Below are positions 1 through 64,000 of a stretch of DNA of 64,000 nucleotides, piece by piece (positions within the stretch are counted from its first letter, which is position 1; each line of letters begins with the position of its first letter). Origin of the DNA: Salisaeta longa DSM 21114 (GTDB taxonomy: Bacteria; Bacteroidota; Rhodothermia; Rhodothermales; Salinibacteraceae); NCBI RefSeq assembly GCF_000419585.1, contig NZ_ATTH01000001.1, positions 2,643,001 through 2,707,000 of the forward strand, read 5' to 3'. The notes under the pieces were generated by a model, which saw nothing but the letters and a program-made list of their open reading frames with translations, was not told the origin of the DNA and ran no database searches. Position numbers and translations under genes: made by a program.

Positions 1-83
1 AGAAGCGCCCCGAGCCTACCGAGCGCGCCATCAAAGACTTTGTGGACGACGAGCTGTACTTCCGTCACGCCAACGAAGAATAA
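1..83 (+). CDS. rpoZ: C-terminal end of a probable RNA polymerase omega subunit (partial)
   Basis: An open frame enters from the left edge (first whole codon at base 3) and stops with TAA at 81-83, leaving 26 codons. The visible tail is charged and ends near ELYFRHANEE, which resembles the C-terminal tail of Bacteroidota omega-like subunits. The assignment leans on context, because rpoZ commonly lies directly before coaBC, the next gene here. Omega helps assemble the beta-prime subunit of RNA polymerase. With so few residues the identity is an inference; another small protein is possible. Confidence 0.45.
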   Translation, partial: KRPEPTERAIKDFVDDELYFRHANEE

Positions 84-191
84 GCACCGGCGTCCGTTGT
101 CCGCCTCGCATCCGGCGCCGATGAAGCCTGTGCACCACCCTGCAGGGCCGGGCCGCCGGATGTTTTGTTGTCTCGTGCCTCGTGTGCCGTC

Positions 192-1409
192 ATGGCCCTC
201 CCCGACCTCACCGACCGGCGCCTGCTGTTGGGCGTTACGGGAAGTATTGCGGCGTATAAAGCAGCCCTGCTCGTGCGTCTCCTAAAGCGTGCCGGTGCCG
301 CCGTGCAGGTGCTCATGACGCCCGACGCCGCCCGCTTTATTCCGCCGCTCACGCTGGGCACCCTCTCCGAGCGGAAAGTCCTCACCGAAATCTTTCCGGC
401 CAACGAAGACGGCTCGTGGACGCAGCACGTCACGTTGGGCACCTGGGCCGATCTGTTCGTCATTGCCCCTGCAACGGCCCAAACGATCGCCAAGCTGGCC
501 GGGGGCTTCAGCGACTCGATGCTCACCGCCACGGTGCTCTCGGCCAACTGCCCGCTCCTGGTGTGCCCCGCCATGGACCGCGACATGTACCAGCACCCGG
601 CCACGCAGCGCAACCTCAGGCAGCTTGCCGACTACGGCTATCACGTCATGCCGGCGGCGCACGGCGCGCTCGCCAGCGGCCTGGTGGGGCAGGGCCGCAT
701 GCCCGAACCTGCGGCCATCGTGCGCGAGATTGCCGAGCGCCTGCTGCCCACCGACGGCCCCCTCAGCGGCCAGCACGTGCTCGTGACCGCCGGCCCAACG
801 CAAGAACCCATCGACCCGGTGCGGCACCTCACCAACCCGTCGACCGGCACAATGGGGGTTGCCCTTGCGCAGGCCGCGGCCGCCCGCGGGGCCCGCGTCA
901 CCCTCGTGGCCGGGCCAACCACGCTCGACACGCCGCCGGGCGTCTCGCGCGTCGACGTGCGCACCGCCGCCGCCATGCACGAGGCCGTGCAGCGCCGCCG
1001 CGACACCGCCGACTGGGTGCTGATGGCCGCCGCCGTTGCCGACTACACGCCCGCCGATCCGTCCGACCGCAAGCAAAAAAAGCGTGACGATGATCTCACC
1101 ATTCGTCTCCGGCGCACGCCCGATATTCTGAAAACGCTGGGCGCCCACAAGCACGACGGGCAACGCCTGCTGGGCTTCGCGCTGGAAACCCACGACGGCC
1201 TCGCGCACGCCAAAGAAAAGCTGCGAGCCAAAAACTTGGACTGGATTGTGCTGAACAACCCGACGGAGGAGGGCGCGGGCTTCGGGCCGTCAACCAACGC
1301 CGTTACCTTGCTTGGTGCGGACGGCTCCCGCACCGCGTTCCCCCAGATGGACAAATTTGCCCTGGCCGGCGCTCTTTTGGATCATGTAATTGAAGCCCCC
1401 CATGCGTGA
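192..1409 (+). CDS. coaBC: Bifunctional phosphopantothenoylcysteine decarboxylase / phosphopantothenate-cysteine ligase
   Basis: A 405-residue cytosolic flavoprotein that joins cysteine to 4'-phosphopantothenate (CoaB) and decarboxylates the product (CoaC), two steps of coenzyme A synthesis. The N-terminal half is the flavin-binding CoaC domain: it opens with GVTGSIAAYKAA and carries PAMDRDMY near residue 140, close to the PAMN..M substrate clamp of the family. The second half starts at VLVTAGPTQEPIDPVR and has the CoaB Rossmann region (NPSTGTMG) and a KKR-containing nucleotide loop. Length is normal. ATG 192 is preferred over an upstream GTG/TTG because it begins just before the conserved first strand. 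The last 8 bases overlap the next gene. Confidence 0.95.
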   Translation: MALPDLTDRRLLLGVTGSIAAYKAALLVRLLKRAGAAVQVLMTPDAARFIPPLTLGTLSERKVLTEIFPANEDGSWTQHVTLGTWADLFVIAPATAQTIAKLAGGFSDSMLTATVLSANCPLLVCPAMDRDMYQHPATQRNLRQLADYGYHVMPAAHGALASGLVGQGRMPEPAAIVREIAERLLPTDGPLSGQHVLVTAGPTQEPIDPVRHLTNPSTGTMGVALAQAAAARGARVTLVAGPTTLDTPPGVSRVDVRTAAAMHEAVQRRRDTADWVLMAAAVADYTPADPSDRKQKKRDDDLTIRLRRTPDILKTLGAHKHDGQRLLGFALETHDGLAHAKEKLRAKNLDWIVLNNPTEEGAGFGPSTNAVTLLGADGSRTAFPQMDKFALAGALLDHVIEAPHA

Positions 1410-2187
1410 CCTCCTTCGCAGCACGCGCCAGCTGCTCGCGCACGAACGCGCCCTCACGGGCTCCTGGCTTCCCCTAAACGCTCATCGCTCTGCCACCGCT
1501 TCCGACGACGACATGCCCAACCAAGACCTGTTCGGCAACACGATCGACCCGACCGAAGACGCGTCTCTCCCGCCGCACGCACGCATCCACGCGCTCATCC
1601 CAGAGGAGGCGCCGTACCGCGATGTGGAGTCGCTTGAGGAACTGGAAGCCATCGTCGCCAACACTGTGTTCATCCCGCTCGATGAGGAGCGCCAGAACCC
1701 GGTGTTTGGCGTCGGTACGCCCACGGCCGACCTCCTCGTCATTGGGGAAGCGCCCGGGCGCGACGAAGACAAAGAGGGCGAGCCGTTCGTGGGCCGCTCG
1801 GGGCAGCTCCTGGACAAAATTTTGGCGGCGATCAACTTCGATCGCTCCGACATTTACATCACCAACATCCTCAAGAGCCGCCCGCCCAACAATCGCGACC
1901 CGCAGGCGGAAGAAGTGGAGGCGCACATCCCGATCCTGTACAAGCAGATCGAACTCATCCGCCCGCAGATTATCCTGTGCGTGGGTAAGGTGGCCGCCAA
2001 CACGCTGCTCGACCGGCGCTCGTCGCTCAAGTCGCTGCGCGGCAAAGAGCACGACTTCTACGGCATTCCGGTGATGGCTACCTATCACCCGGCCGCGCTG
2101 CTGCGTAACCCAAACTGGAAGCGCCCCACGTGGGAGGACATGAAGCTGCTCCGCACGCGCTACGATGCGTTGACCGACGCCGCGTAA
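1402..2187 (+). CDS. Family 4-type uracil-DNA glycosylase lacking the Fe-S cysteines
   Basis: A 261-residue base-excision repair enzyme expected to remove uracil from DNA. The active-site loop GEAPG is at 115-119, followed by FVGRSGQLLDKIL, and the C-terminal substrate loop YHPAALLRNP is present; these are the signatures of family 4/5 enzymes. All four cysteines that normally bind the 4Fe-4S cluster are replaced: the first pair by T88 and I91, the KCRPP cysteine by S159, and the fourth by H175. An unusual ~80-residue N-terminal extension precedes the core. ATG 1402 overlaps the coaBC stop, suggesting translational coupling. Family assignment is firm; activity without the cluster is unknown. 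Confidence 0.9.
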   Translation: MRDLLRSTRQLLAHERALTGSWLPLNAHRSATASDDDMPNQDLFGNTIDPTEDASLPPHARIHALIPEEAPYRDVESLEELEAIVANTVFIPLDEERQNPVFGVGTPTADLLVIGEAPGRDEDKEGEPFVGRSGQLLDKILAAINFDRSDIYITNILKSRPPNNRDPQAEEVEAHIPILYKQIELIRPQIILCVGKVAANTLLDRRSSLKSLRGKEHDFYGIPVMATYHPAALLRNPNWKRPTWEDMKLLRTRYDALTDAA

Positions 2188-2279
2188 CCTATCACGCGTG
2201 AGGCGTCATTCTTCATTTGTAGAAATGGGCCAGCGCCCGTACGTTAATCAGTCCGCTCGTTCACAAGGTGCCCCATGCC

Positions 2280-3890
2280 ATGGCCGACTCCGACGACTCG
2301 AAGCAGCGCCTGAACATCGACGACAGCGGGCGGCCCTCGTACCCGCTCGACAAGATGCGCGGGCGCCAAAGCGAGCGCCGGCGGGCCCGGGCCGAGGCGG
2401 TCCATAAAAAATCGGGCCGCGTGCCGCCGCAGGCCACCGATGTGGAGATGAGCGTGCTGGGCGCCATGCTCTTGGAGCGCGAGGCCATCCCCAAGGCCAT
2501 CGAGATTCTGCCCGAGGAGGCGTTCTACAGCGCGAAGCATCAAAAAATTTACGGCGCTATCCTCAGCCTCTTTGAGCGGGGCAATCCGGTGGACCTCGTC
2601 ACGCTCACCGAGGAGTTGAAGCGGCGCGACGCGATCGACGACATCGGCGGGCCGTACTACCTCACCGAGCTGACGACGCAGGTGGCTTCGGCGGCCAACG
2701 TAGAATATCACGCCCGCATCATTGCGGAGAAGTCGCTGCTGCGGCAGCTCATCGAGAAGCTCACGAGCCTAGTGGGCGACGCGTACGAGCCTGGCGCAGA
2801 CGCTTTTGAGCTGCTCGACGAGGCCGAGAGCGAAATCTTTGGCATCTCGGACACGCAGATGCGCCGCGCGGCGGCGCCTATGAACGACGTGGTAAAAGAT
2901 ACGCTGGAGCAGCTGGAGGCCATCCACGGGCAAGATACCGGCATTACCGGCGTGCCCAGCGGCTTCGACGCGCTCGACCGGCTCACGAGCGGCTGGCAGC
3001 CCTCCGATCTGGTTATCGTTGCGGCACGGCCGTCGATGGGAAAGACGGCGTTTAGCCTGGCGTGCGCGCTAAACGCAGCCACGCATCCTGAACGGCAAAC
3101 CGGCGTGGCCATCTTCTCGCTGGAGATGGGCGCGCAACAGCTCGCGCAGCGCATGCTCACCTCCGAGGCCCGCGTGGATGCGCACCGGGCCCGCACCGGG
3201 CGTATGAAGGACGACGACTGGCAGCGCCTGGCCCGCACCGCCGGCCGCCTCAGCGAAGCGCCCATCTACATCGACGACACACCGGGCCTGAGCGTGCTGG
3301 AGCTGCGTGCCAAGTGCCGCCGCCTGAAAGCCGAGCACGACATCGGCCTCGTGGTGGTCGACTACCTGCAGCTGATGCAAGCCTCCGGCAAGCTCCGCAG
3401 CGGCGCCAACCGCGAGCAAGAGATCGCCCACATCTCGCGGTCGCTGAAGGGCCTCGCCAAAGAGCTGAACCTGCCGGTGATTGCCCTCTCGCAGCTCAAC
3501 CGCGCCGTTGAAAACCGGGGCGGCGACAAGCGCCCGCAGCTCTCGGACCTGCGCGAATCCGGCTCTATCGAGCAGGATGCCGATGTGGTGTCGTTCATCT
3601 ACCGCGCCGAGCGCTACGGCATTACCACCGACAACGAAGGCAACCCCACCGAGGGCCGCGCCGAAGTGATCATTGGCAAGCAGCGGAACGGTCCGATTGG
3701 CGTGGCCGAGCTGGCCTTCGTGAAGAAGTACGCGCGCTTCGAAAACCTCTCGCGGAGCGGCGGCCCCGGGCCGGGCGGCTTCCCCGACGACGGCGGCTGG
3801 GACGACGGCCCGCCCCCGCCCAACGACGACTGGGACAACGGGCCGCCCGGCGGCGACGGCACCGGCCAACGCGCCGATGCACCGTTTTAG
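2280..3890 (+). CDS. dnaB: Replicative DNA helicase
   Basis: A hexameric 5'-3' helicase that unwinds the replication fork. About 536 residues: a charged N-terminal extension of ~45 residues, the all-helical DnaB-N domain (from VPPQATDVEMSVLGAMLLE), a linker, then the RecA-like core with Walker A ARPSMGKTAF, Walker B VVVDYLQLM, and the GSIEQDADVV and KQRNGP motifs. No intein interrupts the core, although dnaB is a frequent intein host. The tail is rich in glycine, proline and aspartate, like SSB-type disordered tails. ATG 2280 is chosen over GTG 2268. It stands alone, with an inverted repeat downstream. Confidence 0.95.
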   Translation: MADSDDSKQRLNIDDSGRPSYPLDKMRGRQSERRRARAEAVHKKSGRVPPQATDVEMSVLGAMLLEREAIPKAIEILPEEAFYSAKHQKIYGAILSLFERGNPVDLVTLTEELKRRDAIDDIGGPYYLTELTTQVASAANVEYHARIIAEKSLLRQLIEKLTSLVGDAYEPGADAFELLDEAESEIFGISDTQMRRAAAPMNDVVKDTLEQLEAIHGQDTGITGVPSGFDALDRLTSGWQPSDLVIVAARPSMGKTAFSLACALNAATHPERQTGVAIFSLEMGAQQLAQRMLTSEARVDAHRARTGRMKDDDWQRLARTAGRLSEAPIYIDDTPGLSVLELRAKCRRLKAEHDIGLVVVDYLQLMQASGKLRSGANREQEIAHISRSLKGLAKELNLPVIALSQLNRAVENRGGDKRPQLSDLRESGSIEQDADVVSFIYRAERYGITTDNEGNPTEGRAEVIIGKQRNGPIGVAELAFVKKYARFENLSRSGGPGPGGFPDDGGWDDGPPPPNDDWDNGPPGGDGTGQRADAPF

Positions 3891-3923
3891 GCGCTTTCTA
3901 ACAACCTTGGCCTGCAATGACGC

Positions 3924-3965
3924 GCGGGCTACGCCGCTGGGACGATGCCCACGAGCGTAGCCCGC
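3924..3965. terminator. Long inverted repeat after dnaB, possible bidirectional terminator
   Basis: Two perfect 11-base arms (GCGGGCTACGC and its complement) enclose a 20-base loop that itself contains TGGG/CCCA. It lies between dnaB and the convergent rhodanese gene, a usual place for a shared terminator. There is no clear T-run, so factor-independent termination is uncertain. A second small hairpin (CCCCC-AAC-CGGGGG type) follows at 3982-3995. Confidence 0.5.
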
Positions 3966-4012
3966 CAATCTGTTCAAACGTCCCCCAACCGGGGGCCGCG
4001 TGCTTTGGGGCG

Positions 4013-4378
4013 TTAGGACGCCGCGTTGCCTATCAGGTCGTAGCCGGCCGCGCGCCACCCCTGCAGGCCGTCCTCAAAATCGCGCACGTTGCGGTAGCCC
4101 ATTTCTTGCAGCGTGCGGGCCGCCTCCGGCGACGCGGTGCAGTCGGCATTTGCGCAGTAGACCACCACCGGCGCCTCGCGATCCGGCACAATCTCCTCAA
4201 CCACAGCGATGTTGTCTGTGGGCACGTTGATGGAGCCGGGAATGCGGCGCGCCTGATAGGCCTCGGCATCGAGAACGTTGATGAGGATGGGCGGCCGGTC
4301 GCTGCGCAGCTCGCGCTTCAGCGAGTCGGCCGTGAGGGTTGCAAGCGTGTCGGCTGGTTCGGCGGTTGCTGTTGCCAT
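4013..4378 (-). CDS. Single-domain rhodanese-like sulfurtransferase
   Basis: A 121-residue cytosolic protein with one rhodanese domain. The active-site loop is VVVYCANADCTAS, with the catalytic cysteine in YCANADC, and the N-terminal LINVLDAEAYQARRIPGS matches the usual INVL.....Y...HIPGA strand. Such proteins carry persulfide sulfur for thiosulfate/cyanide detoxification or cofactor sulfur transfer; the exact acceptor is not visible. ATG 4378 removes 17 unconserved residues of a longer frame. It is convergent with dnaB and follows, on the same strand, the histone-deacetylase-like gene after a short gap. Confidence 0.85.
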   Translation of the reverse strand: MATATAEPADTLATLTADSLKRELRSDRPPILINVLDAEAYQARRIPGSINVPTDNIAVVEEIVPDREAPVVVYCANADCTASPEAARTLQEMGYRNVRDFEDGLQGWRAAGYDLIGNAAS

Positions 4379-4469
4379 AGCGATCAATGATGGGTTATGA
4401 GCAATCAATGAACGCTTGTGCCACAACACAGCGGCACGCGCTTAAAATGTTTGCCGGGCGTAGGCTCTG

Positions 4470-5366
4470 TTACCAAAGCGTTGCAGCCTCCCGGTGCATG
4501 ACCGCGTGCAGGTCGGCCGTGGCGGCAGGGGTTGTGGCGTACCCACCCGAGAGCAGCAGCACCGTGGCAACATCCGATGCAGCAAAGGTGCGCAGCGCGA
4601 AGCGGTCGCGGGCGTGCAAGCCGTCGCGCGTGAGGGCGAGGCGGCCGTACCGATCGCCGGCCATCACGTCAATTCCGCCCAGGTAGATGATCAGGTCGGG
4701 GCGTGCGCGAGCCACGGCGGTGGGGAGGTGTGCCGCAAGGGCATCGAGGTAGGCAGCGTCGGGCGTGTCATCGGGCAAGCCGACATCGTGGGTGGAGGGC
4801 GGCTTGCGGAAAGGATAGTTTTTGGCGCCGTGCATCGAAAAAGTGTAGACGGCGGGGTCGTCCGCAAAGAACGCCGCGTTGCCATTGCCCTGGTGCACGT
4901 CGAGGTCTACAATCAGCACGCGCTGCACCCAGCAGGCCCGCTGCAGCACGCGGATGGCCACAGCCACGTCGTTCAGCACGCAGAAGCCTTCGCCGTGGCC
5001 GGGGGCCGCGTGGTGCGTACCGCCTGCCAGGTTGGCTGCCACGCCGTCCTGTAGGGCCATCAGGGCGGCGTTGAGCGTCCCCTGCACGGCCAAGCGCGAG
5101 CGCCGCACCAGCCGGGGCGACCAGGGCAGGCCCATGCGCCGCTCCTCCCGATCGGTGAGCGCGCCGCGGGCGAGGCGGTCGAGATAGTCGCGCGTGTGCA
5201 CCGTCAGTAGATCCGACCAATCGGCCGGGCGCGGTGCCACCACATCTTCTGCGCGCACCAGCCCCTCGCGCAGCAGCTGCGCATGCAGCGCCGGAAACTT
5301 GGCCATGGGAAAGGGATGCCCGTCGGGCAGCGGAACGTAGTAACCGTCGCAATAACTGACGCGCAT
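4470..5366 (-). CDS. Histone deacetylase / acetoin utilization family deacetylase
   Basis: A 298-residue zinc amidohydrolase of the class related to AcuC and acetylpolyamine amidohydrolase. The motifs are in order: the histidine pair in GTHHAAPGHGEGFCVLND, the metal-binding DLDVHQGNG, and the C-terminal LGGIDVMAGDRYGRL and LLLSGGYA. It would remove acetyl groups from lysines, polyamines or another small amide; the sequence does not settle the substrate. Bacterial single-domain HDACs are usually cytosolic, and no signal peptide is seen. ATG 5366 starts at MRVSYCDGYY; the longer frame adds unconserved residues. Confidence 0.88.
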   Translation of the reverse strand: MRVSYCDGYYVPLPDGHPFPMAKFPALHAQLLREGLVRAEDVVAPRPADWSDLLTVHTRDYLDRLARGALTDREERRMGLPWSPRLVRRSRLAVQGTLNAALMALQDGVAANLAGGTHHAAPGHGEGFCVLNDVAVAIRVLQRACWVQRVLIVDLDVHQGNGNAAFFADDPAVYTFSMHGAKNYPFRKPPSTHDVGLPDDTPDAAYLDALAAHLPTAVARARPDLIIYLGGIDVMAGDRYGRLALTRDGLHARDRFALRTFAASDVATVLLLSGGYATTPAATADLHAVMHREAATLW

Positions 5367-5540
5367 ACTGCAAGGTGCGTTGCGGGTGGAGCGGAGCTGT
5401 ACGCCACGTAAGAAGAACGTCCGTGAGGCGCAGTTCCACACCGGGCGCGGACGTAAGCGCGCCGAAACATTTGGGTCGGCGGAGGGTGCTTTTTACTGAC
5501 CTATGTCTATCGTGCCCGTCGCCGCCCATCCGAGAGTTTT

Positions 5541-7127
<1,587 letters not shown>

Positions 7128-7158
7128 GGGCAGCACGGCCTATCCTGCCCGCTCTTTT
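7128..7158 (+). terminator. Weak hairpin with T-run after the DegP-like gene
   Basis: GGGCAG (7128-7133) pairs with CTGCCC (7145-7150) around an 11-base loop and is followed by GCTCTTTT. It sits between the protease stop and the aroC start only ~50 bases on, so it could attenuate rather than fully stop transcription into aroC. Confidence 0.35.
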
Positions 7159-7178
7159 CATTTGTCTTGTGTAGTTTT

Positions 7179-8390
7179 ATGCTTCGTTACCTTACCGCCG
7201 GCGAGTCGCACGGCGAGGCCCTCATTGGCATCATCGAGGGCATGCCCGCCCACGTTCCGCTGACGGCTGCCGACATCAATACGCACCTGGCGCGCCGCTG
7301 GCTGGGCTACGGCCGCGGCGGCCGCTCGAAGATCGAGAACGACAAGGTCCACATTTATAGCGGGCTGCGGTTTGGGAAGACCATGGGCAGCCCCATTGCC
7401 TTTCGGCTCGACAATGCCGCCTACACCAAGGACCGCGCCGGCTGGCCCGAAAAGATGGCCCTGGAGGGCTCCGGCGACGACATCGACCCCGTCACCCTGC
7501 CGCGACCGGGCCATACCGACCTGGCCGGCCTGCAAAAGTACAACTTCGACGACATCCGTCCGGTGATTGACCGGAGCAGCGCGCGCGAGACGGCCATGCG
7601 CGTGGCGTGCTGCTCGGTGGCCCGCCAGCTGCTCGCACAGTTTGGCATTGCCGTGGGCAGCCACGTGGTGCGGCTGGGCGACGTCACCTACGACGATGCG
7701 TCCGACTGGGCCGCCCGGCGGGATGCCCTCTTGGAGGACGGCGGCGCCCGCGCCCTGTACGAAGCGGCCGACGAAAGTGCCCTGCGCATGCTCGACGACG
7801 ACCTCACGGCGGAGGCCGTCGAACACATCGAAGCCACAAAGAAAGCCGGCGACTCGCTGGGGGGGGTCTACGAGGTGGTTGTTACCGGCGTGCCCCCCGG
7901 GCTGGGGTCGTACGTGCACTGGGACCGGCGCCTCGACGGCCAGCTGGCCCAGGCCATCTGCTCCATTCAAGCCCAAAAAGCCGCCGAGATTGGCGACGGC
8001 GTGCAGAATGCCGCGCGCCCCGGCTCGCAGGTGCACGACCCCATTGCACCCGACGGCGACGGATCGCTCACGCGCCGCACCAACCATGCCGGCGGCATTG
8101 AGGGCGGCACCTCCAACGGCATGCCCATCATCGTGCGCGGCTACATGAAACCCATTCCCACGCTCATTAAGCCGCTCGACTCGGTAGACCTGGCCACCGG
8201 CGAGGCCCAAACCACCCGCTACGAGCGCAGCGACATCACGAGCGTGCCGGCCGCGTCGACCGTGGCCGAGGCCACCGTGGCCTACACCATCGCAAACGCC
8301 TTCCTCGAAAAATTCGGGGGCGACCACCTGGAGGAAATACGTGCCCATGTGGCCAACGGAACGGCGCAACCCGGGAGCCAGCGCCCGTAG
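7179..8390 (+). CDS. aroC: Chorismate synthase
   Basis: The last enzyme of the shikimate pathway, converting 5-enolpyruvylshikimate-3-phosphate to chorismate with reduced FMN. The 403-residue protein begins with the hallmark MLRYLTAGESHGEAL and has the second signature GRGGRSKIENDK, the RPGHTDLAG loop, and SSARETAMRVA in the FMN-binding core. The C-terminal HAGGIEGGTSNGMPI is also diagnostic. Length is slightly above the usual 360-390 because of a small tail. ATG 7179 is the only start giving the conserved N-terminus. Confidence 0.96.
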   Translation: MLRYLTAGESHGEALIGIIEGMPAHVPLTAADINTHLARRWLGYGRGGRSKIENDKVHIYSGLRFGKTMGSPIAFRLDNAAYTKDRAGWPEKMALEGSGDDIDPVTLPRPGHTDLAGLQKYNFDDIRPVIDRSSARETAMRVACCSVARQLLAQFGIAVGSHVVRLGDVTYDDASDWAARRDALLEDGGARALYEAADESALRMLDDDLTAEAVEHIEATKKAGDSLGGVYEVVVTGVPPGLGSYVHWDRRLDGQLAQAICSIQAQKAAEIGDGVQNAARPGSQVHDPIAPDGDGSLTRRTNHAGGIEGGTSNGMPIIVRGYMKPIPTLIKPLDSVDLATGEAQTTRYERSDITSVPAASTVAEATVAYTIANAFLEKFGGDHLEEIRAHVANGTAQPGSQRP

Positions 8391-8417
8391 CGCCGGTTTC
8401 CCCTATAACTTCCAGCG

Positions 8418-8453
8418 GTATGTTGACACGCAACATACTGCATCGTATATTTG
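8418..8453 (+). promoter_or_regulatory. Promoter with perfect palindrome over its -35 box, upstream of the phosphorelay cluster
   Basis: TTGACA at 8423-8428, a 17-base spacer, then TATATT at 8446-8451. The same bases 8446-8453 read TATATTTG, matching the Bacteroidota pattern TAnnTTTG. An 8-base perfect inverted repeat (GTATGTTG, 5-base spacer, CAACATAC; 8418-8438) covers the -35 element, a good place for a repressor. The first downstream gene is the PAS kinase at 8536. Confidence 0.6.
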
Positions 8454-8535
8454 AATAGTTTACAAACCCGTTACAGACGCATGCCGCGCCCTCGACGCCT
8501 ATGCCGGTAGGGTTGCCCATGCGCGCTATGGTTCC

Positions 8536-10515
8536 ATGACGCAGGCTTCGGCGCTTCAGTCTACATTCCCCAATGCTTCCGCGGCCGCCGTGTCGCTCAA
8601 CCAGCCGCTGGCCGTGCTGCGGTCGGTGGTAGACGCCTGGCCGGGCGTGGTGGGCGTGCTGGATGCCGAGGGGGTGGTGCAGGCGTGGAGCCCGGAATGG
8701 GCCGCCGTCTTCGAGATGGAAGGGCCTACGCCCTGGGCCGAGCTGGTGGAGGACGCCGCTGGCCACTGGCAGGACGTGCTGGACACGACACGCCGCGAGC
8801 AGGTGCGCCAACGCGGCACCGACCAGCGCCTCAAGCATGTGAACGGCAAGGAGTACTGGGTCGACTGGACGGCCTGCCCGTGGCACCCGCCGGACGGGCC
8901 GACCGGCAGCGTTCTCATTCTGACGGATCGCACGCTGGCGCGCCAGGCCCACGCGGCCCGCGAGCAGATGGGCAGTCGCTTTGATGCCCTGCTTAACACC
9001 GTCAACGAAGGCGTGCTGCTCATGGACCGTCGCGGCATCTTTCGCGATTGCAATGCCACGGCCGCTCGCATCTTTGGACGGCCCCGGCATGAAATCATCG
9101 GGGCGCGCTTTAACGACGACAAGTGGAACGGCCTGCGCCCCGACGGCACACCGATGCCCAACGCCGAATTTCCGTTCTGGCGGGCCTACTTTATGCGAGA
9201 GCCGATCGAAGATGCGCTCATGGGCATTTATCCGCCCGATGAGCCGCCCCGGTGGATTCGTGTGAACGCCCGTCCGCTGTTCGACTCGTACAGCGACGAT
9301 CCGTACGGCGTCTTGGCCTGCTTTCAGGACGTCACCGACCAGCAGCTCAAAGACGAGGCGCTGCAAACCTCGCGCGACCTCTTGTCCAGCGTCCTCACCA
9401 GCTCGCTCGACGGCATCCTTGTGCTTGCGGCCGTGCGCAACTCGCAAAGCACCATCACCGACTTCGAGTGCCTGCTGGCCAATCCACAGGCCGAAAAGAT
9501 GTTTGGGCGTTCCGCCGATGACCTCGTGGGTACGTCCCTTAGCGAGGAGCTGCCCGAAGCTGTAACCGACGACCTCTTTGCCACCTACCAGGCGGTTATT
9601 GCAGAAGGCGATCCGCAGCAGATTGAAGTAGAGCGTACCGTAGCGCAGGACGACGAGGGGCCGCGCACGGTGTGGTATCATGTGATGGCCGTCAAGATTG
9701 AGGACGGCGTAGCGGTTACCTTCCGCGATATTACCGAGCGCAAAGAAGCTGCGCAGGCCATGGCGGCTACCAATGCCAAGCTGGAGCAACGCAACCGTGC
9801 CCTGCGCGACTTTGCGTATGTGGCCTCGCATGACCTGCAAGAGCCGCTGCGCAAAATTAGTGCGTTCTCGAATCTCGTGCTGGAAGACTACGGGGACGTG
9901 GTGGACGACGACGGCCGCCACTACCTGGAGCGCATGCAGGACGCAGCCCAGCGCATGTCGCAGCTTATCTCTGACCTGCTCGTGTACTCTCGCGTCACCA
10001 CACAGAGCCGTCCCTTTAAGCCGGTCGACCTGAACACGGTGGCGGCGAACGTAAAGAGCGACCTCGAGTTGCGCATCCGCGACGTAGACGGCACGGTAGA
10101 CATTGGCCCGCTGCCCACCCTTACGGCCGACCACACCCAAATTCGCCAGCTCCTCCAAAACCTGATCGGCAACGGTCTCAAGTTTCACCGCCCGAACGTC
10201 CCTCCAGCTGTAACCGTACGCGCGGATACTGTACCTGCCGATTCGCTGCCTGAGGAGGTGTATGTCGATACCAGCGGCCCGGTGTGCCGCCTGACCGTGG
10301 CCGACAACGGCATTGGGTTCGACAACAAATACGCCGACCGTATTTTTTCTCCTTTTAAGCGTCTCCACGGCCGCAGTGCCTACGAAGGCACCGGGATGGG
10401 CCTGGCCATTTGCCGGCGCATCGTGGAGCGCCACAGTGGCTATATTACCGTAGCGAGCGTTCCCAACGAGGGAACAACGTTCACTGTTTACCTTCCGGTA
10501 CGTCCTGCCGCGTAA
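8536..10515 (+). CDS. Multi-PAS sensor histidine kinase
   Basis: A 659-residue kinase with no obvious membrane segments, so probably a cytosolic sensor. Three PAS-type domains (roughly residues 20-135, 145-275 and 280-405) precede the HisKA dimerisation helix with phosphoacceptor H432 in VASHDLQEPLRK. The HATPase domain ends the protein (N box NLIGNGLKFH, G1 ADNGIGF, G2 GTGMGLAI). The HDLQEPLR type is typical of kinases partnered with small stand-alone Rcp1-like regulators, and such a regulator is encoded 42 bases downstream. PAS ligands or cofactors cannot be read from the sequence. ATG 8536 is the only close start. Confidence 0.9.
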   Translation: MTQASALQSTFPNASAAAVSLNQPLAVLRSVVDAWPGVVGVLDAEGVVQAWSPEWAAVFEMEGPTPWAELVEDAAGHWQDVLDTTRREQVRQRGTDQRLKHVNGKEYWVDWTACPWHPPDGPTGSVLILTDRTLARQAHAAREQMGSRFDALLNTVNEGVLLMDRRGIFRDCNATAARIFGRPRHEIIGARFNDDKWNGLRPDGTPMPNAEFPFWRAYFMREPIEDALMGIYPPDEPPRWIRVNARPLFDSYSDDPYGVLACFQDVTDQQLKDEALQTSRDLLSSVLTSSLDGILVLAAVRNSQSTITDFECLLANPQAEKMFGRSADDLVGTSLSEELPEAVTDDLFATYQAVIAEGDPQQIEVERTVAQDDEGPRTVWYHVMAVKIEDGVAVTFRDITERKEAAQAMAATNAKLEQRNRALRDFAYVASHDLQEPLRKISAFSNLVLEDYGDVVDDDGRHYLERMQDAAQRMSQLISDLLVYSRVTTQSRPFKPVDLNTVAANVKSDLELRIRDVDGTVDIGPLPTLTADHTQIRQLLQNLIGNGLKFHRPNVPPAVTVRADTVPADSLPEEVYVDTSGPVCRLTVADNGIGFDNKYADRIFSPFKRLHGRSAYEGTGMGLAICRRIVERHSGYITVASVPNEGTTFTVYLPVRPAA

Positions 10516-10557
10516 CCCGTACGGCAGCGCGCGTGCGCCGGACCGATACAGCATCCT

Positions 10558-11040
10558 ATGGACTTACGACGCAGTTGGATGAATACAGCACGCGGCATTG
10601 ACATTCTTTTGGCAGAGGACGACCCCGACGACCGCATGTTTACGCGGCGCGCGCTCAAGGGCAGCCGCCTTGCCAACGACATCTCGGCCGTAGAGGATGG
10701 CGAGGAGCTCATGCAGTACCTGCGCCACGAGGGGCCCTACAGCGACCCCTCCACCTCGCCGCGCCCCGGCCTGATCTTGCTCGACCTGAACATGCCCCGC
10801 ATGGACGGCCGTGAAGCCCTCAAGCAAATTAAATCAGATGCGGATCTCCGTCGGATCCCGGTCATTGTGTTAACAACCTCTGATGCCGAGCAAGACATCT
10901 TGCAAAGCTACGATTTGGGAGTGAATGCCTTCGTGACGAAGCCGGTTACCTTCGAAGGCCTCGCCGATGCGATCAAGGCGTTGGGGGAATTCTGGTTCGA
11001 GATTGTGAAGCTCCCGCCCGAGCGCGAAGTAATCGACTGA
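10558..11040 (+). CDS. Single-domain response regulator (Rcp1-like)
   Basis: A 160-residue receiver domain with no output domain. It shows the acidic pair in LLAEDDPDD, the phosphoacceptor aspartate (about D76) in LLDLNMPRMDG, the switch threonine in VLTTSD, and the lysine in FVTKPV. Stand-alone regulators of this type shuttle phosphoryl groups or work by protein contact. It lies between a PAS kinase and a hybrid kinase, 6 bases before the latter, so it probably carries phosphate between them. ATG at 10579 is an alternative start. Confidence 0.88.
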   Translation: MDLRRSWMNTARGIDILLAEDDPDDRMFTRRALKGSRLANDISAVEDGEELMQYLRHEGPYSDPSTSPRPGLILLDLNMPRMDGREALKQIKSDADLRRIPVIVLTTSDAEQDILQSYDLGVNAFVTKPVTFEGLADAIKALGEFWFEIVKLPPEREVID

Positions 11041-11046
11041 TCCTAC

Positions 11047-12978
11047 ATGATGACAGCTCCCGAGGCGCTCGACCTTCTGCTCATTGAGGATGATGAGGAC
11101 GACTTCCTCATCACCAAAGCGCTCCTCTCGAAGGCGCAAACCATCCAGTGCGCCATCGACTGGGCGCAGAGTTACGACGAAGGCCTCGAGGCCATCTTCG
11201 ACGGGAGCTACGACGTGTGCCTTGTGGACTACCGCCTGGGGGCCCGCAACGGGCTCGACCTGCTCAAGGAGGTGAAGGAACGCGGCGGCGTGCCCACGCC
11301 CATCATTCTGCTCACGGGCCAGGGCGACCTGCGCGTGGACCTGGACGCCATGACGGCCGGGGCGGCCGATTACCTCTCGAAAGAGCAGATCGACGCGCCG
11401 CTTTTAGAGCGCTCCATTCGGTATGCCGTGGAGCGCCACGCCGCCGAGCAACGCATCCGCGAGCAGGCCCAGCTCCTCGACAAGGCCCGCGATGCGATCA
11501 TCGCCTACGACCTTGACGGGCGCGTGGTGTACTGGAACAAGAGCGCCGAGCGCCTCACCGGCTGGAGCGCCGACGACGTGCTGGGCACCACGGCCCGCGA
11601 CCGCCTCTACCCCGAAAGTCAGCACGAGAAGCTCGCCGAGGCCCGCGCGACCATCGAGGCCGAAGACGAGTGGACCGGCGAGCTGCGGCAACAAACGCGC
11701 GATGACGAGGAACTCATCGTGGAGAGCCGCTGGACCCTTGTGCGCAACGACGCCGGGCAGCCCCAATCCATCCTCGTCATCAACACCGACATCACCGAGC
11801 GGAAGCAACTCGAATCGCAGTTTCTCCGCTCGCAGCGCATGGAAAGCATCGGCCGCCTCGTGGGCGGCATCGCGCACGACCTGGGCAACCTGCTCGTCCC
11901 CATCCTTTTGGGCGTGAAGGTGTTGCAACAACGGTTTGGCGACGACGACCAGGCCGAGCGCACCCTCTCCATGATTCAGAAAAGCGCCGAGCGCGGCTCA
12001 AACATGGTCGAGCAGGTGCTGGCGTTTGCCCGCGGCGTAGAGGGCGAGCGCGTGGCGCTCGACGTGCGCACCATCATCGAGGAGGTGGAGAAGATCACCG
12101 GCGAGACGTTCTCGGACGCCATCTCGGTGGTCACGGATCCGCCCGAGGAGCTTCCAAACATTGTGGGCGACGCGACGCAGATTCAGCAGGTGCTCATGAA
12201 CCTGTGCGTGAACGCCCGCGACGCCATGGACGACGGCGGCCGCATCACCATCAGCGCCAGCACCGTCACCATTACCGACGCCGACGCCCGCCGCACCCTC
12301 GATGCCGCGCCGGGCACGTACGTGCGCGTCTCGGTGGAAGACACCGGCAGCGGCATTCCGCCCGACGTGGTCGACAAGGTGTTTGAGCCGTTCTTTTCAA
12401 CAAAGCCCGAGGGCGAGGGCACAGGCCTTGGCCTCTCGACGGCCTACAGCATCATCAAGAGCCACAACGGCTTTATGGATGTGGACAGCGCGCCGGGCGA
12501 GGGGACGACCTTCGACCTGTACCTGCCGGTGGCCGATGCCGATGCGCGCGAGCGCAGCACCCCGGCGCCGGAAGCCTTGCGCGCAGGCCAGGGCGAACGC
12601 ATCCTCGTGGTTGACGATGAGGCGTTCATCCTGGACACCGCCAAGCAGACGCTGGAGGATGCCGGCTACGCCGTAGAAACGGCGGGCAGCGGCACGGCGG
12701 CCCTTGAGCGGCTGGATGCCACGGGGCCTGACCGCTTCGATGCGCTCATCACGGACTTGCGTATGCCCGGCATGGACGGCTTTGAACTGATCCGCGCGGC
12801 CCGTGAGCGAAGCGCCGACCTGCCGATCATCGCGGCCAGCGGGCTGGCCGACGGGCGCACCGACCAGGCCCTCGACGCTGGCGCGCAAACCTTTCTGGCC
12901 AAGCCGTTTACCGCCGAAAAGCTGCAGGCCGCCCTGCAAGAGGTGCTGCCCGCACACAAAGCAGCCCCGTCCTCGTAG
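11047..12978 (+). CDS. Hybrid histidine kinase: receiver-PAS-HisKA-HATPase-receiver
   Basis: A 643-residue phosphorelay protein. The N-terminal receiver (about 5-125) has DLLLIEDDEDD and CLVDYRLG. A PAS domain (about 140-260) begins at DARDAIIAYDLDG. The HisKA histidine is in GGIAHDLGNLL, and the HATPase follows with NLCVNARDAM, EDTGSGIPP and GTGLGLST. A second receiver (about 515-640) has VVDDEAFI, TDLRMPGMDG and LAKPF. Receivers at both ends let it accept phosphate from the neighbouring regulator and pass it on. It is the last gene of the cluster and is convergent with smc. Confidence 0.9.
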   Translation: MMTAPEALDLLLIEDDEDDFLITKALLSKAQTIQCAIDWAQSYDEGLEAIFDGSYDVCLVDYRLGARNGLDLLKEVKERGGVPTPIILLTGQGDLRVDLDAMTAGAADYLSKEQIDAPLLERSIRYAVERHAAEQRIREQAQLLDKARDAIIAYDLDGRVVYWNKSAERLTGWSADDVLGTTARDRLYPESQHEKLAEARATIEAEDEWTGELRQQTRDDEELIVESRWTLVRNDAGQPQSILVINTDITERKQLESQFLRSQRMESIGRLVGGIAHDLGNLLVPILLGVKVLQQRFGDDDQAERTLSMIQKSAERGSNMVEQVLAFARGVEGERVALDVRTIIEEVEKITGETFSDAISVVTDPPEELPNIVGDATQIQQVLMNLCVNARDAMDDGGRITISASTVTITDADARRTLDAAPGTYVRVSVEDTGSGIPPDVVDKVFEPFFSTKPEGEGTGLGLSTAYSIIKSHNGFMDVDSAPGEGTTFDLYLPVADADARERSTPAPEALRAGQGERILVVDDEAFILDTAKQTLEDAGYAVETAGSGTAALERLDATGPDRFDALITDLRMPGMDGFELIRAARERSADLPIIAASGLADGRTDQALDAGAQTFLAKPFTAEKLQAALQEVLPAHKAAPSS

Positions 12979-13021
12979 CAGCGCTGTGTGCCCGATCCCA
13001 AAGCGCATGCAAACGTGCGCA

Positions 13022-16000
13022 TCAGCCGGTGAGGGCGACGGCCTCGTCGAACTGCACGCCCACCAGCTTCGAGACGCCCTGCTCTTCCATCGTGATGCCG
13101 TAGAGCCGGTCCGCCAGGGCCATCGTCCGCTGGTTGTGCGTTACGAGGATAAACTGCGTGTCGTGCTCAAAGCGCCGGATCAGCTCCATGAAGCGCTCCA
13201 CGTTGGCATCGTCCAACGGCGCATCCACCTCATCCAGGATGCAAAACGGACTTGGCTTGACGAGGTAGATGGCAAACAGGAGTGCGATGGCTGTCAGCGT
13301 TTTTTCGCCGCTGGAGAGTTGTTCGAGCGTGACCGGGCGCTTGCCCTTCGGCTGGGCGATAATCTGGATGCCGGCATCGAGCGGGTCGTCGCTTTCTTCG
13401 AGCTCCAAGCGAGCCGAGGCGCCGTCCCCAAAGAGCTCGGTAAAGAGTCGCTGAAAGCTGCTGTGTACCTCCTCGTAGGTCGCGTTGAAGCGCTCGGCTG
13501 CCGTTTGGTTGATCTCGTGGATCGTCTCGACAAGCGTTTCTTCGGCGTGCTCCAGATCCTCTTGTTGCTCCTGGAGAAAGGCCAGCCGTTCCTTCTCGTC
13601 CTCGTAGGCTTCAAGCGCCAGCGGATTCACGTCGCCGATGCGGTCGCGCTTGGTGCGAAGCGTCTCGGCGCGCGCCTGTGCCGCTTCGCGGTCGAAGTCG
13701 TCGGGGAGCGGAAACGGAGCATCGGCGATATCGCGTCCAAACGCTTCTTGGCCGCGCTCCACCAGGTCGGCGCGGCGGGCCTCCAGGTCGGCGGCCTGCA
13801 CGGCTCGTTCGTTGGCCGCCTGCACCGCCTCCTCACGCTGGGAGCGGAGCGTGCGCAGGGCGTCGTTCTGTTCTTCGATGACGGCCTTGGTTTCTTCTAC
13901 CGCGGCCGCGGCGGTTTCCACCGCCTCCTCAAACGACGCCCGCTCGGTACGGGCCGTGTCAATGGTCGCATCGAGCGCCGTCTGCCGATCCAACGCCGCC
14001 TCGATGGTGTCTTCCAGCTCGTCGATGGTTTGCGCGCGGCGCTCGGTCTCGTCCGCCAGCGTCTCCAGGCGCGTGCGGGTGCGCTCCAGGTCGCGCGCGA
14101 GGTTTTCGGCCCGGTTGGCGGCCTGCACGGCGGCCACGTTGGCTTCGCTGAAGGCTTCGGTAGCGGCGCGCTCCTTTTCCTCGGCCTCCTCAAGGGCCGC
14201 AACGGCGGTGTCGCGGGCGGTGCGGGCCTCCGCGGCGGTGGCGCGGCCCTCGGCCACGGCCGCCTCCAGGTCGTCGATGCGCGCGGCGATGGTTTCCTGC
14301 TCGGCAGTGATCTCTTCGATGCGCGCGTCGAGGGCCGTGCGGCGTTCGGTGAGGCGTTCCTGCTCGTAGCGCGCCCGCTCGGCGCGGCGCTCGGCCTTTT
14401 GCAGCGCCGCCTCTTGCGCCTCCACCGCGGCCCGCTCGGCATCCAGCGCATACGCATCGAGCGCCTCCTGGGCTTCTTCGACGGCGCGCGTGGCGGCAGC
14501 AACCGACTCTTGCGCGGCGGCCTGCGCGGCGCGGGCCTCTTGCAACTGCTCGTGGCGGCCCAGGCGACTGGCCACCGGCGATGCGGAGGCGGCACTTCCG
14601 CCGTGTTGCAAGCCGCGGGCATCGGCCCAGGCGCCGTCCGGCGTAAACACCCGCACGGACGTAGCGGCCTGGCGCGCACTGCGCGCGGCGTCTTGGAGCG
14701 TGTCGGTCACGAAGGCGCCGCTGAGCAGCACATCGGCGATGCGTGCGAACGTATCGTTGGCGGCGCGCACCAACGGGCGTAGCGGCCGAGCGCCCTTGAG
14801 GGCGGGCGTGGGCGGCGGTTCGGGCAGCCGCTCGGTGATGAGAAACGTCGCCTGCCCGGCTTCGGTGTCTTGCAAGTGCGCGATGGCCGCGCGGGCCTCG
14901 GCCGGCGTCTCGACCACCACGCAGGCCGCGAGGTCTCCGAGGGCGGCGTCGAGGGCGCGCCGCAGCGAATCGTCGCACGCCAATCCATCGGCCACGGTGT
15001 CCAGCTCCGGGAGCGGCCCCTCCGCCAGCGACTGCACCGCGTCCGAAAACTCGTCGTAGCTGGTCACGAGGCCCTCCAGCAGGTCAACCTCAGCCGCGGC
15101 GGCGTCGCGGCGGCGCTCGGCCGTGCGCAGCGACGCTTGGGCCTCCTCCAGCGCCGACGCGCGCGCGTCGCGTTCCGATTGGGCAGCCGCCAGGGCGTCC
15201 TGTGCCGCGGCGCGTGCCGTTTGGGCCTCGGCAATGGCGGTTTCGGCCGCTGCAACTTGCGCGTCAAGGGTTTCTTGTTCGTCGGCAAGGGTCGCGTGTT
15301 CGTCGCGTGCGCGCTCGGCTTCGTCGCTCAGCAGCTCTTGCCGGTTGGTGAGGCGGTCGAGCGTACGGCGGCGGCGGGCCTGCTCCTGCTCGGCCGCCTC
15401 GACGGCCGCGCGATGGGTGCGCACCTCGTCGCGCAACGCCTCGGCCGTGGCGCGGGCTTCGTCGCGTTCCGCGCGGGCTTCGTCGCGGGTTTGCTCAGCT
15501 GCGGCGGTGGCGGGCTTCGCTTCTTGCAGGGCCTGTGTGAGTCGCTCGGCAGCGGCCTGGAGCGTCTCCTGCTCCTCTGCAGCGGCCTCTTGCGCCTCCT
15601 GGGCCCGCGCCCGGTCGCGGCGCGCCTGATTCAGCCGTTCGCGCTGCACCCGCTGGTCGGCCTCCAGGTCGCGGATGTGCGCGCGGTGGTCCTGCAGGGC
15701 CTCGCGCGCGGCCTCCAGGGCGGTCGTGCGTTCGTCGAGCGTGGCACGCGCTTCCTCGCGGGCAGCTTCTTTGGCCTCAATGGCGGCTTGCAGCGTCTCG
15801 GCCTGTTCCTGCTGCTCGGCCTGCTGCTGGGTGCGCGTCGCGTGGCGCGCGGCGAGCGCGTTGAAGCGGGCCTGCAGCACGTGCTGCTCCACCGTTGCCA
15901 GCTCCTCGGTGACCTCCTGGTGGGTGGCAGCCTTCTTCGACTGCCGCTTGAGGCGCCGCACCTGTTTTCCAATCTCGTCGGTTAGGTCGCGGATGCGGTC

Positions 16001-16564
16001 GAGGTCCGACTGCGTGTTGTCCAGCTTGCGCAGCGCCTGCCGCCGCCGCATCTTGTACCGCGTGATGCCGGCGGCCTCCTCAAACAGGCGGCGGCGTTCC
16101 TCCTTGTTTCCCGAGAGGATGTCGTCGATCATCTTCAGCTCGATCACCGAGTAGGCATCGGCGCCCATCCCCGTATCCATGAACAGGCTGGTGATGTCCT
16201 TCAGGCGGCACTCGGTGCCGTTCAGCAGGTACTCGGAGGTGCCGTCGCGAAAGAGGCGCCGCCCCACCGTCACTTCGTTGTACTCGGTGGGCAGCACGCC
16301 GCGGTTGTTTTCGATGGTGAGCTGCACCTCGGCCATGCCCAGCGGCTTACGATCGGCCGTGCCGTTGAAGATGACGTTCTGCATCTTATCGGAGCGGAGC
16401 ACCGTGGGGCGCTGCTCGCCAATCACCCACCGCACGGCATCAACCACGTTCGATTTGCCACAGCCGTTGGGGCCTACGATGGCCGTAATGCCGCGGTCAA
16501 AGGTCAGGGTGGTGTCGTCGGCGAAGCTCTTGAAGCCGTTGAGCGAAAGCGTGCGGAGGTACAT
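13022..16564 (-). CDS. smc: Chromosome segregation ATPase SMC
   Basis: The 1,180-residue core of the SMC-ScpAB condensin that loads on and compacts the chromosome. The N-terminal head has Walker A GPNGCGKSN near residue 35, and conserved FMDTGMGADAYSVIE and EEAAGITRYK follow. Two very long alanine/glutamate-rich coiled coils (about 170-500 and 670-1010) flank a hinge around 510-660. The C-terminal head has the ABC signature LSSGEKTLTA and Walker B CILDEVDAPLDD. Length is typical of bacterial SMC. It lies 48 bases after a PorT-like gene on the same strand. This housekeeping SMC is distinct from the Wadjet JetC in the island. Confidence 0.96.
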   Translation of the reverse strand: MYLRTLSLNGFKSFADDTTLTFDRGITAIVGPNGCGKSNVVDAVRWVIGEQRPTVLRSDKMQNVIFNGTADRKPLGMAEVQLTIENNRGVLPTEYNEVTVGRRLFRDGTSEYLLNGTECRLKDITSLFMDTGMGADAYSVIELKMIDDILSGNKEERRRLFEEAAGITRYKMRRRQALRKLDNTQSDLDRIRDLTDEIGKQVRRLKRQSKKAATHQEVTEELATVEQHVLQARFNALAARHATRTQQQAEQQEQAETLQAAIEAKEAAREEARATLDERTTALEAAREALQDHRAHIRDLEADQRVQRERLNQARRDRARAQEAQEAAAEEQETLQAAAERLTQALQEAKPATAAAEQTRDEARAERDEARATAEALRDEVRTHRAAVEAAEQEQARRRRTLDRLTNRQELLSDEAERARDEHATLADEQETLDAQVAAAETAIAEAQTARAAAQDALAAAQSERDARASALEEAQASLRTAERRRDAAAAEVDLLEGLVTSYDEFSDAVQSLAEGPLPELDTVADGLACDDSLRRALDAALGDLAACVVVETPAEARAAIAHLQDTEAGQATFLITERLPEPPPTPALKGARPLRPLVRAANDTFARIADVLLSGAFVTDTLQDAARSARQAATSVRVFTPDGAWADARGLQHGGSAASASPVASRLGRHEQLQEARAAQAAAQESVAAATRAVEEAQEALDAYALDAERAAVEAQEAALQKAERRAERARYEQERLTERRTALDARIEEITAEQETIAARIDDLEAAVAEGRATAAEARTARDTAVAALEEAEEKERAATEAFSEANVAAVQAANRAENLARDLERTRTRLETLADETERRAQTIDELEDTIEAALDRQTALDATIDTARTERASFEEAVETAAAAVEETKAVIEEQNDALRTLRSQREEAVQAANERAVQAADLEARRADLVERGQEAFGRDIADAPFPLPDDFDREAAQARAETLRTKRDRIGDVNPLALEAYEDEKERLAFLQEQQEDLEHAEETLVETIHEINQTAAERFNATYEEVHSSFQRLFTELFGDGASARLELEESDDPLDAGIQIIAQPKGKRPVTLEQLSSGEKTLTAIALLFAIYLVKPSPFCILDEVDAPLDDANVERFMELIRRFEHDTQFILVTHNQRTMALADRLYGITMEEQGVSKLVGVQFDEAVALTG

Positions 16565-16612
16565 GCACTGCGATAGAATCTCTGGACAAACGCGAAAAGG
16601 GAGCGGCGGGCG

Positions 16613-17281
16613 TTAGAACTGCAGGGTGGCCACTACCGACCAGATGCCGTACGCGCCGTCTTCGGGAAAGGGCCGATCGGGGAAGGGCTGCGTGCGCACG
16701 GCGTGCGCGACATCCACAAGGCCCAGGGTGTATCGCAGGGTGAGGCCGATGCGCGCGGGCTCGGGGCCCAGCGTGATGCCGAGGCCGCCTACGGCGCCGG
16801 CGTCGAGGCGCTGGTAAAACGACTGATCGGCTTCGAGCGGAAAGCGGGCGTCGGCGTTGCCCACGCTGAGCTGTTCGTTCACTTTCACCGACACGGTGGG
16901 CCCGGCCATCAGGTGCAGGCGGGAGGCCGCCACGCGCGGCCCGCGCACTTGCAGCAGCAGGGGCAGCTCGATGTAGGCTGCGCCATAGCGCACGCTGCCA
17001 TTTTCGGAAGCGACGGCCACGCCCTTTTGGCTAAAGAGCACCTCGGGCCGCAGGGTAAAGCGGCCGCCGAGCGGCTGCAGCATGGTTGCCCCAATGAGGT
17101 AGGCCGTTCGGTAGCCTACCGGGTTTGGCGCCGTGCGCAGCGTGGCCGCGTTAATGCCTGCCACAAGGCCAAAGCGTCGCTCCGGGGCCGTGCGGCTTTG
17201 CCCGTGCGCTGCCGAGAGCTGCGGCACTACAAGAATGCAAACCACCGCGTACCAGAATGCCGGGCGGCGAAGAGAGCCCAT
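16613..17281 (-). CDS. PorT-like outer-membrane beta-barrel protein
   Basis: About 222 residues with a signal peptide (hydrophobic stretch ending near LSAAHGQ) followed by alternating beta strands. Features such as RFGLVAGINAATL, LRPEVLFSQKGVA, YIELPLLLQVRG and a final aromatic strand ending in F match the PorT / outer membrane beta-barrel family common in Bacteroidota. Function is structural or unknown; PorT itself belongs to type IX secretion, but nothing else of that system is in the window. ATG 17281 is preferred because it puts the signal peptide at the start. Confidence 0.75.
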   Translation of the reverse strand: MGSLRRPAFWYAVVCILVVPQLSAAHGQSRTAPERRFGLVAGINAATLRTAPNPVGYRTAYLIGATMLQPLGGRFTLRPEVLFSQKGVAVASENGSVRYGAAYIELPLLLQVRGPRVAASRLHLMAGPTVSVKVNEQLSVGNADARFPLEADQSFYQRLDAGAVGGLGITLGPEPARIGLTLRYTLGLVDVAHAVRTQPFPDRPFPEDGAYGIWSVVATLQF

Positions 17282-17376
17282 AGAACATAACCCATTCGTG
17301 ACAAGAGCCATTGCACGCCCTAACGATGCACGAGGCTGTACAGATCCGCTGCTGTCGCCCCGCCGGCCAGGCCCGG

Positions 17377-19071
17377 CTACAGGAAGCGCTCCACCGTTTC
17401 GAGCAGCGCCTCGGCAGCAAACGGTTTGGCGAGGTACTCGTCGAAGCCCGCCGCGCGCAGCCGCTCCCGGTCGCCCGGCATGGCCACCGCCGTAACGGCC
17501 ACCATGGGCACGTCGGCATATGCCGGACGCTCGCGCAGGGCCCGCAGCACGTCGACGCCGCTGCCGCCTGCGCCTAAGTTAATGTCGATGAGGAGCACAT
17601 CAAACGCCTGCGCTTCGGTTTGTTGCAGCGCCTCTTGCATGTCTTGCGCCACCGATAGCTCCACGACGTCGTCGAGCAGGCTGCGCAGCAAAAAGACGGT
17701 GTTGTCGTTGTCTTCGACCGCCAACACGCGGCCATCGGAACGTGGCATTGCAGGTGCTCCAGATTCGGTTGCACGGGCAGATGTGCCGTTTTCTGCAAGG
17801 GGAAAGGACACCGTGAACGTGCTGCCCTCACCGGCCTCCGACGCCACGGCGATGGTGCCGTCCATGGCCTCGACGAGCTGCTTGGCGATGGACAGGCCGA
17901 GGCCCGAGCCGTCGTATTCTCGCGTCAGGCCCTCGGACTCTTGCTGGAAGCTCTCGAAGAGTTGCGACTGAAAGCCTTCGCCGATGCCAATGCCGGTGTC
18001 GGCCACGGAGACGGAAATTTGCGGCGCTACGCCGTTGCGCTGCACCTCTACGCGCACCTCGATGTGGCCCGTGTCGGTAAACTTCACCGCATTGGAAATG
18101 AGGTTCTGCAGCACGCTGTTCAGGGCGCCGGCGTCGAGCCGCGCGGTGGCGTGGTGTGCGGCCTCATCGAGCGAAAAGCGCATGTCGAGGCCCTTCTTTT
18201 CGGCGCGCTCGCGAAACAGCTCCACCACCTCCAACACCTCGTCGGCCACGGGCACCGGCTCCAGGTCCACGTTCATGCTGTCGGCTTCGAGCTTGGCCAG
18301 CGTGAGCAGCGATGAGAGCGTATCCATGAGGCGGCTCCCGGCCGACTTAATCCGCCGGATGTGCTCGTCGAACTGGTTGCCCTCGCTCTTGGCGCGCATC
18401 ACGTCGGCCAGGCCCAAAATAGCGGTGAGCGGCGTGCGGATCTCGTGGCTCATATTGGCCAAAAAGGCCGACTTGGCCCGGCTGGCGGCTTCTGCGTTTT
18501 CTTTGGCCCGCGCCAGCTCATCGCGCTGCTGCTCCAGTGCCTGCGTCTGCTGCTCCAAAGCGCGCGTGCGCTCCTCCACGCGTCGCTCCAGATCTTTGTT
18601 GAGCTGCACGCGCTCGGTCACATCGTTTTGCACGCCCACAAAGTGCGTCACCTCCCCGTCGGGGTTATACACCGGCGTCAGGTAGAGCTCATTCCAAAAC
18701 ATCTCGCCATTTTTTCGGAAGTTGCGGAGCACCGTGCGGCAGTAGCGTCCGTTCGCTACCGCCGTGCGCAGCGTATCGAGGGCCACTTGGTCGCGGTGGT
18801 GGTTGCCCGCCCCGTCGATCTGCAAAAACCGGCAGTTGCGCCCCAAAATTTCCTCCTCGTCGTAGCCCGTCAGCGCCTTGAAGCCCTGGTTGACGTACAC
18901 AATGGGATTGTCGGGCTGGCTCACATCCGTAATGACCAGCGAATTGTTGGCCGCCTCCACCACCCGCTTCAGGAGCTCTTTCACCTCGTCCTCCGAGCGG
19001 GGCAGATCGATCTGATCGTACGAGGGCCGCGGTTGCCCGCGGTTGGGGTCATCAAAGCTTGATGAGGACAT
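17377..19071 (-). CDS. LOV blue-light sensor hybrid histidine kinase with receiver
   Basis: A 564-residue protein. A LOV-type PAS domain (about 35-155) has the photoactive-cysteine motif GRNCRFLQ with C80, and ends FVGVQNDVTER as in known LOV domains; such domains bind flavin and form a cysteinyl adduct in blue light. A coiled coil leads to HisKA (H209 in NMSHEIRTPL), HATPase (NLISNAVKF, VADTGIGIG, GSGLGLSI), and a C-terminal receiver with LLIDINLG and LAKPFA. It should turn blue light into phosphorelay output. ATG 19071 avoids 50 unconserved residues and lies below a sigma70-like promoter. Confidence 0.9.
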   Translation of the reverse strand: MSSSSFDDPNRGQPRPSYDQIDLPRSEDEVKELLKRVVEAANNSLVITDVSQPDNPIVYVNQGFKALTGYDEEEILGRNCRFLQIDGAGNHHRDQVALDTLRTAVANGRYCRTVLRNFRKNGEMFWNELYLTPVYNPDGEVTHFVGVQNDVTERVQLNKDLERRVEERTRALEQQTQALEQQRDELARAKENAEAASRAKSAFLANMSHEIRTPLTAILGLADVMRAKSEGNQFDEHIRRIKSAGSRLMDTLSSLLTLAKLEADSMNVDLEPVPVADEVLEVVELFRERAEKKGLDMRFSLDEAAHHATARLDAGALNSVLQNLISNAVKFTDTGHIEVRVEVQRNGVAPQISVSVADTGIGIGEGFQSQLFESFQQESEGLTREYDGSGLGLSIAKQLVEAMDGTIAVASEAGEGSTFTVSFPLAENGTSARATESGAPAMPRSDGRVLAVEDNDNTVFLLRSLLDDVVELSVAQDMQEALQQTEAQAFDVLLIDINLGAGGSGVDVLRALRERPAYADVPMVAVTAVAMPGDRERLRAAGFDEYLAKPFAAEALLETVERFL

Positions 19072-19154
19072 GGTGCTGGGCACGAGTACGAAGTACAAGG
19101 GGGTAAGGCTATTCCGTGCCTGTTGCACACAGCTCAGCCCTCCGGTGATTTTCC

Positions 19155-19184
19155 AGTATACGATATTCGCTATAGTTTTTACAA
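19155..19184 (-). promoter_or_regulatory. Sigma70-like promoter for the LOV kinase gene
   Basis: Read on the minus strand: TTGTAA, an 18-base spacer, TATACT. The -10 box lies about 85 bases before the kinase start codon. The 280-base divergent region 19072-19351 also serves the TonB receptor. I looked there for a cobalamin riboswitch, because the receptor is BtuB-like, and found no B12 box. Confidence 0.5.
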
Positions 19185-19351
19185 GCTGGGTGTGTGAGAA
19201 AATCAGCGCGTCCCGCTGCATACGGGCAATACAAAACAGTCATTCGCCCGTGTCGCCTCGAAGCTTTTGGAAATTGGGTGTCGCGGCTTGGGAAATCGGG
19301 GCGCGCGTTGTACCCTGTAGTGCGCCGCCCCCCGACCAGCCGTTGCCCGCC

Positions 19352-21262
19352 ATGCGCTCTGTTCTTGGCTTTTGCCTCCTCATGCTCGCTGCCGCACCGC
19401 TCGCCGCCCAGCCGGCCGACAGCGTCGACGTAGCGATGACCGTTCAGCTCTCGGACTCGGTGGTGGTAACCGCCACGCGCTACGCGACGCCCGCGCAAAC
19501 CACGGGGCGGCGCGTGCTGGTGTGGGACGCCCGCGCCATCGACCGGCTCCCCGTGACCTCCGTCGACCAGCTCCTGAACGTAGTGGCCGGCGTGGATGTG
19601 CAGAGCCGGGGCGGCTTTGGCGTGCAGGGCGACCTCACGATCCGCGGCTCCACGTTTAACGGCGTGCTGGTACTCCTGGACGGCATGCGCCTCAACGACC
19701 CGATGAGCGGACACTTTGCGATGGATCTGCCCGTGCCGCTAGCGTCCATTGCCCGCGTGGAGGTGCTGCGCGGTCCGGCGGCCGCGCTGTACGGCCCCGA
19801 TGCCATCGGCGGGGTGGTGCACCTCATCACCCATGCGGGCCTGCGCGGCACGGCGCTTTCGTCGGGCGGCACCCTGGCGGGGCGGTACGGTGCGCATCAG
19901 CTGTATGCCACCGAAGGGAGCGCGCGCTACGGGGGCGCGGCGACCGCGGTCACCGCCGCAGCGGCCCTGCAAGGCACCGACGGCGAAGCCATTGCGGGCA
20001 CCAACGGCGCGGTGCACACGCGCTTCGACCGGCGCACGGCCACCGCGGCGCTCGCGCAGGCCCTGGGCGACTGGTCGCTCTACGCCCGCGCCGGCGTCGA
20101 CGACCGCGACTTCAGCGCGTACCACTACTACACCGCGTTTGCCAGCGACACCGCCCGCGAGGCCACCGGCACGCAGTGGGGCCAGGTGCGGGCGCGCTTC
20201 GCCCCCACGGCCCGCACGCAGTGGACCACCCAGGTGGCGGCCAAGCGTCACACCGACGCGTACTGGTACAACCCGCAGGTGCCCGCGCCCAACCGGCACA
20301 CCAGCCGGCGCCTGGTGGGCAAGAGCTACGTGCAGCACCGCCTGTCGCCGGGCCTCGTGGCCACCGGCGGCGTGCAGGCGAGCCTCCGCGCCATTGACAG
20401 CAACAACCTGGGCGCCCACAGCGACCATCGGGTGGGGGGCTTCACGCATCTGCGCTGGCAGCCCGTAAGCGGCGTAACCCTCAATGGCAGCGCGCGCCTC
20501 GACTACGATGCCGTGTTTGGCTGGGCGGTTGTGCCCCAACTGTTTGGCGCGTACACCCGCGGCGCGTGGACGCTGCGGGGCGGCGTGGGCCGTGCGGTGC
20601 GCGCGCCCAACTATGTGGAGCGCTTCTACAACACCGCCCTGCCCGAGCCGCCCGACGCCAGCCTGGGCAACCCGAACCTAAACGCCGAGACGGCCTGGAA
20701 CTACGAGGCGGGCCTGGACTGGCGGGCGCACCCGCTGCTCACGCTGCACACCACCGCGTTCGTGCGCACCACCAACAACCTGATCGACTATGCGCGGCGG
20801 CCGGGCGATCGGTACTTTGTGGCGCGCAACATCTACGCCGTCACCACCCGGGGGCTGGAGGCCGAAGCGACGCTGCGGCAGCAGTGGGCGCCGGGGCGCC
20901 GCGCGCGGCTTCAGGTGGGCTATACGCTGCTTGATGCGACGCTCGACGGTGCCGATCCGGCCCTGCAGTACACCTACGCGCAGTACCAGGCGCGCCACCT
21001 GCTCCAAACCGCCGGTCAGCTGCAGTGGGGGCGGGCGTCGGTGGGGGCGAGCGGGCTGTGGAAGGAGCGCATGCAAACGCCGGATGGCGCCACGCGCTCG
21101 TTCACCGTGTGGAACGTGCGGGCCGGATACCGCCTCCCGTGGGCCGCGCAGCCCACGCTCACGCTTCAGGTGCGCAACCTCTTCGACACCGCATACTCCG
21201 AAGTTTTCGACGCGCCTATGCCGGGCCGGTGGTGGACGGTGGGCGTGCGCATGGTGCTGTAG
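19352..21262 (+). CDS. TonB-dependent outer-membrane receptor, BtuB-like
   Basis: A 636-residue outer-membrane transporter. A signal peptide (MRSVLGFCLLML...LAAQ) is followed by a TonB-box-like segment DSVVVTATR and the plug domain (about 60-170) with QLLNVVAGVDVQSRGG, IRGSTFNGVLVLLDG and VEVLRGPAAALYGPDAIGG. The 22-strand barrel fills the rest, ending in an aromatic-flanked strand near WWTVGVRMVL. Size and motifs match cobalamin/siderophore receptors of the BtuB class, but the substrate is not proven: no riboswitch and no transport partners are adjacent. The signal peptide fixes the start at ATG 19352. Confidence 0.88.
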   Translation: MRSVLGFCLLMLAAAPLAAQPADSVDVAMTVQLSDSVVVTATRYATPAQTTGRRVLVWDARAIDRLPVTSVDQLLNVVAGVDVQSRGGFGVQGDLTIRGSTFNGVLVLLDGMRLNDPMSGHFAMDLPVPLASIARVEVLRGPAAALYGPDAIGGVVHLITHAGLRGTALSSGGTLAGRYGAHQLYATEGSARYGGAATAVTAAAALQGTDGEAIAGTNGAVHTRFDRRTATAALAQALGDWSLYARAGVDDRDFSAYHYYTAFASDTAREATGTQWGQVRARFAPTARTQWTTQVAAKRHTDAYWYNPQVPAPNRHTSRRLVGKSYVQHRLSPGLVATGGVQASLRAIDSNNLGAHSDHRVGGFTHLRWQPVSGVTLNGSARLDYDAVFGWAVVPQLFGAYTRGAWTLRGGVGRAVRAPNYVERFYNTALPEPPDASLGNPNLNAETAWNYEAGLDWRAHPLLTLHTTAFVRTTNNLIDYARRPGDRYFVARNIYAVTTRGLEAEATLRQQWAPGRRARLQVGYTLLDATLDGADPALQYTYAQYQARHLLQTAGQLQWGRASVGASGLWKERMQTPDGATRSFTVWNVRAGYRLPWAAQPTLTLQVRNLFDTAYSEVFDAPMPGRWWTVGVRMVL

Positions 21263-21287
21263 CGTCCGCTATTTATGGCGCGCCACG

Positions 21288-21320
21288 AAAAAAAGCCGCC
21301 CGGGGCGTGCCCCAAGCGGC
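21288..21320 (-). terminator. Rho-independent terminator of the tRNA-Ser gene
   Basis: On the minus strand a GC-rich stem (GCCGC outer and GGGGC/GCCCC inner pairs) is followed directly by seven Ts. It begins 7 bases after the mature tRNA end. It is convergent with the TonB receptor, whose stop is 25 bases away. Confidence 0.85.
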
Positions 21321-21326
21321 CGGCGG

Positions 21327-21416
21327 CGGAGGGGGAGGGATTCGAACCCCCGAGACCCGCGAGGGGCCTGCCGGTTTTCAAGACCGGTGCATTCAACCAG
21401 GCTCTGCCACCCCTCC
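21327..21416 (-). tRNA. tRNA-Ser(UGA)
   Basis: The reverse strand folds as a class II tRNA of ~90 nt. The acceptor arms are GGAGGGG and CCCCTCC with discriminator G. The anticodon stem is CCGGT/ACCGG around loop CTTGAAA, giving anticodon TGA. A long variable arm follows, then a T arm with loop TTCGAAT. No CCA is encoded (CCG follows). It reads UCA/UCG-type serine codons. It stands immediately left of the defence island, but its 5' end faces the island, so it is not in the usual orientation for integrase-mediated insertion. Confidence 0.93.
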
Positions 21417-21521
21417 GGGTAGCACTGCTGTAGCATACCATACCTCGGGGCGCGCGTCAAGGTTCGCCCCACGCGGGCCGCGGTTTTTCACAGCCGCTGC
21501 GCGATGCTCGGTCTCCTGTCG

Positions 21522-24500
21522 TCACACATCGGTCGCCTGCGCTTGCATCGCTTCCAAGGTGCGATCAAACAAAAAGTCGAATAGCAGCCGGCCAAACGCG
21601 TCGTTGTCGACGATTTTCTTGTACAGCTTAAAGTTCTTGTCGATCATTTCCTGCAGCTCGTCTTCGGCTACGGCGTCAAACGTAAGCCGGGCGTCGCTCT
21701 CGCTGTTGACTTCGATGCTCTTGCGCACGGCGTCGCTACCCCGAACGTTGCGCTGTAATTGCTCGATAAAGATCCGATCGTCTTCGTCGAAGTCGTACCC
21801 GAATCGCTCGTTCAGCGCTTCCAAGATCCTCGATAGCGGCTCCTTCTCGGGCTCGGTCGCCGATGCTCGTCCGTCGGATTCTTTCTGTGGCGGAAGCGGC
21901 TTTTGCCCCTGCGGCAGCTCCATGCCACCGGTGTGCGCCTCCTGGATGCGGTACGAATCGATGTCGACGTACTGCAAGAGCTCCCGCGGAATATCGGACG
22001 GATCAAGGCGGGCGATTAGCTTCGACAGGAGCGGCTTCGCCAGCACGTACAGTTTCTCCAGTTCAACGTCTTCGAACGGCACCACCTGCGCAAGGAAGGC
22101 GTAGAGCCGGACGAACGTGCCGAGGTGCTGGCGAACGTCGTACTGTTCTTCTTCGGTCGCATGCTCGTATCGGTCAACGCAGCGATCCAGGACGCTGTGC
22201 AGCTGCTTCTGCGTGCCGGTGCCAGAAAACCAGATGCCGGCAAAGTCGTCCAGGTCCCGGTCGGTCACAATGCCGTGCTCCCGGATCTGATGCTCCAGGT
22301 CGTAGAGCAGCCCCGGATCCGTGCCCTCCTGCAGCGTCGTCCGCTCGTAGTACGGCTGGAATGCCTCGCGGATGGCCTCGGCCTCGTTGGCAAAATCCAG
22401 CACCATGGTTTCGTTCTTTTGCGGATGCGTTCGGTTGAGGCGGGAGAGCGTTTGTACCGCGTTGACGCCGCCAAGCTTCTTGTCAACATACATCGTGTGC
22501 AGCAGCGGCTGGTCGAAGCCGGTCTGGTATTTGTTGGCCACGATCAGGAATCGGTAGGCGTCGCGGTCGAACACGTGCCTCGTTTGGCTCTCGGAGAAGC
22601 CGTTCATTGAGCGCTCGGTATGCTCGATGCCCTTATCCTCAACCGTCCCCGAAAACGCGACAAGCGCCTTGTACGGATATCCTTCTTCCTGAAGGTAGCG
22701 GTCGAAGGCGACCTTGAAGCGGACGGCGTGCAGCCGGGAGCGGGTGACGATCATCGCCTTGGCCTGCCCGCCGATTCGGTGGGCGACCTTCTCGGCGAAG
22801 TGCTGCACCATGATCTCGGTTTTCTTGCCAATCGTGTGCTCGTGTCGGCTCACAAACGATTGCAGGAGGCGCGACGCCTTCTTCGAGTCGTACGCCGGAT
22901 CCTCGTCGATCTGCTTCAGCAGGTTCCAGTAGTCGGTGTACGTCGTGTAGTTCTGAAGGACGTCGAGGATAAACCCTTCGTCGATGGCCTGTCGCATCGA
23001 GTACAGATCGAACGGGGCATAGCTGCCGTCGGGCTGCTTATCGCCAAACAGCTCCAAGGTCTTGGATTTCGGTGTAGCGGTAAAGGCAAAGTTGCTCACG
23101 TTGGGCTGATGGCCGCGCTTCTGAATCTCGGCGGCAATCTTGTCTTCAAGGTCGCTGTCGGTTGCATCTTGCGCTTCTGCCGCTTCTAGCGAGGGCGCGG
23201 ATAGGGTATCGTTCAGGTGCTTCCGGTATTCGCCGGTTTGCGAGCTGTGGGCCTCGTCGATGATGACGGCGAACCGATGGCCCCTCCGCTTCCGAATCGC
23301 TTCCGCTACATGGGGAAACGTTTGCAGCGTGACGATGACGATGCGCTTGCCTTCTTTCAGCGCCTTCCCGAGTCCGCTGGCACCCTCCTTCACGTCGGCC
23401 ACGACGCCGCGCTCTTGTTCAAACTGGAGGATGACCTGCGCGATTTGCTTGTCGAGGACGCGGCGGTCGGTGACGACGATGACGGTGTCGAAGACGGACT
23501 GGTCGTCGGCGTCGTTGAGAAAGGCGAGCTGGTGTGCGAGAACCGCGATGGAAATGCTCTTTCCGCTGCCGGCCGAGTGCTGGATGAGGTAGCGCTGGCC
23601 GGCTCCGTTCGTTCGTGCATCCGCGACGAGGCGGCGAACGGAGCGCATCTGATGGTAGCGCGGGAAGATGAGGATTTTTTCTCCCGTCGGGGTGCCGTCG
23701 TCGTCGAGCCGATCGATGGTCGCAATGAAGTGCTGAATCAGGTTGAGGATGCTGTCGCGGGCCCATACGTGCATCCACAGATAGCTCGTGCGGGGCCCGC
23801 GTGCATTGGGCGGGTTGCCAGCGCCGCCGTCGTACCCCTGGTTGAACGGCAGGAAGTACGTATCGTCGCCGCGCAGGTGCGTCGTCATGTAGACCTCCTC
23901 GCTTCCGACGGCGAAGTGGGCGAGGCACCGGCCGAACTGAAAGAACGGCTCGCGCGGATCGCGGGCGCTGCGGTACTGATGAATCGCGTCGCGGTAGGTC
24001 TGCCCCGTCAGCGGATTTTTGAGCTCGGCCGTAAAAATCGGCAGGCCGTTCAGAAAGAGGCCCAGGTCGAGCGTGTGCTCCGAGTCGGTGCTGTACGGAA
24101 GCTGCCGCACAACCGTGAAGACGTTGGCGCGGTACTTCTCCTGCAGGTCCGGATTCCGCGCCGTAGACGGCTTGAAGTAGACGAGCTTGAAGCGGGCGCC
24201 GTGGATGCGGACGCCACGGCGCAGGACGTTCAGCGTCCCGCGCTTCTCGATCTCCTGATACACCTTCTGAACGAACCGATCCTTCGCGTCCGTCCCAAAC
24301 TGCTTCTTGAGCTTCTGCCACTCGCTGGGCTGTGTGGCGACAACGAAGTCGAACAGGTCGCCGGGAATCAGGCACCGCGCGCGGTTGTAGTCGGCTGGCG
24401 AGCGTTTGCGGTAGCCGCCCGGCGTGTAGCCGCCCACGTCGTAGGGCGCATCCGGCTCGGCCGAGGTGCCCTTCGCTTCGCTGACGAGGACCGATTCGAT

Positions 24501-24539
24501 GGCGGCTTCGAGATCCTTCTCGGAGGTGTCGACGGGCAT
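21522..24539 (-). CDS. hsdR: Type I restriction enzyme R subunit (nuclease/translocase)
   Basis: A 1,005-residue motor-nuclease that, with HsdM and HsdS, translocates and cuts unmethylated DNA. The N-terminal HSDR-N nuclease domain has the PD-(D/E)xK core (LDLGLFLNGLPIFTAELKN, around 155-175). Superfamily 2 helicase motifs follow: Walker A HSAGSGKS near 325, DEAHSSQTG near 435, FTATP, and the second RecA lobe with NKYQTGFDQP and LSRLNRTHPQK. The C-terminal helical region should contact HsdM. It appears intact. It is separated from hsdM/hsdS by the AbiE and TAC genes, but all run in the same direction. Confidence 0.93.
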   Translation of the reverse strand: MPVDTSEKDLEAAIESVLVSEAKGTSAEPDAPYDVGGYTPGGYRKRSPADYNRARCLIPGDLFDFVVATQPSEWQKLKKQFGTDAKDRFVQKVYQEIEKRGTLNVLRRGVRIHGARFKLVYFKPSTARNPDLQEKYRANVFTVVRQLPYSTDSEHTLDLGLFLNGLPIFTAELKNPLTGQTYRDAIHQYRSARDPREPFFQFGRCLAHFAVGSEEVYMTTHLRGDDTYFLPFNQGYDGGAGNPPNARGPRTSYLWMHVWARDSILNLIQHFIATIDRLDDDGTPTGEKILIFPRYHQMRSVRRLVADARTNGAGQRYLIQHSAGSGKSISIAVLAHQLAFLNDADDQSVFDTVIVVTDRRVLDKQIAQVILQFEQERGVVADVKEGASGLGKALKEGKRIVIVTLQTFPHVAEAIRKRRGHRFAVIIDEAHSSQTGEYRKHLNDTLSAPSLEAAEAQDATDSDLEDKIAAEIQKRGHQPNVSNFAFTATPKSKTLELFGDKQPDGSYAPFDLYSMRQAIDEGFILDVLQNYTTYTDYWNLLKQIDEDPAYDSKKASRLLQSFVSRHEHTIGKKTEIMVQHFAEKVAHRIGGQAKAMIVTRSRLHAVRFKVAFDRYLQEEGYPYKALVAFSGTVEDKGIEHTERSMNGFSESQTRHVFDRDAYRFLIVANKYQTGFDQPLLHTMYVDKKLGGVNAVQTLSRLNRTHPQKNETMVLDFANEAEAIREAFQPYYERTTLQEGTDPGLLYDLEHQIREHGIVTDRDLDDFAGIWFSGTGTQKQLHSVLDRCVDRYEHATEEEQYDVRQHLGTFVRLYAFLAQVVPFEDVELEKLYVLAKPLLSKLIARLDPSDIPRELLQYVDIDSYRIQEAHTGGMELPQGQKPLPPQKESDGRASATEPEKEPLSRILEALNERFGYDFDEDDRIFIEQLQRNVRGSDAVRKSIEVNSESDARLTFDAVAEDELQEMIDKNFKLYKKIVDNDAFGRLLFDFLFDRTLEAMQAQATDV

Positions 24540-24590
24540 AGAGATTCGGGTTCGTGACGGGAGGCGGGAGGGTGTACGAATCGCTCGCTT

Positions 24591-25502
24591 TCAAGAACGG
24601 GGTTTCCAGGGGCCCTCTGGAGACCAGTGCTGGTTGAAGGGATCTCCAGTTCGAAGAGACGCAAGGGGGCGGTAGAGAAACCGTCGGATCTGGTCGATCA
24701 CAGGACGCAGATCTTCCTCGAATGCTTGCAGTCGTGTCCGCTTGCCAAACGCCTTCCACTGTGTCTGCTTACGATCGTCACGGGCAAAGTCCTCCGTGAG
24801 AGCACTTGGCGTACGTTCAGGGAGACCGGTAGCGCGGCACTCGAACGTTGCGTCGATGGCTTTGGTCAGAGTGGAACCGTCAAAGGCGAACGTTCGGCTC
24901 AGATACCAAACGTCGTAGAAGTCCTTCATGCGGCTATTGGCGATCCCGAAGACCACCATGCCATGAAGCTTTTCGGCGATGACGGTTTCTCGGGGATACG
25001 TGCGAAGCGTGGCCGCCGGGAAGTTGAGGAGCGTCGGAAACGTAGTCGTCTGTGGCGTTGGGTGAACCGCATCCCCGAAGCCCACGTCGATCTGGAGCGG
25101 AAGATGTGCGTTCCCCACGTATGCGTTAAGGGTCACGCGCACTCCACCGTACGTCTCCTGATCCCGGATGGCCGCAACCTCCACGCTGTCGGGATCGAAC
25201 GAAACGCCATCGTCAGGCACGTCCACCTGACACACCGCTTGGAAGATCGCTTCGAGTTGCGCCGGGTCGCCGTATCCAAGGAGATCGAGGTCTTTCGTGG
25301 GGCGGTGCAAGTCGTTCTGCCAAACGAGAAAGGCATACGCCCCCTTCAACACGAACTGATCCTCGACATCAGAGGCCCCGATGCGATACAGGAGCCGCTC
25401 CAAGGCAAAGCGCGTTAGGAGCGCCTGGTGGCTTTCTCCGCTCTCCCGCGAACGGTTGAGGAGCCGATCTCGAACCGATTGCGACACATTCGTTGGGCTC
25501 AT
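24591..25502 (-). CDS. AbiEii/AbiGii-family nucleotidyltransferase toxin
   Basis: A 303-residue toxin of the type IV AbiE toxin-antitoxin family, a nucleotidyltransferase fold that arrests growth during phage infection. The catalytic core is visible: FVLKGAYAFLVW (the G-containing motif I) followed by RPTKDLDLLG with the two metal-binding aspartates, and later VIAEKLHGMVVF and RMKDFYDVW, typical of the family. ATG 25502 lies inside the stop of the upstream antitoxin (4-base ATGA overlap). hsdR follows 51 bases downstream and may share the transcript. Confidence 0.88.
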   Translation of the reverse strand: MSPTNVSQSVRDRLLNRSRESGESHQALLTRFALERLLYRIGASDVEDQFVLKGAYAFLVWQNDLHRPTKDLDLLGYGDPAQLEAIFQAVCQVDVPDDGVSFDPDSVEVAAIRDQETYGGVRVTLNAYVGNAHLPLQIDVGFGDAVHPTPQTTTFPTLLNFPAATLRTYPRETVIAEKLHGMVVFGIANSRMKDFYDVWYLSRTFAFDGSTLTKAIDATFECRATGLPERTPSALTEDFARDDRKQTQWKAFGKRTRLQAFEEDLRPVIDQIRRFLYRPLASLRTGDPFNQHWSPEGPWKPRS

Positions 25503-26104
25503 GCCACAGCCTCCATGTACGGGCGGATCACGGTTTGCACTCGACAGACGTCGGCGTAGTGCCAGAGGGCATCCACAGAGCCACGGTTCTCGACGTACTC
25601 TCGGAGCGCTTCGATGGCGACATCGAGGCCGATCTTATTGCGAAACTTGAAGCAGTCGGCCACGGTCTTCGCTGGATTGTAGATCGGGACCGAAACGCCT
25701 TCGACGTCGTGTTCTGCGATGCCTTCGGTGCGGGCTGTGCCGGACATCCGCACGGTTCGGAGCGAGACGGCATCGACCGATGGCGCGCGGTCCTTGTGTC
25801 CGATGGCCATCCAGACGTCAAACGGGTTCTGCGTCGTCAGGTCGTGGAACTGCAGGGCAGACAGGAGGCAGATCGTTCCCTTCGGCACCCGCTTCGCTGC
25901 GACGGCGAGGGAGTGGTGGGCGGTGACGTCTTGTCCAGAGCGCTCGTAAAGCCCCCGGCCAATACGGATCAGTTCTCCGGCATCAACGAGCCGGGAGAGG
26001 TACTGCCGATGAATGCCACGCTCTTCGGCGTCCTGCGTGCGGAAGACGCCTGTCTCGTCGGCAAGATCGAGAAGCTGATCGCGTTTGGTTGTGGAAGCAG
26101 GCAT
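25499..26104 (-). CDS. AbiEi-family antitoxin / transcriptional repressor (copy 1)
   Basis: A 201-residue partner of the AbiEii toxin. The N-terminal winged helix (about 5-60: DLADETGVFRTQDAEERGI, LVDAGELIRIGRGLY) is the DNA-binding part that autoregulates such operons. The rest is the AbiEi antitoxin domain with ICLLSALQFHDL and YNPAKTVADCFKFR. AbiEi antitoxins do not bind the toxin directly (type IV behaviour). It is translationally coupled to the toxin by a 4-base overlap. An inverted repeat lies ~110 bases upstream. Confidence 0.88.
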   Translation of the reverse strand: MPASTTKRDQLLDLADETGVFRTQDAEERGIHRQYLSRLVDAGELIRIGRGLYERSGQDVTAHHSLAVAAKRVPKGTICLLSALQFHDLTTQNPFDVWMAIGHKDRAPSVDAVSLRTVRMSGTARTEGIAEHDVEGVSVPIYNPAKTVADCFKFRNKIGLDVAIEALREYVENRGSVDALWHYADVCRVQTVIRPYMEAVA

Positions 26105-26214
26105 GTCAGTAGACGGGACAATGAAACGGAGCCCACCGCAGTCTCCGCGGCGAAGAGCGATCCGGCGAAGCAGATCGGATATCGGTTATTGAACGTGGTA
26201 CGCTGTGACGTAAT

Positions 26215-26233
26215 GTTGGCAATTAAAGCCAAC
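26215..26233. promoter_or_regulatory. Inverted repeat upstream of AbiE copy 1, possible operator
   Basis: GTTGGC and GCCAAC surround AATTAAA, a 19-base AT-centred palindrome in the 203-base gap between the truncated AbiEii gene and AbiEi copy 1. AbiEi proteins repress their own promoters through paired repeats, so this is a candidate site. No clear -10 box could be assigned. Confidence 0.35.
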
Positions 26234-26307
26234 TGCCGACGTTTTGTTCATTTCAGGGGCTGCGTGTCGTTCATGGCTCCGCGTTCGTCTTCGCTTCCTG
26301 CCGCACG

Positions 26308-26556
26308 TCAATCTGCTCCAGCTCTCAGCATATCGATGTCTCGCGTTGGACGCGTCAACGTCATGTTGTGCGCCTGAAGCATAAGCGCTCCTTTCAGGGT
26401 GAAGGCCGCCGCGTGTGCGGTCTGGCTGAACCGGTACAGAAACCGCTCCATCCCGTACCGTTGCAGGATGTCATTGAACGGACGTCCCTGCGCCCGCGCC
26501 GCATTTTTGAGACGCGTGTGCACGGAGTGCGCCATATTTGCTATGGATGAACTCAT
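26308..26556 (-). pseudogene. Truncated AbiEii toxin (copy 2), N-terminal 82 residues only
   Basis: The frame starts like an AbiEii toxin: HSVHTRLKNAARAQGR, ERFLYRFSQ, FTLKGALML and RPTRDIDML line up with the intact copy at 24591. It stops a few residues after the second metal-binding aspartate. Roughly 200 residues of the catalytic and C-terminal parts are missing, and no continuation is found in other frames before AbiEi copy 1. It is therefore a remnant without expected toxin activity. It follows AbiEi copy 2 by 33 bases, as expected for a decayed toxin-antitoxin pair. Confidence 0.8.
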
Positions 26557-26589
26557 GCCGCGTGGGTTGCCGAGAAGAGCTTCGGAGGA

Positions 26590-27201
26590 TTACATCAGGG
26601 CCTCAAGATAGGGCTGCATCACATTCGTCATATTGCACGTCTCCGCATGGCGATGCAGATCCTGGAGTGAACGGTCGGAACGCTGCAAATACCGTTTCAG
26701 AGCGTCCGTCGCTACGTCAACACCAATCGTTGAGCGAAACTTGAAGCCGTCGACAACGGCACGGGGGGCACTGTACATCGAGACATCGACGCCGCCAATC
26801 ACGTGCGTTTCGATGCCCGCGCTATAGGCCGGCTCCGAAACGTGAACCGTGTGGAGCGGGGGGTGGTCGAGGCGCGGCGCGTGGATGCCCCGCGGCAGCG
26901 CGATGTACACCGCGTGCGGAATCTCGTCGGTTAGATCGTGAACGTCGAACGCCGTGAGCAGCGTTACAACGGCTTTCGGCGCACGCTTCGCAACAATCAC
27001 CAGGTCATCGTAGCGCGTTGGTTCTGCTTCAGCCAAGCGGTATACCCCCCGGCTGACCTTATCGATGGCTCCGGCCTCTTCCAGGTGCCGGAGCGTGCGG
27101 GGATGCACGCCCCGTGCGCGAGCTTCTGAGGCCCGTAGCGTTCCGCCCGCCGCCCGGAATTCCCGTAGGGCGGACGCGATCGTTGAATCAGCAACGCTCA
27201 T
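26590..27201 (-). CDS. AbiEi-family antitoxin / repressor (copy 2), partner of a broken toxin
   Basis: A 203-residue protein with the same layout as copy 1: an N-terminal winged helix (LREFRAAGGTLRASEARARGV, LEEAGAIDKVSRGVYR) and a C-terminal AbiEi domain (AVVTLLTAFDVHDL, YSAPRAVVDGFKFRSTIGVDVA). It appears intact while its toxin is truncated, so it may survive as a DNA-binding regulator or as an anti-addiction module against related AbiE elements. It lies downstream of the SecB-like gene, with an inverted repeat just before its start. Confidence 0.85.
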   Translation of the reverse strand: MSVADSTIASALREFRAAGGTLRASEARARGVHPRTLRHLEEAGAIDKVSRGVYRLAEAEPTRYDDLVIVAKRAPKAVVTLLTAFDVHDLTDEIPHAVYIALPRGIHAPRLDHPPLHTVHVSEPAYSAGIETHVIGGVDVSMYSAPRAVVDGFKFRSTIGVDVATDALKRYLQRSDRSLQDLHRHAETCNMTNVMQPYLEALM

Positions 27202-27218
27202 TGATATTGGATGAAGAT

Positions 27219-27242
27219 GCTACACATGTCGTCAAGTGTAGC
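27219..27242. promoter_or_regulatory. Inverted repeat before AbiEi copy 2, candidate autoregulatory operator
   Basis: GCTACAC and GTGTAGC are separated by 10 bases, 18 bases upstream of the AbiEi copy 2 start and just after the SecB-like gene stop. A TTGACG-like -35 lies inside it on the minus strand. AbiEi family members repress through such repeats. Confidence 0.4.
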
Positions 27243-27250
27243 TTATTTGA

Positions 27251-27715
27251 TCAAGAAGGTTCCAAGGTCGACTCACGGTCGCCCCGCAGAAACTCCTCGA
27301 CAATCGGTTTGAAGGTAATACTTGGCAGCACCAGTCGGCGGCGGCTTGTGCTTGTCAGATCGGAGATGTGGACGCGTGCGATGCCAAACAGCATCGAGAG
27401 ACCGTTGACGAGAAGCAGACGCTCGGCATCATCACGCGCTGCAACTTCCTCATCGATCCAGGTCAGCCATCCTGTTACGCGGAGCCGCCCGCGGTGCATG
27501 ACATAGGGGCGCATGGCCTCGGGTAGTTCATCGTCCGCGTTGAAAGCAACCGTGAGGTGCACGCATCGAGCGTTGCGTTCCTTGTCGAATGTTGTTTCAA
27601 GCTCGATCCCAACGCCAACGCCAGCGTCTACGTCGTCGGGAATCGGTTCAGGATCAAGACGCTCGTACGTCAGGAGCTCCGACCGATAATCAAGAAGCTG
27701 GAGGGGAGCAATCAT
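27251..27715 (-). CDS. SecB-like chaperone of a toxin-antitoxin-chaperone (TAC) module
   Basis: A 154-residue protein with the SecB fold pattern. An N-terminal strand ends in YERLDPEP, acidic strands follow (GVGVGIELETTFD, VHLTVAFNAD), then RLRVTGWLTWID, a helix (ERLLLVNGLSMLFGIARVHISDLT), and the LPSITFKPIVEEFL end typical of SecB (LP.I.F..L). Phylum and context argue against a general export SecB: it lies 3 bases after a HigA-like antitoxin and its toxin. In known TAC systems such as HigBA-SecB of Mycobacterium, the chaperone protects an unstable antitoxin. Confidence 0.78.
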   Translation of the reverse strand: MIAPLQLLDYRSELLTYERLDPEPIPDDVDAGVGVGIELETTFDKERNARCVHLTVAFNADDELPEAMRPYVMHRGRLRVTGWLTWIDEEVAARDDAERLLLVNGLSMLFGIARVHISDLTSTSRRRLVLPSITFKPIVEEFLRGDRESTLEPS

Positions 27716-27718
27716 TGC

Positions 27719-28462
27719 TTAAGCCGCTTGGAGCTCTTCATCTTCTGTGGCCGTTTGTTCTTTGCGAATCAGATAGTCGGAGAACGTAACGGCTCGCGTA
27801 GCCGTGCCGCTCGTATCCTTACAGTACCCACCGTCGCTGGATGCCTGCACCTGCGGGACGAACGCCCCTTGCTTGTGCGTTGTGCTTGATCCATTTGCGC
27901 CATTGCCCGCTACGGCAAGCAAGCGTGTACCCAACGCCTCCTCGAACGCTGCAATCGTCTTCAGCGTGAAGTTGATGCCTCCCGCCAGGCCACGGCTGAC
28001 GTAGGCTTCGTCTCGATCCATCCTGCGCGCAAGTTCACGCTGCGACAGCTCATTGTCCGCTTCAATGATCTGGCCGATGCGAGCCGTCAGATCCGTCAGC
28101 AACCGATGCAGCTTCCGCTTCACCGGATCGATGTCAGCCAGCGCCTTCCGCTCCTTCGAAATGGTGCGCTTGCCCCCGCGACGGCGGCGTTTCTTCGGGC
28201 GCTTCACATTGGGCACGAAAACGATGTCTGCATCCAACGCCACAGCATAGCGCACTACCGTCTTCAGCGTCAGGTTGGTGCGACCGTTGAGGTGCGCGCT
28301 CACGGTTGATCCGCTGCGGTATCCAAGATCCTCGGCGAGGGCGCGTTGCGTCATGTTGCCCATTGCGTCGCGGATGCGTTCCGCAATCGCGTGGGTCAAG
28401 CGGGTGGCGCGCTTGTCGATGCGCGCTTCGGAGACAGCGAATGAAGGGTTCGAAGTCATCAT
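27719..28462 (-). CDS. HigA-like antitoxin with two helix-turn-helix domains and a chaperone-dependence tail
   Basis: A 247-residue DNA-binding protein. The first Xre-like HTH (about 22-85) includes TQRALAEDLGYRSGSTVSAHL. A basic linker RPKKRRRRGGKR follows, then a second HTH (about 125-185) with SQRELARRMDRDEAYVSRGL. Both end with the same phrase FTLKT/LTLKT, so the domain was probably duplicated. The last ~60 residues are polar with a small hydrophobic patch (TFSDYLIRK) and may be the chaperone-addiction segment seen in TAC antitoxins. It overlaps the toxin gene by 4 bases and the SecB-like gene follows after 3. Confidence 0.75.
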   Translation of the reverse strand: MMTSNPSFAVSEARIDKRATRLTHAIAERIRDAMGNMTQRALAEDLGYRSGSTVSAHLNGRTNLTLKTVVRYAVALDADIVFVPNVKRPKKRRRRGGKRTISKERKALADIDPVKRKLHRLLTDLTARIGQIIEADNELSQRELARRMDRDEAYVSRGLAGGINFTLKTIAAFEEALGTRLLAVAGNGANGSSTTHKQGAFVPQVQASSDGGYCKDTSGTATRAVTFSDYLIRKEQTATEDEELQAA

Positions 28463-29049
28463 GGGAGGTCGCGTGCTTCAAAGTGATGATTGCCTTCGAA
28501 GAAGTATTCGTCTTCAACGCATCCGTCGTCGAATGTGTACTCCTCAAAGTTGAGCGTGTCGGTCCACGTAATGCGCTCGTGGACCCGCTTCATTACGTAT
28601 CGGATGTCCTTCCAGGCGGCTGTCAGCACAGCGTCATCCTGGATGCGTGGATCTCGTTTGACGCCGCCGTTTCCGGCGACGAGGATTTTGCGCATCCGAA
28701 AGCAGTAGAGGCGTAGGCGCGGATACGGCTTCGGCAAGTGCTTTTTGTCTTTCGCCGGAATGCTTGCGCAGAGCGCCTCGGCATGAACGCCTTCTGGGTC
28801 GGTCGCGTTGCCCTCGTCTCGAAACCACCGGTCCGGTCCCTGAAAGCACTTGTAGTGATTGAAGTTATGCTCATCCAGCACCTCCTGGTACAGGCGCACC
28901 CTTAGGTTGTCGCAGTCGGGTGCCTTCTGCACAGCGTCCGTTGCCCAGAACCGCTCCAACTCCGTCTTTTCGGCACCAGCCTTCTGGAAAGAGTACAGCG
29001 TTGCGTAGTCTCCTTCATCTAGCAAGACAAGCTTGAATCCAAAGTCCAT
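28459..29049 (-). CDS. Probable HigB/RelE-type toxin of the TAC module
   Basis: A 196-residue protein, longer than usual HigB toxins (~100). The core phrase LRLYCFRMRKILVAGNGGVKRDPRIQDD resembles the beta-strand and GG.K.T region of RelE/HigB mRNA interferases. The remainder is a charged N-terminal half (PDCDNLRVRLYQEVLDEH) and an acidic C-terminus. It is the first gene of a three-gene unit with a HigA-like antitoxin (ATGA overlap) and a SecB-like chaperone, which supports the toxin role. A TTGACT-17-TACCTA promoter (29061-29089, minus) would give an almost leaderless mRNA. Fold assignment is moderate. Confidence 0.6.
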   Translation of the reverse strand: MDFGFKLVLLDEGDYATLYSFQKAGAEKTELERFWATDAVQKAPDCDNLRVRLYQEVLDEHNFNHYKCFQGPDRWFRDEGNATDPEGVHAEALCASIPAKDKKHLPKPYPRLRLYCFRMRKILVAGNGGVKRDPRIQDDAVLTAAWKDIRYVMKRVHERITWTDTLNFEEYTFDDGCVEDEYFFEGNHHFEARDLP

Positions 29050-29180
29050 TGGTACGGGGATAGGTAAGAGGCGATAGGCTAAAAGTCAAGAAATGTTTCG
29101 CTTACATGTCAAGTCAAGACGCAGAAGGGCACCAAAATTTGCCAGTATTCGGTTGTATTACAAGCCAGACCTGCTGCCTG

Positions 29181-30578
29181 TTATACCTGCCCCCGCACGT
29201 CAATCCGTCCCGTCACCGCCGCCGAAACGAGCGCCGTGCGGTACTCCTTCAGCCGGGCGATGCCGTCACGGATCTTGTCCACCAACGCGTCGATGCGCGC
29301 GGTCTCGCGGTCGAGGTACGTGGCGATGGCGCGCTGTTCGGCGAGGGGCGGGATGGGCCACCGGAGGTTCTGGATGAAGTCGTCAGACACCCGCTTCTGA
29401 CCTCCCGCTCCGTACATCGTCGATTCCCCCATTTTCCGGAAGGGGTGGGACATGGTCGTATAAAAGAGAAAACGGGCGTCAAGATTGTCTCCGGGCCGAA
29501 GCACGTGAAGCTCTGTTGTGCCGAAGCCAACTCCATTTTCGAGATCCCGTGCCAGAGCACCTTTCCCGTTTTCAAAGCACGGAGTAATCTTCGCGACGAG
29601 CACGTCCTGGTTTCGAAAGTAAGTGTACCCGCTAACAACGTCTTCCAGAGGTTTCGTTTCACTCAAATCCAAACCGCCGCCTTCCCCAACGGACTCCATC
29701 GGTACGAAAGACACCTCCGTCTCAGGGTCCCAGTCTTTGACCTCAGTCTTCGACGGCGACGTTTCCAGTAGAAATCGCAGCCGAGCAGTGGACCACGATT
29801 CTGGAATTTTCTCTAGCCACTCCACGCCCGAGTCCTGCATCTCCGCGTCGTCGTCCAGGCCCTTGGTGACGGCGTGACTGATGAGGGCAGTGCGCTTCTC
29901 CTCCAGCAGCTCGATCAGGCGCTGCTTCTTGTCGAGGAGGGCGTCGATGCGCGCGGTCTCGCGGTCGAGGTATGCGGCGATGGCGCGCTGCTCGGGGAGG
30001 GGCGGGACGGGCACTTCCGTATTCGCTATCCGGTCCTGCTCCAGGCTCTCTACTGTCGTCCCCGAATTCGTCCATTCGAGGAGGAGAACGTCATTCTTAC
30101 CGCGAATGAGGTATGCCAAAAACGCAGAGTCGAGGTCTTCGGCTGGTGTCATCGCCTTCAAGTCCTGGTTCAGAGCCACCTGAACCGAGTTAATCGCAAC
30201 TGGAATTGTATGCTTCAGAATGCCGGAGCGCACCACGATTAAGACGCTTCCAGGCTCTACCAAACTTGTAGAGCTCTCCTTTACTGCCTCCGGTGTGATG
30301 TGGTCTTGGGTATCCGTGATTCTGTCTGCCTTCATGTCCTTTGGGGAGACCCACGGAATGTCTCCTGACCAATACTCCTTGTTGTCCTTTGACGGCGTTC
30401 CTCCCCCCTTGAATGCCGACTGGAACTTGAGGCGAATTGTCTCCCAATGCTCCGGAATCTTCCCCAGCCAGTCCACGCCCGAATCTTTGTAGGCGTCGTA
30501 GCGGGGGAGAGGCGACACACGTGCGTCGGCGTTCGAGGCGGAGGGGCGGGCGATGTTGGGGGCGTTGCTTGCGCTCAT
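29181..30578 (-). CDS. hsdS: Type I restriction-modification specificity subunit
   Basis: A 465-residue subunit that chooses the DNA target for methylation and cleavage. Two half-subunits are plain: each starts with a similar phrase (KDSGVDWLGKIPEHW, then QDSGVEWLEKIPESW), has its own variable target-recognition domain, and ends in a conserved helix (PEQRAIAAYLDRETARIDAL and AEQRAIATYLDRETARIDAL). The target is therefore bipartite, but its sequence cannot be predicted. ATG 30578 is chosen over a start seven codons upstream. The two conserved helices are encoded by 67-base near-identical direct repeats. Confidence 0.93.
   Translation of the reverse strand: MSASNAPNIARPSASNADARVSPLPRYDAYKDSGVDWLGKIPEHWETIRLKFQSAFKGGGTPSKDNKEYWSGDIPWVSPKDMKADRITDTQDHITPEAVKESSTSLVEPGSVLIVVRSGILKHTIPVAINSVQVALNQDLKAMTPAEDLDSAFLAYLIRGKNDVLLLEWTNSGTTVESLEQDRIANTEVPVPPLPEQRAIAAYLDRETARIDALLDKKQRLIELLEEKRTALISHAVTKGLDDDAEMQDSGVEWLEKIPESWSTARLRFLLETSPSKTEVKDWDPETEVSFVPMESVGEGGGLDLSETKPLEDVVSGYTYFRNQDVLVAKITPCFENGKGALARDLENGVGFGTTELHVLRPGDNLDARFLFYTTMSHPFRKMGESTMYGAGGQKRVSDDFIQNLRWPIPPLAEQRAIATYLDRETARIDALVDKIRDGIARLKEYRTALVSAAVTGRIDVRGQV
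29287..29353. repeat. Direct repeat copy 1 within hsdS (encodes C-terminal conserved helix)
   Basis: This 67-base stretch matches 29941-30007 with about four mismatches and a spacing of 654 bases. It encodes the conserved PEQRAIA..LDRETARIDAL helix that follows each recognition domain. Recombination between the copies would remove or swap one recognition domain and keep the frame. Confidence 0.85.
29941..30007. repeat. Direct repeat copy 2 within hsdS (encodes central conserved helix)
   Basis: Partner of the 29287-29353 repeat, encoding the helix after the first recognition domain. The differences are silent or conservative, as expected for sequences kept similar by recombination or selection. 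Confidence 0.85.
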
Positions 30579-30609
30579 GCGGGATGAGGGGATGTGCAAT
30601 TGGGGGCGA

Positions 30610-31182
30610 CTACTTGTCTGAAGCTGTACGGTACGTTTGGTTAGGGCTGCGGGGCGCGTCGGGGCGGGTGCGCTCCAACCGACCGTCTTTCGTCATTGGA
30701 GCCAGATAACTACTGCTGATGTGAGATGGGTTTTTGTCAAGAAGTGCCGCCACCTCCGAAGATGAAAGAGCGCGCCATGCACACAATGCATGAATCACGT
30801 CTTCCAACCTCTCACGCGAGGTTCTTTGGCCTCGTACTTCAAGGATCATCTGCCTGAGTGCGTCCGGGAGGGGGCCCCCAGATACCAACGCATCCAGCTT
30901 TTGGGTTGCGTCTTTTGGCTTTTGGGTTTCCTCCTCAAGCTTTTGGGTTTCCTCCTCAAGCTTTGAGGATTGCTCGTCAGCTTGTGTGGTTTCTCTTTCA
31001 TCTTGGGTGGTTGCTTCGCCTCCAGCAGTCTGTTCGTTATCGAAAAGATCCGGCTGGACTTGACTTGGAGGGGCGAGCAATCGGTCGGTGGGTTCGTAGT
31101 AGGTTTGGTTACCTCCAGTAATCCGATCATCCTCACCTGTCTGTTTGAGCTCTTCAACCAGCGCACCAACGTCTATGCTCAT
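30610..31182 (-). CDS. Small winged-helix protein inside the hsd operon, with a heptapeptide repeat
   Basis: A 190-residue protein of unknown function. Residues 1-60 are polar. A repeated KLEEETQ stretch (three units, the last degenerate) forms a short coiled coil. The C-terminal ~80 residues look like a winged helix (MILEVRGQRTSRERLEDVIHAL, LSSSEVAALLDKNPSHISSSYL, TKDGRLERTRP). Its ATG overlaps the hsdM stop by 4 bases and hsdS follows after ~30, so it is co-expressed with the methyltransferase. A role in regulating the system or binding DNA is an inference. Confidence 0.7.
   Translation of the reverse strand: MSIDVGALVEELKQTGEDDRITGGNQTYYEPTDRLLAPPSQVQPDLFDNEQTAGGEATTQDERETTQADEQSSKLEEETQKLEEETQKPKDATQKLDALVSGGPLPDALRQMILEVRGQRTSRERLEDVIHALCAWRALSSSEVAALLDKNPSHISSSYLAPMTKDGRLERTRPDAPRSPNQTYRTASDK
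30898..30960. repeat. Three 21-base in-frame tandem repeats
   Basis: Two perfect 21-base units (30919-30939 and 30940-30960) are preceded by a degenerate third (30898-30918). Each encodes seven residues (KLEEETQ on the minus strand). Copy-number change would lengthen or shorten the coil of the winged-helix protein without breaking the frame. Confidence 0.85.
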
Positions 31183-33236
31183 GCTGTCACCTCCGTCAGC
31201 ATGTCCACGATGTCGCTTTCGATGGCGCGGATGTCCGCCTCGATCTCTGCGAGCGGGCGCGGCGGCTCGTATTCGTAGAAGTAGCGGTTGAAGTTGATCT
31301 CATAGCCAACGCGCCCGACGCGTCCGTCTTGCTCGTCGGTGTAGTCTTCGTCGATGTAGGCGTCGGGCACGTGCGGTTTTACCTCGCGCTCGAAATACGC
31401 AAACACGTCCTCGCTCAGCGGCACGTTTTCGTAGTCGCGCAGGTCGGTGTCGGATTCGAGGCGGCCCTTGGTGTCGCGGACCGGATCGGCGTCGGGGTCT
31501 TTCGCGGAGAGGGCATCGAGGATGTCGGTGCGCACGGGCTTCCGCACCTTGATGCCTTCGTCCTTGAGCCGCTGTTTCAGCCTGTCGCGGAAGTCGGCGT
31601 AGTTGGTGTGCTTCTCCGCTGGCATCGTCTTCAGAAGGGCCACGATCTGCTTTTGGGTGCGCTCGCCTTCGTCGATCGCCCGCTGCCGTGCCTCGGGGTC
31701 CTTCTTCTTGCTCTCGGCCAGGCGCTTGAAGTAGCGCTGCTCCCACACCTGCTCAATGCGCTCGTCGCTGGGCACGATGTTGAGGCGCAGCGGACGCTCG
31801 ACGCGGATCTTACGGTAGCCGAAGTCCTCGGTATTGAAGACGCGGACGCGGTCGTCGTTGTCGTCCATCGTGTTGTAGAGCGACAAGATCTCGGCCACTT
31901 GGTCCGGGTCGCCGTTCGCGCCCTCGCCGATGTAGCGGCGCTTGTCGCCGAGGCTTTTGCGCATCGGCTGCCACATGTCGGAAGCGTCGATGAGCTGCAC
32001 GGTGCCGCGACGCGCCGCCTCCTTCACGTTCGTGAGGACCCACACGTAGGTGGCGATGCCGGTGTTGTAGAACAGCTGCTCCGGAAGCTGGATGATCGCT
32101 TCAACCCAATCGTTTTCGAGCAGCCACCGGCGAATTTCGCTCTCGCCGCTTCCGGCATCCCCCGTGAAGAGGGGCGAGCCGTTCATGATAATCGAGATGC
32201 GCCCGCCGCCCTCGCTCGGCGGCTTCATGTGGGCGATCATATGCTGCAGAAAGAGCAGTTGCCCATCCGAGATGCGCGGCGTTCCGGCCTCGAAGCGCCC
32301 GGAGGCCCCGCGCTCCGCTTCATCCGTCACATCCTTCTTGTCACGCTTCCAGTCCTTACCGTACGGCGGATTGGCGAGCTGGAAGTCGAACCGCTGCCCG
32401 GCATGCTTGTCTTTTGAGAGCGTGGAGCCGAACGCGATCCGGTCGGCGTCGCGGCCATCCTCGGTCTTCAGGTAAAGATCCGACTTGCAGACCGCATACG
32501 TTTCGGGGTTCACCTCTTGTCCGTACAGGTAGATGTCGGCGTCAGCGTTCATCTCGAAGATGCGGTCGCGGGCCGCCGTCAGCATCCCGCCGGTCCCGCA
32601 GCACGGATCGCAGATCCGGAAGACGCGCCCGGCCTCGCCCAGCACATCGGTTTTGCCCGCCAGCACCAATTCGGTCATCAGGCGCACGACCTCGCGCGGC
32701 GTAAAGTGCTCCCCGGGATTCTCGTCCAGCGCCTCGTTGAACTTGCGGATCAGTTCCTCGAAGACGAGGCCCATCTGCTCGTTCGACACCGTATCCGGAT
32801 GCAGGTCGGCATTCTTGAACCGCTCCATGACCTGGAAGAGCAGCCCAGCCTGCGCCAGTTTGTCGATCGTATTGCGGAAGTCGAACTTGTCGATTACGTC
32901 CCGCATGTTTGGCGAGAAGCCTGCAATGTAGGCCTTCAGGTTGTCCGCGAGCTGCGCCGGATCCTCCTGCAGCAGCCGCTCGAAGGTGTAGTTCGACGTA
33001 TTGTAGAAAGCGTATCCGGCCTTCTTGCGGAGCAGGCCGTCCAGGTTATCCAGGTCGTCCTTGTAGGTGTGATACGCCTGCAGCACGTCCTCCTTTGTCG
33101 GTTGCAGCACGCTGTCAATGCGTCGAAGGACGGTGAAGGGCAGAATGACGTCCTGGTATTTGCCGCGCTTGAAGGAGTCGCGGATCAGGTTGGCGGTTCC
33201 CCAAAGAAAGGAGACGATCTCGTTGTGGGTCTGCAT
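31179..33236 (-). CDS. hsdM: Type I restriction-modification DNA methyltransferase subunit
   Basis: A 685-residue N6-adenine methyltransferase. The N-terminal HsdM-N helical domain begins MQTHNEIVSFLWGTANLIRD. The methylase core has SAM motif I DPCCGTGGML, followed by the catalytic NPPYGKDW. A long C-terminal charged region (about 480-685) is involved in HsdS binding in this family. The start at 33236 fits the conserved N-terminus; the longer frame adds 41 unrelated residues. It is the first gene of a minus-strand operon and is divergent from the Wadjet operon. Confidence 0.94.
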   Translation of the reverse strand: MQTHNEIVSFLWGTANLIRDSFKRGKYQDVILPFTVLRRIDSVLQPTKEDVLQAYHTYKDDLDNLDGLLRKKAGYAFYNTSNYTFERLLQEDPAQLADNLKAYIAGFSPNMRDVIDKFDFRNTIDKLAQAGLLFQVMERFKNADLHPDTVSNEQMGLVFEELIRKFNEALDENPGEHFTPREVVRLMTELVLAGKTDVLGEAGRVFRICDPCCGTGGMLTAARDRIFEMNADADIYLYGQEVNPETYAVCKSDLYLKTEDGRDADRIAFGSTLSKDKHAGQRFDFQLANPPYGKDWKRDKKDVTDEAERGASGRFEAGTPRISDGQLLFLQHMIAHMKPPSEGGGRISIIMNGSPLFTGDAGSGESEIRRWLLENDWVEAIIQLPEQLFYNTGIATYVWVLTNVKEAARRGTVQLIDASDMWQPMRKSLGDKRRYIGEGANGDPDQVAEILSLYNTMDDNDDRVRVFNTEDFGYRKIRVERPLRLNIVPSDERIEQVWEQRYFKRLAESKKKDPEARQRAIDEGERTQKQIVALLKTMPAEKHTNYADFRDRLKQRLKDEGIKVRKPVRTDILDALSAKDPDADPVRDTKGRLESDTDLRDYENVPLSEDVFAYFEREVKPHVPDAYIDEDYTDEQDGRVGRVGYEINFNRYFYEYEPPRPLAEIEADIRAIESDIVDMLTEVTA

Positions 33237-33625
33237 ACAGGGAGACGAGGGGGCATGAGACGAAGCGCAGCGGACGGCGTATAATGTACAATGCTTGTGG
33301 CGTAATACCAAGCGCCGAGGATCGTCATGCAGCCGTTCGTGAAGAGCTTCCAACGTCACAGTAGGCCCAACCCGCCGGTCGTTCTCTCATCTGCGAGAAA
33401 AGCCAATTTCGAGGGGAGGGCCGTGTCGAGTGGGTCGCGGTTCAGCCGGGTGGCTCCAACAGATTGTAGTTGATAGGGCAATAGGTGTCAACGGTCTTTG
33501 TCTTATTTCGTCTTACGCATCGTTGCATTTGTATTTCTTAACGCCAATGTTAAAAAAAATGGCAAGCGCTTCTTCTGTAGTCATCTTGTAGCGTACCCTA
33601 GCAACGTCGCAAGGCTTAACGTAGC
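33237..33625. other. Divergent intergenic region between hsdM and jetA
   Basis: This 389-base gap is AT-richer than the flanks and holds the hsdM promoter described separately. No open frame of note was found. I could not fix a convincing promoter for jetA in the plus direction; several weak TTG-like boxes lie at 33520-33590. A run of eight As is at ~33549. Confidence 0.6.
33463..33491 (-). promoter_or_regulatory. Consensus sigma70-type promoter upstream of hsdM
   Basis: Read on the minus strand: TTGACA (33486-33491), a 17-base spacer, TACAAT (33463-33468), a near-perfect consensus. It leaves a ~220-base leader before hsdM ATG 33236, which is long, so a second promoter nearer the gene is possible. 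Confidence 0.5.
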
Positions 33626-34888
33626 ATGACCCATCCGGACTTCAAAAATTTCCTGCGTCTGGCGCACGACTATCTTCACGTGCTACAAGCCGTGCATGAT
33701 GCGCCACACGGCATGCGAGAGGCCGACATTCGTGCACATGTACGCGATGAGCTTGCGGGAGCATCTGCGGCTCCTGCGCCCTCTTACGTTTTTCAGCAGT
33801 TGCGCACCCATCGGCTCATCCAGCCGCTGCCGGAGAAATCGGCCTTCTACGAGCTCACGCCGCTCATTCAGAAGCCCTTGCGCAACTTCCAGCATGAGCA
33901 ATCACTGATTACGCCCAAGGTGATTCGTGCGCACCTGGAGCAAATTGGCACGGACCGGAGCCGTCTCCTTCAGTGTGGTAAACAAGCGTCGCAAGAGGGG
34001 GCCAACCGAGCATTAGAACGGATCAACACTGAATTGGAAGAGATCCGCATGCGCTCCCAAACAAACCGTGAGGCTATTCTCCACCGGGTGACAACGTTGC
34101 GGGCGGCAACGTCTGATACGAGCATTCAGGAACGCTTCGCTGCCGTTCTGGAAATGATGGAGGACCATATTCGGCCGCTCGAGGAAATCGTTCGTACAAA
34201 TGGGCTTGCCGAAACGCACTTTGCACGCCTAAGAAAGACCCTTGAGCGCGTTCAGCGTGCATTTGATAGTGCACCTGCCGTACAACGCGAACTGAAATCT
34301 ACCAGCGCCCGCCTCCGTCGCGTACGCCGCGATGTTCTCCGTAATTTCGAGGCAGCCCGGAAAGAAGTGCTGCCCCTGTTCGATGAACAACGGCGCGATT
34401 CTATGCTTGTGCGTGGTGCGTCTCAGTTGCTGAAAACGGTGCATCATGAAGGTCCTGATGCGCTGCAGCTTCCCAAGCAAATCCGACTGCTTCGGTTCAA
34501 CATACGAACGGTCTTGGACGACGATGCCATGCGGGGTTTTCTCTTGGATATGCGCGCTTACACGCCCGCACCTCCCGCGCCGATTTCCCAACCGTCAGCC
34601 CATAATCTCCCAGTAGATGTTCCCAACCGCAACCACGTACTTGCACGCACGCGGCAATCCTCTCCCATTCACGACGTAATGGCTTGGCTTGTGCAGCGCT
34701 ACGCAGCGGCCCCCACGCGTCATCTCTTGGCTGCCTACCGGTATGTGCTAGAGGCTCCAGATCTGCACGTCTCTTTTCGTGGGCCGCCCCGCAGTTACAC
34801 GCACGGCGACTACGTGCTCACAGCCACCCCCGCCTGTGTTCGCGTAAACGCTTCTCCTAAAACGTCATCTTTCATTGCCTTGTCATGA
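33626..34888 (+). CDS. jetA: Wadjet subunit JetA (kleisin-like)
   Basis: A 420-residue largely helical protein, first gene of a four-gene Wadjet anti-plasmid operon. The N-terminal ~100 residues form a winged-helix-like unit (YVFQQLRTHRLIQPLPEKSAFYELT). A long coiled stretch (about 110-290) follows, then a C-terminal winged-helix-like region ending VRVNASPKTSSFIALS. This fits the kleisin-like subunit that links the SMC heads of JetC. The assignment rests mainly on gene order and on the strong JetC and JetD matches. It overlaps jetB by 4 bases (ATGA). Confidence 0.8.
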   Translation: MTHPDFKNFLRLAHDYLHVLQAVHDAPHGMREADIRAHVRDELAGASAAPAPSYVFQQLRTHRLIQPLPEKSAFYELTPLIQKPLRNFQHEQSLITPKVIRAHLEQIGTDRSRLLQCGKQASQEGANRALERINTELEEIRMRSQTNREAILHRVTTLRAATSDTSIQERFAAVLEMMEDHIRPLEEIVRTNGLAETHFARLRKTLERVQRAFDSAPAVQRELKSTSARLRRVRRDVLRNFEAARKEVLPLFDEQRRDSMLVRGASQLLKTVHHEGPDALQLPKQIRLLRFNIRTVLDDDAMRGFLLDMRAYTPAPPAPISQPSAHNLPVDVPNRNHVLARTRQSSPIHDVMAWLVQRYAAAPTRHLLAAYRYVLEAPDLHVSFRGPPRSYTHGDYVLTATPACVRVNASPKTSSFIALS

Positions 34889-35460
34889 CTGACCTTCCGC
34901 ATCTCTCCGAGATCTTCAGCCAACTTCGTCGAGGCTACCATTACACCCCTGCTGATGGAGAAGTCTTTCGGATCCTTTGGCAGCGGTTTGATGCGTACAA
35001 GGCGGCGTTTGAGGCATTTGGTATGGACCTGCGGAAGCACCGTGAACGCACGGTCTACCTTTTTGCTGGCTCCTCGCAAAATCCAGGCAAGAAAGCGCGA
35101 GCCATGGGATTGTTTGTGCTAGTTTTGGTCGAATGGATGAGCAACGAGTATCCGACGATCGTGCCGGACTTCTTCGACACCTGGTGGCACGTTGATGATC
35201 TTCCCCATCTTGCGTCCGAACGTTACGCCACGTACATGGAACAGGTGGGTGTGACGAATACCGCCGACCTTAATAGCGTCATCGGGTCGCTTACGAGGTA
35301 CGGCTTTGCCGAGACCCGCGCCGATGGGGCCTTTCAGTTTCGAACTGCAGCCCACCGCTTTCTGGATCTATGTATAGAGGCTGTTGAAATGACTCCAGAT
35401 GCGGAGCCCAATGAGACCGAACCTGACGGTCCTTCCGCTCCTCGCCCCCCCGATTCGTAA
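34885..35460 (+). CDS. jetB: Wadjet subunit JetB (KITE-like)
   Basis: A 191-residue protein of the size and position of JetB, which binds the kleisin-like JetA. The middle (RAMGLFVLVLVEWMSNEYPTI) and the region TADLNSVIGSLTRYGFAETRADGAFQFRTAAHRFLDL look like tandem winged helices, as in MukE-type KITE proteins. The final ~25 residues are acidic and proline-rich. Its start overlaps jetA and jetC begins 45 bases after it. Family assignment is from order, size and fold pattern. Confidence 0.8.
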   Translation: MTDLPHLSEIFSQLRRGYHYTPADGEVFRILWQRFDAYKAAFEAFGMDLRKHRERTVYLFAGSSQNPGKKARAMGLFVLVLVEWMSNEYPTIVPDFFDTWWHVDDLPHLASERYATYMEQVGVTNTADLNSVIGSLTRYGFAETRADGAFQFRTAAHRFLDLCIEAVEMTPDAEPNETEPDGPSAPRPPDS

Positions 35461-35505
35461 ACACCGGGCGTGCATGTTCGTCCCCTCCCCTTAATCCATT
35501 CACTT

Positions 35506-38289
35506 ATGGCCATCCTCGGACCCACGCGCCTCGTTCTTATCTGCTCCGGTACGTTTGACTTTGCCGACGTAGACCTGACCCGCCCGTTGCATTTGGTAGG
35601 ACCAAACAACGTTGGCAAAACCACACTGGTGAATCTGCTTCAGCTGTTGTACGTCGACAGCTTCAGTCATATGTCGTTTGCGGGATACAGCCTCCGCGAA
35701 ACGCGGCGCTACTACTTTCCAGAGCGACACAGCTACGTGCTTTTCGAGTGCCAGACCCCCGAGGGTTTGCAAGTCTTTGGCGTACATGGAACGGGTCCTA
35801 CCGACCGCTACAACGTGCAGCGCTTTGCCTATAAAGGCTCATGGAATCGTAGCGACTTCTTGACCGAAAACAATGCGCCGCGCCCCATCGACGAGGTAAA
35901 GCCCGAACTGGCGTTGAAGAACTTTCGGCTCCTAGAAGCGCGTCATCTGCGGGCGGCGCTAACAGGTATCGGCAACAGCAAAACGGTACGTCTTGGGCTC
36001 GTTCCTGTACAAAGCCACCGTGGCTACAACCGATTCCTCGACCTGTTTAAGGGCTTGATCCGGCTCCGGCATCTGGACCAAAAGACGCTCAGGTCTACGC
36101 TCTGCAAAACGTACGCCGACGAACTGGGCACCGTGTCGTTGGATTTGAAGAAGGAATATGCGGGCCAGTTTAACAGAATGCAGGACCAGCGGGACGTGGT
36201 GCGGAAGTTGGAACGCATTGAAGACGACATCAAACAGGTGCTGTCGCTTTACGAGCAACGGCAAACGCTTCGCACCGATGCCGTGCACGCATGGAGCTGC
36301 TTAACCTCTGCAATTGCAGATGCACAAACCAAGCTGAACGACGAAGCTGCAGATGTAAAACAGGCGATTCAAAATGATGAGCATGCGCGAAACCACCTTC
36401 AGAAAGAGCGGCACATGCTGGATGAAAAGCGCGACGCCTTGCTCAGCGTGCGTGGCAAGGTAGAGAGCGAGTTGGAGCGTATGCAGGCGGCTGCTGATGC
36501 CACAGCAGCCCACGATGTCGACACAATCGAGCACATGCTCAATCGCAACCGGCAGAAACAAATCTCCCTACGGGCGAAGGTGCAATCCATCGACGCCCAT
36601 GATCCGAAGCGGATTCGCACACAGCTGCGACAAGTGACATCGGGCTTGGAGCAATCTCAGCGCCGGTTGGCGAATCTCAAGGATGCGGTAGGTCCAATGC
36701 TTCGAAAGGAACTGGGAGCGGAGCGCCTCGACCGGCTGTTTCGTGTGCTGAATCCCCAATTGTTGGACATGCACCGAGGCAGTCCCCATCTGCATTTGAC
36801 CGATGTGGATGCCCTGCTGGACCGTCTTAGGCGTTTGGATGACGCGTTGTCCGACGATTGTTTGAGGGCACCGTGGGGAACGTTGTCGCTAGATGGGCTT
36901 GCCGCTCCTCCGCTGGACGAATACATCGATCCCGAGCGCATACGCACGAACATCGAAAACAGCAAGCAGCACAAAAACCGCCTGCAGCAACAGCTGCGCA
37001 TTGCGGAGAACCGGAGCACGTTAGAAGCCCAAGCAGAAGAGCTGCAGAACACCATCGACGCATTGCAGGAGAGGCTGCGCCAACATCGCGAAGCCCAAGT
37101 TGCAGCTTCAAAGATAACCGAGCTTCGCTCTCGGAAGGAAGACACAGAGGCAAAAATTCGCTCCGTTACCCAAGAGCGTGACGCCATCCGAGACGACATT
37201 TGGACGCACGACGAACACATTCGAGCAGCCCGTGCTCAGCAACAAAAGATTCAGAAAGTCCAGCGTGCACTACAGGCAGCGCAAAAAGAGGTGCAGGCGC
37301 CGCCCTCTGCGTGGGATACGTCAAACGAGACAGCCCCGGTAGAAGCCCCCGCGCAGCATTTATCGGACAACAATGGCGTCTCTCCCGAGGACTTGCTTTC
37401 CGATTGTCGTTCAGCAACCAGTCGGTACAACAGAATCATGGACGAAGAACAGCGAACCGACAAGCAACTGGAGGGCATGCTCCGCCGCATTCATCGCCAA
37501 ACCACGTCGCAGTATGAGCGTGACACGCTGCAAGAAACCCTCGATGCGCTCCAGGAAGAACTGGACGGGCTGGCACAACGCCGCACGGCGACTGAGCGGA
37601 TGTGGCAACAATTGATGACGGGCATTGGGCGAAAGCTGAACGACCTATTGGAGAGCCTCGACGCGCTCGAAGCCAAAGTCGATGCCATTAACCGACGGCT
37701 ACGGGGCACGTCGATATCCGACCTCAAGCAACTGAAACTGGTAATTGCTCCTGACAACGATGTTGTTCGCTTGCTGAAACGCATGGCCGAGCAGGACGCC
37801 ATGCCCCTATTTAGCAATGCTAAGGCGCATGCCGATGATGTAAAACGGTTGGATGCAATGCTTCGGGAACACCCGCGTATTCATCTCACCGAGTTATTCG
37901 ATGTGGCCTTTGAAGTCACAACCGCTGACGGAACCGTTAAATCTTATGACGGCCTTCGGGCAATTGAGTCTAATGGCACAAGCATCAGCATCAAAGTGTT
38001 AGTATACCTGGTGTTGATTAACGACCTGCTCAATGACGAACGGTGCACGATCCCCTTCTATCTGGACGAGGCCTCCAGTTTAGACGATCGAAATCTCGCG
38101 GGCATCGTGCGAGCAGCACAGCGGATGGACTTCGTCCCGATCTTGGCAAGTCCAACAGAGTCGACGGCCGTGGAGCACTTGTACTACTTGCGTTCTACCG
38201 ACGACCGGGTGTACCTCAGTCAAGACCAGCGTGTCCGCCTGCAGCCTGCATCTGACGCCGATGTGGACGCGGACACGTTTCCTGCGTAA
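35506..38289 (+). CDS. jetC: Wadjet subunit JetC (MukB/SMC-like ATPase)
   Basis: A 927-residue SMC-family ATPase. Walker A GPNNVGKTT (K38) is near the N-terminus. Two long coiled coils (about 220-380 and 480-790) surround a middle region. The C-terminal head has a degenerate signature SNGTSISIKVLVYL and Walker B IPFYLDEASSLD near 852. The SNGT signature in place of LSGG is typical of JetC/MukB-like proteins. With JetA and JetB it forms the DNA-extruding motor that senses small closed circles. ATG 35506 gives the usual short lead before the first strand. Base use is clearly less GC-rich than in smc at 13 kb. Confidence 0.92.
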   Translation: MAILGPTRLVLICSGTFDFADVDLTRPLHLVGPNNVGKTTLVNLLQLLYVDSFSHMSFAGYSLRETRRYYFPERHSYVLFECQTPEGLQVFGVHGTGPTDRYNVQRFAYKGSWNRSDFLTENNAPRPIDEVKPELALKNFRLLEARHLRAALTGIGNSKTVRLGLVPVQSHRGYNRFLDLFKGLIRLRHLDQKTLRSTLCKTYADELGTVSLDLKKEYAGQFNRMQDQRDVVRKLERIEDDIKQVLSLYEQRQTLRTDAVHAWSCLTSAIADAQTKLNDEAADVKQAIQNDEHARNHLQKERHMLDEKRDALLSVRGKVESELERMQAAADATAAHDVDTIEHMLNRNRQKQISLRAKVQSIDAHDPKRIRTQLRQVTSGLEQSQRRLANLKDAVGPMLRKELGAERLDRLFRVLNPQLLDMHRGSPHLHLTDVDALLDRLRRLDDALSDDCLRAPWGTLSLDGLAAPPLDEYIDPERIRTNIENSKQHKNRLQQQLRIAENRSTLEAQAEELQNTIDALQERLRQHREAQVAASKITELRSRKEDTEAKIRSVTQERDAIRDDIWTHDEHIRAARAQQQKIQKVQRALQAAQKEVQAPPSAWDTSNETAPVEAPAQHLSDNNGVSPEDLLSDCRSATSRYNRIMDEEQRTDKQLEGMLRRIHRQTTSQYERDTLQETLDALQEELDGLAQRRTATERMWQQLMTGIGRKLNDLLESLDALEAKVDAINRRLRGTSISDLKQLKLVIAPDNDVVRLLKRMAEQDAMPLFSNAKAHADDVKRLDAMLREHPRIHLTELFDVAFEVTTADGTVKSYDGLRAIESNGTSISIKVLVYLVLINDLLNDERCTIPFYLDEASSLDDRNLAGIVRAAQRMDFVPILASPTESTAVEHLYYLRSTDDRVYLSQDQRVRLQPASDADVDADTFPA

Positions 38290-38328
38290 CATGCACTGCT
38301 CTTTTCTCCCAATCGATGATACCATGCG

Positions 38329-39195
38329 ATGGCCGATGGATTGCTCAAAACGTTAGCATCTTTGCTCGATGATGGTGCAGTGCCCTGGAGTGCCATAAGC
38401 CAAAAACAACGACGCGTGTTGCAGCCGTTACTGGATGCTAGCGTTCTTGCGCGTGAGCGCTCGGGCGCAGGAGAGCGGCTCATCGTGGAGAATCGAGAAG
38501 TGCTGCGGCGCTTTGCTGTACAAAGGTATCCCAGCGGACTTTCCGAGGCTATAGCAGCTGATCAGCATAGAGCGGCTTTGTCCCCTGTAGACGGCGTGCA
38601 GCATTTTCGGGATGCTAAGCGAGGGGCGCAACAGGCCGACGTACTGTTGATTCGGGGAGGTCCTGACAGTTCTATTCGGTGCGATGGCGTCGAGATACCT
38701 GTGGGCCAGTTGACGGCAACAGCGGGGGCGGCGGCGGTCGTGTTAACGACACATCGCCGTGTATCTGTTGAAGGCACCCTTGCGATTATTGAAAATCAAA
38801 CCGCCTTTCTGCACGCTGAGGATTTAGGCGTCACGTTTGACGTGGCGCTGTATGGCCGCGGACGCCTGTCGGGCCGCGTGATTGAATGGCTCGCAAGCCC
38901 TGCCATGCAACAAGCAGAGCTGCTCCACTGCCCCGATTACGACCCGGTGGGGGTGCAAGAATATCAAAAACTATGGGCGCGCTGCGGCTCGCGCGTCCAG
39001 TTGTATTGCCCTTCTGATCTGGAAGACCTGCTACAACGATACGGCAAGCGGTCCCTCTATCGTGACAATCGCGCACTTCTTTCTTCGATGGACGACGCAC
39101 CGCCAAGAGCAAAGACGGTCGCACATTTGCTAATGCACTACGGGTGCGGCCTGGAACAGGAAGTTCTGATCAAACAAGGCCGAGGGCAATGGTAA
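38329..39195 (+). CDS. jetD: Wadjet nuclease subunit JetD (Toprim fold)
   Basis: A 288-residue nuclease that cleaves the extruded plasmid in Wadjet. The Toprim metal-binding residues are visible: the glutamate in LAIIENQTAFLH (about 153) and the DxD in HCPDYDPVGVQEYQ (about 203-205). An N-terminal winged-helix-like part (about 15-70) precedes them. It is shorter than many type I JetD proteins (~380-400), so this may be a type II or III Wadjet; I did not assign the subtype. ATG 38329 lies 40 bases after jetC. Confidence 0.88.
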   Translation: MADGLLKTLASLLDDGAVPWSAISQKQRRVLQPLLDASVLARERSGAGERLIVENREVLRRFAVQRYPSGLSEAIAADQHRAALSPVDGVQHFRDAKRGAQQADVLLIRGGPDSSIRCDGVEIPVGQLTATAGAAAVVLTTHRRVSVEGTLAIIENQTAFLHAEDLGVTFDVALYGRGRLSGRVIEWLASPAMQQAELLHCPDYDPVGVQEYQKLWARCGSRVQLYCPSDLEDLLQRYGKRSLYRDNRALLSSMDDAPPRAKTVAHLLMHYGCGLEQEVLIKQGRGQW

Positions 39196-39323
39196 TGATA
39201 CACAGAATGTGTTGTGACGCCCTTTAGCTTTGAGCCACCTCACAATTTCTTACTGAGAAGAGCCGTAACCGTATAATTCCTTTACCAATCTCACGCCCTG
39301 GAAAACAGCCGTGGCGTGCCTGC

Positions 39324-40412
39324 TTAACGGGTCTCCGATGCGCTTTTTTCCGACTGCCACGCCTTCCACTGATCGACAAGGACCGCTTTTGCATCACCGG
39401 CCAGTTCTTTGCCCTCGGTGCGCAGAATCTCCCAGCCCCTCGCAACGGATTCCACGATAGTGGCGCGCGTTTGGATTGGCAAAACCGTGCGGTGCGTCTC
39501 CTCTACCACTGTTGGAGCGGGCAATCCCTTGCGCGCCTCCTGCGGCAGCCAGCCCATCCCCGTTCGATACAACGTGGGAAAATAGAAAAATGTCGCCCCC
39601 ACCAGTGCGAGAATGACCGCCCACCGCACCACCCGCCGCACGGCGCGCACAACCATTCGGACCGTCTTGCTGATGCCCCTCCAAACAGCCCCCACAATGG
39701 ATTGCACCGTTTGGCGAATTGCTTGAAGCGCACGCCCCAAACGGCTGCTTACAGATCGTAGCGAAGCTCCTATACGCGTGCCAATGGACGGCCCCCGTGG
39801 GGCTGATGAAGGCTTTGGAGTCGACCTTGCCGTCGAAGCGGTGCTACGCTGCTGGATCTTCTGTTCAAGCTCTTTGATGTGGTTCTCCAAGTGCGCTACA
39901 GACGTAGACGAACGTGCTTCAGTACGTTCATCTTCTACTTTTGCCAAGCGGTCGCGGAGCAGCTCTAGCTCTTCGCGAACGGCCTCGTGGCTTCGTTCTT
40001 CCTTGGGATTGGGAAGCTGAAATGAGGATGGGCGAGATGCCTGCGGGTACAGGCGCTCATGGACCCAACGGGCTGCCGTCCATGCGTTACGCAGTTGGCG
40101 TTGCGCTCGCTGGTCGCTCCCTTCATTGTTGTGGCTTGCGTCGTTCCCCCGCATTCGGATCTGATGCATGCAGGTTACAATGGGCTCGGGCATGATGCCG
40201 GCTTCCTGCAACTTGACAAGCCGGTCATGCTGCGTCATTCCTTCTACTGCAAGGTTCTCAAACTGCATGAAGCGTTTGGTAAGCACCTCCCCGAAGGTGC
40301 GCAGCTCGCGCAGACAGGTGGTGGGGGAGCGATGCACGAGATCTTCGGCTATACGTGCCAGCTGGTAGAGATCCGGCTCTTGGTCTTCTAAAAAAGAAAA
40401 GGATGATGACAT
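39324..40412 (-). CDS. Membrane-anchored protein with an N-terminal DUF4145-like domain
   Basis: A 362-residue protein. Residues 1-120 (LYQLARIAEDLVHRSPTTCL, LRTFGEVLTKRF, ILP/IMPEPIV, IRMRGNDASH) match the DUF4145 helical domain that also forms the start of many HsdR and helicase proteins. Coiled-coil segments (130-190) follow, then a basic region, one transmembrane helix (about 270-292: WAVILALVGATFFYFP) and a ~65-residue C-terminal part. It is therefore a DUF4145 domain tethered to the membrane. It is convergent with jetD and separated from the operon to its right by a terminator. Function unknown; a defence role is an inference. Confidence 0.7.
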   Translation of the reverse strand: MSSSFSFLEDQEPDLYQLARIAEDLVHRSPTTCLRELRTFGEVLTKRFMQFENLAVEGMTQHDRLVKLQEAGIMPEPIVTCMHQIRMRGNDASHNNEGSDQRAQRQLRNAWTAARWVHERLYPQASRPSSFQLPNPKEERSHEAVREELELLRDRLAKVEDERTEARSSTSVAHLENHIKELEQKIQQRSTASTARSTPKPSSAPRGPSIGTRIGASLRSVSSRLGRALQAIRQTVQSIVGAVWRGISKTVRMVVRAVRRVVRWAVILALVGATFFYFPTLYRTGMGWLPQEARKGLPAPTVVEETHRTVLPIQTRATIVESVARGWEILRTEGKELAGDAKAVLVDQWKAWQSEKSASETR

Positions 40413-40800
40413 GACATTCCTAGCGAGCTTTTGGCCTATTGGATGACGTTATAGTATTGAGTGAGCGCGAGAGAGTAGTAAAACTCCCGGATTTATCCGA
40501 AAGATACACAGACTCTCTCGCCAGCCACAACGGAACAATTAGCTTGCTTCGAGATGCCATTTGATGTCGCACCGATAACCAAGGGCGGCGCTTTTTGAGT
40601 AAGACAAACGTATTGAGTAAGACAAACGTACCGTCGGGCTGACGGGAGCACCATGCACAGAAATTTCTGCGTATTGTGCTAATGTCTGCGGAGGACACGT
40701 AAGACTTCGGCCGGTCTCTGCCATGAAGCAATCGCTTCAGAGGTAAGCGAATGATCGAAGCAGGTCCATTGAAACAGAAAGTCTATCTCGCAAGAGAGAA
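40413..40800. other. Non-coding gap between the DUF4145 gene and the stator/cytoskeletal operon
   Basis: About 390 bases with no convincing gene. A 103-codon minus frame here has no recognisable features and is probably spurious. The gap contains an 18-base tandem repeat (40595-40630), followed by a small CCGTC/GACGG hairpin at 40631-40645. Confidence 0.5.
40595..40630. repeat. Perfect 18-base tandem repeat
   Basis: Two identical copies of TTGAGTAAGACAAACGTA lie head to tail in the intergenic gap. The role is unknown; it could be a paired binding site for a regulator of the DUF4145 gene, whose start is ~180 bases to the left. Confidence 0.8.
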
Positions 40801-40823
40801 TCCCCCGCGCTTTGGCCGGGGGA
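40801..40823 (-). terminator. Probable terminator of the stator/cytoskeletal operon
   Basis: TCCCCC and GGGGGA arms (with one further G-C pair) enclose a ~10-base loop 5 bases after the MotA-like stop. On the minus strand the stem is followed by a pyrimidine tract (TTCTCTCTTG). Confidence 0.55.
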
Positions 40824-40827
40824 GAAG

Positions 40828-42456
40828 TCAATTGCTTCCATTACGCGCCTCCTGTACCGCACGGTAGATCCACTCAAACGCCGAGTTCGGACTGGTCTTA
40901 CTGATCTTCATTCCGTTGGAGGCGCGCCGTAGCTCTTGGGCGCTTTGGGAAATATCGGTGGCGCTGCTTGATAAGGCACCGGCGCTGCTTGCCAAGGTGT
41001 CGGAGCTGGCGTCTACGCGTTCCTTGAGCTGTGCGATAATCTCGGCCAGTTGTTCGCTGTTGGCCATTTGCAGTGCCTCGGCTACAGCGCGCAACTCGGC
41101 CTGCACGGCGTCGCTCTGCTCAGCAAGCAGTTCAATCTCCTTCTCCAGAATTTCCTCATTGCGCGATTGTTGTCCCTCCATCGCGTCGAAGCTCGCGCGC
41201 GCCAGGGTCCGGATCTCCTCGGTCTGGCGCTTGAGGTCGTTCTCAACAGCTCGAAAACTTTTAATGAGCGCATCGCGGTCGTTGGCGCTGGCCGTAATGG
41301 ACTCGCCCACCACCCCCATGTGCTCGCGGATGGTTTCGTTTAGGTCGTGGTTCATCTGGCTGATTGGGTTTGCCAGCGTGTGGCTTGCCCCTTTAATTGC
41401 AGAGGTTGCATTGTCAACGCTTTCGGTGTACTCCTTCAGATAGGTGATGAGGTCGTTGAGTTGCGCATACTGGTTTTGGAAGGAGCCAAAGTCTTGCATC
41501 ATTTTATTAATCTCGGTGGCTAGCTCGCCCAGGGAGGCATTCATGCCCTCTGTCATGCCTTCCACCGAGTGATTCAGTTTGTTCAGCAGGCCGCTGGTTT
41601 CATCAATCAGGTCGCCAATGGACAGGTTGGGTGCCTGCATCAGTTGCAGCTTCGAGAGTCCTGGCACTACCTCCAGTTGTATCGTCCGGTCGAGCGTGTC
41701 GAAGGTCTTTTGCATCCAGCGGTCGAGCACGCCAATAGCAACGAGAAAGAGAATCATGGCGGCCAGCCCCCAGATGCTGCTGTCAAATGCCCCTCCAATA
41801 TCGGCCATGATATTGCCCATGTCGCTCAGAAAGACATCGGCCGCTACCTGGTTTTTTGCCGCCGAGGCTCCAATTTGGCGGACGATGCTGTTAAGCTTAA
41901 TCATGGTACCCAGCAATCCGAACAAGACGAACAGCCCGGCCATGTTGCGGGCGGCGGTGAGGCGTTCGTCGTAAGCCGCGTACGCCGGCAACCGCTCCAG
42001 CTCGAACCGCCGGAAGTCGGCATGTGGGTACTTGGTGCGCAGCTGCTCAACCGCCTGCTGCACGATGCGACTCGAAAATGAGCTCTCCAGTGTGCGAGAA
42101 AGCAGACTTCGTTCCGTGGGGTCGTCTTTAGCGGACGGTGGACGATCATCGTCTGCCTCGGAGAAGGCGCGGCCTTCGGCATAAGATGCTTCCTCGTTGG
42201 GAGCCTCCTCGTTAAGAGACTCATCGCCGGGAGACTCATCGGAGGCCATGCCGGCCTCTTCCTTCGTTGTACCGTTGGGGGCAGCCCTGCGCTTCTTTTC
42301 CTTGCGCACTTCTTTTTGGATCCGTCGCTCCAACGTTTCTACCGCGTCGCCCGGCGCGCTGATCGTCACGCGCCACAGCAGCGGCCCAAAGTACAATCCG
42401 GCATATAGCAGGAGATATCCAACGATTGGGACGAGATACCACGGAATACCAAGCAT
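40828..42456 (-). CDS. MotA/TolQ/ExbB-family (ZorA-like) proton-channel subunit with long helical tail
   Basis: A 542-residue inner-membrane protein and last gene of the operon. The first transmembrane helix is residues 5-28. An acidic, serine/glutamate-rich cytoplasmic insert covers 60-115. The MotA/ExbB core has helices at 171-192 (NMAGLFVLFGLLGTMIKL) and 224-246 (FDSSIWGLAAMILFLVAIG), the pair that forms the ion path in stators. The remaining ~290 residues are helical and coiled-coil-like, resembling the cytoplasmic tail of ZorA in the Zorya defence system. The MotB-like partner is the first gene of the same operon. No ZorC/D/E-type gene accompanies it. Confidence 0.85.
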   Translation of the reverse strand: MLGIPWYLVPIVGYLLLYAGLYFGPLLWRVTISAPGDAVETLERRIQKEVRKEKKRRAAPNGTTKEEAGMASDESPGDESLNEEAPNEEASYAEGRAFSEADDDRPPSAKDDPTERSLLSRTLESSFSSRIVQQAVEQLRTKYPHADFRRFELERLPAYAAYDERLTAARNMAGLFVLFGLLGTMIKLNSIVRQIGASAAKNQVAADVFLSDMGNIMADIGGAFDSSIWGLAAMILFLVAIGVLDRWMQKTFDTLDRTIQLEVVPGLSKLQLMQAPNLSIGDLIDETSGLLNKLNHSVEGMTEGMNASLGELATEINKMMQDFGSFQNQYAQLNDLITYLKEYTESVDNATSAIKGASHTLANPISQMNHDLNETIREHMGVVGESITASANDRDALIKSFRAVENDLKRQTEEIRTLARASFDAMEGQQSRNEEILEKEIELLAEQSDAVQAELRAVAEALQMANSEQLAEIIAQLKERVDASSDTLASSAGALSSSATDISQSAQELRRASNGMKISKTSPNSAFEWIYRAVQEARNGSN

Positions 42457-42505
42457 GCCAACTGCTGTTGAACGAAATGAAACGAGAACTAAAGAAGGGG
42501 CTGCG

Positions 42506-43936
42506 CTACGATACGCGGCCTTTTTGCGCTAGGACGAACCGACCATTCTTTCGCTTCAAAACAGCCGGCGTTGCGCTGGATATAGCCGACGGGGGCATGT
42601 TTTCGCCCCCAAAACAGGGCGCAAGCTCTGAAAAGCGTCCGCGAGAAGGCTGCGGAAGCAGCAAGTACTCGCCGCGAATCTCCACGAGCCAGTGCTCAAC
42701 CGGGTCGCTGGCATTCTTGGTAAACAAGATACCCGAAGCATTTTTCTCACGGAAGATCCGCCGAAATTGAACGTCTGATGCGATAGCCTCCACCTTGTTT
42801 TTGAAGACATAATATCTGTCAACCATCGTGGCGGGCTGGCTCGTGCACCAGGTAGTAAAAACGTCGCCCACTTTTTCCTGAGGGGTTTGCTTCGGAGGCG
42901 CCGTTGGAGCAGCGGCCGCCGACGAGGCCGCCGTCCCAGTGGAGGTGGCGGGATCGTTGTCACCCTCCAGCGCTGCTATTTTATCTTCGAGGGTTTGCTT
43001 CTCTTGCTTGAGCCGTTTGTTTTCTTGTCGCAGCGCGTCCAGTTCGTCCTGAAGCGGGGCCCGCGCATCAGGTGCAGGAGACGCGGAGTCGGAGGCCGTA
43101 GCTTCTCCGCCCGGCGTCTTCAGGCGTATGCTGTCAACCCGCTTACCCCTAGGCTCTGTTGGATCTCCTACGTTGTGTGTCTTTCGATTGCTTTCCTGAT
43201 AGTTCTCGGCTTCTTTCACCTTCGCATGGTGTTTTTCGGGAGGCCCCGGGTGCCCCGCGCGCCTGCGCCAAACCAACCACAAGGCCACGCCGCCTACGGC
43301 TACAATGCCAAGGACTCCCCACAGCCAGAGCCCCCACCCGCCGTCTTTCGGTCCTGAACCCCCAGGCTTGTCCTTTTGCTTCCCATCGTCCTCGGGTGAT
43401 GAGTCACCCATGGCTTGACTGAATGCCCCATCCATCTGCTCGCGCGCATCCTTTGGCACGGGGTGCATAGTCATCTTGCCGCTCTTGACTAAATCAAAGC
43501 CAGCTACCCTGCTCTCGCCCTCTGATCCGTATACGGTGCTTTCGTACAGCACACCATCCGGCGTTTCAGCCAAGAGGTAGTAGATTTCCTTTTTTTGGTA
43601 TTTGTCCTTGGTTTCCCCTTGTGCGTCCAACGTGTCGCGCACAGCTCCCAGCGAGTCTTTGCCTGCCTTAACAAGCGCACTCTTTAGCGCCGTGCGCGGC
43701 TTCGCTTCGCGATACACCTCCGCAAGCGTTTGTGCTTTGCTGCCTTTGCGCTGCAGCACGAGCACGACCGTACCTTTTGGCAGCGTATTTGACGAATCAG
43801 GGGTCTCGTAGAGCAGTTTTAGCTTAACCTCGGCCGGTGGCGCCCCCCCGAGGGCCGCGAGCCCCACAAGCGCCAGGAGCGCGCAAACAAGACGATATGG
43901 GCTGTGGGGCTGTGGGCGTCGGGCGGAAGCAATCAT
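42506..43936 (-). CDS. Bitopic membrane protein with periplasmic domain, coiled coil and cytosolic C-terminal domain
   Basis: About 476 residues of unknown function. A signal-like hydrophobic segment (LVCALLALVGLAALGGA, ~15-31) is followed by a ~150-residue exported domain (VKLKLLYETPDSS, GTVVLVLQRKG, KKEIYYLLAETP). A single transmembrane helix (about 215-237: WGLWLWGVLGIVAVGGVALWLV) leads to a cytosolic coiled coil (about 300-335) and a C-terminal domain of ~115 residues (VGDVFTTWCTSQPA to the end). It lies between the actin-like and MotA-like genes with short gaps, so it may connect envelope and cytosol in the same machine. The start at 43936 is chosen for the signal segment. Confidence 0.75.
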   Translation of the reverse strand: MIASARRPQPHSPYRLVCALLALVGLAALGGAPPAEVKLKLLYETPDSSNTLPKGTVVLVLQRKGSKAQTLAEVYREAKPRTALKSALVKAGKDSLGAVRDTLDAQGETKDKYQKKEIYYLLAETPDGVLYESTVYGSEGESRVAGFDLVKSGKMTMHPVPKDAREQMDGAFSQAMGDSSPEDDGKQKDKPGGSGPKDGGWGLWLWGVLGIVAVGGVALWLVWRRRAGHPGPPEKHHAKVKEAENYQESNRKTHNVGDPTEPRGKRVDSIRLKTPGGEATASDSASPAPDARAPLQDELDALRQENKRLKQEKQTLEDKIAALEGDNDPATSTGTAASSAAAAPTAPPKQTPQEKVGDVFTTWCTSQPATMVDRYYVFKNKVEAIASDVQFRRIFREKNASGILFTKNASDPVEHWLVEIRGEYLLLPQPSRGRFSELAPCFGGENMPPSAISSATPAVLKRKNGRFVLAQKGRVS

Positions 43937-43985
43937 GAGGAGCAGGCAAGGAAAGTGAGCAGACCAAGCGAATGCGCGCAACGCG

Positions 43986-46900
43986 TTATGCAGCGTACTC
44001 CTCGCGGATGGCGTCTATCAGTCCCACGAGCTGCGCGATGAAGAGCGGCTCCAGCGCCGGCCGCTCATTCTCTGGCATCTTCTCAAAGCCCTCAGCCAAT
44101 TGCGCATTGGCGTACCCTCGGTTTTTGATGTCGGGCACCGCATGCGTGTACATCGGCCCTTTCAAGTCATTGGTCCAATGCTCTGCGACTCCCGGGACAA
44201 CGGGGAACTGACCATTCTTTCCGTACGGCATCGCCTCGCCCAGCACATCAAAGAACTTCGTCAGGTTGGGCGGTGCCGTACGAGGCGGTTCAAAGCGGGT
44301 GTCTCTGTTAAGCACCGACTGGTACAGCTCGACCAGTGAGGTATCGAAAGAGGTTTCGCCTTCGGACATAGGATAGCCCGCTTCCGCAGCAACATTTGCG
44401 GTAGGGATGTCTTCCATTTCGTCTCCATCTTGGGAGCGCAACAGGCCAAGTGCGACGGTGACTTTGGGCGCGGGCGTTCCGTTGTAATCGTACAGCCCCT
44501 CAAAGTCGAGGCGGAGGTCGTTGTTGTCGATCTTGGCTCCTGCCCGAAAGAGCTGCTCCATGACGTCATCAAAGGCGTATTCGGCGTCGCCCAACACGTT
44601 GTATAAGCGGCTACCGTTACCCGTTAGGGTGAGCGTAACCTTCGACAGTTCAAACGGCTCGTTGTCAAATCCACCATCAGCGGCCACACGCAGCAACTGC
44701 CCCGTGTAGTACGACAGTCCGCCCATGAGGAGCGTGCTGGTAAGGAAAAATCCTTTCACGACGTTGGCCCCTTCAGCTTGCGAGCGCATGTGATTAAGCG
44801 TGCGCTCCAACAGGCGCGATCTGCCCGCTTCGCTCACGTCAGAAATACGCTGCAACAGCCCCAGCCACAGCTGAAGAACGACGCCCTTATCCTTGGCGCT
44901 TGTGGCACCGCTCTGGAATTTCTCCAACAGGTTGTCGCTGATCTGGCCCTCAAGGACGCGCGGCGCCCGCTCTTTTACAGCCTCCACGAACAGCCGACGG
45001 AAGTCCGGAGACGCCAGCACGTAATCGTTCATCTGCCCAGCGGCCAAACGGAATGATGTTTGGAAAATGGGGGCCTGTCCGTCAAAGGCAATGATATCCG
45101 TCGTTCCACCGCCTACATCAAAGATGATGTGTTGGTTGTATCCCTCCACCACGTAATCGCGGGCGGCCTCGCTTTCGCTCGTCATGGGAAGCGGTCTCGT
45201 ATCTACAAGATCGCCCCACACCATCTCCAGATCATCTCTAAAGTCGTTGCGGAAGGTGTACGTAAACGACTTTGGATACGAAAAGTGAATGTCGGTGATG
45301 CGCCTATTTTCTTTTGCAGCTGTGAGGACCACCTGCTTACGGAGGTGGAGCATGAAGACTTTCAGCCAGTCGCGGTTATCCCACTTGATGTCCTGCTTCA
45401 GATTAAAGCGTTGCGCGACATCGCTCTGTACTTGCGGGAACCCTCTGATGAGACTGAGCAGCGTAGGGTCGGCTAGGCTGATGTTATCGAAATAGATCAA
45501 GCCGTTTTTAACTTCAAACGACCCGCCCGGGCTCACGGCCTCTTGCTGCGTAAGGATTTGGGTGGGAAAGTACAGCTGCGACATTAGCGCATCGTCGCCT
45601 CCGCTAAAGTTATAGAAGAAGTCCAACGCGGCGCTTGCTCCTTCAAAAACGTGCCCAAATTGGGCGTTGTAGTTGGGCCGTTCGAGGAGTGTGGTGGTAA
45701 GCACCGGAAGCTGCAGAATCTCGGGCTCGGCTGCTTCGTCGCTGGCGTTGCGTACGGCGAGGCAGGTGTTGGAGGTGCCAAAGTCGATACCCACAGCCCA
45801 TTCGGTAGCATCTTGCCCGGGCTTGCGTGGATCTTTGAGGTCGAGCAGACAGAACCCGCGGTCTGGCACGTGAAAGCCATCGGGCTGCGTGGACATGGAA
45901 TAGAACATTGCGGCCCCCGTACTTCGCACACTACCCCCGCGCTCTATCTCATCGCCAACTTCCACGCTGTTATCGGTAATGCGCATGCGAACAGCGCCTT
46001 CCGCATCCTTCGCAAACGGGTGCACATCTCGAAAATCCCAGTGGGGCGAGAGGCGTAAGCGGGCGTAGTATACGTCATCAGACGAGCCTGCGCCATCATC
46101 GCTTGCCGTGATGAGATGGCGTACTGCGCTTACATCGTAGTTAGGAAAGAGCCGCAGATCGAACTGGTCGCGTCCAATGGCCTGATCAATGCAGTATGCA
46201 CCGTCGCCGGTTGCGCTGTACTGCTTTGTAATGGTGGTCTCGCCAAAGCGAAGCCGCACGATGTAGTTTTGTCCATCGCGCGATAGGTTGGCCTCGGCCG
46301 ACGCCAGCAACGTTTCGGCGTCAATGATCTCCAAGATTTTAGGATCGAATGGGAGCAGGCAGTACTCCACAATATTGTTTGTCTGAATCTCCAGCCCTTT
46401 CCATTCCGCGGAAAGCCCCCCCCGCTCCTCATGCTCGGGGTCGTACGTCGTAAGTATCGTGAGATTCGGCGTAAAGAGATTGTCGACATTCAAAAAGGGC
46501 ACAGGGATGGCTTCACTCCCCAGCCCCAGCGCTTGCCCCAGATTTTCTCCTTCGCGCGGCAGCGATTGAATGATGGTGTCGTAGTGCTCCGCACCACGAT
46601 TTCTTTGTGTTTCTTCATTCTTAAACAAGCTAGAGCCACCAAAGTACCGGCCGTACACGCGGACATTCTCTGATCGCAGCTGCTCGTGGGTTACAAGAAG
46701 ACGACCATCGTGGATGGGCAAGTCGCTCCAAAGAAACTTATCGGAGGCGTCCACCACGATATCCAGAAGCGGGAACGCCGGAGTGTTATCGTCGGCTATG
46801 GAACGGGTGTCAACCTCCACATCGTCGGGAACCGCTACGCTGTACAGGTCATCACGCCAGCGTATCAGTTCATCCAAGAGCGCCTCAGCATCGCGATCCT

Positions 46901-47636
46901 CCATGCCAGAGGTCTTCAATTTGCTGCGGCCCACATTGCTAATGGCATACTCTAGCCAAGCCTTCATCAGCACGCGCATGCGCTCGCGGGTCTCGGGGCT
47001 AATTTTAATCGCGCCCTCGGGATCGAGCATTTCGCTTGTGGGGTCATACCACTGCACCGGGGCGTTTGGGGCGGCATGGTCGTACCAGTACAGGCCGGAT
47101 AAGCGCTTGGGCGGGGTGGCCGCCGGGTAGATGCCCGTGAGTGGCGAGCGTCCGGCAAGCACTTCTTCCGTTCCGTCGTTCCATATCGTGTAGAAGCGCA
47201 CCGGATTCCACTGATCGGTGCCGCCCGGCGTAGCCTGTAGCGCGGGCACCAGCACCGAGCGAATGGTGTCCGTGGCGTTTTCGCTGAGCCGGATGCTGCG
47301 AAGCCGAATGTCAAGATCTAAAACATCGCGTAACGCAAACGTCGCGAGCAATCCCCGCAGCGTACGGCGTGCCTTGGCCTGCAAAGTTTGGCGACCTTTG
47401 GAGGCTAACGCATGCCCCTCGTCGCGGTCCTCTGCGTCGCCCAGGGAGCGCAAAAATAGATTCGCATAGAACAGGTACGCGCGGGTTACGGGCGATGGAA
47501 TGCGCCCCAGCGTGGAGGCATCCTTTACGTTCATGGCGCTTCCAATTTGTTCGAGACGCTCGGTCGGGCCCTCAGCGAACGCCCCGTCTTGGGAATTGAA
47601 TGGAAATGCATTGCCGGGAGGAAGAAATCGAGACAT
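43986..47636 (-). CDS. Giant Hsp70/actin-fold ATPase (SrfB-like architecture)
   Basis: About 1,216 residues. The N-terminal ~600 residues have no recognised motif but look globular (helical at 40-130, then mixed). The Hsp70/actin ATPase begins near 612 with phosphate-1 loop VGIDFGTSNTCLAV, has phosphate-2 loop IIFDVGGGTTDIIAF near 838, and an adenosine-type loop LLMGGLSYY further on. The large size with a late ATPase resembles the SrfB virulence-factor family, but I cannot confirm that without a search. No membrane segment is seen. It follows the tubulin-like gene in the operon, which makes a cytosolic NTPase role with the stator pair likely. Start ATG 47636 gives MSRFLPPGN. Confidence 0.8.
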   Translation of the reverse strand: MSRFLPPGNAFPFNSQDGAFAEGPTERLEQIGSAMNVKDASTLGRIPSPVTRAYLFYANLFLRSLGDAEDRDEGHALASKGRQTLQAKARRTLRGLLATFALRDVLDLDIRLRSIRLSENATDTIRSVLVPALQATPGGTDQWNPVRFYTIWNDGTEEVLAGRSPLTGIYPAATPPKRLSGLYWYDHAAPNAPVQWYDPTSEMLDPEGAIKISPETRERMRVLMKAWLEYAISNVGRSKLKTSGMEDRDAEALLDELIRWRDDLYSVAVPDDVEVDTRSIADDNTPAFPLLDIVVDASDKFLWSDLPIHDGRLLVTHEQLRSENVRVYGRYFGGSSLFKNEETQRNRGAEHYDTIIQSLPREGENLGQALGLGSEAIPVPFLNVDNLFTPNLTILTTYDPEHEERGGLSAEWKGLEIQTNNIVEYCLLPFDPKILEIIDAETLLASAEANLSRDGQNYIVRLRFGETTITKQYSATGDGAYCIDQAIGRDQFDLRLFPNYDVSAVRHLITASDDGAGSSDDVYYARLRLSPHWDFRDVHPFAKDAEGAVRMRITDNSVEVGDEIERGGSVRSTGAAMFYSMSTQPDGFHVPDRGFCLLDLKDPRKPGQDATEWAVGIDFGTSNTCLAVRNASDEAAEPEILQLPVLTTTLLERPNYNAQFGHVFEGASAALDFFYNFSGGDDALMSQLYFPTQILTQQEAVSPGGSFEVKNGLIYFDNISLADPTLLSLIRGFPQVQSDVAQRFNLKQDIKWDNRDWLKVFMLHLRKQVVLTAAKENRRITDIHFSYPKSFTYTFRNDFRDDLEMVWGDLVDTRPLPMTSESEAARDYVVEGYNQHIIFDVGGGTTDIIAFDGQAPIFQTSFRLAAGQMNDYVLASPDFRRLFVEAVKERAPRVLEGQISDNLLEKFQSGATSAKDKGVVLQLWLGLLQRISDVSEAGRSRLLERTLNHMRSQAEGANVVKGFFLTSTLLMGGLSYYTGQLLRVAADGGFDNEPFELSKVTLTLTGNGSRLYNVLGDAEYAFDDVMEQLFRAGAKIDNNDLRLDFEGLYDYNGTPAPKVTVALGLLRSQDGDEMEDIPTANVAAEAGYPMSEGETSFDTSLVELYQSVLNRDTRFEPPRTAPPNLTKFFDVLGEAMPYGKNGQFPVVPGVAEHWTNDLKGPMYTHAVPDIKNRGYANAQLAEGFEKMPENERPALEPLFIAQLVGLIDAIREEYAA

Positions 47637-47751
47637 GTGAAAGCAAAAAATTGATGTTGAAGAATCTACGGTGTTTAATGCCTTCGTCAACGACAGACGT
47701 ACGGCATTTGCAATAGGCGTGTCGGCAACAAACGACAGATGGCGGCAGGCA

Positions 47752-49482
47752 TTAGGCCGTCACGGCCGTTCGCGTGTATCCATCAGGAACGCTGTGCAGG
47801 CCGTTGCGGCTCAAAGCAGCCTCTACATCTCCGCGCGTGATGGCAAGCGGTATGCGATTTCCTTTTATAAGGTTAAACGTAGCGACTTTTGTCTTCACCC
47901 GGCGATCATTATTGCTCAGACGTATCATGGCAGCCAGTGCTGCGCGCAGCGTTCGGATCATGGCGTTGTCCTCGTCTGGCGCAATGGTGCGCGATTCGCC
48001 CTTCGCATGTCTCGTGTTTACATCGTCGGGACTAATCTGAGACATCGCACTATGGACGGCCGCGTAGTCGCTATCGTCATAGTCCAATAGATCGATGCTT
48101 GGGCCGTTGAGAGCCGTCTCGGCCCAGAGCAGCAAGCGGCCGAAGTACTCGGCTACTTCCGTTCGCATATGTCCATAGGTAAAACTGCCTAATGATGCAT
48201 CATCCTGAATCATTTCAGGACGGCGGTTTTTGCTTGCTCCTTTATACGAAGGGTTATTTTCCGCCCAGGGGTCGATAATGTCTCGATACCAGCCGAAGTG
48301 CTGCAGATGGTCGGGCGAGATACTGCGCAGCAGTCGCTCAAGTCCTTTACTCAGGTCGTCACGGCCGCCCTCGTGCAAGTAAAATGCTGCCAGGTGCAAG
48401 AGGTATCCCCATTGTTCTTTTAATTCCTCACCGTTGGCATATGGTAACGTCTTCCACCCAATGCTAGACTGTTCGGTGTTGGGCACGAATGCTCGAATGG
48501 GCCGCGCATGGGAATCTCCGGCAGCGTTCGCGGCATCAAGCACAGCGAGTGCACCCAAAAACTCCTCGAAGTACGAAGGGTTTGACTGCTTCTCGCTTCC
48601 CAAACTGGGCTCAACGGTATTGCGTGCTGGGTTATCAGACCCAATGAGATAAACGCCCTCGTAGGTTGATGACTCAGTGCTGCCATATACCTTACTGTAA
48701 AACTGCAACGCACTAGCCGTATCCAGCAGAAAACGATCGGGATCTACGCTTTCTTTGCGGTGTGTCGGTCGGTAGTGCGGTAGGATTTTGACCGCATTCC
48801 ACGTCAGTGCTTCAAGATTCCGAAGGTGGCCTTCCTCCTTGAGGGCTCGTTCCACACATCCACGTACCACAGGAAGCAGGGAGGCTCCGGTGCCGCCAAA
48901 TACCGAGGCGGTAACAACAATAGGAACGGGAGCCGTTGCACCGTTTCCAGCGCCGCCAAGGGCGCTCAAGAAGCGTTGCGCGTGTTTGTTCTTGCGCAGC
49001 CGATTGTTTAGGTGGTTGGTAATGTGCAGGCAACCAAGATTGGGGCGTGCCCGAAAGCCGTCATCGCATTTTGCAGACCGCTCACTTTCGTCAAAGAACA
49101 GTTCGAGGACTTGCCGCATGTCGCGGTCGTCGCCGACCATCGTTTTGAGTCCTCCATCCGTAACGGTATCCAATGGATCGGTTAGTGGATACAAGCGCAG
49201 CGTTGTTGAGAACAGACGGGTTCCAACGGCACTCCCACGATCTAATGGGTTCCACCCACTTTCTTTTACGGTGGTATCTACGCTCCAAGGGTATTGCTGA
49301 AGATTCGAATACGCCTTTTCGGTGCTTGCAGCCCGCTGCACATTGCCGTTGGTCGCATCCGTATCAATCATCAGTATGTGCACGTTGGGCGGGGCAAGCC
49401 CGGCCGCGCACAAGTGAACAAACGATTCTGCGACCTTCGCGCCGGTGCCACCGCCAGTAATCAGAAAAAGAGTGTCAGACAT
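47752..49482 (-). CDS. Tubulin-like GTPase
   Basis: A 576-residue protein of the tubulin/FtsZ superfamily. The N-terminal Rossmann strand is followed by LITGGGTGAKVAESFVHL, and the tubulin signature loop appears as VFGGTGASLLPVV near 200 (GGTGSG in tubulins). Aspartates in ILMIDTDATNGN fit the nucleotide pocket. The C-terminal half is mainly helical and unlike FtsZ, in the manner of the Tubulin-like (Tubulin_2) proteins of bacterial accessory operons. It lies upstream of the actin-like gene; a joint role of two cytoskeletal NTPases is an inference. It may or may not polymerise. Confidence 0.82.
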   Translation of the reverse strand: MSDTLFLITGGGTGAKVAESFVHLCAAGLAPPNVHILMIDTDATNGNVQRAASTEKAYSNLQQYPWSVDTTVKESGWNPLDRGSAVGTRLFSTTLRLYPLTDPLDTVTDGGLKTMVGDDRDMRQVLELFFDESERSAKCDDGFRARPNLGCLHITNHLNNRLRKNKHAQRFLSALGGAGNGATAPVPIVVTASVFGGTGASLLPVVRGCVERALKEEGHLRNLEALTWNAVKILPHYRPTHRKESVDPDRFLLDTASALQFYSKVYGSTESSTYEGVYLIGSDNPARNTVEPSLGSEKQSNPSYFEEFLGALAVLDAANAAGDSHARPIRAFVPNTEQSSIGWKTLPYANGEELKEQWGYLLHLAAFYLHEGGRDDLSKGLERLLRSISPDHLQHFGWYRDIIDPWAENNPSYKGASKNRRPEMIQDDASLGSFTYGHMRTEVAEYFGRLLLWAETALNGPSIDLLDYDDSDYAAVHSAMSQISPDDVNTRHAKGESRTIAPDEDNAMIRTLRAALAAMIRLSNNDRRVKTKVATFNLIKGNRIPLAITRGDVEAALSRNGLHSVPDGYTRTAVTA

Positions 49483-49637
49483 AAGAGGTTATCGTAAGAG
49501 CAGAAGATAAAGCTATGGTGCTTCGTTGAACGGCCGCCGTAAAGCGCTCGCGTGGGTCTGGCCAGCCGCCATCAAGCAAAAAGGAGCGGCTGAGACAGGC
49601 CAAGCGTCTTACTTCACGACGCGCAGGCAACACTCAC

Positions 49638-50048
49638 TCATATGAGTTGGCCGAGCGCAATGCCGCGCGTTGTGCCGTGGGCATTGCAGGCTGTTTTAGC
49701 ACCAAACAGTATGCCGAGGGCGATAGCGAATAGCGTAAGTAGGTAGAGCGCCCACGAGATGCCCCCGCCACTTCCAAGGGTAAGCATTCCCAACGGCTGG
49801 GAGCCAATGACGTACTGCAGGTCTTCCAACAGATAGTGCACGTCGGGGATGAACGCCTCAAGCAGTGCCAGTCCTACAAAAATAGCAAACGAGACGCCGA
49901 GCCACGTACGGTTTCGGCTCCGCAGTCGATCGGCAATGCGTCCGGGGCCGTCATGGCTCCACTGGGTTTTGATATCGCTGTCTGCTTTTACCCAAGCGCC
50001 GATGTATGCAAGGATACCACAGCCAATCGCGATGAGAAAAATGACCAT
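49638..50048 (-). CDS. Small three-helix membrane protein
   Basis: 136 residues with three hydrophobic helices (about 1-19, 48-66, 98-118) joined by short charged loops (KADSDIKTQWSHDGPGRIADRLRSRNR is cytosolic by charge). No family is recognised. It lies between the vWA gene and the tubulin-like gene in the same direction, with 40 bases before and ~155 after it, so it is probably a membrane part of the same complex. The hydrophobic N-terminus serves as the first helix rather than a cleaved signal. Confidence 0.65.
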   Translation of the reverse strand: MVIFLIAIGCGILAYIGAWVKADSDIKTQWSHDGPGRIADRLRSRNRTWLGVSFAIFVGLALLEAFIPDVHYLLEDLQYVIGSQPLGMLTLGSGGGISWALYLLTLFAIALGILFGAKTACNAHGTTRGIALGQLI

Positions 50049-50088
50049 AAAGCTTCAGGGGATTCGGAAGATTGTGAGTAGTGGAAGG

Positions 50089-51483
50089 TTAGGAAGTTGT
50101 CCATTGCAAAATGAGTAGCGCGCGGCCTACGACATAGTGCTCGCGCAGTATAGCGCCCATGGTACGCTTCATGTTGAGCGTTTGGCTACAGGCCGAGGGA
50201 CGGTCGTCGCGGCGCGTGGAGAAGGCATCAGGAACCAGGGCGTTAGCTCCGGCTGGCTCCAGGCCGATAGTAAGGAGTGATGCGACGCGCTGGCGGCTTT
50301 GGCTGGCTTGATACAGCATGGGCGTCACGAGATGAGCGCGCAGCGGCTGGCCGGCCACGGGAATTGTGCGGGCCTCGAATACGCGCGGCTTTTCTGTGAG
50401 CGTCAGAGCTACGTTTGGAGGGTCCACGTCTACCTCCAGTGTGTCGATCCGCCAGTGCGTATACGATGGTTGCAGCGACCCGCGCACTGTTTCCATTTCG
50501 CGATCTGGAAGGTTCGTCCAGGGAGCAGTGCTGTCGAATCGAACTTCGTAGCTCAGCGGCACACGCTTATTGGGAGTGGTTGGACGTCCCGAGTACACAT
50601 GATCATACCGCGCACTTGTGCGTCCGTGTTTGACGAAGTTGGCCAGTATCCGCGGTGCTCGTCTCTTGTTTACCGGGGCGTAGGCTCGTTCCTGGGCAAC
50701 AATCGCAGCGCTTGCTTGCCCAATCCGAATCACATGTGCAGGTGCCATGCTACCGCTCCGAAGAATCTTAAGCGCTTCCTTCTGGGCATCGAGCGAGGGA
50801 AAAAACCCAAAAATGTAAAAGGGACGATTGTCACACGCGTATTGCACGGTTCCCGTGGTCGGTACTTCGTGATAATATGTGCCCCGGTAGGGCGCCCGAT
50901 AAGCCATGAGCGTAAAGACGCCTCCGCCTTCGAGCCAGTTGCCAATGGCTGCGACGATTTCCCCGAAGCGCGCACCGTCCACGTCCGACTGTACGCCGTC
51001 GCTTATCACCAAGTGCGTGCGCGCCTGCGCCGTGTCAACGAGCGAAGCAAAAAAAGAACCGTAGTCGTTGTTTACATATGTGTACGCTGAAGCCTCCTCT
51101 AACAGCACCGGGTTGATCGGTGCTGCCTTTTGGCCGGTCGCCTCTGACGGAAACCCAAATCCATAAAACTGAATGTTGCCTGCCAGCAAGTTGCTTAGAC
51201 CACGTAGTAAATCGAAATACGTGGACGAGGAGGACGTAGTGAAGGGACGCATGCTTAGCGACCGATCCACGTAAGCAGAAATGGTACCAAGATCTTTCTG
51301 CGGGACCGACACAAGGCTGCCCACAGGCCGCACCTTATCCATTACACGCTCGGTTACGGCTGCAGCCTCTTCTTGCGATAACCCGTTGCACGAAGACAAA
51401 ACGATTGTGACGAGTAAGGCAACGACAACTAGGCCGCCCCCCACAACCCATGGTTTGTTGGTTCCAATATCCATCAGGGACAT
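50089..51483 (-). CDS. Membrane-anchored vWA-domain protein
   Basis: A 464-residue exported protein. A hydrophobic segment (about 15-31) ends in a lipobox-like LSSC (C32), so it is a lipoprotein or a membrane anchor. The von Willebrand A fold follows: strand plus MIDAS motif YVDRSLSM (D73, S75, S77), then HLVISDGVQSD near 160 as the third metal-site strand. The C-terminal ~200 residues are beta-rich (VPLSYEVRFDS, IDTLEVDVDPPNVALTL). vWA domains bind partner proteins in a metal-dependent way. It is the second gene of the operon, next to the MotB-like subunit. Confidence 0.75.
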   Translation of the reverse strand: MSLMDIGTNKPWVVGGGLVVVALLVTIVLSSCNGLSQEEAAAVTERVMDKVRPVGSLVSVPQKDLGTISAYVDRSLSMRPFTTSSSSTYFDLLRGLSNLLAGNIQFYGFGFPSEATGQKAAPINPVLLEEASAYTYVNNDYGSFFASLVDTAQARTHLVISDGVQSDVDGARFGEIVAAIGNWLEGGGVFTLMAYRAPYRGTYYHEVPTTGTVQYACDNRPFYIFGFFPSLDAQKEALKILRSGSMAPAHVIRIGQASAAIVAQERAYAPVNKRRAPRILANFVKHGRTSARYDHVYSGRPTTPNKRVPLSYEVRFDSTAPWTNLPDREMETVRGSLQPSYTHWRIDTLEVDVDPPNVALTLTEKPRVFEARTIPVAGQPLRAHLVTPMLYQASQSRQRVASLLTIGLEPAGANALVPDAFSTRRDDRPSACSQTLNMKRTMGAILREHYVVGRALLILQWTTS

Positions 51484-51528
51484 GTCGCTTTCAGAAAGTA
51501 GTGGCGATTCGTCTTATCCATCAGTACC

Positions 51529-52179
51529 TCATCCCTTTTGGGAAAGCTTGTTGGTGTAAATGAGCCGCATCTCAATGCGGCGATTTCGTTTTCGCCCCGT
51601 AAGAGTAGCGTTGGAGGCACGGGGCGTGTATTGCCCATATCCTGTGGCTGACATCGTCACCTTACTTGGGTCGACGCCTGAGGCAATGAGTGATTCCACG
51701 ACGCGCGTGGCGCGTGCCGTGCTTAACTCCCAATTCGACTGAAACTTTTGATTGTTGATTGGCACGTTGTCGGTGTGCCCGGCCACCTGGATCTCTTTGA
51801 GCGTTTGCAACCGTTGATTGCCGCTGTGCCCCGTGATGGCGCGCGCCAACTTATCAAGCAGCATGCTCCCTTGATCACTGAGTACCGCATCACCGCTCTG
51901 GAACGTCACATCTGAACCAAACGACAAGTTTTGAATGACCCCATTCGTATTGAGCTGGATGTTGTATCCCTGTGCCTGAAACGAGTTAACAAGTTGCGCA
52001 ACGCGCTGCTGATCTTGTTCGCGCTGGCGTACCCCAGGATCGACTTTCGTAGGTTTTGAAAGATCAACAGAGCGGGCCACCTGATAGCTGATCATCAACA
52101 CCAATACCAGCACAAATGCTAGCATGGTATCGGTGAACGCCGGCCAAACGTTGAGGGTATCGGTGCGTGTGCGGGCCAT
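51529..52179 (-). CDS. MotB/ZorB-like stator subunit with OmpA peptidoglycan-binding domain
   Basis: A 216-residue protein with one transmembrane helix (about 12-33) carrying D17 in WPAFTDTM, the position of the proton-binding aspartate in MotB and ZorB. A short linker precedes the OmpA-C domain (about 85-210) with the peptidoglycan-binding pattern HTDNVPI, NWELSTARA, GYGQYTP and RKRNRRIEMRL. With the MotA-like protein at the other end of the operon it should form a peptidoglycan-anchored ion-driven stator. First gene of the operon. ATG 52179 places only 11 residues before the helix, as in MotB/ZorB. Confidence 0.9.
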   Translation of the reverse strand: MARTRTDTLNVWPAFTDTMLAFVLVLVLMISYQVARSVDLSKPTKVDPGVRQREQDQQRVAQLVNSFQAQGYNIQLNTNGVIQNLSFGSDVTFQSGDAVLSDQGSMLLDKLARAITGHSGNQRLQTLKEIQVAGHTDNVPINNQKFQSNWELSTARATRVVESLIASGVDPSKVTMSATGYGQYTPRASNATLTGRKRNRRIEMRLIYTNKLSQKG

Positions 52180-52327
52180 ATCAAGAGACAGTCGCAACGG
52201 GCGACAGGAAGCGCATCAGGAGGTGGAGGTGATCAAAAGGAGTCCTTTATGTTTTCATATTGCTACCGAGAAACTTCAACATGCAGGATTGGATGATGTG
52301 GTATATCGCTTTTAGCGCTCACATACT

Positions 52328-52365
52328 AATCTATCTAAACCGCTGAAGAATTGCAAGAGGTTTAG
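52328..52365 (-). promoter_or_regulatory. Promoter with flanking inverted repeat upstream of the stator/cytoskeletal operon
   Basis: On the minus strand: TTGCAA (52351-52356), 17-base spacer, TAGATT (52328-52333). A perfect 7-base inverted repeat (CTAAACC at 52335-52341, GGTTTAG at 52359-52365) brackets the -35 box, suggesting an operator. It is ~150 bases before the MotB-like start. Confidence 0.45.
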
Positions 52366-52459
52366 CTACAGCTTTGTTCGCAAGATCTTTGTCGAAGGGA
52401 AAGAAGCACGTAAAGGCTCCAATGACGTTTGCGTCATCAACCATCAGCTGCGCTCGTAG

Positions 52460-53218
52460 CTACTGGGCGATTAGGTCTTGCGTGGGTTCAAAATCTCCCG
52501 GATGCGTGCGCCGGATTTCGAGATTACCGGTTCCGTAGTGCCCAACGTCGCGCACGTCCCGAAGTGCTTCATCGGCTGCGATGCAGCCTATCAGCGCGGA
52601 GTCCTCGAAGTCAGGTTTCACGTACACAACCACCGGACTGCTGGTGGGGGGCCTCCACGCACGCAACGTTCTTTCGCCGCTTGAAAGCAACGTAATACTT
52701 GAGCGTTCTCTTGGACGTCGTCGCCGAGTTCGGTGCAGTATGCTCGCACCGCTTCGTAGCGATCTATTAATTCCCGATTGACGGTCGCCAGATAATCCGT
52801 GACGGTTTTATAGGTTGTCGCGTTGCCCAACGATGCGCCTGCTTGTCGTTCTTGCGCCGACGCCGTTCGATCGTCTCTGCGGCATTGTTGCCGAGTTGCT
52901 CCATCACCAGCAGCTCGAAGTCGCCCCGATGGTCCATCAGCCAGTCCAAGTAAAAGAGCCCCTGGTTGATGACATTCTGATATATCGCATGCTTGTACTC
53001 AATGATGACTGGATAGCCACTTTCGTCGAGTCCGAGCGAGTCGATGCGTCCGCCGTGCTTTGGGCCGGTGCTAAATTAGGAAGCAAGAAATTGTACCCCG
53101 AGGAAGGCGTCTAGATGTTTTTCGATGAGCTCCTGAATGGGTTTTCCACGGCAAGAGATCGGTCGCTCAGTTCTTCGACCGTTCCATTCGCTGTGCGAAA
53201 GCGTTTGATATCGGACAT
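52460..53218 (-). pseudogene. Decayed COG3586-type gene (DUF5655-like C-terminus)
   Basis: Read on the minus strand, pieces of one protein appear in different frames: an ATG start at 53218 (MSDIKRFRTANGTVEELSDRS), then IQELIEKHLDAFLGVQFL, a stop, then GGRIDSLGLDESGYPVIIEYKHA, NVINQGLFYLDWLMDHRG and FELLVMEQLG, a gap, and a C-terminal GHYGTGNLEIR phrase. This is the layout of the COG3586 predicted-transport/nuclease-like family with a DUF5655-like end. At least two frameshifts, a stop and an internal deletion make it inactive. It marks the right edge of the defence island before radA. Confidence 0.8.
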
Positions 53219-53413
53219 AGACGAACCAATTCAATGAATAGTGCACGATAGAAAAGCGAGTCAGCGGCACAAACACAAAAAAGTAATCACACAGCGATTG
53301 GGTCGTTCGGCACAGGAAAAGCGCTGTAAGTAATGCAACGCCCCGCCGGGCCCGCTCGTATACGGGGCGTCGCTGCATGCTTCGCATCCCCCCTGCCGAG
53401 CCCCCGCGCCCCC

Positions 53414-54805
53414 ATGGCCAAAGATAATCCGCAGTTCGTGTGTCAGGAATGCGGGCACGTCGCCCACAAGTGGATGGGCAAGTGTCCAGGCTGCGGCGCG
53501 TGGAATACGCTCGTGGAGGAGGCCCCGGCTGCTGAAGTGAAGGCCCGCGTGCCCAAGGGGGCATCGGACGCGCCCTCGAACGGCACAACGGGCCGCGGCC
53601 CGCGCGTGGCCCCCGAGCGCATCACCGACGTGGAGCTCACCGAGGCGGCGCGCCTGCGCACCGGACGCCCCGAGTTCGACCGCGTGATGGGCGGCGGCAT
53701 CATGCAGGGCTCCTTTAGCCTCATCGCGGGCGACCCCGGCATCGGCAAGAGCACGCTCATGACGGAGCTGGGCCGCCACCTGCCCCACCACACCATCCTG
53801 TACGTTACGGGGGAGGAGTCGAAGCGCCAGGTGAAGCTGCGTGCGCAGCGCCTGGGCGTCGATACCGACAACCTCTTCCTGATGGCCGAAACCAACGTCG
53901 AGGAGATCAGCGCGGCGGTGCAAGACCTCGCGCCCGACCTCATGGTCGTCGATTCGATCCAGACCATCTACCGGCCCGACCTGACGAGCGCGCCGGGGTC
54001 GGTGAGCCAGGTGCGCGAGAGCACTGCCTCGCTCCTCAAGCTCACCAAAGACCTCGAGTTTTCGAGCTTCCTCGTGGGCCACGTCACCAAAAAGGGCACC
54101 ATCGCCGGGCCGCGCGTGCTGGAGCACATGGTGGATACCGTCCTTTACTTCGAGGGCGACCGCCACCACGCGTACCGCATCTTGCGCAGCGTCAAAAACC
54201 GGTTTGGCGCGGCCAACGAGATTGGCGTATTCGAGATGCGCGAAGACGGCCTGCGCGAGGTGCCCAACCCCAGCGAGATTTTTCTATCGGAGCGCGGCTA
54301 CGGCGTCAGCGGCTCGGCGGTGGTGTGCTCGATGGAGGGCACCCGCCCGGTGCTCGTGGAAATTCAGGCGCTGGTGACGCCCAGCTCGTACGGCACGCCC
54401 CAACGTACCACGACGGGCTTTCCGTACAAGCGCCTGCAGATGCTGCTGGCCGTCCTCGAAAAGCGCGCGGGCCTCGCGTTTAGCGACTACGACGTGTTTG
54501 TGAATGTGGCCGGCGGCGTGACGCTCGACGAGCCGGCCGTCGACCTTGGCGTGGCCGTGGCGGCGGCCTCGTCCTTTCGCGACATCCCCAGCGATACGAC
54601 GGCGGTGCTTGTGGGGGAAGTGGGCCTCGCGGGTGAAATTCGTACCGTCAGCCAGCTGCCGCCGCGCCTTAAGGAGATCGACAAGCTCGGGTTCGATCGC
54701 GCGGTCGTTCCGCACAACAACCTGGAGCGCGTGTCGGCGCCGCCCGAGGGGCTCGCGTTGGAAGGCGCCAAGCGGCTCACCGATGCGCTCGACATCGTTC
54801 TGTAA
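53414..54805 (+). CDS. radA: DNA repair ATPase RadA/Sms
   Basis: A 463-residue RecA-related protein that helps branch migration in recombinational repair. It has the N-terminal zinc finger (CQECGHVAHKWMGKCPGC), the RecA-like core with Walker A GDPGIGKST and Walker B LMVVDSIQTIY, the RadA-specific KNRFG motif, and a C-terminal Lon-like domain (DYDVFVNVAGGVTLDEPAVDLGVA, VGEVGLAGEIR). ATG 53414 begins exactly at the zinc finger; the longer frame adds 27 unrelated residues. It is the first intact housekeeping gene right of the island. Confidence 0.96.
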   Translation: MAKDNPQFVCQECGHVAHKWMGKCPGCGAWNTLVEEAPAAEVKARVPKGASDAPSNGTTGRGPRVAPERITDVELTEAARLRTGRPEFDRVMGGGIMQGSFSLIAGDPGIGKSTLMTELGRHLPHHTILYVTGEESKRQVKLRAQRLGVDTDNLFLMAETNVEEISAAVQDLAPDLMVVDSIQTIYRPDLTSAPGSVSQVRESTASLLKLTKDLEFSSFLVGHVTKKGTIAGPRVLEHMVDTVLYFEGDRHHAYRILRSVKNRFGAANEIGVFEMREDGLREVPNPSEIFLSERGYGVSGSAVVCSMEGTRPVLVEIQALVTPSSYGTPQRTTTGFPYKRLQMLLAVLEKRAGLAFSDYDVFVNVAGGVTLDEPAVDLGVAVAAASSFRDIPSDTTAVLVGEVGLAGEIRTVSQLPPRLKEIDKLGFDRAVVPHNNLERVSAPPEGLALEGAKRLTDALDIVL

Positions 54806-54846
54806 TGCTACACGCATCCAGCGACAAATCATAGCGTCCAGCGCCA

Positions 54847-54880
54847 GAAGCCCCGACAGACAACCGTCTGCCGAGGCTTC
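54847..54880. terminator. Hairpin between radA and the convergent lipoprotein gene
   Basis: GAAGCC/GGCTTC outer arms and CAGAC/GTCTG inner arms around AACC form an interrupted stem 41 bases after radA and 42 before the end of the convergent gene, a likely shared terminator. There is no strong T-run. Confidence 0.5.
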
Positions 54881-54922
54881 GTTACTTCTGCACTACCGGC
54901 ACGTGCATTGTCGTTGCAGCGC

Positions 54923-55615
54923 CTATTTCTTCGGTTGCGCCATCTCAAGGAGTGCCATGACAGCATCTTCACGCGCATAGGTCAGTGCATCGTACGCCCC
55001 ATCTGTCTTGTTGGAAATTGACCGGAGCACGGTCTGCGGGTCGCATCCAGCGCATTTTGCCGTCTCAGACAATTCTTTGATGCCTGCCTGTGCGGCTACG
55101 TGTGCGGCCTTCTGAATGCGTGCCGCGCTCCAGGTGTCCTTCAGCGCCTGCAGTGCTGGTAAGATTGCACGCGCCATTGGGCTCTTTGTGTCGATTAGCA
55201 TGGACGTGTACGATGCCACAACGTCATCTGGGACGTTTGCCTTTGCACGAACGAGCCAGCGCTCGATCATGAAGTAGGCGGCTGCTTGCTTGCACATGAA
55301 CGGCTCGGGACAAGTCGTTCCTTTGTTCAGGATAGATTGAACGGCCGTATGAGCCTTCTGCCACGTGTCGGCATTTGATGCCGCTTCAAGAGCTTGATAC
55401 GTGTCCGTCAGGTTCTGCATAAAGACACGCACGGTCGCCTCATCGTGGGATTCCAGCGTCGGAATGCCTTCTGCAGGCGTTGCATAATCAAGCGAAAACG
55501 ACGGCGTGGGCGCTACTGGCTGTTTTGCCTCTTGTGCCATCGGGTCGTCGCAGCCACCAAAGGCGAAAGCAAAAATGAATAGGAGCACACAAGGTAAGCG
55601 GAGTAATGCGTACAT
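54923..55615 (-). CDS. Lipoprotein of unknown function
   Basis: A 230-residue protein starting MYALLRLPCVLLFIFAFAFGGC, a signal peptide with lipobox FGGC, so probably lipid-anchored in the envelope. The mature part is helical and soluble-looking, with cysteines in a TTCPEPFMC pair and a KCAGC pair that could form disulfides in the periplasm. No family is recognised. ATG 55615 is preferred over a start 17 codons earlier because it places the signal peptide first. It follows the small exported protein gene on the same strand. Confidence 0.7.
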   Translation of the reverse strand: MYALLRLPCVLLFIFAFAFGGCDDPMAQEAKQPVAPTPSFSLDYATPAEGIPTLESHDEATVRVFMQNLTDTYQALEAASNADTWQKAHTAVQSILNKGTTCPEPFMCKQAAAYFMIERWLVRAKANVPDDVVASYTSMLIDTKSPMARAILPALQALKDTWSAARIQKAAHVAAQAGIKELSETAKCAGCDPQTVLRSISNKTDGAYDALTYAREDAVMALLEMAQPKK

Positions 55616-55669
55616 GTGTCTATATGGATTGGTTGTTTGAGCGTCTACGGGTTGTTTTATTCCCACGCG

Positions 55670-55963
55670 TCAGGCTTCACGCACCTGGGTGTATAGGCGG
55701 CACATTTGCGTGCTTATGTCTCCCTGGAAGGTTTCAGACGACACGTTTCCTCCACAAGTCACCGTAACCGTCGTTGTATTGGTATCTGACTCATAATCCA
55801 CGATATGGAGACAGGCATTCACCGTAGCGATGCAGTCTCCAGCGTGGGCTTCATGAGCAAGCATGAAGGAGCAGAAGGCTAAGAGGAGGATCTGCCCCCC
55901 CGTTTGAGTTTTCGAGACATCCTCATCGGACTGGGTATGCGTTTGTTCTTGTTTATCACACAT
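55670..55963 (-). CDS. Small exported cysteine-containing protein, unknown function
   Basis: 97 residues. A polar N-terminus (~22 residues) precedes a hydrophobic stretch ILLLAFCSFMLAHEAHA that looks like a signal peptide ending AHA. The ~55-residue mature part has four cysteines (GDC, NAC, TCGG, QMC) and beta-prone, threonine-rich sequence. No family is recognised. It lies ~55 bases before the lipoprotein gene on the same strand, so the two may be an envelope pair. Coding status is supported only by the signal-like pattern and cysteine spacing. Confidence 0.5.
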   Translation of the reverse strand: MCDKQEQTHTQSDEDVSKTQTGGQILLLAFCSFMLAHEAHAGDCIATVNACLHIVDYESDTNTTTVTVTCGGNVSSETFQGDISTQMCRLYTQVREA

Positions 55964-56232
55964 AGTGTAACTCTAAAATAAGACAACCAAATGCAAATAT
56001 GCAAAAAGACAAGGGCTTTGATCGCTGCTCTTTTTGAAAGAACCCGTCCAGTAGATCTGCCACTTTGTTGGCACTGCGCGAACCATGCGTGAGCATTTCG
56101 CTGCCCGTGCTAGAGTCCTGCCCACGCTTCTTCTGCGCAAAAACCTCTAGCCGCACCGGTGGTATAACATCATCCGCTGCGGCCCGTGGCCCGCGGATTG
56201 TTTCTGTCCTCAATGCCTCACGCCCGAGCCTC

Positions 56233-57114
56233 GTGAATCAGTTTCAGACCTGGTACCGCCAGCAGCCGCCGGTGCTGCGCGCGCTGCTCACCATCAACGC
56301 TGCGCTGTACGTGGCTACGGTGCTCCTGGGCCTGTGGCCGGCCGGCATGCGCTTCGTGTGGGATCACCTGGCGTTGCATCCGGCCCTGCCTGGCATTCTG
56401 CTGGAGCCGTGGCAGCTCGTCACCTACAGCTTTTTGCACCTGGGCAGCGGCCTCGGCGGCTTCTTGCACATCCTGTTCAACATGCTCTGGCTCTACTGGG
56501 TGGGTCGCGAGCTGGAAGAGTTGCACGGCGGCCATCAGCTGCTGGCGTTGTACCTGATGGGTGGGGTGGGCGGCGCGCTGCTTTCGGTGCTGCTGCACCC
56601 GATTGCGCCGTTCTTTGTGGGCGACGTCATCTACGGTGCCTCCGGGTCGGTGATTGCCGTGCTGATGGGCGTGGCGCTCTTCTATCCCTACAAAAAGATC
56701 GCGCTGTTCCTGTTTGGCACGTTCCGGCTGCTGAATGTGCTGCTCGTCTTTTTGGCCCTCGACCTGCTCTTTTTCCTGTTCGGATCGAGCGTGTCGGTGA
56801 CGGCCCACTGGGGCGGTGCGTTGGTGGCGTGGGGCTTTGTGCGCGGCGAGCAACGCGGCCTCGACCTCTCCTCGTGGGCCCGCGCCTTTACCGACCGCTC
56901 CGACTCTACGAGCTCGTCCGCATCGGGCGGCGGATGGATGCGACGCTCGTCCTCTACCGACGGCTCAGCGCGCAACAAGAAAGGGGCGTGGCGCCAGCGC
57001 AGCCGGGCAATGGATAAGGAGGTCGACCGCATCCTCGATAAGATCAGCGAGAAGGGCTACGATGCGCTGAGCGCAGAGGAACGCGAAACCCTAGAGCGCG
57101 CCAGTCAATCGTGA
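56233..57114 (+). CDS. Rhomboid-family intramembrane serine protease
   Basis: About 293 residues with six predicted membrane helices. The catalytic serine is in YGASGSVIAVL and the partner histidine in VTAHWGGALVAW, and the helix-2 region LHLGSGLGGFLHILFNMLWLYWVGRELE matches the family's H..N pattern. Rhomboids cut single-pass membrane proteins within the membrane. The C-terminal ~80 residues are soluble and charged, ending in an EEAR-like DKISEKGYDALSAEERETLERAS tail that also occurs in bacterial rhomboids. GTG 56233 is chosen as start because upstream in-frame sequence is not conserved. Confidence 0.9.
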   Translation: MNQFQTWYRQQPPVLRALLTINAALYVATVLLGLWPAGMRFVWDHLALHPALPGILLEPWQLVTYSFLHLGSGLGGFLHILFNMLWLYWVGRELEELHGGHQLLALYLMGGVGGALLSVLLHPIAPFFVGDVIYGASGSVIAVLMGVALFYPYKKIALFLFGTFRLLNVLLVFLALDLLFFLFGSSVSVTAHWGGALVAWGFVRGEQRGLDLSSWARAFTDRSDSTSSSASGGGWMRRSSSTDGSARNKKGAWRQRSRAMDKEVDRILDKISEKGYDALSAEERETLERASQS

Positions 57115-57241
57115 CACCTGCGGCGTGCAGCGCGGGCTGTCGCCGCTCCGGCGCGATGGGAACCAGCTACCGCCTCGGGCGCATACGACGCGTGCCGTAC
57201 GTTTCGGTATCGCCTCGTTCTCCTCACCACACCTCGTGTTT

Positions 57242-58444
57242 ATGCGTCGTGCGCTCTTTCGTGCTGTGGCTTTCGTGCCCCTCTTTGTGTTGTTCGTTGC
57301 CAATGGATATGCCCAACCGTCCGGGCTTAACGTGCAAACGGAAGCGGTAACCGTGCACGTGGGCGGCGCCGTGCAGGCCGATGGCCGCTTTTTTCCGACC
57401 GATCAGCCGGCCCCGGGCGCCGAGCAGTTCGCCCTGCGCCGCGCGCGCATCATCGTGGAGGGAACGATCTACGAGCGCTTTAGCGTCCGCGTCATGCCCA
57501 ACTTCGGGCAAGGGACTGCAGGCCTCGACGATGCGTACGTGAACATGCGGCTGGCGCCGGCGCTTCAGCTGCGTGGCGGCACGTTTAAGATGCCCGTGGG
57601 GCTTGAGTTTGCCCAGAGCCCCTACTACATGCACCTCATCGAGCGGGCCTTTCCCACGGCGTTGGTGCCGGGCCGCAGCGCGGGCGTGATGGTGCATGGC
57701 AGCGCGGCCGCCGATCGGGTGCAGTACAGCGTGGGCGTTTTTAACGGCGTGCCCAGCGGGACCAGCGCGGGCACCGACAGCGACAACCTGAGCGATGTGG
57801 CGGCGCGCGTGTTCGTGCATCCGTTTGCGCAGGGCGCCCCGGCCCTTCGCGGATTGGGCCTGGGCGTTGGCGCTTCGGCGGGCGAGGCGCAGGGCACGGC
57901 GCAGGCGGCCCAGCTCAGCCGGTTTCGCACCTCCGGACGCCAATCCTTTTTTGCCTACGCGCCGTCCACCGTCGCCGACGGCGTTCGCCAGCACCTCGCG
58001 CCGCAGGGTTACTGGTACGTGGGGCCGGTGGGCCTCATGGGCGAGTACGTGTGGGCGACGCAGGCGGTACAAAACGGCGGGGCCCAGGCCACCCTCACGC
58101 ACACCGCGTGGCAGGTTGCGGCGGGCGTCATGCTCACGGGCGAAGACGCGCGCTTCGGGCGCCTCGTGCCGCAGCAGCCGCTCCACGCGGGCGGCATCGG
58201 CGCATTTTCGCTGGATGCACGCGTGCACGGCCTCTCGTTGGATGCCGCCACCTTTCCGGCCTTTGCGCGGCCGGCGGAGGCGGCGCAGTCGGCGCGGGCC
58301 TGGGCCGTGGGCTTCAGCTGGTATCCCAACCAAAACGTCCGCTTTGTGCTCAACTACGAACAGACGGCGTTCGATACCTTCGGCGCGGCCGCCGATCGCC
58401 CCACCGAGCATGCCCTCCTCGGACGCATGCAGCTCGTCTTTTAG
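57242..58444 (+). CDS. OprP/OprO-like phosphate-selective porin family protein
   Basis: A 400-residue outer-membrane porin. The signal peptide (MRRALFRAVAFVPLFVLFVANGYAQ) is followed by a barrel with family phrases: VGGAVQADGRFF, FALRRARIIVEGTIYERFSVRVMPNFGQG, LQLRGGTFKMPVGLEFAQS, VGPVGLMGEYV, and a C-terminal aromatic strand ending in F. Members transport phosphate or other anions; selectivity here is not known. No phosphate genes are adjacent. Start ATG 57242 is fixed by the signal peptide. Confidence 0.85.
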   Translation: MRRALFRAVAFVPLFVLFVANGYAQPSGLNVQTEAVTVHVGGAVQADGRFFPTDQPAPGAEQFALRRARIIVEGTIYERFSVRVMPNFGQGTAGLDDAYVNMRLAPALQLRGGTFKMPVGLEFAQSPYYMHLIERAFPTALVPGRSAGVMVHGSAAADRVQYSVGVFNGVPSGTSAGTDSDNLSDVAARVFVHPFAQGAPALRGLGLGVGASAGEAQGTAQAAQLSRFRTSGRQSFFAYAPSTVADGVRQHLAPQGYWYVGPVGLMGEYVWATQAVQNGGAQATLTHTAWQVAAGVMLTGEDARFGRLVPQQPLHAGGIGAFSLDARVHGLSLDAATFPAFARPAEAAQSARAWAVGFSWYPNQNVRFVLNYEQTAFDTFGAAADRPTEHALLGRMQLVF

Positions 58445-58667
58445 CGATGGCTCAGTCGGCTGTGCAACAGCCCGCCCAACGTTCTGGCAAATCATCCCTT
58501 CGCTCGCAATGACATGAAAGGTTGGGGGGAGCGTCAAGCGTCGATGGTTCAGATGACCATTCGGGCCGGTTTGCCCTACAGCACTAAAATGACGTGAGGA
58601 TCTCCATGCCGCAAAAGGATACGCTTCACGGTGGCGGTTCCTCCCTCAAGACGAATCGGCCTGCGTG

Positions 58668-59519
58668 TTACTGTGGGGCCTCGTGGTAGGCCCGCCAGCC
58701 CGCGCGGGTACGGGCCGTGGCGGCTGCCCGCGCCGCGGCATCGGTATCAGCGAACACACCCCAAACGGCCGCGCCCGAGCCCGAGAGGGCCGCGTAGACG
58801 GCGCCGCTGTCGTACAGGAGTTGCCGCGCGGTTCCCACCGCCGGATGCCGGTCCATGACGGGTGCCTCGAAATCATTCCCGAGGGCCGCGCGCCACCGAT
58901 CCGGGGCGTTGCTACGCACCAGCGACGGCAGGTCGGGCCGGTCGTCATCCGACGGCGTCACCCAGCCGTACGCCGCGGGCGTCGACACGTGCACCGGCGG
59001 CACCACCACCGCCAGCGGATGCGTGAGCCGAAACGGCCCGCCGCCGGCCGTATGCAGCGGGGTCAGCTGCTCGCCCCGACCCGTGGCGTAGGCCGCCGGC
59101 GCATCGAGCAGAAAAAAGGGCACGTCCGATCCCAACCGGGCGGCGAGGGCGTGGAGCTGCGCGGGCGGCGCGTCAAGCTCCCAGAGCCGAACCAGCAGGC
59201 GCAGCGTAGCCGCGGCGTCGCTCGATCCGCTGCCCAGCCCCGCGCCGTAAGGCACGCGCTTGTCGAGGTGCAGGCGTGCGCCATGGGACACGCCAAAGGC
59301 GTCGCGCAGCGCCATCGCCGCCTGCAGGCACAGGTTCTCCGCGTCGGTGGGCAGCGCCGGATCGGAGCAGGTGAGCGTGAGCGCCTCGGCGGGTTCCGCT
59401 GTAATCCGGTCGGCCCAGCCGATGCGATGAAAGACGGTGGCAAGGTCGTGGAAGCCGTCTGGGCGCTTCCGCAAGACGTGAAGGCCGATGTTAATTTTGG
59501 CGGGGGCTGCGATGTCCAT
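58668..59519 (-). CDS. ispE: 4-diphosphocytidyl-2-C-methyl-D-erythritol kinase
   Basis: A 283-residue GHMP-family kinase of the MEP isoprenoid pathway, phosphorylating CDP-methylerythritol. It begins with the family start MDIAAPAKINIGLHVL, has GFHDLATVFHRI, the ATP loop VPYGAGLGSGSSDAAATLR (about 92-110), and the C-terminal SGSGAAVWGVF glycine motif. Length is normal. ATG 59519 matches the conserved N-terminus; the 133-residue longer frame is unrelated. It is divergent from the Omp85-type gene with an 86-base gap. Confidence 0.95.
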   Translation of the reverse strand: MDIAAPAKINIGLHVLRKRPDGFHDLATVFHRIGWADRITAEPAEALTLTCSDPALPTDAENLCLQAAMALRDAFGVSHGARLHLDKRVPYGAGLGSGSSDAAATLRLLVRLWELDAPPAQLHALAARLGSDVPFFLLDAPAAYATGRGEQLTPLHTAGGGPFRLTHPLAVVVPPVHVSTPAAYGWVTPSDDDRPDLPSLVRSNAPDRWRAALGNDFEAPVMDRHPAVGTARQLLYDSGAVYAALSGSGAAVWGVFADTDAAARAAATARTRAGWRAYHEAPQ

Positions 59520-59605
59520 AAAAAGACCGGGGGGTGTAACGAAAGCGCGCGTTGCGGCGTCTGTACCCGTAGAACGATCCTTCGATTCATCTACCGCTGC
59601 TTGCC

Positions 59606-60856
59606 ATGCGTATCCTGTGCCTCTTGCTGCTTCTGGGGTGGAGCCTCGCGCCCGCCGCAGCCCGCGCCCTGACCCCGCCCGATTCGACAGATCCCACGGC
59701 CGCAACGCATCCCGTTGAGCCGGTGCGCCCCCTGTTCGATCCGCCGCCGTGGCCCGCGTATGCCGGGGCGTCGGTCGGCTACACCCACGCCGCGTCGCCC
59801 TTCCGCACCGCGTCGCCGCTGTATCTCGACGTGCCGCCGGTGCGCTACAACCGCGCCGAGGGGCTGGTGGTGGGCCTGCACCGCGATCCGCTGAACTGGC
59901 ACGGCAGCCGGCACGCAAAAGTGTTCGGCCAGGTCGGCTACGCCACCGCGCTGCGCGACATCCGCTATGCCGTGGGCGGCGAGGTGCGCGTGTACGAAAC
60001 GCGCGCGTCGGGGCTCAAGCTCGGCGCCTTCTATCACGAAAACACGCACACCATCGACGCCTGGAAAAGCGCCTGGGTGGAGAACTCGCTCGCGGCCCTC
60101 GTCGCGGGATACGACGCCTTCGACTACTACGAGGCGCAGGGCGTGCGGGCGTATGCCATGCAGCGCCTGGGGCCCGCGCTGGTCTTGAGCGGAGGCTTCG
60201 AGGCGGCCGTGCATCGCTCGTTGCCGCAAGGCACCGACTGGTCGGTCTTTGGCGATCGCTTCCGGCCCAACCCGGCCATCGCACCGGGGCAATTGCACGC
60301 CGTAGTGCTTGCCGCCACCACCGGACGCGTGCGCAACCGTGCGTCGCTTCCCACGGGGCACGCGCTGCGGGTAACGGCTGAACTTGGACAGGGCGTGGGC
60401 GGCGACTTCTCGTTCAATCGCTACCGCGCCGATGCCCGCGCCTACCTGCGCACATCGGACGCCACCCGGCTGCTCATGCGTCTGCGCGGGGGCTACGGCA
60501 CCGCTGGCACGCCCATCCAACGACAGTTTGCCCTGGGCGGACGCGGTACGATGCGCGGCTATCCGCAGAACGCCTTTCGCGGCACGCAAGCCCTTGTGGG
60601 CACCGTGAGCGTGCTGATGCGCGACGCCACGCTGATCGATCCGTTCGATGATGTCTTCCTCTCGCTCTTTGCCGATGCGGGCTGGGTGGGCGCGCCCGGC
60701 GTGCGGTTTGCCGCTGCCGACGTGCTGCCCTCCGCTGGGTTTGGCATTGGCCTCGACGACCGCCAGCTGCGCCTGGAGGTGGCCTGGCCCCTGCGCAACG
60801 TAAACGGCGAGGGCTACCGACCATCTATTGGCCTGCGCATCGCCCCGAACTTTTAG
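59606..60856 (+). CDS. Omp85/BamA-type outer-membrane beta-barrel without POTRA domains
   Basis: A 416-residue outer-membrane protein. A signal peptide (MRILCLLLLLGW...AAARA) is followed by ~20 linker residues and then a 16-strand-like barrel. The strand-6 loop motif appears as FALGGRGTMRGYP, equivalent to the RGF/RGY motif of Omp85 proteins, and the C-terminal strand ends IGLRIAPNF, with the final F needed for insertion. There is no room for POTRA domains, so it is not BamA; members like this resemble the surface-antigen/patatin-linked barrels. Function unknown. Confidence 0.78.
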   Translation: MRILCLLLLLGWSLAPAAARALTPPDSTDPTAATHPVEPVRPLFDPPPWPAYAGASVGYTHAASPFRTASPLYLDVPPVRYNRAEGLVVGLHRDPLNWHGSRHAKVFGQVGYATALRDIRYAVGGEVRVYETRASGLKLGAFYHENTHTIDAWKSAWVENSLAALVAGYDAFDYYEAQGVRAYAMQRLGPALVLSGGFEAAVHRSLPQGTDWSVFGDRFRPNPAIAPGQLHAVVLAATTGRVRNRASLPTGHALRVTAELGQGVGGDFSFNRYRADARAYLRTSDATRLLMRLRGGYGTAGTPIQRQFALGGRGTMRGYPQNAFRGTQALVGTVSVLMRDATLIDPFDDVFLSLFADAGWVGAPGVRFAAADVLPSAGFGIGLDDRQLRLEVAWPLRNVNGEGYRPSIGLRIAPNF

Positions 60857-60911
60857 GCGGATGGGTCGTGCAGGGCCGTGCACAGCCCCCGGAGATGCCT
60901 TCAGCCGATCC

Positions 60912-61448
60912 ATGACGCACACCACGCACGACGTAACGATCGACGTGCGCACCGGCGACATTGCCCATCAGGCCGATGTGACCGCGGTGGTGAATGCCGC
61001 CAACGCGCAACTGCGGTCGGGCGGCGGGGTGGCGGGCGCGCTGCACCGCGCCGCGGGTCCGGGACTGGCCGAGGAGGCGGCTCCGCTGGCGCCCCTTGCG
61101 CCGGGTGAGGCCGTGGTGACGAGCGGGCACAACCTGCCCAACGACGTTGTCATCCACGCCCTGGGGCCGGTGTACGGCCGCGATACGCCCTCCGACGAAT
61201 TGCTAGCTACGGCCTACCGCAACGTACTGGCTTGTGCCGAAGGTGAAGGCATTGCGCGCCTCGCTACGCCCGCGCTGTCGACGGGCGCCTTTGGCTATCC
61301 GATGGAGGACGCCGCGCGCGTCGCGTTGCAAGCCGTGCTGGACGAGGCTCCTACGCTGGACGTCGTTACGTACGTTCGCTTCGTGCTGTACGACGACCGC
61401 GCGCTGCGCATCCACGAACGTGCGTTAAAAACCCTGATCGACGTGTGA
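60912..61448 (+). CDS. Macro-domain protein (ADP-ribose-binding / O-acetyl-ADP-ribose deacetylase type)
   Basis: A 178-residue single macro domain. Characteristic loops are VTGDI-like RTGDIAHQADVTAVVNAANAQLRSGGGVAGALHRAAG and PALSTGAFGYPMEDAARVA. Macro domains bind or hydrolyse ADP-ribose groups on proteins, nucleic acids or O-acetyl-ADP-ribose. The protein is cytosolic. ATG 60912 starts the conserved first strand. Its TGA stop overlaps the ATG of the HEPN gene (TGATG), so the two are translationally coupled, which suggests a shared role, possibly as a conflict pair. Confidence 0.92.
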   Translation: MTHTTHDVTIDVRTGDIAHQADVTAVVNAANAQLRSGGGVAGALHRAAGPGLAEEAAPLAPLAPGEAVVTSGHNLPNDVVIHALGPVYGRDTPSDELLATAYRNVLACAEGEGIARLATPALSTGAFGYPMEDAARVALQAVLDEAPTLDVVTYVRFVLYDDRALRIHERALKTLIDV

Positions 61449-61849
61449 TGCCCACCCCGCGCTCTCCCGACGACTGGATGGCCCAGGCCACCACCGACCT
61501 GCGCGCCGCCGAGCACTTGCTGACGGGCGGTTTTGCGCGGCATGCCGCCGTGCTGGCCCACCTGGCCGCCGAGAGGGCCATGAAGGCCGTGTGGCAGGCG
61601 CGCCACGGGGGGACGCCGCCGGTGACGCACCATCTGCCGGTCCTGCGGGAGGATGTGCCGGGGCCGGTGCCCGCCTTGGTGGAGGAGGCCCTGGACGCCC
61701 TTGCGCGGGGCGGCCTGCCCGCGCTCTACGCCGATACCTGGACCGACGGCGTTCCGGCGGCCGCGGCCCGCGCACGGGTGAGCCATGCCCACGACGTCTT
61801 CGCGTGGGCGGCCGAGCAGTTACACGTGTCGTCTGCCGACAGGGACTAA
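61448..61849 (+). CDS. HEPN-domain protein coupled to the macro-domain gene
   Basis: A 133-residue all-helical HEPN domain protein. The signature region AAERAMKAVWQARHGGTPPVTHHLPVL matches the core helix and T-H-L turn of COG2250-type HEPN proteins, and the C-terminal AAAARARVSHAHDVFAWAAEQL matches the last helix. Many HEPN proteins are RNases in toxin-antitoxin pairs with nucleotidyltransferases; no MNT partner is nearby, only the macro gene, which it overlaps. A clear R-x4-6-H RNase motif is not obvious, so it may be non-catalytic. Cytosolic. Confidence 0.82.
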   Translation: MPTPRSPDDWMAQATTDLRAAEHLLTGGFARHAAVLAHLAAERAMKAVWQARHGGTPPVTHHLPVLREDVPGPVPALVEEALDALARGGLPALYADTWTDGVPAAAARARVSHAHDVFAWAAEQLHVSSADRD

Positions 61850-62105
61850 AAAGACCTTGCCCGGCATACTTGACATTGCGCTTTGGTCTTAAGGGAAAAG
61901 GCTGGCAGACCGCTCGTCCGTACAAATTCGCTCACTGATGCCACGGTGCGGGCCGTGTCGGTCTGACGTCAGTTACTTACAGCAGCGCCTCTTTTGCTTT
62001 TTCAGATTTGAGGCAATCGATCCGGCAGCGTTCGACCGCTTCACGCGAACTCGACCTGCGAGCAGTCGTTGTCTAAAAACCTCGACCATAAGAACGGTGG
62101 ATCTC

Positions 62106-62333
62106 ATGAAGACCGACCAGATTACCATCCGAGTAGATGCCAAGGCTGCACAAGCCTATCGGGCCGCTTCTGAGGAAGAACGTCGCAAGATCGATTCGCT
62201 GCTCAACCTAAAGCTCCGCAGCGCTACACGCTCTCAGGTGTCCCTGAAAACGTATATGGACGAGATCAGTCGACGAGCAAAACAGCGTGGACTTACTCCT
62301 GAAATCTTGGATTCACTTCTGAATGAAGGATAG
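62106..62333 (+). CDS. Small antitoxin-like protein upstream of a PIN toxin
   Basis: A 75-residue protein beginning MKTDQITIRVDAKAAQAYRAAS, a ribbon-helix-helix-like strand and helix, with an alpha-helical C-terminus (MDEISRRAKQRGLTPEILDSLL) that would wrap the toxin. It resembles antitoxins paired with COG1569 PIN toxins. ATG 62106 is chosen over a longer frame with unconserved, cysteine-rich lead. Its last 11 bases overlap the start of the PIN gene. The partner toxin is frameshifted, so the antitoxin may be orphaned. Confidence 0.75.
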   Translation: MKTDQITIRVDAKAAQAYRAASEEERRKIDSLLNLKLRSATRSQVSLKTYMDEISRRAKQRGLTPEILDSLLNEG

Positions 62334-62758
62334 ACCTCCGTGCGTTTTCGACACCAACAGTCTTATTAGTGCTCTCCTGATTAGCACCTCTGTCCCACGT
62401 AGAGCGTTTGACAAAGCGTTGGATTACTATCAGCTTTTGATCTCGGATGAGGTCGTAGGCGCGTTCGACGACGTGGCCGGACGCGAAAAATTCGAGGCGT
62501 ATCTCAGCGTAGGTGAGCGAGAAGAATTTGAAGAGTTATTGCATCGAGAAGCACAATTTGTAGCGGTCACAAACAATAGAAGCGAGCCGCGATCCAGATG
62601 ACGATAAGTTCCTGGAGCTGGCTCTTGCTGGCGGTGCAGAAGTGATCATCAGTGGAGACAACAATCTTTTGGTCCTTGATCCATTTCGAGGTGTACGTAT
62701 TGCGAGGCCAAGAGCATTTGTTGAAGCATTTCCTCCATTGGAGAACGAAGCGCGATAA
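62323..62758 (+). pseudogene. PIN-domain toxin (COG1569-like) broken by a frameshift
   Basis: The N-terminal frame has the PIN start CVFDTNSLISALL (first acidic residue D) and RRAFDKAL, continuing to about residue 83. Around 62569-62580 the frame shifts: the second half continues in another frame as DPDDDKFLELALAGGAEVIISGDNNLL and RPRAFVEAF, including the catalytic DDDKF and SGDN residues, to TAA 62756-62758. Joining the halves gives a complete PIN RNase of ~144 residues. It is recently broken, a sequencing error, or a programmed shift. The cognate antitoxin overlaps its start. Confidence 0.8.
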
Positions 62759-63195
62759 TTCCCCGTGACTGAATAAGCGTCCGGGGATACGTCAGTGCGA
62801 GGGGGCATCCGGCACTGTTTCGGCCGCATCGATTTATCAACCAGTGGCGGTGCAAGAGTGCGACCTGCGAGTCTCTGGCAGTGGTGACAGACCCGGAGCG
62901 CAGGAAGAGCAGAGCCGCTACGTGACAGGTCGCTGGCCTACACCTCTCGTGGCGGTAAAACTGCGCTACAGCTGACAACGGACCGGGCCGTTCTGATTGC
63001 ATCCAATCGCGCTGGCAACGCGCGCTACGCTTCATGCTTTGTAATGAAAGCAGAAAGACGGTTTTCTGTATCAATCACGTCTGAAGGTGGCGTCTTTGCT
63101 GCAGCTTTTGTATGGTAAAAATGATGAACGCCTGAGCTGCGGCGTTATCTAGCCCTTGCACTCGTTGGTAGTTGAACAGATCAAACAGTTGCAGC
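62759..63195. other. Intergenic region without recognisable gene
   Basis: About 437 bases between the broken PIN toxin and the outer-membrane barrel gene. A 141-codon minus frame here has no family features and is probably spurious. No repeat, tRNA or clear promoter was seen. Confidence 0.5.
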
Positions 63196-63765
63196 ATGAG
63201 ATACCTCTCCCTTCTCCTTGTCGTTGGCCTTTGCTGGGCCGCCCCGGTGTGCGCCCAACACCGCACCCTATCGCTTGAAGCAAGCTATCCGCTTCCAATT
63301 GGCAATACGTTTCTTTCCCAGTACGACGGTGTCGTCGGCGGTAGCGTCACGATGGGACAGCCGATCGGCGGACGTTTTGCGCTTCGTCTTGGGCTCCAGT
63401 ACAACCGGTTGCATTGGGACCGCGCGGGTACAAACGCGAACATCTATACCCCGCGCGTTGGACTGGCCTACCAATGGAAGGTCAGCGATCGCATCGCGAT
63501 CATCCCCGCCGTGGGCGGAAGCTACACGCGGTTCGTATTCGTGAACGACGTCGTAAGACCCGAAAAATATGTCGCCACACTAAACGGCGGCGGGTTCTGG
63601 GTCGGGCTCACGCCGCAGTACCGGGTAAATGATCGATGGGCACTTGGACTTGCGATGGAGTACAGGGCTACGTTCATGGAGAGGTCTGATACTAGTATTA
63701 ATACGCAATATAACGAACAGTACCACGCGCTGGTATTTGGCATTGTCGGAACGTATACATTCTGA
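63196..63765 (+). CDS. Small outer-membrane beta-barrel protein
   Basis: A 189-residue protein with signal peptide MRYLSLLLVVGLCWAAPVCAQ and an eight-strand-like barrel: alternating segments such as GGSVTMGQPIGGRFALRLGLQYN, RVGLAYQWKVSDRIAIIPAVGGSYTRF, YRVNDRWALGLAMEYRATF and a last aromatic strand ALVFGIVGTYTF. It fits the OmpW/outer-membrane beta-barrel class of Bacteroidota; no specific function can be given. Start ATG 63196 is set by the signal peptide. A lipoprotein gene follows. Confidence 0.72.
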   Translation: MRYLSLLLVVGLCWAAPVCAQHRTLSLEASYPLPIGNTFLSQYDGVVGGSVTMGQPIGGRFALRLGLQYNRLHWDRAGTNANIYTPRVGLAYQWKVSDRIAIIPAVGGSYTRFVFVNDVVRPEKYVATLNGGGFWVGLTPQYRVNDRWALGLAMEYRATFMERSDTSINTQYNEQYHALVFGIVGTYTF

Positions 63766-63845
63766 CAGAACCGGCAAACCATCTGATGGCCGCATAGACG
63801 GCGTGCCGCCATTTGCCGCGTCATCTTCAAAGCTTCTACGGCATC

Positions 63846-64000
63846 ATGAGTGTCCAACGCAGCATCCGAAAGGTTGCACTGATTCTGCTCCTGCCCCTTG
63901 TGCTCTGGGGCTGTGACGTGACGGGCGCGCCCGACATCGAGGAAGCCCTCACCGTCGTCTCCGAGCAAGCGCAATACACGCTCAATCCCGTAGCGGAGGT
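63846..64000 (+). CDS. Start of a lipoprotein gene (partial, runs off the window)
   Basis: The first 51 codons show MSVQRSIRKVALILLLPLVLWGC, a signal peptide with lipobox LWGC, then DVTGAPDIEEALTVVSEQ. The gene continues beyond the window. It is probably a lipid-anchored envelope protein, in the same direction as the preceding barrel gene, 80 bases downstream of it. Family unknown. Confidence 0.7.
   Translation, partial: MSVQRSIRKVALILLLPLVLWGCDVTGAPDIEEALTVVSEQAQYTLNPVAE

Follow-up and report, generated by a model that had tools for sequence, protein, structure and literature searches.

The window analysed here, a stretch of 64,000 nucleotides from Salisaeta longa DSM 21114, carries a trio of genes within a Type I restriction-modification (RM) operon that is best read as a toxin-antitoxin-chaperone (TAC) module of the abortive-infection type, its expression probably being joined to that of the restriction genes. 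The module appears to be built on a toxin of the PDC-M64 family and to be cargo that probably shares a transcript with the Type I genes; it would bring about phage-triggered arrest and act as a second line of defence. We assign this reading a probability of roughly 0.6. On the minus strand, the genes occur in the order hsdM, a 190-aa ORF, hsdS, the trio, two AbiE cassettes and hsdR. Pfam and PADLOC matches and the coordinates indicate that hsdM, hsdS and hsdR are all intact and on the same strand. The features of the operon are as follows.

31179..33359, minus strand: hsdM (PF02384/PF12161)
30610..31182, minus strand: 190-aa ORF with a Fic-like C-terminal domain (PF21247, E 2e-7), overlapping hsdM by 4 nt
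29181..30599, minus strand: hsdS (PF01420, E 2.5e-28)
29050..29180, minus strand: 131-nt gap between hsdS and the toxin gene, with the direct repeat AAGTCAAGA at 29083 and 29111
28459..29049, minus strand: probable toxin of the PDC-M64 family, 196 aa (PADLOC PDLC04756, E 5e-12)
27719..28462, minus strand: antitoxin with two HTH domains and a 61-aa C-terminal tail, 247 aa (PF01381 and PDC-M64 antitoxin models)
27251..27715, minus strand: SecB-like dedicated chaperone, 154 aa (AF2 model, Foldseek and family profile)
26590..27201, minus strand: AbiEi antitoxin of AbiE cassette 1 (PADLOC AbiEi, E 6e-66)
26308..26556, minus strand: truncated AbiEii, 82 of ~300 aa (PADLOC AbiEii, E 3.5e-23, model positions 6-80/294)
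25499..26104, minus strand: AbiEi antitoxin of AbiE cassette 2 (PADLOC AbiEi, E 4e-89)
24591..25502, minus strand: intact AbiEii nucleotidyltransferase toxin of cassette 2 (PF08843, E 1.6e-45)
21522..24539, minus strand: hsdR (PF04313, PF18766, PF22679)

The three ORFs of the trio are free of internal stops, and the arrangement proposed in the initial annotation, in which the trio lies between hsdS and hsdR with a 4-nt overlap between toxin and antitoxin and a 3-nt gap between antitoxin and chaperone, is exact in the coordinates. A scan for sigma-70-type promoters lists a promoter-like site ahead of hsdM (33491-33463, 11/12 matches) and none in the 131 nt that precede the toxin gene, and a scan for terminator-like sites lists none on the minus strand between the genes of the operon. 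A single long transcript spanning the hsd genes and the trio is plausible. More speculatively, the direct repeat in the gap between hsdS and the toxin gene might serve as an operator. Another possible operator, in this case for AbiEi, is an imperfect inverted repeat (27214-27247; 15-nt arms, 80%) in the interval that separates AbiEi from the chaperone gene. AbiE cassette 1 (26308-27201, minus strand) has kept AbiEi and has an AbiEii cut to 82 aa, and the complete cassette 2 follows directly. The Fic-like ORF between hsdM and hsdS (30610-31182) contains a KLEEETQ repeat and has a low GC3 of 0.52; the hsdM-hsdS interval in the nearest hsd locus is only 111 nt.

The 154-aa protein has no direct match in Pfam, NCBIfam or PADLOC, even at E 1, so the case for its SecB identity is built on structure and on relatives. 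Its AlphaFold (AF2) model (pLDDT 84.9) has, like SecB, four strands and then two long helices, separated by short helical turns. When this model is compared with the PDB by using Foldseek, the top 17 matches are all SecB, and the SecB matches include the Mycobacterium tuberculosis TAC chaperone Rv1957 in complex with a chaperone-addiction (ChAD) peptide (5mtw). A six-member profile made from the protein and its relatives finds Haemophilus influenzae SecB in the PDB (E 5e-4). Relatives that occupy the equivalent position give Pfam SecB matches at 1.6e-9 and 9.7e-7, and relatives of this kind also match the CmdC model PD-T4-9_C. The SecB-like fold that had been proposed for this protein is thus borne out.

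The Pfam SecB model (PF02556) has no match in the S. longa genome, and so no housekeeping SecB is detectable by Pfam. Because of this, a phage would be expected to target the dedicated chaperone and not a housekeeping SecB. Matches to PF02556 occur in only 4 of 198 sampled genomes of the phylum; three are chaperones at PDC-M64 loci, and the fourth is part of a CmdTAC-like set that adjoins an MmeI-type restriction gene. In this sample, therefore, SecB that is detectable with PF02556 is a TAC component and not a housekeeping protein. No match to the window chaperone was found in plasmids by using tblastn.

The toxin matches a model of the PADLOC candidate PDC-M64 (PDLC04756, E 5e-12), and it has no family match in Pfam or NCBIfam, no recognizable HigB/RelE domain in these collections, no match in the PDB by sequence profile and no match to the CmdT model PD-T4-9_A. 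Foldseek comparison of its AF2 model (pLDDT 76.9) with the PDB gives nothing significant, and HigB is among the weak matches (6af4_G, TM 0.49 by target; 8a0x). In a profile comparison with Gp49/HigB, the toxin core LRLYC...LLI.G.GG.K aligns to the strand-strand-K motif of HigB with a score of 27.8, which is higher than that of all 200 column-shuffled controls (maximum 21.9); unrelated profile pairs score no higher than their own column shuffles. The initial annotation called this protein a RelE/HigB-like toxin. The weak HigB-like core lies above the shuffles, and the family that is matched is PDC-M64 and not a Pfam or NCBIfam toxin family. Judged by sequence profiles, RelE/HigB likeness may be retained as a supported lead, but as a weak core similarity and not an identification. 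The protein sits on a long branch of the toxin tree and is at most 33% identical to the others. A scan of the genome collection with this toxin alone gave no match, a scan with close Chlorobiaceae toxins gave matches in Chlorobiaceae only, and tblastn of the toxin against plasmids gave none.

The antitoxin matches PF01381 in two stretches and the PDC-M64 antitoxin models in two stretches (best PDLC04760, E 2.6e-23). It was initially described as HigA-like; it is instead a double-HTH protein with no HigA classification. In an alignment, the relatives that were compared appear to have a single HTH domain. The C-terminal tail (61 aa, 4 aromatics) resembles a ChAD tail and is a putative ChAD. In published TAC systems, this tail confers dependence on the chaperone, and W108 and Y114 of HigA1 contact the chaperone (PMC5105189, PMC6377645).

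A correlation between chaperone and tail extends across PDC-M64 loci, is new and is directly testable. Antitoxin tails have 3-10 F/W/Y residues where a chaperone gene is present (n=26) and 0-2 where it is absent (n=10), although the threshold of 3 aromatics was picked after the data were viewed, the tails of chaperone-less antitoxins are also shorter, and the comparison leaves out six chaperone-bearing loci because the end of the HTH was not located automatically. The separation is still complete after clustering. All five independent contrasts on supported branches of the tree agree in pairing the chaperone with an aromatic-rich tail, for which a sign test gives 0.0625, the minimum attainable with five contrasts. 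The repeated absence of the chaperone, accompanied by a short or aromatic-poor tail, offers a natural experiment on chaperone addiction.

Of 395 genomes of the phylum, 56 contain a match to the PDC-M64 toxin model; the 14 control genomes contain none. One genome of the same family contains an intact trio of toxin, HTH and SecB-like genes that immediately follows a Type III mod-res pair (L004/L035), and the same gene order is found at other PDC-M64 loci, making the TAC arrangement a recurrent one. Because the trio is intact in this relative and in many other genomes, it represents more than a chance assembly. The third gene at most PDC-M64 loci is SecB-like, being either of the kind in the window or PDC-M64C, whose likeness to SecB is marginal (hhalign score 18.28, versus 18.09 for the best shuffle). 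The third gene of the window has no match to PDC-M64C (PDLC04763), and another SecB type is in its place. No chaperone is detected at 10 of the 42 loci compared. On the toxin tree, the presence or absence of a chaperone requires nine changes and the kind of chaperone three. In the papers searched, PDC-M64 has no functional description, and the reading of this candidate as a family of TAC modules found time and again within RM and BREX operons is new.

TAC-type modules of the PDC-M64 family recur beside hsd and other restriction genes, and PDC-M64 modules are found repeatedly just downstream of Type I, Type II and Type III restriction genes and of BREX genes. A PF02384 methylase lies within 10 kb of at least 10 of 52 toxin loci, whereas 2.1 are expected from genome densities (P ~2e-5; P ~9e-4 without the window and one near-duplicate), and this enrichment of RM genes may reflect the clustering of genes into defence islands. 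At 9 of the 44 other PDC-M64 loci, the upstream neighbour, 50-180 nt away and in the same orientation, is an RM or BREX gene, as follows.

L037, L052 and L072 (L072 weakly scored): hsdR
L061: hsdM
L035: Type III res
L065: Type III mod
L044: Type IIG
L063: BrxL
L070: BrxC/PglY

Two further loci were observed. In L077 (9118-10003), hsdS and hsdR flank a toxin-antitoxin pair that is accompanied by a pentapeptide-repeat protein and has no SecB-profile match adjacent; its toxin bears an LRLYAIK...GGAIK motif and has no PADLOC match at 1e-5. In L121 (885-2136), a CmdTAC-like set matching PD-T4-9_A and PD-T4-9_C lies beside an MmeI TRD gene, and is a second kind of TAC near restriction genes.

The trio can be compared with several known systems. 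Its toxin and antitoxin match the models of PDC-M64, a candidate in PADLOC-DB 2.0, and the gene order is that of other M64 loci, but the third gene is a SecB of the CmdC/Rv1957 type with no PDC-M64C match, and the antitoxin has two HTH domains. The HigBA-SecB TAC systems (Rv1955-Rv1956-Rv1957, and HigBAC of Escherichia coli C496) have the same order of toxin, HTH antitoxin and SecB-like chaperone, and they share the antitoxin tail and the SecB fold, which matches 5mtw. In contrast, the window toxin is only remotely similar to HigB/Gp49, with no Pfam match, and the trio lies inside an hsd operon. CmdTAC (PD-T4-9) likewise has a SecB-like chaperone, and chaperones of the window's relatives match its PD-T4-9_C model, whereas the window toxin does not match CmdT. 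The DarTG2 pair in the RptR island, a Type I RM locus, is also located between hsdS and hsdR (PMC12255303), but its toxin is different and it has no chaperone.

In CmdTAC, the T4 capsid protein pulls the chaperone away, leaving the antitoxin to be degraded and the toxin free to act (PMC11618068). A lambda tail protein acts likewise in HigBAC, according to PMC11980606. By analogy, the same logic is the best explanation for the window trio, for which we infer chaperone dependence, toxicity, a phage trigger, co-transcription and a defence role. While the cell is healthy, the SecB-like chaperone would bind the aromatic tail of the double-HTH antitoxin, aid its folding and shield it from proteolysis, and the antitoxin would block the toxin and probably repress the module. 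A phage protein that occupies the chaperone would cause the antitoxin to be lost and the toxin to be freed. The toxin, probably an RNase or another translation inhibitor, would then halt the cell before phage progeny form, and so the module could serve as a second line where restriction fails. TAC modules have recently been shown to sense phage structural proteins via the chaperone. An unstudied TAC family that recurs right behind restriction or BREX genes would represent a testable form of layered immunity within one operon, and the PDC-M64 candidate gains a concrete proposed mechanism. A broader proposal, which we regard as tentative and somewhat doubtful, is that PDC-M64 is a TAC family specialized for RM and BREX operons: once restriction is evaded, the dedicated SecB would be titrated by a structural protein of the phage, and the cell would be arrested. 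On this view, the one toxin family has recruited two different SecB-type chaperones, each with antitoxin tails to match.

The rival with real weight, which might well be correct even if we do not favour it, accepts the same TAC mechanism and differs only in the coupling to restriction: the hsdS-hsdR junction would be an insertion hotspot for defence cassettes, and the trio a working TAC whose position is functionally unlinked to restriction. The module is missing from the nearest hsd locus found, whose HsdR is 70% identical and whose hsdS-hsdR interval is 57 nt, versus 4641 nt in the window. Because of this, the trio is considered to be cargo in a variable site. Other loci of this hsdR clade have varied, unrelated genes at the junction, the AbiE cassettes of the window occupy the same gap, and the site has been called a potential hotspot, with DarTG2 embedded there in E. 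coli (PMC12255303). However, a hotspot specific to hsd would not explain why Type III, Type IIG and BREX genes are likewise followed by PDC-M64 modules in the same orientation. The status of the trio as cargo also weakens the idea, put forward in the initial annotation, that the cell becomes addicted to the hsd locus through the TAC, the toxin being released once the locus is lost. This idea draws on the general post-segregational logic of toxin-antitoxin systems and on the location of the trio within the locus, and we consider it unlikely. Related hsd loci persist without the trio, and cargo at a variable site fits at least as well; moreover, many PDC-M64 loci are not near hsd, those without a detected chaperone also argue against it, and tests of a Phd/Doc-like pair that resides in the tvr hsd locus of pneumococcus revealed no evidence for addiction (PMC6265443).

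Two other explanations concern the trio itself. Its two HTH domains, its position upstream of hsdR and the direct repeats in the 131-nt leader would suit a double-HTH antitoxin that mainly controls transcription of AbiE and hsdR downstream, so that restriction is held back until methylation is in place. This is improbable, because autoregulation through an HTH is usual for antitoxins and such control would need neither a toxin nor a chaperone. Slightly less probable still is a degraded or non-functional module retained by chance, as the truncation of the adjoining AbiEii copy and the divergence of the toxin might suggest, since the three ORFs are intact, have conserved motifs and are tightly spaced.

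The trio lies within a wider defence island, across which GC drops from 0.63-0.72 to 0.54-0.62. A tRNA-Ser (TGA) gene is found directly past the end of hsdR (21325-21416, minus strand), and together with the drop in GC it likely marks the island boundary. Divergent from hsdM, positions 33626-39195 (plus strand) encode a 420-aa ORF, a 191-aa ORF, a 939-aa SMC/MukB-like ATPase with weak LmuB/JetC matches and a 288-aa JetD-like protein, a set that looks like a divergent Wadjet/Lamassu-like system. Farther along, positions 39324-52197 (minus strand) encode a ZorB-like MotB/OmpA protein (E 1.8e-27) and a ZorA-like MotA protein (E 1e-8), as well as a 1234-aa Hsp70/actin-like ORF, a 576-aa tubulin-like ORF and what may be a VWA-type protein. 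These last three, labelled by eye, have no PADLOC match. This cluster is possibly an undescribed Zorya-like system.
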